Part shown: piece after piece, positions 1-23,186 of the stretch
Position numbering within the stretch: the first letter of the stretch is position 1
How the letters are laid out: the number at the start of each line of letters is the position of its first letter
IMG/VR virus record: IMGVR_UViG_3300027974_000165
Coordinates: 1 to 23,186 of that record
Reading direction: 5' to 3' (one strand)
Source: a virus
DNA length: 23,186 nt
Program-made: the position numbers and the translations under genes
The notes under the pieces: generated by a model
The model's input: the letters and a program-made list of their open reading frames with translations, nothing else
Told to the model about the DNA's origin: nothing
Database searches by the model: none

Positions 1-1560
1 TGGCGTAGTGGCACCTATTGGTGTATTATTAATCTTACCACCAGTAACATCAATATCGCTGAAGCTACTTGTTCCTGTACTGGTCACATTGCCTGTGACA
101 TTGCCAGTTAGGTTACCTGTGACATTACCAGTTAGGTTACCTGTGACATTGCCTGTGACATTACCAGTTAAGGGTCCACTAAATCCAGTAGTAGCCGTAA
201 TTCCTGTGCCTTTTATAGTACTAGCAGTAGTAGCACCAATTGGTGTATTATTGATACTACCACCAGTTACATCAATACTACTGAAACTACTAATGCCAGT
301 GCTGGTCACATTGCCTGTGACATTACCTGTGACATTGCCAGTTAAATCCCCAGTCACATTGCCAGTTAGGTTACCAGTTGTATTGCCAGTTAGGTTACCA
401 GTTACATTGCCAGTTAGGTTACCACTAAATCCACTAGTAGCTGTGATGGTAGTACCCTTTATGGTACTGGCAGTTGTAGCCCCAATTGGCGTAGTATTGA
501 TACTGCCACCTGTTATGGTAACATTGCTAAAACTACTTGACCCCGTACTGGTTATATTACCAGTAACTGAACCAGTAAAAGTTGCATTGGTACCATCAGT
601 TCCGTTGTCTAAAACCTTAGCATCATTATTAGCAACGATATCACCTTTTAAATCACCTGTGACATTTCCTGAACTATTACCTTCAAATGATCCTACAAAC
701 TTATCTGTGGCAGTGACCACAGTACCAGTAATTGTAGTTCCAGTAATACGGAATGGTATAGTTTTACCAATCTCTGTGTTATCTATAGTACCAGGTGTAC
801 CTGTAGTTGAATATATTGCTACTTCATTAAATGTGCTTTTTTTATTGCTGTTAACTGATCCAGTGAATACAGCATTAGTTCCATCATTGCCATTTTCTAA
901 TATTTTACTAGTGCCATCAGAAGCATAAACGTCGCCAATAAGTCTGCCCGTAACTCCTGTGGCAGTGTTAACAGTTCCAGTAAATACAGCATTAGAACCA
1001 TCTGTACCATTTTCTAGTATCTTTGTTACACCATCAGCAGCATAGATATCACCAATTATATTGCCAGTGAATGTGGCAGGGACGCTAGTGCCGTTGCCAT
1101 TCTCTAATACTTTGGTTGTGCCATTACTGGCATACACATCACCTGTCAAGTCTCCTGCGACATTCCCAGTTAGGTTACCTGTGACATTACCAGTCAAGTT
1201 ACCTGTGACATTGCCTGTGACATTGCCTGTGACATTACCAGTTAAGGGTCCACTAAATCCAGTTGTAGCTGTGATTGTAGTACCTTTTACAGTACTTGGG
1301 GTAGTGGCACCAATTGGTGTGGAATTGATACTACCACCCGTGATTGTAGCACTACTAAAATTACTTGATCCTGTACTGGTTATGTTGCCTGTAACATCGC
1401 CTGTAAATAGAGCATTAAGTCCATTAGTGCCGTTGTCTAATACTCTTATACCATTGGTGGAATATACATCACCTCTTAGGTCGCCTGTGACATTGCCTGT
1501 GACATCGCCTGTGATGTTAACATTTAAGGATCCGCCATTACCTGTTAGATCCAATCCAGC
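1..1560 (-). repeat. Intragenic TGN-type and modular fibre repeats
   Basis: Tandem 12-15 nt units encode TGNV/TGNL (plus-strand look: acattgcctgtg, gttaggttacc), clustered near 60-170, 300-425 and 1150-1240. Between them lie longer modules. The PIGATT module recurs near 11-25, 231-245, 478-500 and 1306-1320, and the DVYASNGxxKVLENG module near 600-640, 880-930, 1000-1050, 1090-1140 and 1420-1470. Such DNA is prone to unequal recombination, so copy number may vary between relatives. Confidence 0.8.
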
Positions 1561-1965
1561 TACTTTGAGAGTACCGGCTACATTTAAATCACCTTGTATG
1601 CCTACCCCTCCTGCTACTGTTAATGCGCCAGTAAATTCATCAACACTAACTTCTTCAGATAAGACACTTACTGTTACAGGATCCTGTATTTCTAGTAGAT
1701 TTTTAGTTATATGAACTGTTAGTTCATCGTCATTATAAAAGTTGAGTTCTTCTGAGTCAGTGGCATCTATATAAGTAGTGCCAGCATTATTTCTAAATCT
1801 TCCTAATACTATAGCATAGTCTAATTGAGTCCAAGTCTTTACACCGTCGCCTATTTTAAAATTCTTATTGGTTAGATCAATACCAATCTCACCTTGAGCA
1901 AGTTTAGGATTGATTCTGTCCCAGTTTACTAGGGTGTCTCTTCTTAGCTGTATTTTTTTTGCCAT
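1..1965 (-). CDS. Repeat-built tail fibre protein, 3' end outside window
   Basis: The minus frame is open from ATG at 1965 to the window edge (655 codons, no stop). The first ~50 residues (MAKKIQLRRDTLVNWD, then LAQGEIGIDL and FKIGDGVKTWTQL) match the N-terminal domain common on phage fibres and tropism determinants, which is thought to dock the fibre to the virion. The rest is modular beta repeats: runs of TGNVTGN/TGNLTGN, about five copies of a GDVYASNGTTKVLENG-type unit, and four copies of a unit containing TGGSINxTPIGATT. The start is backed by GGAGA 7-8 nt upstream; that site lies in a hairpin (see 1970-2002). A late-type promoter lies at 2016-2026. Fibre identity is fairly sure; the receptor is unknown. 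The plus-strand open frames over this region are repeat shadows. Confidence 0.85.
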   Translation of the reverse strand, partial: MAKKIQLRRDTLVNWDRINPKLAQGEIGIDLTNKNFKIGDGVKTWTQLDYAIVLGRFRNNAGTTYIDATDSEELNFYNDDELTVHITKNLLEIQDPVTVSVLSEEVSVDEFTGALTVAGGVGIQGDLNVAGTLKVAGLDLTGNGGSLNVNITGDVTGNVTGDLRGDVYSTNGIRVLDNGTNGLNALFTGDVTGNITSTGSSNFSSATITGGSINSTPIGATTPSTVKGTTITATTGFSGPLTGNVTGNVTGNVTGNLTGNVTGNLTGNVAGDLTGDVYASNGTTKVLENGNGTSVPATFTGNIIGDIYAADGVTKILENGTDGSNAVFTGTVNTATGVTGRLIGDVYASDGTSKILENGNDGTNAVFTGSVNSNKKSTFNEVAIYSTTGTPGTIDNTEIGKTIPFRITGTTITGTVVTATDKFVGSFEGNSSGNVTGDLKGDIVANNDAKVLDNGTDGTNATFTGSVTGNITSTGSSSFSNVTITGGSINTTPIGATTASTIKGTTITATSGFSGNLTGNVTGNLTGNTTGNLTGNVTGDLTGNVTGNVTGNVTSTGISSFSSIDVTGGSINNTPIGATTASTIKGTGITATTGFSGPLTGNVTGNVTGNLTGNVTGNLTGNVTGNVTSTGTSSFSDIDVTGGKINNTPIGATTP

Positions 1966-1969
1966 TCTT

Positions 1970-2002
1970 GTCTCCAGCGATTTGCTTGGAGACTGACTCC
2001 AA
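1970..2002 (-). promoter_or_regulatory. Alternative hairpins controlling the fibre ribosome-binding site
   Basis: Read on the minus strand, three segments lie between the late-type promoter and the ATG at 1965: A = TTGGAG (2002-1997), B = GTCTCCAA (1993-1986) and C = TGGAGAC (1976-1970), which holds the Shine-Dalgarno GGAGA. B pairs perfectly with C over 7 bp, plus 2 bp beyond a bulge, hiding the ribosome site. B also pairs with A over 6 bp with a 5-nt loop, freeing it. The pairings are exact in the sequence; a regulatory role is inferred. Confidence 0.5.
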
Positions 2003-2015
2003 ACCGCCCATAAAA

Positions 2016-2026
2016 CTATTTATTAA
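2016..2026 (-). promoter_or_regulatory. T4-late-like promoter for fibre gene
   Basis: The minus strand reads TTAATAAATAG, close to the T4 late element TATAAATA. It lies about 50 nt upstream of the fibre ATG at 1965, leaving a roughly 40-nt leader that contains the alternative hairpins. Confidence 0.5.
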
Positions 2027-2050
2027 GAACGGCTTGGTTATTAAATGAGC

Positions 2051-2341
2051 TTAGGCTAATTGAATTCCGCTGGTCTTGCTTAGATATTGCTTGCCAATAT
2101 CATCATCTGTTCGAGCAAAAGTGATAACTGCTGTTCTAGCAATGGCATACTCTTCTTCAGGTCTCACTGTCATCATGTATGGAACCATGCCCATACCCTG
2201 CTGACTCATCATTAACACACTGGGCTTGGTAACATAAAAATTGATACCATCTTCACGTACATAACGCCCAAGAATCTCTTCTCCGCTACTTACTTTGAAA
2301 CTGATAATATCATTGGTTTTAAACTTATTTTCAACTAACAT
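2051..2341 (-). CDS. Small protein of unknown function, possibly Sm-like fold
   Basis: This 96-residue protein starts 2 nt after the glutaredoxin stop, so it is the last gene of the nrdA-nrdB-glutaredoxin operon. Residues 8-40 (FKTNDIISFKVSSGEEILGR, then V-E-D-G) form a beta pattern resembling short Sm/Lsm-like barrels, in which an SGEE turn is followed by a G-x-V strand. A Met/Gly-rich stretch (MMSQQGMGMVPYMM) lies at about 44-57. There is no signal peptide and no clear catalytic motif. The fold idea is weak. Position suggests co-expression with deoxynucleotide synthesis, but no function can be assigned. Confidence 0.75.
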   Translation of the reverse strand: MLVENKFKTNDIISFKVSSGEEILGRYVREDGINFYVTKPSVLMMSQQGMGMVPYMMTVRPEEEYAIARTAVITFARTDDDIGKQYLSKTSGIQLA

Positions 2342-2343
2342 TT

Positions 2344-2586
2344 TTATCCTTTGTATTGTTCGAAAAACTCTGCTGGCTTGCTGTCTAAACCTTGAAACCC
2401 ACCTGGTAATAAGGTCGTACCATCAAAGATCTGTGGCACACTACGCAAACCTTGATCCATTAAGAACTCCTTAGAGTCAGGATCATCTTGTACATTGATT
2501 GCTTTATAAGGAACGCCTTTACTTTCCAATAGAGCTTTAGCTCTGTCACAAAATGGACAGTTATTTTTTGTATATACTGTTAACAT
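2344..2586 (-). CDS. Glutaredoxin
   Basis: This 80-residue thioredoxin-fold protein has the glutaredoxin active site C10-P-F-C13, the cis-proline motif S49-V-P51-Q, and a C-terminal GGFQGLD glutathione-side loop. Length matches compact bacterial and phage glutaredoxins. It would pass electrons, via glutathione or a reductase, to the ribonucleotide reductase encoded just upstream, where the C-terminal cysteine pair of NrdA is the natural acceptor. The start has a strong ribosome site (AAGGAG, 5-6 nt before the ATG) and lies 18 nt after the nrdB stop. CPFC rather than CPYC is a common variant. The family call is confident; the redox partner is inferred from the operon. Confidence 0.93.
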   Translation of the reverse strand: MLTVYTKNNCPFCDRAKALLESKGVPYKAINVQDDPDSKEFLMDQGLRSVPQIFDGTTLLPGGFQGLDSKPAEFFEQYKG

Positions 2587-2604
2587 TACTTCTCCTTTGA
2601 AGGA

Positions 2605-3705
2605 TTATAACATGGGCAATTCATCATAGTCAATACTATCGCCCATAATTCCTATAACATAATTAGTCGACTCGTTTTCCTGCAAAGCAGTCTGCTTTTT
2701 ACTAGTATCACTATGCTTGTTAAACCAAGGAATAGGAGTGGTCTTGGGAGCAGGACTCATATACTTTAAACCAATATCCTTTAAGGCTGCGGCTGCTGTA
2801 TAATCCACAAAGTCTTTTAGAATGTTGGCATTTAATCCAATCACTGGCCCTTTCTTAAACAAATACTCTGCCCATGCCTTTTCCTCTGCAATTACTGACA
2901 AGTACATAGCATATACTTCTTGTTCACAATCCTGCTTGGCCTTGGCAAATCTTGCATCTTCCTTAACTACTTGATTGATTAACCAAGCTGTCCAGCCTTT
3001 ATGTAATAGTTCATCTTGTAGGATTAAACTAATAATATTGCCATTACCAATGAAGATCTTGTTCTCTACCATGGCTAGGCTGGTGGCAAATGACACCATA
3101 AACCTAAATGCTTCTAGGGCATAACTAGCATTGAGCGCCATCCAGATAGATCTAATATGTACAGTTTCATTAATTGATTCACCAAGCTCTTTATGACAAT
3201 TGATCATGTGTAATTCGTCATAGTAATTGCCCACATTACTGGCCATGTCTACTATCTCTTTGGTGTCATGGATAGTATTAAACACATCTTTAGGTACATT
3301 ATAGATATTACGTATGATATGACTATATGATCTACTATGAATATTAGTTTCAAAGAAACTCCAATTATACATCAATGCTTCCATTTCAGGTAAACTTACA
3401 CACGGCGTGAACACTTGTGCTGGGCCACGTCCTTGTATACTATCCAAGGCTGTTTGACGTAATAGATTACTGGTAAAGATATGTTTTACACTGTCACTGG
3501 CATCTTTGAAATCGCTGGCATCTTTGGTCAAACTGATTTCTTCTGGAACCCAAAAGAAACCACGTGCTGTCTGTTCAAAGTCTACAATCTTTTTATATTT
3601 TACTTCTTCAAAACGTTGAATGGTCACTGGTCCGGCTGGATCCAAAAACATTTTGCGATTTAAATAGTCTGTCTTAGTAGTTAGGTTATATTGTTCTTTA
3701 CTCAT
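2605..3705 (-). CDS. nrdB: Class I ribonucleotide reductase, beta (radical) subunit
   Basis: This 366-residue beta subunit makes and holds the radical used by NrdA to reduce ribonucleotides. Aligned by eye with E. coli NrdB, the metal ligands are D88 (in LDSIQGR), E119, H123, E198 (in LEAFRF), E232 and H235 (in DELLH). Y127 in HSRSYSH is the radical tyrosine. D88-E119 and E198-E232 have the E. coli spacing, but E119 to H123 is one residue longer than the usual ExxH (see findings). The tail YVIGIMGDSIDYDELPML should bind NrdA. The start overlaps the nrdA stop by 4 nt (ATGA), so the two are translationally coupled. Identity is very sure; the metal content (Fe, Mn or mixed) cannot be read from sequence. 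Confidence 0.97.
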   Translation of the reverse strand: MSKEQYNLTTKTDYLNRKMFLDPAGPVTIQRFEEVKYKKIVDFEQTARGFFWVPEEISLTKDASDFKDASDSVKHIFTSNLLRQTALDSIQGRGPAQVFTPCVSLPEMEALMYNWSFFETNIHSRSYSHIIRNIYNVPKDVFNTIHDTKEIVDMASNVGNYYDELHMINCHKELGESINETVHIRSIWMALNASYALEAFRFMVSFATSLAMVENKIFIGNGNIISLILQDELLHKGWTAWLINQVVKEDARFAKAKQDCEQEVYAMYLSVIAEEKAWAEYLFKKGPVIGLNANILKDFVDYTAAAALKDIGLKYMSPAPKTTPIPWFNKHSDTSKKQTALQENESTNYVIGIMGDSIDYDELPML

Positions 3706-6032
3706 AATTTACAGGATTCGCAGTCCTCCTCAATTAATTCTCTTTGATTATGAAATCCATTATAATGTACTTCAGGTGTGGGTTCGGGCATTTTACTACC
3801 TTGCTTGTCAATTAAACTATAGTACAGTGTCTTCAATCCCCAAATGTGTGCTTGCATTAGGTTCTTAGCAATTAATGTGCTAGGCACTTTACGATCTGCA
3901 AAATGCTTGGGACTATAGAATGTATTGGTACTGATGCTTTGATCCACATAGGCAGCCAATACTGCTGCTGTTTTCAAATAGCCAACGCAATCTCGTTGTT
4001 CCCACATAAGTTGATAACGATTTTTAAGCCTATGGTACTCTGGAACAACTTGAATGAAACTGCCTGCTTTACTTTCCTTCACACTGATTAGGCTCATGGG
4101 CATTTCAATACCATTAGTACTGTTAATGACCACACTACTGGACTCCACCGGAGCAATAGCCATCAATGTGGCATTGCGTACACCGTACTGTTTCATATTA
4201 GCACGTAAGATTTCCCAATCAAGTTCTGGTGTAAACTCAGCTAATTCATTTACAGCACTGGCTCTGAGTTCCCAAGGAAAAATGCCTTGTCCATATCTTG
4301 TCTTATGACTGTCCTTACATGGGCCACGTTCTTTGGCCAACTCCACAGTGGCTTGAGTTAAGTAGTAGGCTTGATGCTCCATCCAACTTTTAACATCTTG
4401 TAAGGCATCCTTATCACCATACTTATAGCCGCGCTTGGCATGCCAATAGGCCAAGTTAGTTACTCCAATGCCTAATGGTTGGATTTCGTCATTGCTTAGT
4501 TTAGACTGAATACTGAGGAAGTCCTGATAATCAAGGATGTTGCATAGGCTGCGCTGGAGAATGCGACAAGCACGGCGCATATCCTCAGGATTTCTGAACG
4601 CACCCCAGTTAATCGATCCCAAGGTACAAAGAGCGATACGGCCATCGCTGTCATCCAAACGCTTAAAAGGGCGAGTAGGAAGTAGAATTTCACAACAAAG
4701 ATTACTCTGGTAAATTGTATGATAGTCAGGATCAAATGGGCCCTGCTTCATTACGTTGTCAATGAACACCAAATAGATACGTCCTGTATCTGTGCGTTCT
4801 TTTAAGATGCCACTTTTGAATACTTCTTCAGCACTCATAGTTTTTTTACGAATGCCATCTTGACGTTCGTATTTCACATAGAGTTCTTCGAACTTTTCCG
4901 TGTTGGAGTAGAAGGCTTCGTAGAGGTCCGGTACTTGGTTTGGGTCGAAGAACGTAATATTCTCTTTGTTCTTAAACCTACGCCAGAAGAATGCTGAGAG
5001 TACGACACCATAGTCCATATGTCTGACTCGGGTTTCTTCTGTTCCTTGATTATTTTTGAGCACAATAAGGTCATCAAATTGGTGATGCCAGATCGGATAG
5101 AACACAGTAGCTGACGCATTTCTAATCCCTCCTTGTGAACAGGATCTAAGATCCCCAAACCATTTCTTTAAGAACGGAATCATGCCAGTATGCATGATCT
5201 CGCCTCCCCTAATTGGACTACCTAATGGACGCAGTCTGCCAATCTCTAACCCAATTCCAGCACGTTTACTAGCATACTTGGCCATCATTTCGCCACTGGC
5301 GAAAATACTGTCTAAATCGTCATCACTGCGTATGAGAACGCAACTACTAAACTGCTTAGTAGGGGTTCCGAGACCAGCCAATACTGGAGTCGCCAAAGTA
5401 AATAACCCATCACTGGCTGCATTGTAATACTCCTTGATATAACGCATTCTGGCAGCTAACGGTTCTTCCTTATGAAAGATAGTGGCTGCTGCTATAATAT
5501 AGCGAACTTGTGGTGTTTCATAAATTTCTTTTGTGCTACGATTACGTACTAGATACTTTTCAATTAATTGTTCAATGGCAGCATAACTGTATTCTTCATC
5601 ACGTTCATGTCGAACAAACAAATCAATATTATTCCAATCTGATTCAGTATACCATGTTAGTAGTTCAGGAGTATATAGTCCTACTTCCACATTGCGTTTA
5701 ACTATGTCATAGAGCCTAGGAACATCATATTGACCGTAGACATCTTTACGTAGCATACTGAGACGTTGTTTGCCTGCCACATATTGATAGTTAGTATTGC
5801 CAACATCTGGATTACTTTCAATATCAATCAAATCAACGATAGCACGTAGGGTAATCCCATCAATTTCCTTAGTGGTAATGCCATCGTAGAAGTGTGGCTG
5901 TGCTTTGATCTCTATCATGCTTTGGCTCACATCTGCAATACCACTGCATACTTTAGCTATCTGTGTCTGCCATTTGGAAAGGTCTAGTGGTACGCTATCC
6001 CCGTTTCTTTTTTTCACCGTGATTTTATTCAT
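3702..6032 (-). CDS. nrdA: Class I ribonucleotide reductase, alpha (catalytic) subunit
   Basis: This 776-residue subunit reduces ribonucleoside diphosphates to deoxy forms for phage DNA synthesis. Residues ~1-95 look like an N-terminal ATP-cone (ITVKKRNGDSVPLDLSKW onward), suggesting allosteric activity control. Catalytic residues match E. coli NrdA: redox pair C231 (FSSCVLI) and C469 (IALCTLGSIN), N444-C446-E448 in SNLCCEI, and radical-transfer pair Y737-Y738 (LKTLYYSL). The C-terminal shuttle cysteines are C771 and C774 in EDCESCKL. C447, beside the thiyl cysteine, is an extra cysteine where E. coli has Leu. A sigma70-like promoter lies immediately upstream (6039-6067). All expected landmarks are present and the gene appears intact. 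Confidence 0.97.
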   Translation of the reverse strand: MNKITVKKRNGDSVPLDLSKWQTQIAKVCSGIADVSQSMIEIKAQPHFYDGITTKEIDGITLRAIVDLIDIESNPDVGNTNYQYVAGKQRLSMLRKDVYGQYDVPRLYDIVKRNVEVGLYTPELLTWYTESDWNNIDLFVRHERDEEYSYAAIEQLIEKYLVRNRSTKEIYETPQVRYIIAAATIFHKEEPLAARMRYIKEYYNAASDGLFTLATPVLAGLGTPTKQFSSCVLIRSDDDLDSIFASGEMMAKYASKRAGIGLEIGRLRPLGSPIRGGEIMHTGMIPFLKKWFGDLRSCSQGGIRNASATVFYPIWHHQFDDLIVLKNNQGTEETRVRHMDYGVVLSAFFWRRFKNKENITFFDPNQVPDLYEAFYSNTEKFEELYVKYERQDGIRKKTMSAEEVFKSGILKERTDTGRIYLVFIDNVMKQGPFDPDYHTIYQSNLCCEILLPTRPFKRLDDSDGRIALCTLGSINWGAFRNPEDMRRACRILQRSLCNILDYQDFLSIQSKLSNDEIQPLGIGVTNLAYWHAKRGYKYGDKDALQDVKSWMEHQAYYLTQATVELAKERGPCKDSHKTRYGQGIFPWELRASAVNELAEFTPELDWEILRANMKQYGVRNATLMAIAPVESSSVVINSTNGIEMPMSLISVKESKAGSFIQVVPEYHRLKNRYQLMWEQRDCVGYLKTAAVLAAYVDQSISTNTFYSPKHFADRKVPSTLIAKNLMQAHIWGLKTLYYSLIDKQGSKMPEPTPEVHYNGFHNQRELIEEDCESCKL

Positions 6033-6038
6033 AGCCTT

Positions 6039-6067
6039 ATTTTACAGTAGTTTTACAAATAAGCCAA
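6039..6067 (-). promoter_or_regulatory. Sigma70-like promoter of the nrd operon
   Basis: The minus strand reads TTGGCT, a 17-nt spacer, then TAAAAT. The ATG of nrdA is only 6 nt after the -10 box (AAGGCT between), so a start about 7 nt downstream would fall on or next to the ATG. It lies in the 41-nt gap after the beta-helix fibre gene. Confidence 0.5.
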
Positions 6068-6073
6068 ATCTTA

Positions 6074-7771
6074 TCAGCTCAATATTTTATATGTGTAAGT
6101 TAATTTAGCCTGATCTCCCAAGCTTTGAGAATTTACTCCATCATAGACATAGCGTAATTCTACTGTATATCTATTGCTTAAAGACACCGTGTATTTTTTT
6201 GTACTTGCTGAAAATATCAAATGAATATCTTCATAGGTAAATTGTTGATCCATACCTACACCAAAATAGTCATAATCGTCAATCATTTCTAATTTTGGAT
6301 TACCACTAGTATCCAAATTTGTTGTATCAACTAGTATGGACAGTTTGCCTCTGCGTACTCTTCTTTGATTGGTGCTTTGATAAAAGTATTCTACTTCCAA
6401 GTGACACGATGTTGTCACTGGTAATCTAAATAATTTTAATAGAGTTGTTGAATAACTTAGATTGACCACATTGGTGAATGAATTTGAATAGTTTGCCTTA
6501 CCAACTACTTCACTAATATAAGGATTGGAATATGATAAATCTGCTGGATTGGATAAACTGTGCCTGTCTGAATAATCTTGAATAGATATATTACTAGGAA
6601 CATCAAATTCTATATTACCATATTTGGCATCGTTATTATTGCCAAATATATCTCCTACCAATGTAAATTTATTTTGACTACTGACGTTTCCCGATCCAGT
6701 ATAAACCTTAATGCCTTGATTGCTTATTCTATTAAAGAAATTATTGGCAATAATGTTGTTTCTTGGTCCAAATTTCTGACCATAGTCAACTAAATTAGTA
6801 TCCTTGCCAAAACGTACAGCAACTTCTAAATTCTCAAACACACAATCCCTAATGGTATTGCTTAGAATATCATATTTTGAGTCAATGCCTAGTTTAAAGT
6901 TTTTAATGTTGATGTTGGTAAAAAGATTATTTTTACTAGTGATCAATTCAGTAGTGGCCATTATGTCTATGGCACAACTGGATGTGGATTCAAGTTGTCC
7001 ATTCCAACTACTGGACAAATCTATATTGGCAAACTCACTGTTTTTTACACTTTCTAATAAGAGTGCATTGGCATTATTGCTGTCTAATATTAGGCTAAAG
7101 TTTTTTAAGGTCACTGAGCGGCATTGATTTTCGCCTGTGCTTAGAGGCACTGAACTATCATCTACATAATTGTCATCATTGGTAAGTCTAAATGCAGATC
7201 CTGTGCCTGTATATTGAAAAATAGTTCTTCCCTGACCTGCTCCTACAATATGTGTGTAACTGTGAATGTATATGGGATGATTGAATAAGAAAATGCCTGG
7301 ACCAAATTCCAATACGGCTCTAATATTAGGCGTGCCAGATCCTTGTAATGAATTAAGGTATAACTTGTTAATGGCATCTTGTATGGCCTGTGTTCTAATT
7401 GTTTGGGAATTAACACTGGTGTCACCATCAATTACTGGGCGAACCCCAAAACTTTCTGCATCTACCCTTTCATCTAAACGCTGCTGTAAAGGTCTTGATA
7501 CAGGAGTACTTACTCTTTTATAGTTGTAATTTGCTACATCAAGTAAATTACTACGCTCTGTTAAGATTTGAGTATTGCCAATTCTTGGAGCGCCCTCACT
7601 TGTTTCCCCGTTGCCAATATATAACTGCTGTGTGTCAATGCACCAAGCTAACTCAGCACTAGCTAAACGAACTCCGTTATCCTGTCCTGGTATACCGTTC
7701 CAAGCAGCTTCACGTGGGCCATCTTTCCTGCCTCGACGTAATTGTATACGGCTAATTTGTACTACAGCCAT
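6074..7771 (-). CDS. Tail fibre/spike protein with right-handed beta-helix
   Basis: This 565-residue protein begins VQISRIQLRRGRKDG, followed by LASAELAWCIDTQQLYIGNG and IGNTQIL. This is the same class of N-terminal docking domain as in the fibre at 1-1965, although the two are divergent. From ~100 to ~400 the pattern is that of a pectin-lyase-like helix: a long first strand (AVLEFGPGIFLFNHPIYIHS), GAGQGRTIFQYTG, then short strands rich in N, S, I and V with N-N-I/F-x-N-I turns. The last ~150 residues form a separate beta domain. Spikes of this fold often bind or cleave surface polysaccharide, but no catalytic residues can be assigned here. Start supported by AAGGGG upstream and by a late-type promoter at 7791-7800. 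Confidence 0.82.
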   Translation of the reverse strand: MAVVQISRIQLRRGRKDGPREAAWNGIPGQDNGVRLASAELAWCIDTQQLYIGNGETSEGAPRIGNTQILTERSNLLDVANYNYKRVSTPVSRPLQQRLDERVDAESFGVRPVIDGDTSVNSQTIRTQAIQDAINKLYLNSLQGSGTPNIRAVLEFGPGIFLFNHPIYIHSYTHIVGAGQGRTIFQYTGTGSAFRLTNDDNYVDDSSVPLSTGENQCRSVTLKNFSLILDSNNANALLLESVKNSEFANIDLSSSWNGQLESTSSCAIDIMATTELITSKNNLFTNINIKNFKLGIDSKYDILSNTIRDCVFENLEVAVRFGKDTNLVDYGQKFGPRNNIIANNFFNRISNQGIKVYTGSGNVSSQNKFTLVGDIFGNNNDAKYGNIEFDVPSNISIQDYSDRHSLSNPADLSYSNPYISEVVGKANYSNSFTNVVNLSYSTTLLKLFRLPVTTSCHLEVEYFYQSTNQRRVRRGKLSILVDTTNLDTSGNPKLEMIDDYDYFGVGMDQQFTYEDIHLIFSASTKKYTVSLSNRYTVELRYVYDGVNSQSLGDQAKLTYTYKILS

Positions 7772-7790
7772 GTGATTATCCCCTTATAGG

Positions 7791-7800
7791 ATATTTATCA
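7791..7800 (-). promoter_or_regulatory. T4-late-like promoter for beta-helix fibre
   Basis: The minus strand reads TGATAAATAT. Its TGA is also the stop codon of the upstream nuclease gene. It lies about 20-30 nt before the fibre ATG, a spacing suited to a short leader that carries the AAGGGG ribosome site. Confidence 0.5.
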
Positions 7801-8514
7801 GATGTTGGTATAGTATTCTTCTAGCCTATCGAACCAACGATCAGTCCAATAATCAAAATGATCTGGCAACAATCTAAACTCTTGATACTCAGGCTCGCCC
7901 CATTGACCTGGTGCAATCTCTGGTGGCTTTACACACATCATGATAACACCTTTACGTATGTTGGTGCCATGTACTTGATTATGTGCTAGAGCATAGGCAG
8001 TGAGTTGAAGAAAGTAATCATCGATCCACTCTATCTTCTTTGGCTTGTTAGTTTGTTTGAAGTCTAGAATACTTTCTTGACCTTGGTGTAGGCCCACACA
8101 GTCAGTAGTGCCTGCATACAATTCAGGATAGTACAAAGGTACTTCACTGCCCCATATTTCTGTAACGTGCCCAAAGCCTTTCTCAATGACCTTTTTGGCC
8201 ATTACCAAACTTTGTTGTGCATAAGGATTAGAAACCGTGTCTTTAATGCCTTCGCCCTTGACATAACGTTCAAGGAAGGTGTGCATACGAGTTCCACGAT
8301 TGGCTGCTTCTGTAGTAATCTGTTGAGCCTTGGCTTCACCCACACTACGTCGCCAATTGAGTAGAGCTTGTTTGGCTTCTTCTGGTTTGGTTTTATCTAG
8401 TACAGTGGTAACGCTGGGAACTTTGGTTCCGTCTGGGCAAGCGTATAAACGCTTGCCTGTGCTGTCATCTCTGGATAATTTGGTATATTGATATCGTTCT
8501 ATTAGTAAAGTCAT
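7798..8514 (-). CDS. PD-(D/E)XK superfamily nuclease (Cas4/RecB-like exonuclease)
   Basis: This 238-residue protein has a recognisable PD-(D/E)XK core: RGTRMHTFLE (H78), G135-T-T-D138, the D151-F-K153 metal/catalytic motif in SILDFKQTNK, and a QLTAYALAH helix (Q at about 169). That order (His helix, GxxD, DxK, QxxxY helix) is the RecB/Cas4-like arrangement, and similar genes are common in T4-like marine phages. There is no Cys cluster, so no Fe-S type is suggested. It probably acts on DNA ends in recombination, replication or host-DNA degradation; the exact role is unknown. A consensus sigma70 promoter abuts the ATG with no room for a leader (8520-8548). Confidence 0.88.
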   Translation of the reverse strand: MTLLIERYQYTKLSRDDSTGKRLYACPDGTKVPSVTTVLDKTKPEEAKQALLNWRRSVGEAKAQQITTEAANRGTRMHTFLERYVKGEGIKDTVSNPYAQQSLVMAKKVIEKGFGHVTEIWGSEVPLYYPELYAGTTDCVGLHQGQESILDFKQTNKPKKIEWIDDYFLQLTAYALAHNQVHGTNIRKGVIMMCVKPPEIAPGQWGEPEYQEFRLLPDHFDYWTDRWFDRLEEYYTNI

Positions 8515-8519
8515 TCCGT

Positions 8520-8548
8520 ATTATACTACAGAGTTAGTGGCTTGTCAA
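8520..8548 (-). promoter_or_regulatory. Consensus sigma70 promoter, apparently leaderless
   Basis: The minus strand reads TTGACA, exactly 17 nt, TATAAT, then ACGGA and the ATG of the nuclease. Both hexamers are perfect consensus. Transcription starting about 7 nt after the -10 box would begin at the ATG. The -35 hexamer overlaps the stop codon (8545-8547) of the preceding gene. Confidence 0.75.
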
Positions 8549-8847
8549 CCTATTCTTTTAGCCGTTGCTTTTTTAGCCATTTGACTTACTGTGCTCTTGC
8601 CCGTCTCCCCGCCACTTTGTTGACTGGCTGTTTCAGCACTGGTCTTTAATTTGACTCCTTGTGGATCAAAACTACATATTTCCTTGAAACTGGGATTGGC
8701 ATTAAATCTAGGTCCAAACTTATCTGCGCTATCAATGCGCTGTCCTAAGACGTTTTGTGTTTCATTGCCAAGAGCACGCCAACTAATAATCTCTGGATTG
8801 CCTCTGCTATCGGCGGCATTTTTCTTTGCCACCAATAGGTCAAACAA
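8545..8847 (-). CDS. Probable C-terminal part of the upstream virion protein, separated by a frameshift
   Basis: The longest start-to-stop frame is 100 residues from a TTG at 8847, but no good ribosome site precedes that TTG. The frame stays open upstream into a run of eleven A (8879-8869), reading KKKVTEATDKLFDLLVAKKN. Removing one A from the run joins it in frame to the gene at 8852-9826 (..ATILTSKKK then VTEATDKLF..), giving one protein of about 426 residues. This stretch holds RGNPEIISWRALGNETQ and a Ser/Thr/Gly-rich, lysine-rich tail. No family was recognised. It may be a sequencing error, a true mutation, or an expressed slippage product; independent translation seems least likely. Confidence 0.6.
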   Translation of the reverse strand: MFDLLVAKKNAADSRGNPEIISWRALGNETQNVLGQRIDSADKFGPRFNANPSFKEICSFDPQGVKLKTSAETASQQSGGETGKSTVSQMAKKATAKRIG

Positions 8848-8851
8848 CTTA

Positions 8852-9826
8852 TCAGTGGCTTCTGTTACTTTTTTTTTTTGAAGTTAGGATTGTAGCTAAC
8901 TTGCGGCTGTATGCACTTTCTCTCATGGCACGCCCAGCTGCTCCGCCTTCTGGTGCTGCACCTGCTGCTTCTTCTGGTGGACCTTCTTCACCACCTGCTG
9001 CACCCATCCCGCCGCCTGCACCTGCTAGTCCTGGACCAGCACCCATACCACTTGGAGCTGGACCACCTGTGCCTGTTAATACACCTACAGCCTGTGCTAG
9101 TGCCTGACGATTCTTTTCCAGTGCCAAATAGATTTCATCCAATGCTGGACGTACTGTTTGCTCAAATTGTGTACTAGTGTCGCTGCCCATCTCATCTCTT
9201 ATAGAGTCTAATAAATCTAACATAGCTTCTGACTTCATTGAAGCAACATCTTCTAACCAGCCTGTAATACGATCAACCATGTCCTTACTGGCCATGATTA
9301 GTTCTGCTTTTTCTTCTTCACCCTCAGTGATGATTAAATCTCTTACAACACCCTTAGCTGTATTTTCGTCTAGATCATAACGTACGATTAGTTCGCTAAC
9401 TACTTCTTCATCGGCATCACGTTCCATCATTAAACGTTGTCTTGCGTTCTGAACCCATCCCTGATTTAATCCATGACCCTTTAAACGACGCATGGCACTG
9501 TGATATTCTTTTAGATTCTTCATCTTTTTCTTCTTACCTCTAGTACCCTCTTCCACATCATCTTCTTCTTTGGTTTCACGCTCAGCAATCTCTTGATTGA
9601 TCACATCAAGAAACATTTTGTTCTTTTGATACTTGTGACTGCTTAGTACACTGTCATAACTTTCGTTAGTTTCAAACTGACTCTGTGCTGTTCTTAGTTT
9701 ATTTCTTGCATCATGAAGTTGTTCAATGGTAAACTTGTTTAAATTAATACTATAGCCAAACTTTTCAGATAAGCTTTCGTTAAGTTGTCTACTGGTAAGT
9801 GGTTTATGAAGATCTTTGATATTCAT
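8852..9826 (-). CDS. Probable virion protein, unknown; likely frameshifted at 3' end
   Basis: As read, this is a 324-residue protein. Residues ~1-85 are helical (LTSRQLNESLSEKFGYSINL, then FTIEQLHDARNKL and SHKYQKNKMFLDVINQEI). Residues ~90-230 are charged and helical, with basic GKKKKMKN and acidic patches. Residues ~245-300 are Gly/Ala/Pro/Glu-rich low complexity (MGAGPGLAGAGGGMGAAG). The reading ends SKKKSNRSH just after eleven A; one A fewer would extend it by 107 residues (see 8545-8847). The start has TAGGA upstream, and a late-type promoter lies at 9848-9860. The helical, charged, low-complexity make-up suggests a head-core or internal virion component, but this is inference only. Confidence 0.8.
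   Translation of the reverse strand: MNIKDLHKPLTSRQLNESLSEKFGYSINLNKFTIEQLHDARNKLRTAQSQFETNESYDSVLSSHKYQKNKMFLDVINQEIAERETKEEDDVEEGTRGKKKKMKNLKEYHSAMRRLKGHGLNQGWVQNARQRLMMERDADEEVVSELIVRYDLDENTAKGVVRDLIITEGEEEKAELIMASKDMVDRITGWLEDVASMKSEAMLDLLDSIRDEMGSDTSTQFEQTVRPALDEIYLALEKNRQALAQAVGVLTGTGGPAPSGMGAGPGLAGAGGGMGAAGGEEGPPEEAAGAAPEGGAAGRAMRESAYSRKLATILTSKKKSNRSH
8869..8879 (-). repeat. Run of eleven A at a reading-frame break
   Basis: On the minus strand, TTC is followed by eleven A and then GTAACAG. The upstream frame runs into SNRSH-stop 15-17 nt past the run, while the +1 frame continues for 107 codons. A -1 shift would meet TAA at once, so only a +1 shift (one A fewer or two more) gives a long product. 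Runs of this length cause both polymerase slippage and sequencing errors. Confidence 0.75.
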
Positions 9827-9847
9827 ACTGGGTTCCTAAATATTTAA

Positions 9848-9860
9848 GTTATTTATCTAA
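9848..9860 (-). promoter_or_regulatory. T4-late-like promoter
   Basis: The minus strand reads TTAGATAAATAAC. Its TAG is the stop codon of the upstream gene (ending at 9853), and it lies about 25 nt before the ATG at 9826. A second A/T stretch (AAATATTTAGGA) precedes the ribosome site. Confidence 0.5.
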
Positions 9861-10293
9861 ATGATGTAGCAAACGCATTGCTTATTTTGTCTCGATAGTA
9901 GTCTGCTCGATCTCTCGTTAACTCCCCTCTCCACAAGTACAAATCTCTTTTTACCAAGTCTTTGGTTTTTTTATATAATTCTTTAAAATTCAAATGATCG
10001 TTGTGATTGGCCCAATAGTGTTCGTCTAATATTTTAGTTTCAATCAATAAGTCAATTCTATTTGTTCTATGATAGTTGGCTGCCAATAATGCACTGCTTT
10101 TTAAATTAAAAACTTCTATGAATATTTTACTTTGATTCTGTATCCTACTCAATGTCCAACTGGCATCCTTATTCTTTTTAATAACATAATTTTTATAGGC
10201 CACACTGCCGTCTGGAAGTATGGTCAATGGCATAATGTCATTGACATCTTCTAAAAACTTTTCTAATTTCTTAGCGACTTGCTTTATAGTCAT
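9853..10293 (-). CDS. Conserved-type phage protein, unknown function
   Basis: This 146-residue basic protein has no signal peptide or membrane span. It begins with a helix (IKQVAKKLEKFLEDVNDI). Residues ~27-60 look like a beta meander (LPDGSVAYKNYVIKK, SWTLSRI), followed by helices rich in aromatic, Lys, Arg and Asp residues (LIETKILDEHYW, RADYYRDKISNAF). The layout resembles small accessory proteins of phage head or tail blocks, but no family was recognised. The start overlaps the end of the upstream 70-residue gene by 23 nt, so the two are probably translationally coupled. Confidence 0.72.
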   Translation of the reverse strand: MTIKQVAKKLEKFLEDVNDIMPLTILPDGSVAYKNYVIKKNKDASWTLSRIQNQSKIFIEVFNLKSSALLAANYHRTNRIDLLIETKILDEHYWANHNDHLNFKELYKKTKDLVKRDLYLWRGELTRDRADYYRDKISNAFATSFR

Positions 10294-10483
10294 TGGCTAC
10301 AACCTTTGGATCCTTGTGCCCTATCTTGATTAGCAAATGTTTACGTATCATTACTTCGGCTATTTGTTGTTCACGTTGAGGCATAGTACTTAGCAAAGTG
10401 GGCCTAGTCAGTTTCTCCAATAAGGCACGTTCCTCGTTAGTAGTATAGATTTCAAAACTCTTAACTAGTTCGTTGATTTTCAT
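10271..10483 (-). CDS. Small helical protein, unknown function
   Basis: This 70-residue protein begins MKINELVKSFEIYTTNEERA and continues with helical segments (LLEKLTRPTLL, REQQIAEVMIRKHLLIKIG). The composition suggests a compact three-helix protein. The ATG overlaps the stop of the Pro/Ala-rich gene upstream by 4 nt (ATGA), and its own end overlaps the next gene by 23 nt, so three genes form one coupled set. The opening MK-I-x-E-L recurs in neighbours (MKIYEV at 12406, MKFLEL at 18918), perhaps a shared sorting peptide. No function can be assigned. Confidence 0.7.
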   Translation of the reverse strand: MKINELVKSFEIYTTNEERALLEKLTRPTLLSTMPQREQQIAEVMIRKHLLIKIGHKDPKVVANDYKASR

Positions 10484-11862
10484 CTAAGTCCTGCAATACG
10501 TAGCATGGCTGTTAGTTCAGGATCCTCGACCATTCTTTGATTAGAACGATTAAAGCTTTCTCCCGACACACCCATGTCAGGCCTTCCCATGTCAGTTGAT
10601 TGTGATGCCGGAGCTGCTGGTTTTGCTGCTCCTGGTGGGGGTTGGAATCCACCTGGTTTTTGATATTGACCTTTGTTTGAAAACCAATTGCCTATTTTGT
10701 TTAATGCACCTTGATTTTGTGGCAAGTTAGGATTTGATCCAGGCATAATTTGTTTACCATCTGGGCCAACTACCATTGAACTGCCGTCTGGATTGGTTAT
10801 TGTTGAATTGCCATCGTCGTCGCCAACAATTTGCGGACCTGCTGGCTTTGCTGGTGCTGCTGCTGGTGCTGGTGCTGGTGGTTTAGGACCTGGTGTTGGT
10901 GGATTAGCTGATGTTGATGTTGTATCACCTGGCATATATGCCGGGACTTGCGGCTGTTCAGGAAATTGTTTTCTAGATGCTGCAATTGCAGGATCCAACT
11001 CAGCTTCTGGATTATGGTCATTGCCACTTGCTGTTAAGCTAGTTGCTGGCGCCTTGGCTGCGGCTAATGCTGATGCAGGTGTTACTTGTGGTGTTGGTGC
11101 TGGTGCTGGAATCTTACCGCCGTTAGGCAAAGGTTTACCATCTGGACCAACTACTATTCTCTTACCATCAGGTGTAGTAATCGAGTGATTGCCTTCGTCG
11201 TCAGTTTGTACCTGTGTGCTGGTTGGTGCTGCTGGTGCTGGTGCTGGTGCTGGTGTATTTTGTGTGTTGGTCTTGTCTTTTTCTATTTGTTGTGCAATAT
11301 CTGGACTAGTGGTTGGAGAAGTTCCACCCTGTTTGGCCATTGCTGCTCTTAAGGCTGCTGTTGTTTTTGGACCAATTTGACCATCTGGATTTAATCCTTG
11401 ATTCTTTTGAAAAAGCTTGATCGCTGCTGGATCCATTTTCATTTGTTGTGCCATAGCCACACCTGCTGGATCTGGTACGAATGGTTTCTTAGCTGCTGCT
11501 GGTTTGGCTGCTGGGTTAGCAGTTGGTTTAACTGTTGTACTATCCTGAGGGTTAACATCGCCATGATAATCAGCATTAGGACTTACTTTAGTGTTTGGTG
11601 TCGGTGCTGCTGGCGCTGCTGCTGGTGCTGCTGGTGCTGGGGTCGGTGCTGGTGCCTCTGCCACCATTTTAATGGTATGCATAGTTTTTGGATCTGGCAC
11701 ACCAGTTTGATCTAATCCCATGTACTTTTGAAAAATACCAATTGCTCTAGCAGTATCTACATGTTTGGATTTGTAAGATTCGTGTAGACCAGAAAGTTGT
11801 CTTATTCTAGCTACTTCAATTTGCTCCAATAGAGCCTTGGCAAAGATTTGTATATTATTCAT
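10480..11862 (-). CDS. Pro/Ala-rich protein with two peptidoglycan-binding-like motifs
   Basis: This 460-residue protein has a helical N-terminus (~1-30). Residues ~36-65 (TARAIGIFQKYMGLDQTGVP, then DPKTMHTI) and ~145-177 (AIKLFQKNQGLNPDGQIGPK, then TTAALRAAM) each match the PG_binding_1 pattern (FQ..GL, DG.IGP.T..A). Between and after them are long flexible Pro/Ala runs. A 28-residue motif with N/T-PDG-x-x-x-VVGPDGK occurs twice (about 221-248 and 348-375). The C-terminus ends ELTAMLRIAGLR. No catalytic domain is visible, so it may be a virion component that contacts the cell wall. It overlaps its downstream neighbour by 4 nt and lies 1 nt after its upstream one. Confidence 0.78.
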   Translation of the reverse strand: MNNIQIFAKALLEQIEVARIRQLSGLHESYKSKHVDTARAIGIFQKYMGLDQTGVPDPKTMHTIKMVAEAPAPTPAPAAPAAAPAAPTPNTKVSPNADYHGDVNPQDSTTVKPTANPAAKPAAAKKPFVPDPAGVAMAQQMKMDPAAIKLFQKNQGLNPDGQIGPKTTAALRAAMAKQGGTSPTTSPDIAQQIEKDKTNTQNTPAPAPAPAAPTSTQVQTDDEGNHSITTPDGKRIVVGPDGKPLPNGGKIPAPAPTPQVTPASALAAAKAPATSLTASGNDHNPEAELDPAIAASRKQFPEQPQVPAYMPGDTTSTSANPPTPGPKPPAPAPAAAPAKPAGPQIVGDDDGNSTITNPDGSSMVVGPDGKQIMPGSNPNLPQNQGALNKIGNWFSNKGQYQKPGGFQPPPGAAKPAAPASQSTDMGRPDMGVSGESFNRSNQRMVEDPELTAMLRIAGLR

Positions 11863-11863
11863 T

Positions 11864-12406
11864 TTAGATTCCTGCTAATTTTTTTAAATTTAATACGTCC
11901 TGATCCAGTGTTTGTTTATTCAGTACGCTTACTCCAGCTACACGTTGTGCCAATTTGGCTATATAGGCTGCTTCGTCTAAAGGTTCATTTAGACTACGAA
12001 ATTCTTTTTCTAATTTGTTTATGGGATCCTCTTCACCAAAATTCTCTGTGGTTGGCGCATTTTGCTGGCCACCTTGTTCTGGTGGATTACCTGCCTGAGG
12101 CTGTGATGGAGCTGCTGGTGCATTAGGAGTCATTGCTCCAGGAGCTGCAACAACTTTGATATCTTGTCCTGGCTTTAATCCAGCTGCTGGATCTGGAGCA
12201 GGAGCAGCTACGGCTTTGGGATCAACTACTGGAACACCGTCTTGCCCTAAAGTAACCACACCTGGTTTTAAGGGCACTGTGACCTCAGGAGCAGGAGCTG
12301 CAGGATTCTTAGGATCAGGCTGCTTATAGGTTAACTCATTACTGCTTGTTTTGGTTACCTCTGCTGGCACTGGAGGAGCACCACCAGTTACTTCATAAAT
12401 TTTCAT
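11864..12406 (-). CDS. Pro/Ala-rich small protein, unknown function
   Basis: This 180-residue protein begins MKIYEVTGGAPPVPAEV. Residues ~30-120 are Pro/Ala/Gln-rich and probably unstructured, with a TLGQDGVPVVDP segment resembling the GPDGK motifs of the next gene. The last ~50 residues are predicted helical (INKLEKEFRSLNEPLDEAAY, then IAKLAQRVAGV) and end LDQDVLNLKKLAGI, a tail similar in character to the MLRIAGLR end of the 460-residue neighbour. It overlaps the nucleotidyltransferase gene by 14 nt. No family was recognised. A virion-internal or linker role fits the context but is not shown. Confidence 0.72.
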   Translation of the reverse strand: MKIYEVTGGAPPVPAEVTKTSSNELTYKQPDPKNPAAPAPEVTVPLKPGVVTLGQDGVPVVDPKAVAAPAPDPAAGLKPGQDIKVVAAPGAMTPNAPAAPSQPQAGNPPEQGGQQNAPTTENFGEEDPINKLEKEFRSLNEPLDEAAYIAKLAQRVAGVSVLNKQTLDQDVLNLKKLAGI

Positions 12407-13103
12407 ATTGTTGTTCCAAACTCAACCTATCGGCTTCTATATTACTTATGTGATTTCTAAGTTTTTCTATGTGACCTTTGGCTCTCAATACTTTAAACGC
12501 TATGTTTTCTGCACTGAGCTCACCTCCTGTACTTAACCCATGCTGACGCAATCTTTTTATACTGTCCAACACTTCTTTGACTGAGTCTACATCGTCACTG
12601 CGTAAGGCCACACGTACCTTACCTACAAACTGTTTATATTTTTCTTTAACTGCGGCTCTATCCACAGTGTCTTCCACAGTCTCTGGGATCTTTAACCAAC
12701 GATCATCTAGCACAGAATATATGCCAGCACTGGTATGTGGCTGTTGACTGTCTTGTACATACAACTCCACATCAATACCTTTGATCTGTATATGGTGTTG
12801 AAAGTTATATTGATTCTTCTTTGCATCAAATAACTGTTTGAGAAGGATTTTCTTATCCTCAGGCATATCTACTACTAGATGTAGGTCAATGTCACTGTTC
12901 CTACTATAGGTATACCCAGCGTTACTACCGCTTAGGGTAATGTCTTGCAAGTGAAGTTCATCAATGCCAATGTACTCTACAAAATTTTTAGCTATTTTTA
13001 ATAATGTATAACGCACTATTGGCTTGAGTACACCCTTACGCCATAATTTAGCATTAAGGTGTTGATGAAAGATAACTGCGGCGCTGACAAGATCTTCGTG
13101 CAT
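12393..13103 (-). CDS. Pol beta-superfamily nucleotidyltransferase
   Basis: This 236-residue protein carries the signature of the superfamily: SGSNAGYTYSRNSDIDLHLV, with G59-S60, metal-binding D71-x-D73, and a later strand I-D111-V-E113-L as the likely third acidic position. A helical C-terminal half (~140-236) follows. Members transfer a nucleotide to RNA, protein or small molecules; the substrate here is unknown. It is longer than minimal MNT-type proteins, and no HEPN toxin partner lies next to it. The ATG at 13103 begins MHEDLVSAAVIFH. A TAAATA motif overlaps the upstream stop only a few nt before it. It sits among probable virion genes, an unexpected place for an enzyme. Confidence 0.82.
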   Translation of the reverse strand: MHEDLVSAAVIFHQHLNAKLWRKGVLKPIVRYTLLKIAKNFVEYIGIDELHLQDITLSGSNAGYTYSRNSDIDLHLVVDMPEDKKILLKQLFDAKKNQYNFQHHIQIKGIDVELYVQDSQQPHTSAGIYSVLDDRWLKIPETVEDTVDRAAVKEKYKQFVGKVRVALRSDDVDSVKEVLDSIKRLRQHGLSTGGELSAENIAFKVLRAKGHIEKLRNHISNIEADRLSLEQQYENL

Positions 13104-13110
13104 TGCATAT

Positions 13111-13506
13111 TTATCTTAACATTTCAAAACTGATATTGATGCCAGGTCTAAACACACTGGGTTTCGTCTTAATTGTTTCAGTCAGTCCCGGTATGTATGG
13201 CACTAGATCAAAATCCTTTTTTAATAAGGCCACATCATCCCCATCTTCAACGAACACGAACTCTAATTCAACATGCCAATCAAATACCCATATATTGCAT
13301 AATTCCTTGCCCTTCATACCATATTTTTCTGGTTGATCAATGACGACTTTAGGCGGGTAATCATAATAAAGATTACTTCGCATACCAACAGTTTGTATTA
13401 CAGTATCGAAATTCTGCTGTTGGCTACGTGCTTGCTGTTTATATTCATCATTGCGATATTGACCAGTATTGGTAATATCCACAAGAGTATAGATTGTGTA
13501 ACGCAT
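13111..13506 (-). CDS. Conserved-type phage protein, unknown function
   Basis: This 131-residue soluble protein opens with MRYTIYTLVDITNTGQYRND, then a Gln-rich basic helix (KQQARSQQQNFDTVIQTVGM). A beta-rich middle and end follow, with FDWHVELEFVFVEDGDDVAL and a closing FRPGINISFEMLR. Alternating strands and the lack of motifs suggest a small structural or accessory virion protein. It lies 34 nt after the coiled-coil gene and 7 nt before the nucleotidyltransferase gene. A weak TTAAATAG motif lies just before the start. The function is not recognised. Confidence 0.7.
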   Translation of the reverse strand: MRYTIYTLVDITNTGQYRNDEYKQQARSQQQNFDTVIQTVGMRSNLYYDYPPKVVIDQPEKYGMKGKELCNIWVFDWHVELEFVFVEDGDDVALLKKDFDLVPYIPGLTETIKTKPSVFRPGINISFEMLR

Positions 13507-13539
13507 TAGCTATTTAATGCGTAGTTAATGGTTAACGAA

Positions 13540-13908
13540 TTATTTGCCTAGTACTCTAACTATGTCGCTTAGATGTCCTGCTACAAAACCTATTACTATG
13601 GCAGCGCCCGTGATCAAATAAACCCATCTATTCTTAAAGTCTTCTAAATTATCTAACTTTTCAAGAACCTTAGTGTTAGCTTTTTTAGCTTCTTCTTTAT
13701 TTTCTTCTAGCTTTTCGTAATAGGTATCGCGATTGACATTGTAGATATCCAACATTTTGTCAAGCTTTTGATCCATATCATCACTGATAGATTCAACAGC
13801 ATCGTGTACGCTCTTGACATCTTGTTTGAGATCGTCGATCTTTTCACCTAGAAACTCTACCTTAGTTTCTACTACACCAACACGTTCTTCCATAGTGGCC
13901 ATAATCAT
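13540..13908 (-). CDS. Coiled-coil protein with C-terminal membrane anchor
   Basis: This 122-residue protein has a long heptad-like helix (~5-90: VETKVEFLGEKIDDLKQDV, KLEENKEEAKKANTKVLEKL), then one transmembrane segment at ~96-112 (YLITGAAIVIGFVAGHL) and a short basic tail. The layout resembles XhlA-type or tail-anchored coiled-coil proteins in phage lysis or superinfection modules, but no family motif settles this. The better start may be the ATG at 13902: AGGA lies only 2 nt before the first ATG (13908) but 8 nt before the second, giving MATMEERVGV. A late-type promoter (13926-13933) and a 20-bp palindrome (13948-13967) precede it. Confidence 0.75.
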   Translation of the reverse strand: MIMATMEERVGVVETKVEFLGEKIDDLKQDVKSVHDAVESISDDMDQKLDKMLDIYNVNRDTYYEKLEENKEEAKKANTKVLEKLDNLEDFKNRWVYLITGAAIVIGFVAGHLSDIVRVLGK

Positions 13909-13925
13909 AGTCCTATATATGAAAA

Positions 13926-13933
13926 TATTTATT
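13926..13933 (-). promoter_or_regulatory. T4-late-like promoter
   Basis: The minus strand reads AATAAATA, one base from TATAAATA, about 18-25 nt before the start of the coiled-coil membrane protein. Confidence 0.45.
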
Positions 13934-13947
13934 TTTGTATGAAGATA

Positions 13948-13967
13948 AGTTATATTGCAATATAACT
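13948..13967. repeat. Perfect 20-bp palindrome, possible operator
   Basis: AGTTATATTGCAATATAACT equals its own reverse complement. It sits between the terminator at 13974-13997 and the late-type promoter at 13926-13933, so it is upstream of the coiled-coil gene. With no loop bases it suits a dimeric DNA-binding protein better than an RNA hairpin. Confidence 0.6.
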
Positions 13968-13973
13968 AGTGGC

Positions 13974-13997
13974 AAAAAAGGACACCGAAGTGTCCTT
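13974..13997 (-). terminator. Rho-independent terminator with UUCG loop
   Basis: The minus strand reads AAGGACAC, TTCG, GTGTCCTT and then a T run: an 8-bp stem with a C(UUCG)G tetraloop. It lies 26 nt after the stop of the 129-residue gene and should end that transcript. Confidence 0.9.
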
Positions 13998-14022
13998 AAT
14001 TGCTTCCCATCCCGATTGAGAA

Positions 14023-14412
14023 TTAAGAAACGCCGTATAGGCTTGTTAGTTGTGTTACTGTAACAGTGGATGTTGTACCAGAACCTGTTAGTGTACCAGC
14101 ACCGCCTAGAGCCTTGTCTGCTCTAACTGCTACGATGTCAACGTCTAGGGCATGTCCGTCACCAACAAAAATCATTGATGTACCGTCACTCTTTACTTGG
14201 AAAAGAGCACCAGTTGTACCAAACTCTTGTGCTAGGCTGGTTGCTTTACTGTATAAACCATCACTGTATGTGCCTGGAGCAGTGTGATCACTCTGTCCTG
14301 TATCAACATCAGTAATTGTGCTATATGCAATCTTAAATACTTTTAGCTGTAATGTGCTGTATAATGTACCCTTGGCGATATACGCTGGGTTGGCTTTAAA
14401 AACTTGTGGCAT
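14023..14412 (-). CDS. Small probable virion protein, unknown
   Basis: This 129-residue protein is rich in Thr, Ser, Ala, Gly and Val, with a beta pattern throughout (TLYSTLQLKVFKIAYSTITD, ALFQVKSDGTSMIFVGDG) and a Gly/Thr-rich end (GGAGTLTGSGTTSTVTVTQL). It is low in charge and Cys-free, like phage decoration or coat-type proteins. It is unusually well equipped for expression: a GAGGAG ribosome site, a stem-loop in the leader (14433-14453) and a strong terminator after it. That suggests high output, but the decoration role is inference and no family was recognised. Confidence 0.72.
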   Translation of the reverse strand: MPQVFKANPAYIAKGTLYSTLQLKVFKIAYSTITDVDTGQSDHTAPGTYSDGLYSKATSLAQEFGTTGALFQVKSDGTSMIFVGDGHALDVDIVAVRADKALGGAGTLTGSGTTSTVTVTQLTSLYGVS

Positions 14413-14432
14413 AATATTCTCCTCGTTGCCTT

Positions 14433-14453
14433 AACCCGTTAACTCTACGGGTT
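14433..14453 (-). other. Leader stem-loop before the 129-residue gene
   Basis: On the minus strand AACCCGT pairs with ACGGGTT (7 bp, 7-nt loop), upstream of the GAGGAG ribosome site without covering it. There is no T run, so it is not a terminator. It could protect the mRNA 5' end or keep the ribosome site open. Confidence 0.55.
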
Positions 14454-14460
14454 GTGTAAA

Positions 14461-14471
14461 AGTATTTACCA
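14461..14471 (-). promoter_or_regulatory. Weak T4-late-like promoter
   Basis: The minus strand reads TGGTAAATACT, sharing TAAATA with the other candidates but lacking the full ATAAATA. It lies about 50 nt before the ATG at 14412. Confidence 0.3.
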
Positions 14472-14477
14472 AATTTT

Positions 14478-14502
14478 AAAAAATTGGGCAACTTACACCC
14501 AA
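14478..14502 (-). terminator. Possible weak terminator
   Basis: On the minus strand TTGGG and CCCAA (5 bp plus a T-G wobble) enclose a short loop and are followed by six T. It lies just after the stop of the 89-residue minus-strand gene. The short stem keeps confidence low. Confidence 0.4.
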
Positions 14503-14508
14503 ATTTGG

Positions 14509-14778
14509 TTAGATTGAACCTTTACTATTTTTACGACTTTCGTGTACTTTGTTCATGCCACGTTTGAATTTGTCGCCATCACTGGTGCGTATGGCATTGA
14601 TAAACCTACGCTCTAACTCACCAGCAGTCTCTACGTCATAATGTTCTTTGATTAACTTCAGTAAGTTAGAAGCACTGGCAATTAAGTTTGCACCTTTAGT
14701 TTCAATAAGGTGGTCTTTATTACGGATCAAACTGATCTCGTTTAGCTCTTCAAGAATACTTCTAGTGCTTTTTTTCAT
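14509..14778 (-). CDS. Small helical protein, unknown function
   Basis: This 89-residue basic protein is helical throughout: STRSILEELNEISLIRNKDH, then ANLIASASNLLKLIKEHYDV, ELERRFINAIRTSDGDKF and a Lys/Arg/Ser-rich tail. There is no membrane span and no Cys. It has the best late-type promoter of the window (TATAAATA at 14796-14803) at a short distance, so it is likely made late, perhaps as a DNA-associated or head component. It lies at the divergent border with the plus-strand island. No family was recognised. Confidence 0.72.
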   Translation of the reverse strand: MKKSTRSILEELNEISLIRNKDHLIETKGANLIASASNLLKLIKEHYDVETAGELERRFINAIRTSDGDKFKRGMNKVHESRKNSKGSI

Positions 14779-14795
14779 AGCCGTTCCTGTCCAAC

Positions 14796-14803
14796 TATTT
14801 ATA
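14796..14803 (-). promoter_or_regulatory. Perfect T4-type late promoter element
   Basis: The minus strand reads TATAAATA, identical to the T4 late consensus, followed after 15 nt by the ATG at 14778 with AGGA between. This is the strongest anchor for reading the other TAAATA motifs as late promoters. Confidence 0.65.
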
Positions 14804-14863
14804 GTGACTGAACGAAGTCATTTAATAAGCTGATTATGGTTGGAAGTATCTTGACTGAAAAGC

Positions 14864-14892
14864 TTGACAATTGCTGCTTTGCAGCATAAAAT
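14864..14892 (+). promoter_or_regulatory. Sigma70 promoter with inverted repeat in its spacer
   Basis: TTGACA (14864-14869), a 17-nt spacer, then TAAAAT (14887-14892). The spacer contains a perfect inverted repeat, TGCTGC-TTT-GCAGCA (14872-14886), where a bound repressor would block polymerase. It should drive the plus-strand island, with transcription starting near 14899. Confidence 0.7.
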
Positions 14893-14948
14893 AGACTAAA
14901 TACTCAGTAGAAACCATGAGTATCTACTTAACCAAAAGGAAACACAAA

Positions 14949-15113
14949 ATGTTTATTTTTACAGTATTTGACAAACTAGTTGATTTATTAGATCGTTTTA
15001 GCAGTCATCAAACAGATTTGGAGCGATTTATTACTGCCCACAATCCACAACACGGCGGTGATGTTGACAATCTCATTCGTCAATACACCTATGGTCGCAA
15101 GGGTGTATTATGA
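14949..15113 (+). CDS. Small protein of unknown function (first gene of plus island)
   Basis: This 54-residue protein reads MFIFTVFDKLVDLLDRF, then DLERFITAHNPQHGGDVDNL and IRQYTYGRKG. An in-frame ATG at 14916 would add 11 residues, but the AAAAGGAAA ribosome site sits properly before 14949. The pattern of an aromatic N-terminal helix, then L-x-x-F-I-x-x-x-N-P and a closing I-R-x-Y helix, resembles short host-encoded bacterial proteins that bundle this motif, but no named family can be given with confidence. Its stop overlaps the next start (ATGA). Confidence 0.65.
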   Translation: MFIFTVFDKLVDLLDRFSSHQTDLERFITAHNPQHGGDVDNLIRQYTYGRKGVL

Positions 15114-15205
15114 AATATCTACATAAATTTTATGATTATCTAATAGCTTGGAATGAAGCTGTTTACCAATATCGTAAACATAATAAAATTAATTCTTACT
15201 ACTGA
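15110..15205 (+). CDS. 31-residue aromatic mini-protein
   Basis: ATG at 15110 overlaps the previous stop by 4 nt (ATGA). The product reads MKYLHKFYDYLIAWNEAVYQ, then YRKHNKINSYY. It is rich in Tyr and Lys and predicted as one amphipathic helix. It resembles small proteobacterial proteins with a W-x-E-A-x-x-x-Y-R-K-H pattern. Coupling and a coherent composition favour a real gene, but its size leaves doubt. No function is known. Confidence 0.5.
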   Translation: MKYLHKFYDYLIAWNEAVYQYRKHNKINSYY

Positions 15206-15265
15206 AATGTGGCCAGTAATAGACAAAGAAAGATTTAAATAAACATATACTTTAAAGGTAAGATT

Positions 15266-15679
15266 ATGTCTACTAAATTTTCTCATTCCAAAGCCTCCGA
15301 AGCAGAATTCAAAAGCGGGGGGTTACGCGACTTTTTTCTATATAGGGACTTAGGCGTAGCAGATGCCACACACGGCAAGGTAGTTGCACATATAACCAAG
15401 GCCAATAAGCAGCCCGAACAAGGCACAGGATGGCATACTCATGTGGCAGACTTTCAAATAGTCTATATGCTCAAAGGCTGGGCCAAGTTTATGTACGAAG
15501 ATAAAGAAACGCTGGTACAAGCAGGTGATTGTATTCATCAACGTCCAGGTATTGTACACTATTTGTTTGACTATAGCGAGGATATGGAGTATTTGGAAAT
15601 TGTTGGTCCGGCCAACTTTGGCAGTGTTGATGCTGAAGCCCCTTGTGCAGTGCCGCCAGTGACCCCCTGGAGCCAGTAA
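15266..15679 (+). CDS. Cupin-domain protein
   Basis: This 137-residue single-domain cupin has motif 1 as GTGWHTHVADFQIVYMLKGW, with metal-ligand candidates H57, H59 and Q64 (Gln where most cupins have Glu), and motif 2 as GDCIHQRPGIVHYLF with H98. Small cupins of this type may bind a metal and act as isomerases, dioxygenases or sensors; the substrate here is unknown. AAAGG lies 7-8 nt before the ATG. Its stop overlaps the start of the hydrolase gene (TAATG), so the pair is translationally coupled. It looks host-derived rather than a standard phage part. Confidence 0.88.
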   Translation: MSTKFSHSKASEAEFKSGGLRDFFLYRDLGVADATHGKVVAHITKANKQPEQGTGWHTHVADFQIVYMLKGWAKFMYEDKETLVQAGDCIHQRPGIVHYLFDYSEDMEYLEIVGPANFGSVDAEAPCAVPPVTPWSQ

Positions 15680-16254
15680 TGAACATAGTATACATACACG
15701 GTGCTAGTGCTACCAGTGACAGCTTTAACTATATTCGAAGTAAAGTAGGTAAAGGCATAGACATTAACTACGACAGTCGCAAAGGATTTGAAAATAATCT
15801 AGGCGATATGTTAGATAAGTTAGCCACAGTGAACGATATATTCTTTGTGGCACATAGCCTAGGCGGTATTTACAGTCTACATCTTGCCAATACTATTCCT
15901 AAACGAGTACTTGGCGCCGTTACATTAAGTGCTCCATATGGTGGTGCAGAAGTTGCTGACGTATTAACTTTCTTCATGCCATTCAGTAGACTCATGCGTG
16001 ACATTGGTCCTAGTAGTTGGGTTATGCAACAGGCTGATCGTATTAAAATTCAACATCCATGGACCAATGTGGTCACTATGAAAGGGCAGAGTCCTTTTAT
16101 TCCTGAAGACAATGATGGTGTAGTTACAATCAGCAGCATGAAACATCATATTGATATGGAGTTGATTGAAGTAGAGTTTAACCACTATGAAGTAGTATTG
16201 AGCGACGAGGTTATAAAAATTATTAAGGAACGGATAGATAAGGTAAAGAAATAA
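15679..16254 (+). CDS. Alpha/beta hydrolase (lipase/esterase-like)
   Basis: This 191-residue hydrolase is read from ATG 15679, which overlaps the cupin stop (TAATG) and has GGAG in front; a longer frame from 15643 lacks such support. Landmarks are VYIHGASATSDSF (oxyanion HG), nucleophile S60 in VAHSLGGIYS, an acid in EDNDGVVTISS, and a late His in FNHYEVVLS. The order Ser-Asp-His and the small size fit lipase/PGAP1-like alpha/beta hydrolases without a lid. There is no signal peptide, so it should be cytoplasmic. The substrate is unknown. Pairing with a cupin suggests a small metabolic or defence cassette carried by the phage. Confidence 0.88.
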   Translation: MNIVYIHGASATSDSFNYIRSKVGKGIDINYDSRKGFENNLGDMLDKLATVNDIFFVAHSLGGIYSLHLANTIPKRVLGAVTLSAPYGGAEVADVLTFFMPFSRLMRDIGPSSWVMQQADRIKIQHPWTNVVTMKGQSPFIPEDNDGVVTISSMKHHIDMELIEVEFNHYEVVLSDEVIKIIKERIDKVKK

Positions 16255-16255
16255 G

Positions 16256-16284
16256 TTGCTCTTGTCCATTCTACCCTGTATAAT
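16256..16284 (+). promoter_or_regulatory. Sigma70 promoter of the 89-residue gene, overlapping a late-type motif
   Basis: TTGCTC (16256-16261), 17-nt spacer, TATAAT (16279-16284). TATAATAAATAC also contains AATAAATA, so a late-type element overlaps the -10 box. Transcription would begin near 16291, the first base of the stem-loop. Confidence 0.7.
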
Positions 16285-16290
16285 AAATAC

Positions 16291-16314
16291 ATAAGCAGCA
16301 GGGTTGTTGCTTAT
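16291..16314 (+). other. 5'-terminal mRNA stem-loop
   Basis: ATAAGCAGCA pairs with TGTTGCTTAT (10 bp, one G-U pair) around a GGGT loop. It sits at the predicted +1 of the transcript, as in stabilising 5' hairpins, and leaves the AGGAG ribosome site free. Confidence 0.65.
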
Positions 16315-16339
16315 ACAGACATACACATAGGAGATTATT

Positions 16340-16609
16340 ATGTCAGACTTTACCCCAAAACTTCCAGACGTGAAGTTCAACAAGAACGGATATGAAATCC
16401 GCACAGACATCCTCGATATGGCCAAGAGCCTTATGATGGAGGAATACCACGCTAAATTCCACGGTTGGGAAATCTCGGCACAGCGTGATGAAAAATCAGG
16501 ACAGGTTATTACCACAGTTGGTATGCCACAGTTTCCTGGACTTGAGCAAGTGCTATCTACAGCAGAAAAAATGTACGGCTTTGTTAATCAAGGCACCAAG
16601 TCACGTTAA
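16340..16609 (+). CDS. Small conserved-type phage protein, probably highly expressed
   Basis: This 89-residue protein reads NGYEIRTDILDMAKSLMMEE, then YHAKFHGWEIS, VITTVGMPQFPGLEQVLSTA and EKMYGFVN. It has a helix-strand-helix look, with no membrane span and no Cys. I have the impression of similar small proteins in T4-like marine phages but cannot name a family. Its own unit is striking: sigma70 promoter, 5' stem-loop, AGGAG ribosome site 7 nt before the ATG, and a strong terminator. That predicts abundant, early or constitutive expression. The role is unknown; a DNA-binding or host take-over protein is possible but speculative. Confidence 0.8.
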   Translation: MSDFTPKLPDVKFNKNGYEIRTDILDMAKSLMMEEYHAKFHGWEISAQRDEKSGQVITTVGMPQFPGLEQVLSTAEKMYGFVNQGTKSR

Positions 16610-16626
16610 TCATTAGTGCCTAGCAC

Positions 16627-16652
16627 AATAGGGCCTTAGGGCCCTATTTTTA
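16627..16652 (+). terminator. Rho-independent terminator between convergent genes
   Basis: AATAGGGCC and GGCCCTATT form a 9-bp stem around TTAG, followed by T-rich sequence on the plus strand. On the minus strand no T run follows, so it chiefly ends the plus transcript, just before the end of hemF. Confidence 0.88.
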
Positions 16653-17552
16653 TATCCAATCCTTAGGCTTTAAATAACGTTCGTACAATGTAGCTTCTGG
16701 AGAGTTGACTTCTGGTCTATAGTCATAACTCCAAGTAACATTAGGTGGCATACTCATTAAGATACTTTCTGTACGGCCACCGCTTTGTAGTCCAAACAAT
16801 GTGCCACGATCCCATACTAGGTTAAACTCTACGTATCTACCACGGCGATATGCTTGCCATGCTCTTTGTTCTGGCCCGTACGCCGAGTCACGTCTACGTT
16901 GTGCAATGGGCAACCAAGCTGATAAAAAGTTATCACCCACTGCTCTTGTTAAGGCAAATGCTGTGTCAAAGTCTGGTGTGTCTAAGTCATCAAAGAATAT
17001 GCCGCCTATGCCTCTAGGTTCATTGCGATGTTTGAGATAAAAATATTCATCACAGGCTTTTTTATAGTTGGCATAGACATCCTCACCGTATGGATGCAGT
17101 GCATCACGACAAGTACGATGAAAGTGTTCAGCATCATCATCAAAGCCATAGTAAGGTGTTAGGTCCATACCGCCACCAAACCACCACGTTGCTGGTTCAT
17201 TGCTTGTGGCCTGTGCCACAAAGAAGCGCACATTTAAATGTACTGTTGGTACATATGGGTTGAGTGGATGAAACACTAGACTCATTCCCATTGCTTCCCA
17301 CTTTCTGCCTATTAGGTGTGGGCGTGCTGCTGTGGCTGATGGTGGTAGTTGATTACCTGTGACATGACTAAATCCAACCCCACCACGCTCGAGTAGCTGA
17401 CCTCCTTCAAGTATGCAGGTTATACCTTCGCCAGTAGGTTTATTCCATTCATCATGTTTGAATTTGGCGGACTCTTCATTCATTTCTAACATATAAACTA
17501 TGTTTTCTTGTAATCCAAGTAGCCAGCTTTTTACTGCTTTTGAGTCAACCAT
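16650..17552 (-). CDS. hemF: Oxygen-dependent coproporphyrinogen III oxidase
   Basis: This 300-residue protein is full length for the family (E. coli 299). HemF oxidatively decarboxylates two propionates of coproporphyrinogen III to give protoporphyrinogen IX, a cytoplasmic haem-synthesis step that needs O2. Family blocks are intact: [52 protein letters not shown] and [20 protein letters not shown]. The four His discussed for E. coli HemF (96, 106, 145, 175) have counterparts at H95, H105, H145 and H175. The ATG lies inside the last codons of the peptidase gene (8-nt overlap, shared AAGAATGGTTGA) with AGGAAGGA in front, so it is translationally coupled to a virion-lysin gene. No other haem gene is in the window. 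This is unexpected in a phage and presumably an auxiliary metabolic gene. Confidence 0.96.
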
Positions 17553-18918
17553 TCTTATTCCTTCCTCTACGCATATTGGCTTGCCAATGTGCTAGTTGTT
17601 TCTTACGTGGGCTAGCATTGCTATGAGTGATCTTATCTAATGAGCTCAAACTGGCCTTTTTAGGTATACCGTGTCTAGCACTGTCCCCTTTGTCCTCAGG
17701 GTGCTTTCCATCTGCAAAGTTCTCAGCTATTGGGTTAGTTGGGTAACCAGAAACATGTTTTTCCCAATGTAGATGTGGGCCTGTCGAAGTGCCAGAATTG
17801 CCTGATAGTCCTACTACTTGCCCTTGAGTTACACGACTACCTGCTCGTACCATAACTTTAGACAAATGGAAGAACTTATGTACTTCACCATTGTCTCCTA
17901 TGACTGTAACATAATTACCTTGGCTTCCTCGAGTGTACCCCGATCCCTTAACTGAACCAGACACTGGTGATTTTACTGGAGTGCCTATTGGTACACCAAA
18001 GTCTACTCCATTATGCTGACCTCTAGCCCTTCTTCCAAATGCACTAGTAATTGGGCCATTAACTGGTTTAGTTGAACTTGATGATCCCATAGACCTAGTT
18101 CTAGGCTGAGATTGATTGGATACTGGTCTTTGATTAGGTGTGCCATTTTTATTAACTATCTGATCACGGGGGCCTTTCATACTAGTTACAGCATCAATAG
18201 CACTCTGTGTATATGGTCCAATTTTTCCATCAACGCCAGTTGGACCCAAATTGTAACCCATTTTTTGTAATACTGTTTGAATTCCCCTAATTGCTGTAGG
18301 TGATTTATTAACTATATCAAAGAACCCCTCATCCAGCCTATCCAAATAGTTTTTCATTTTGAATAAACCATCTTGATCTAGGTCATCCAAATATCTATGT
18401 CCAGCAACACGTCTAGTTAGTTTTAAGAAGGCTGGTTCATCATCCCACTTAATACCTTTCTTATCTGCTATTTTATGTATACTCTTTGGTGTTAGTTTTT
18501 TCTTTTGGCTCTCTGCCAATATAGTAGCATGTTGGAATAGCTCAGGATTCATCTTAGCCCATAGACGCATGACCACAGCGGCTTTGGCATTGGCTTCGTT
18601 TTCTTCGTCACTGCCATCCTTACCACTATCTGGCTTTAGTTCACCATTAATGTCCTGTTTGTAGTGAACCATTTCATGTGCTAGAGTACGTAGCACATCC
18701 ATAATATGTCTATTACCAATGTTGATCTCTATGCCTGCTCCTGGCATATATCCACCAAAGCTACGACGTTGACTGGCCAACTTGGGATTCCTGTGTAATA
18801 CAATTTTAGGTGGTTCCTGTAATCCTAACTTTTGACTGGCAAACTTCACAAAGGCCTTGATGATAGGTTCACTACCATCATCAGGTCTAGGCTTTTCAGT
18901 CAATTCTAAAAATTTCAT
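17545..18918 (-). CDS. Three-domain wall hydrolase: zincin, peptidoglycan-binding, M23 peptidase
   Basis: This 457-residue protein has, at ~1-125, a metallopeptidase-like domain with H81-E82-M-V-H85 ([16 protein letters not shown]) and a possible third ligand E108 in ENEANA. At ~207-245 it has a PG_binding_1 motif ([33 protein letters not shown]). At ~285-395 it has an M23 endopeptidase with H302-N-G-V-D306, H351, and H382-L-H384 in TGPHLHWE. The C-terminus (~400-457) is a basic module containing [17 protein letters not shown] and [16 protein letters not shown]23 enzymes cut peptide cross-links in peptidoglycan, so this is probably a virion or late lytic enzyme. No signal peptide. Its start overlaps the Cys-rich gene (ATGA) and its end overlaps hemF. 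Two peptidase-type sites in one chain is unusual. Confidence 0.9.
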
Positions 18919-19121
18919 ATAAAGTTCTTATTTGATAATTGTTGTATTTGATCAGGATGTGTGCCTTCCATACGGGCTACACAATTAGGACATTCACAAG
19001 TATTACATTCACATTCTTTACACTTTGGTTTGTTGCAGTGATGTGCATGACCGCATAGTCTACAAGGTGTGAATAAGGTTTCAGTATCATCATTATCCAG
19101 TAGATCTAAAAAATTAAACAT
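18915..19121 (-). CDS. Cys-rich zinc-binding-type mini-protein
   Basis: This 68-residue protein has nine Cys and three His packed in residues 20-47: C20-x2-C23-GHAHH-C29, then C34-x2-C37-x-C39-x2-C42-x-C44-x2-C47. The pattern suggests two small zinc knuckles or a metal cluster. The N-terminus (FNFLDLLDNDDTETLF) is acidic; the C-terminus is plain. The stop overlaps the next gene (ATGA), so it is coupled to the wall hydrolase, perhaps as its partner or as a small virion or regulatory protein. No named family was recognised. Confidence 0.78.
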   Translation of the reverse strand: MFNFLDLLDNDDTETLFTPCRLCGHAHHCNKPKCKECECNTCECPNCVARMEGTHPDQIQQLSNKNFI

Positions 19122-19141
19122 GTTAGTTCCTTGTACAAGTA

Positions 19142-19152
19142 ATTATTTACTT
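19142..19152 (-). promoter_or_regulatory. T4-late-like promoter
   Basis: The minus strand reads AAGTAAATAAT, immediately after the stop (TAA) of the collagen-like gene and 20-30 nt before the ATG at 19121. It could drive the Cys-rich, hydrolase and hemF genes. Confidence 0.4.
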
Positions 19153-22100
19153 AGCTCCAAGTACCGTTGGCTGAATCAGCTCCAATTGGTCCTATGGGTA
19201 ATAATTTAACGTAAGCGCCAGCTAGAACGCTCCATGTTATAGGAGTGTTTTGATCTTGGCTGATCATAAAGTTTAGTGAACCGCCTGTGGTCACATCAAT
19301 AGTACCCCAAATTGCATAATGTGCAAAGGCATTGTTAGTATCTGCCACTGCCTGTGCTGTGGTAAACAATGAAGTTAAGTTCTTACTCATCATGGTAATA
19401 CCAGCTGTATATCCATCAACCGTAGTTGTCTTGTTGCCAATCACTGTGTAGTTGTGTTGTGCTAGTACCAGGCCGCCATTTGCAGCCAATGCATAACTTA
19501 GCACACCTGCTTTATTGGCTTGTAAATTAAACACTATCTCATACTGATAACGTGTGTTAGAAATTACGGTTACTCCATTAGTCAATCCAAATGGACTGAG
19601 CAGTGTATTTTTAGCACTGGTCAATGTATATGCAGTATCTTGAACATAGATCAGTATGTTAGAGTTTAAGTTTCCGTATGTTGATCCAATTCCTTGTATA
19701 CCTTGTACACCTTGGGCAGCTTGTGTTCCTTGAATACCTTGACTGGCCTGCATACCTTGTATGCCCTGTATACCTTGATTACCGGTTGATCCATAAGTAC
19801 CTTGAGTACCTTGAATGCCTTGGCGTCCTTGTATACCTTGTGTACCCTGTGTTCCTTGAGCACCGTCTGTACCTTGTGTTCCCTGTATACCTTGTATGCC
19901 CTGAGTGCCCTGTGTACCTTGACGTCCTTGGATGCCTTGATTACCCAGTATACCTTGTGTACCTTGTGTACCTTGTAGGCCAGTATCACCAGTTGCTCCA
20001 TAAGTACCTTGTGTACCCTGTATACCTTGCGTACCTTGATTGCCTTGTGTACCTTGTGTACCCTGTGTACCTTGGATGCCCTGTTGACCTTGTGTACCTT
20101 GTGTACCCTGTATGCCTTGGCGCCCTTGTATACCCTGTTGACCTTGATTACCTTGATTACCTTGTATACCTTGATTACCTTGTATACCTTGATTACCTTG
20201 TGTACCTTGTGTACCTTGTGTACCTTGTGTACCTTGTATACCTTGTACGCCTTGTGTACCCTGTGTACCTTGGATGCCCTGTTGACCTTGTGTACCTTGT
20301 GTACCCTGTACACCCTGTACACCCTGTAAGCCCTGTACACCTTGTATACCTTGATTACCTTGTGTACCTTGTGTACCTTGTACGCCTTGGACACCTTGAA
20401 CGCCTTGTACGCCTTGTAGACCTTGGCGTCCTTGTACACCTTGTACGCCTTGTACACCTTGTACACCTTGAATACCTTGTACACCTTGAGGACCAAGTAT
20501 ATCTCCTACGTCATTCCACTGTGATCCGTCCCAAAAGTATAAGCTACCATCAACTATATTAAGATATCCATCACCTATATCGCCAGTATAAGCATTAGGG
20601 TATCCAGGCAAATCGGTAATAACACTAACCGATCCCAATATTCTTACACTAGTCCCGTCTAGACCTTTAATACCTTGGGCACCGTATGTACCTTGTATAC
20701 CTTGTGTACCTTGATTACCCTGTGTACCTTGTGTACCTTGATTACCCTGTGTACCTTGTGTACCTTGATTACCCTGTGTACCTTGTGTACCTTGTATGCC
20801 CTGTGTACCTTGTATGCCCTGCGTACCCTGCGTACCTTGTGTACCCTGCGTACCTTGTGTACCCTGCGTACCTTGTGATCCAGCATTACCTTGTGTGCCT
20901 TGTATACCTTGTGTACCTTGATTACCTTGTGTACCTTGATTACCCTGTGTACCTTGTGTACCTTGTATGCCCTGTGTACCTTGTATGCCCTGCGTACCCT
21001 GCGTACCTTGTGTACCCTGCGTACCTTGTGTACCCTGCGTACCTTGTGTACCCTGCGTACCTTGTGATCCAGCATTACCTTGTGTTCCTTGGGCTGCCTG
21101 TGTGCCTTGTATACCTTGTGTACCTTGAGAACCTGTTTGACCAATGTTCCCAGTTGCTCCATAAGTACCTTGTGTACCATTTTGTCCTTGTACACCTTGC
21201 GTACCCTGTGTACCTTGATTGCCTGTTATACCTTGAGCACCTTGTTCACCTGTTGTGCCTTGTAGACCTAATGTACCTTGAGTACCTTGACGTCCTTGTA
21301 TACCTTGATTACCTGTTATACCTTGACTGCCAAAAGTGCCTTGAAATCCAGTAGTCCCTTGGAATCCTTGTATACCTTGAAATCCGTCCGTACCCTGTAT
21401 ACCTTGTATGCCCTGGCGACCTTGGCGGCCTTGTGTACCCTGTGTACCTTGTACGCCTTGTGATCCACGTATGTCGCCTACATCATTCCATTGTGCGCCA
21501 TCCCAAAAGTACAGACTGCCATCGACTATGTTAAGGTATCCATCACCAATATCACCAAGATAACTTGTAGGATAACCAGGTAGTTCAGTTATGTCACTGA
21601 CTGAACCTAATATTCTTACACTGGTTCCGTCAACACCCTTGACACCTTGCAGTCCTATATCGCCTTGTACACCCTGTAGACCCTGTATGACTTCGGGCTT
21701 GTTCTTGATATAATCTAATTTGGTGTTGTCAGTTTGATCCCAATCACTTTGAATGGCTGCTGTAATTTGTCTAGTGTTATCTCTAAATGTTATGCCAGAT
21801 TCTGTGTCTACTGCACCAACGAAAGATAATCCTGTACTATCAACCGTGGCCGACTTTTGAATAGTTGCAGAACCAACAGGAGCATTTTGAAACACAAACT
21901 TAGTACCTGCTGTAGTATCAGTAAAGTTTTCAGCAGCCACAGTATCAAGTCTACTAATACCATTCACATAGCCAGTAGTTCCCCAACCCACAGCTGAAAA
22001 ACGTGACAGCACATCACCCTCAACCATAGCACTAGGTTCATCCACTGTGCCACGTGCGGCTCTGCCTGCATACAATGGATAAGTGCCTACACCAAAGCTA

Positions 22101-23186
22101 TCTGAACTTATGCGCGAACTCTTACCATCTTGAGCTGTTAATTGAATTAATGTGCCATCATATAGTGTGACACGTGGTTGCGTATGACCATTATTAGTAC
22201 CAACAATACTTAATGTGGATTTGGTTGGGTCCGAACTAACTGGACTATATATGGCTGTTAGCCCCTCTCTATTAACATCAAATACTGTTCTACCTAAATT
22301 GTTTCTTATTCTAATTGGTCGATTAAAATCCACATAGCCTGTGGCATCTGTTGAACCAACTATGATGTCACGCTCAGGATCAGTAATCTTAATTTGATTG
22401 TCCACCAATGTGAACTCACCTACACTAAGGCCTGCACCATTCTGAACATATAACAAATTGTCCCTAGCACCAATGGCAATATCCTTACCCAAGGTTTCGT
22501 CAAATATAAAGATAGTGCCCGGACCTAAATAGATACTTTTCCAACGTTTGGTCGGTGTACCAAGAGTACTAATGTTATTGGTCACTGGTACTATATTGGT
22601 GTTAACAATAACATCGCCTAGTCCACGACTATCTAAAAATATATCACTATTGTTGGCACTTTGAACGTTAAAGTTAGCTTTGGTTAATGGACGTAATAGA
22701 TCAAACTTGGCACCAGTTAATGGCAATACCTGTCCCAATGAAGATAGATCCAATCCCACAATAACATAATTACTCCACTCGGCAGGATCACCTTCTCCAG
22801 CTAATCCTCGATCCCGTACCACACTGGGCACAATGCCTACACCAGTTAATATGTCATTAATTTGAATAGCACTGATAGGAATGCCACTAGTTCCTGGCGC
22901 TAATTCGAATACGGTCCATGGTGCAACAACTCCATTTATGTTTCCATAAGTGCCAGTTAATAAATTGTCGCTTGGGCCAGTGCTGCTATCCACTATACTG
23001 GCTAATTCATACTGCGTGATATATGCTTCAATATAGAGATTGCTGTTTAAGATATTACCATTGTCGCCTACTTTAAGACTGGGCACTTGTACACTGCCAC
23101 TGCCATTAGGATTGAGTATGATATCAGTATCAGGCACCGTACCTGATAATGTCTGCAAATCTTCACCATTGATTACAAAATTGCCT
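19151..23186 (-). CDS. Collagen-like tail fibre protein, 5' end outside window
   Basis: 1344 residues are visible. The frame is open through the right edge (GNFVINGED precedes a TTG at 23158 that is unlikely to be the start). Order in the protein: ~500 residues of beta-rich virion-type sequence ([14 protein letters not shown]-like elements); a short Gly-X-Y stretch; module 1 ([16 protein letters not shown] to QWNDVGDI); a long Gly-X-Gln collagen tract; module 2, a close copy of module 1; a second collagen tract; and a ~175-residue C-terminal domain (from [15 protein letters not shown] to ADSANGTWS) likely to trimerise or bind receptor. The collagen triplets are mainly GTQ, GIQ, GVQ and GNQ, with almost no proline. 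The plus-strand open frames here are shadows of the repeats. Confidence 0.88.
19685..20490 (-). repeat. Collagen-repeat tract 2 (9-nt units)
   Basis: Tandem 9-nt units (plus-strand form ccttgtgta with variants) encode Gly-X-Gln triplets; X is T, I, V, N, R, Q or L. It lies between module 2 and the C-terminal domain. Irregular units ([13 protein letters not shown]) interrupt it. Confidence 0.88.
20494..21640 (-). repeat. Duplicated ~58-residue fibre module (20494-20671 and 21466-21640)
   Basis: Two copies encode VRILGSVS-x-IT-x-LPGYP, [20 protein letters not shown] and QWNDVGDI, each set between collagen tracts. Protein is nearly identical while the DNA differs at many third positions, so this duplication is older than the one in the collagen tract, and the protein is under selection. 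Confidence 0.8.
20665..21465 (-). repeat. Collagen-repeat tract 1 with internal duplication of ~189 nt
   Basis: The same type of 9-nt units. The block ending in gatccagcattacc occurs at about 20690-20890 and again at about 20895-21079; the landmark recurs 189 nt apart (20877 and 21066), which is exactly 21 triplets. The copies are nearly identical, differing mainly by one 18-nt unit, which implies recent tandem duplication. Confidence 0.82.

Follow-up and report, generated by a model that had tools for sequence, protein, structure and literature searches.

The stretch of DNA analysed here (the window, a virus record of 23,186 nucleotides taken at full length) probably comes from a large phage that steps up the synthesis of haem (tetrapyrrole) in its host, in which an oxygen-dependent coproporphyrinogen III oxidase (HemF) would help to carry a flux boosted by 5-aminolevulinate synthase (ALAS) onward to haem. 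What was seen directly is the genes, how far they are conserved, where they come from, the selection on them and their co-presence in the same phage records.

The hemF gene of the window is intact-looking, and its product is a predicted coproporphyrinogen oxidase. The protein matches PF01218 nearly from end to end (residues 7-299 on profile positions 2-295 of 295, E 8e-125), and this full-length match is accompanied by a score of 428.9 bits against the curated equivalog NF003727 of NCBIfam (oxygen-dependent coproporphyrinogen oxidase), the cut-off of which is 297. Among PDB entries its best match by sequence, at E 3e-120, is an oxygen-dependent coproporphyrinogen-III oxidase (8t7w). In the alignment, H96, H106, H145 and H175 of E. 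coli HemF, which we take to be the important histidines, correspond to H95, H105, H145 and H175 of the window protein, and all four are invariant across five rows (the window, E. coli, two sequences of a second phage clade described below and the bacterial sequence L031); R109, D130, D248 and R249 are likewise retained in the window protein. A full-length gene with the HemF blocks and four key histidines, as originally predicted, is therefore borne out by both profiles and by the alignment. The window protein resembles bacterial HemF (E. coli b2436, to which it is 61% identical; PDB 8t7w) in being a full-length homologue with the catalytic residues kept, but differs in being encoded by a phage, among phage genes.

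The same gene occurs at the same site in five records representing four genotypes (the window, G001, G002, G003 and G004; the window type). In all five, the end of the upstream gene overlaps the start of hemF by 8 nt (17545-17552) and a Shine-Dalgarno-like stretch is present, so the earlier observation that the hemF ATG lies inside the end of an M23 gene holds for every window-type record. The upstream gene (ORF 17545-18918) matches Peptidase_M23 with an E value of 1.1e-24, and its peptidoglycan-binding match is weak, below the Pfam cut-off. Promoter-like sites numbered 11 in 14400-19800, against 15.6 expected by chance, and terminator-like sites six in the region, against 3.6 expected; the window has a single copy of TATAAATA, the late-promoter word of T4-type phages, where 2.4 would be expected, and that copy is not close to hemF. 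ORFs resembling the small Cys-rich ORF upstream of the M23 gene were recognised by reading in G010, L292 and L303. The features of the hemF region are listed in the table.

Table. Features in and around hemF in the window
Feature	Position	Strand	Basis or remark
hemF, oxygen-dependent coproporphyrinogen III oxidase, 300 aa, full length	16650..17552	-	PF01218, NF003727, residue alignment
457-aa protein: N-terminal HExxH region, weak peptidoglycan-binding match, C-terminal M23 peptidase	17545..18918	-	Pfam; 8-nt overlap with hemF
Shine-Dalgarno-like stretch AGAGGAAG-A, ahead of the hemF ATG, within the M23 gene end	17560..17570	-	In all five window-type records; putative function
Terminator-like palindrome, between convergent ORF 16340-16609(+) and hemF(-)	16627..16648	.	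Consensus match only
89-aa ORF, one border of the variable cargo slot	16340..16609	+	Matched in 20/80 ALAS-bearing phage loci (best 80 of 363)
68-aa Cys-rich ORF upstream of the M23 gene, 4-nt overlap	18915..19121	-	No Pfam match

Other genes were noticed in the window. A collagen-like protein with long tandem repeats of the QGTQGTQG type is encoded at 19151-23158(-), its complete ORF in G001 being 1433 aa long; nrdA and nrdB, for a class Ia ribonucleotide reductase, lie together with a glutaredoxin gene at 2344-6032(-); and a cupin gene followed by an alpha/beta-hydrolase gene, neither with a homologue listed in G010, G009 or G013, occupies 15266-16254(+), on the strand opposite to most window genes.

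The window is 99.99% identical over its full length to positions 10316-33501 of the 110-kb record G001, and the two are thus one genotype, assembled twice. The HemF proteins of G002, G003 and G004 are 98%, 97% and 96% identical to that of the window, and lie in records whose collinear DNA blocks are 79-92% identical to it (matches to internal repeats excluded). In five window-type pairs, dN/dS was 0.043-0.113 with dS up to 0.46, and on these substitution ratios the window-type gene is under purifying selection. A phage-host chimera, or bacterial DNA misfiled as viral, would have parallels in the same collections, where locus L006 holds a host gene beside a prophage and 'Acinetobacter phage MD-2021a' has a bacterial neighbourhood. 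For the window type, however, four genotypes share an identical M23-gene junction and the same gene order on both sides, the neighbours are collinear with a 400-kb phage contig, and identity to bacterial HemFs does not exceed 70% among the matches listed. Recurrence at the same site in four genotypes together with purifying selection makes a chimera very unlikely; that explanation is largely refuted, and contamination of the window type was rejected on recurrence, shared junctions and collinearity. The gene has the marks of an auxiliary metabolic gene, being found in the phage contigs of several genotypes, each time at the same junctions, with a bacterial origin in the tree and selection that retains it. 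The four genotypes, the tree, the dN/dS ratios and the shared junctions likewise agree with the earlier view that hemF was not a recent random capture.

The distribution of phage HemF was surveyed by a profile scan of the viral_contigs collection through two peptide patterns, which gives a lower bound for the number of HemF phages. At least 14 loci were found, comprising four of the window type (L002-L005), seven of a second clade (L010-L016) and three that were judged to be host DNA (L006, L008 and L009). HemF of the second clade is 49-56% identical to that of the window, with dN/dS of 0.08-0.19 and dS up to 1.5 in five pairs, and its gene lies in a nucleotide-cyclase/replication module without an overlapping upstream gene. 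Locus L006, with the order purD-hemF-tRNA-Ala-integrase, was read as a host gene next to a prophage; there, hemF, tRNA-Ala and integrase stand in a row after a purD-like gene at 630-3110 (purD and integrase by reading), apparently because a prophage integrated at the tRNA adjoining the host hemF. L008 and L009 have prophage-type genes alongside, by reading only, and were set aside as host DNA. In the isolate-phage collection three records match HemF, none convincingly: two belong to a record set with a bacterial gene neighbourhood (Acinetobacter phage MD-2021a, treated as host DNA), and the third, OR845489, is a 2.3-kb fragment that spans 34% of the query and was likewise set aside. Long ordinary bacterial stretches (recG, dxs, hemF, glyQ/S) in the Acinetobacter phage MD-2021a records (L007, CAKLQH020000003.1) surface in phage haem-gene searches. 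No PHROGs family matches HemF.

The window type and the second clade have a genomic background in common. A replication-type module beside a class III nucleotide-cyclase gene (PF00211) is present in both G001 and the contigs of the second clade, and G001 12-45 kb, which includes most of the window, has a collinear counterpart at 355-399 kb in the 400-kb contig G010 (27/41 ORFs matched); over the whole of G001, 67 of the 121 ORFs have homologues in G010, G009 or G013. A Gp23-type capsid gene was found in four of the 15 records searched, all of the second clade, and not in G001, which is incomplete. Members of this large-phage group keep the adenylate/guanylate cyclase-like gene (G001 67367-68593, locus L020; L013 7022-8254; PF00211 E 1.6e-8) next to genes of replication type, and it was found at 29 loci in viral_contigs. 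At five of these 29 loci hemF lies within 6 kb of it, and 18 cyclase-bearing relatives searched, many of them fragments, yielded neither HemF (0/18) nor ALAS (0/18).

Trees were built after bacterial rows with more than 60% common 4-mers had been thinned, giving 102 rows for a quick tree, and 63 rows were hand-picked for a careful one; L016 (cut), L042 (3 residues), L014, L009 and L002 (duplicates) and L217 (same genome as L032) were omitted. In the 63-row tree the window type groups at 100/98 support with L031, a MAG sequence from Betaproteobacteria bacterium WB4_2_1101; four further bacterial sequences complete the starred set around them (98/97), and the second clade forms a separate long branch. 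The HemF phylogeny that had been proposed as a check thus returned a bacterial-type origin. Both trees separate the two clades, and a joint clade is not rejected (p-AU 0.063 in the 63-row careful tree and 0.218 in the 102-row quick tree); with HemF at two genome sites, there were possibly two captures. The best bacterial HemFs among the 80 matches listed are 61-70% identical to the window protein and titled mostly Betaproteobacteria, which, by sequence, are its nearest cellular kin. Betaproteobacteria make haem by the C5 pathway, and on this and the HemF tree the host would be a C5-pathway betaproteobacterium. The presumed host order is that of MAG L032, which we infer to be Burkholderiales; 355 of the 399 genomes sampled from it have a HemF match, so the phage gene would duplicate the host's own.

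The first step of haem synthesis is encoded close by. In G001, the twin of the window, an ALAS gene (34336-35535(+); TIGR01821, 574.9 bits against a cut-off of 338.55) begins 835 bp past the right end of the window, the window record itself being without one. ALAS was found in five of the 33 records searched (G001, G002, G004, G010 and G011), all of which carry HemF; it lies 5-6.5 kb from hemF in three of the five window-type records (G001, G002 and G004) and about 38 kb from it in G011, which, like G010, belongs to the second clade. Among the 12 HemF-bearing phage records, five thus have ALAS and in seven none was seen: the window and G003 stop before its place, G008 (8 kb) and G014 (21 kb) are short, and G009, G012 and G013 lack the whole counterpart of the ALAS region, with 1-2 of 41 G001 ORFs matched. 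Compared with R. capsulatus ALAS (2bwn), the G001 protein keeps the PLP lysine and has Arg at the position of His342, a haem-feedback residue according to PMC11480375; the alignment does not reach Cys400. A ferritin/Dps-like gene (PF00210; L018 15536-15973, corresponding to G001 35536-35973) is convergent with that for ALAS, possibly for iron storage beside haem synthesis. The viral_contigs collection holds 363 ALAS-related stretches, which may include other same-fold enzymes, and the best 80, with 73-99% identity, were taken as ALAS. Two of these best 80 loci have HemF, both of the window type; none of the 43 other ALAS-bearing records of at least 20 kb (among 77 of the best 80, outside G002, G004 and G010) does, so ALAS needs no phage HemF. 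Ferrochelatase (HemH) was found in one of 50 records searched, the window-type G002, where the gene is cut at the contig end; G010 lies outside those 50.

A simple scheme would join these genes. ALAS would open a second, less regulated entry into the haem pathway and, acting by itself, would push up the levels of porphyrin intermediates. According to Wegner et al. (2024; PMC11480375), complementing E. coli with a phage AlaS leads to porphyrin build-up in the medium and to light sensitivity; HemF and HemH could relieve this overflow. HemF would convert coproporphyrinogen III to protoporphyrinogen IX with O2, at a step where overflow can collect, and HemH, where present, would close the pathway, so that the two turn overflow into haem; the extra haem would keep respiration going during infection. 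Since HemF requires O2, the scheme would work in oxic cells only. Enzyme activity, flux, host and benefit are what we infer here, and the other haem genes in the same records tie hemF to a haem function. A boost of haem supply, one of the effects that the original prediction had put forward, is the simplest reading, and the nearby ALAS gene strengthens it.

Ten E. coli K-12 haem proteins (GluTR, HemL, B, C, D, E, F, G, H and N) were compared by tblastn with 168 phage sequences (3.0 Mb, with overlaps), and beyond HemF the search returned HemB, HemC, HemE and HemH in G010 and the cut HemH in G002; a repeat with phage queries and five more contigs had the same outcome. G010 accordingly encodes ALAS, HemB, HemC, HemE, HemF and HemH, all above their equivalog cut-offs (in bits, HemB 446.8 against 297, HemC 339.1 against 164, HemE 434.8 against 303 and HemH 308.2 against 124.6). 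The hemC and hemE genes overlap by 4 nt and are flanked by ORFs with homologues in a 353-kb ALAS phage contig, G804 (43% and 39%); hemB lies near four paralogues common to G011 and G001; and of the two neighbours of hemH just one is shared (60%), in a region (280-300 kb) with eight of 22 ORFs matched in the other contigs compared, against 258/396 overall. The GC content of the hem genes is within 0.05 of that of their flanks, and HemC is at most 57% identical to those of 49 of the 50 genomes sampled from the presumed host order, the 50th being without a match. A chimeric origin of G010 is unlikely. HemB, HemC and HemE rest on this single record, and HemH is present in the window group as a cut gene. 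Near hemC-hemE, genes for ClpP (L260 8444-9037), an ATP-dependent DNA ligase-like protein (L260 6328-7641) and a YccA-like membrane protein (L260 5385-6083) were noticed, and the ends of G010 do not overlap.

The pathway in G010 appears incomplete. HemD gave only short matches below its cut-off of 27.5 bits (19 bits over 35 residues in G010 and 14.9 bits in G004); HemG, HemN, GluTR and HemL had no tblastn match in the phage contigs and loci; and a rough screen by motif and hydrophobicity recognised no HemJ-like ORF in G010. Scans of viral_contigs for HemE, HemH and HemB, each with six exact 8-residue words that miss distant relatives (and missed the cut HemH of G002), returned only G010 itself. 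We consider it an evenly balanced question whether a clade of large phages has built a Shemin-type haem pathway piecewise, starting from the widespread ALAS, followed by HemF at two sites, ferrochelatase and, in G010, HemB, HemC and HemE, such that an infected C5-pathway bacterium would make haem largely on phage enzymes, with only the host's HemD and protoporphyrinogen oxidase needed.

At the window site, hemF sits in a slot (window 16610-17552) between the 89-aa ORF and the HExxH/M23 gene, the counterparts of which were compared in G010, L292, L303, L306, L325, L330 and L357. The slot is empty in L325, L330 and L357, where the border genes are 76-98 bp apart; in G010 it holds a 209-aa ORF and a fatty-acid desaturase gene (PF00487; L266 556-1257, that is, G010 380556-381257); in L303 a 209-aa ORF lies beside the HExxH gene, the 89-aa ORF not being matched; and in L292, whose ALAS is 95% identical, another gene lies beside a shorter HExxH gene. 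The N-terminal part of the M23-gene protein is found in relatives with a shorter counterpart gene, after which no hemF follows. Linkage to a lysis or peptidase gene is thus found in all five window-type records and not in the second clade or the slot relatives. The lysin coupling stressed by the original prediction holds for the window type and fails as a general arrangement; likewise the proposed search of viral metagenomes for hemF beside M23 genes found the window-type loci, and second-clade hemF elsewhere. Given the second-clade site and the variable slot, the link to the M23 gene is a local arrangement and not a rule, and the suggestion that hemF acts late in infection is not established.

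This variability could also mean that hemF is a low-benefit passenger. The cargo between the two border genes differs among relatives (nothing, a 209-aa ORF with a desaturase, a 209-aa ORF, or another gene), and hemF is rare, both in the other ALAS-bearing records (0/43) and near the cyclase gene (within 6 kb at 5/29 loci). Yet dN/dS is well below 1 at dS values of up to 0.46 in the window type and 1.5 in the second clade, hemF recurs in two clades at two sites, and further haem genes are present in the same records, which makes a passenger unlikely. The 8-nt overlap and the strand shared with the M23 gene in all five window-type records would also suit an enzyme that drains coproporphyrinogen to protoporphyrin(ogen) late in infection, as substrate removal or as a photosensitiser aiding killing or lysis, with the overlap setting the timing. 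ALAS would feed such a porphyrin build-up, and light sensitivity is described in PMC11480375. However, hemF of the second clade adjoins the cyclase/replication module and not an M23 gene, the ferrochelatase of G002 (cut) and G010 would consume protoporphyrin, and relatives keep the shorter M23-gene counterpart without hemF; we hold this explanation to be improbable. Instead of respiration, phage haem might feed a reaction that consumes it, for example a haem oxygenase/bilin route, given that hemO and pcyA/X accompany ALAS in some phages (PMC11480375). A tblastn search of the phage contigs and loci with the bilin reductase PebS of P-SSM2 gave no match at E 0.01, a weak argument against this use, which we regard as decidedly unlikely. 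Haem augmentation through HemF is the reading that we prefer.

Several phage systems bear on this reading. The valaS phages of Wegner et al. (2024; PMC11480375) resemble those described here in being aquatic phages with ALAS, with the same proposed aim of keeping tetrapyrrole synthesis running, and in that His342 is missing in many of their enzymes, as in that of G001. They differ, by description and not by sequence comparison, in the partners of ALAS, which are hemO and pcyA/X there and HemF (with HemH) here, on a route onward to haem; neither HemF nor coproporphyrinogen occurs in the main text of that paper. The pelagimyophage PMP-MAVG-4 is also metagenomic, and one sentence in PMC7029224 gives it a 'coprophyrinogen oxidase, porphobilinogen deaminase' (the latter HemC-type); it is a putative SAR11 phage for which HemF or HemN is left unstated, without analysis, and it was compared by description only. 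The original view that hemF is not a standard phage gene accordingly agrees with PHROGs and the isolate phages, and is tempered by this pelagimyophage. Pelagiphage ferrochelatases (PMC9599517 and PMC11561400) share phage-encoded HemH with the present group, but are paired with 2OG-Fe(II) oxygenases, and the word 'coproporphyrinogen' does not occur in either paper. A coproporphyrinogen oxidase has been claimed for plant-rhizosphere RNA viruses (PMC12806420), and the haem words searched do not occur in three papers on large or jumbo phages (PMC7674155, PMC13037316 and PMC12619734). A literature search, with most subscription journals and preprints outside its scope, found neither a phage HemF with ALAS nor a phage with most of the haem pathway.

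In summary, phage ALAS, phage ferrochelatase and a one-sentence pelagimyophage coproporphyrinogen oxidase are already in print, and what appears to be new here, as predicted from the genes, is HemF beside ALAS and a relative with six haem genes. The addition of HemF and ferrochelatase, and the presence of six haem enzymes in one phage, would point to haem itself, and not ALA or bilins, as the target. If true, phage takeover of host metabolism, known for single bottleneck enzymes, would extend to the greater part of a pathway for an essential cofactor. Phage ALAS activity and porphyrin overflow in E. coli have already been shown (PMC11480375), and the question of whether phages rebuild host haem synthesis becomes directly testable with few genes in that organism.
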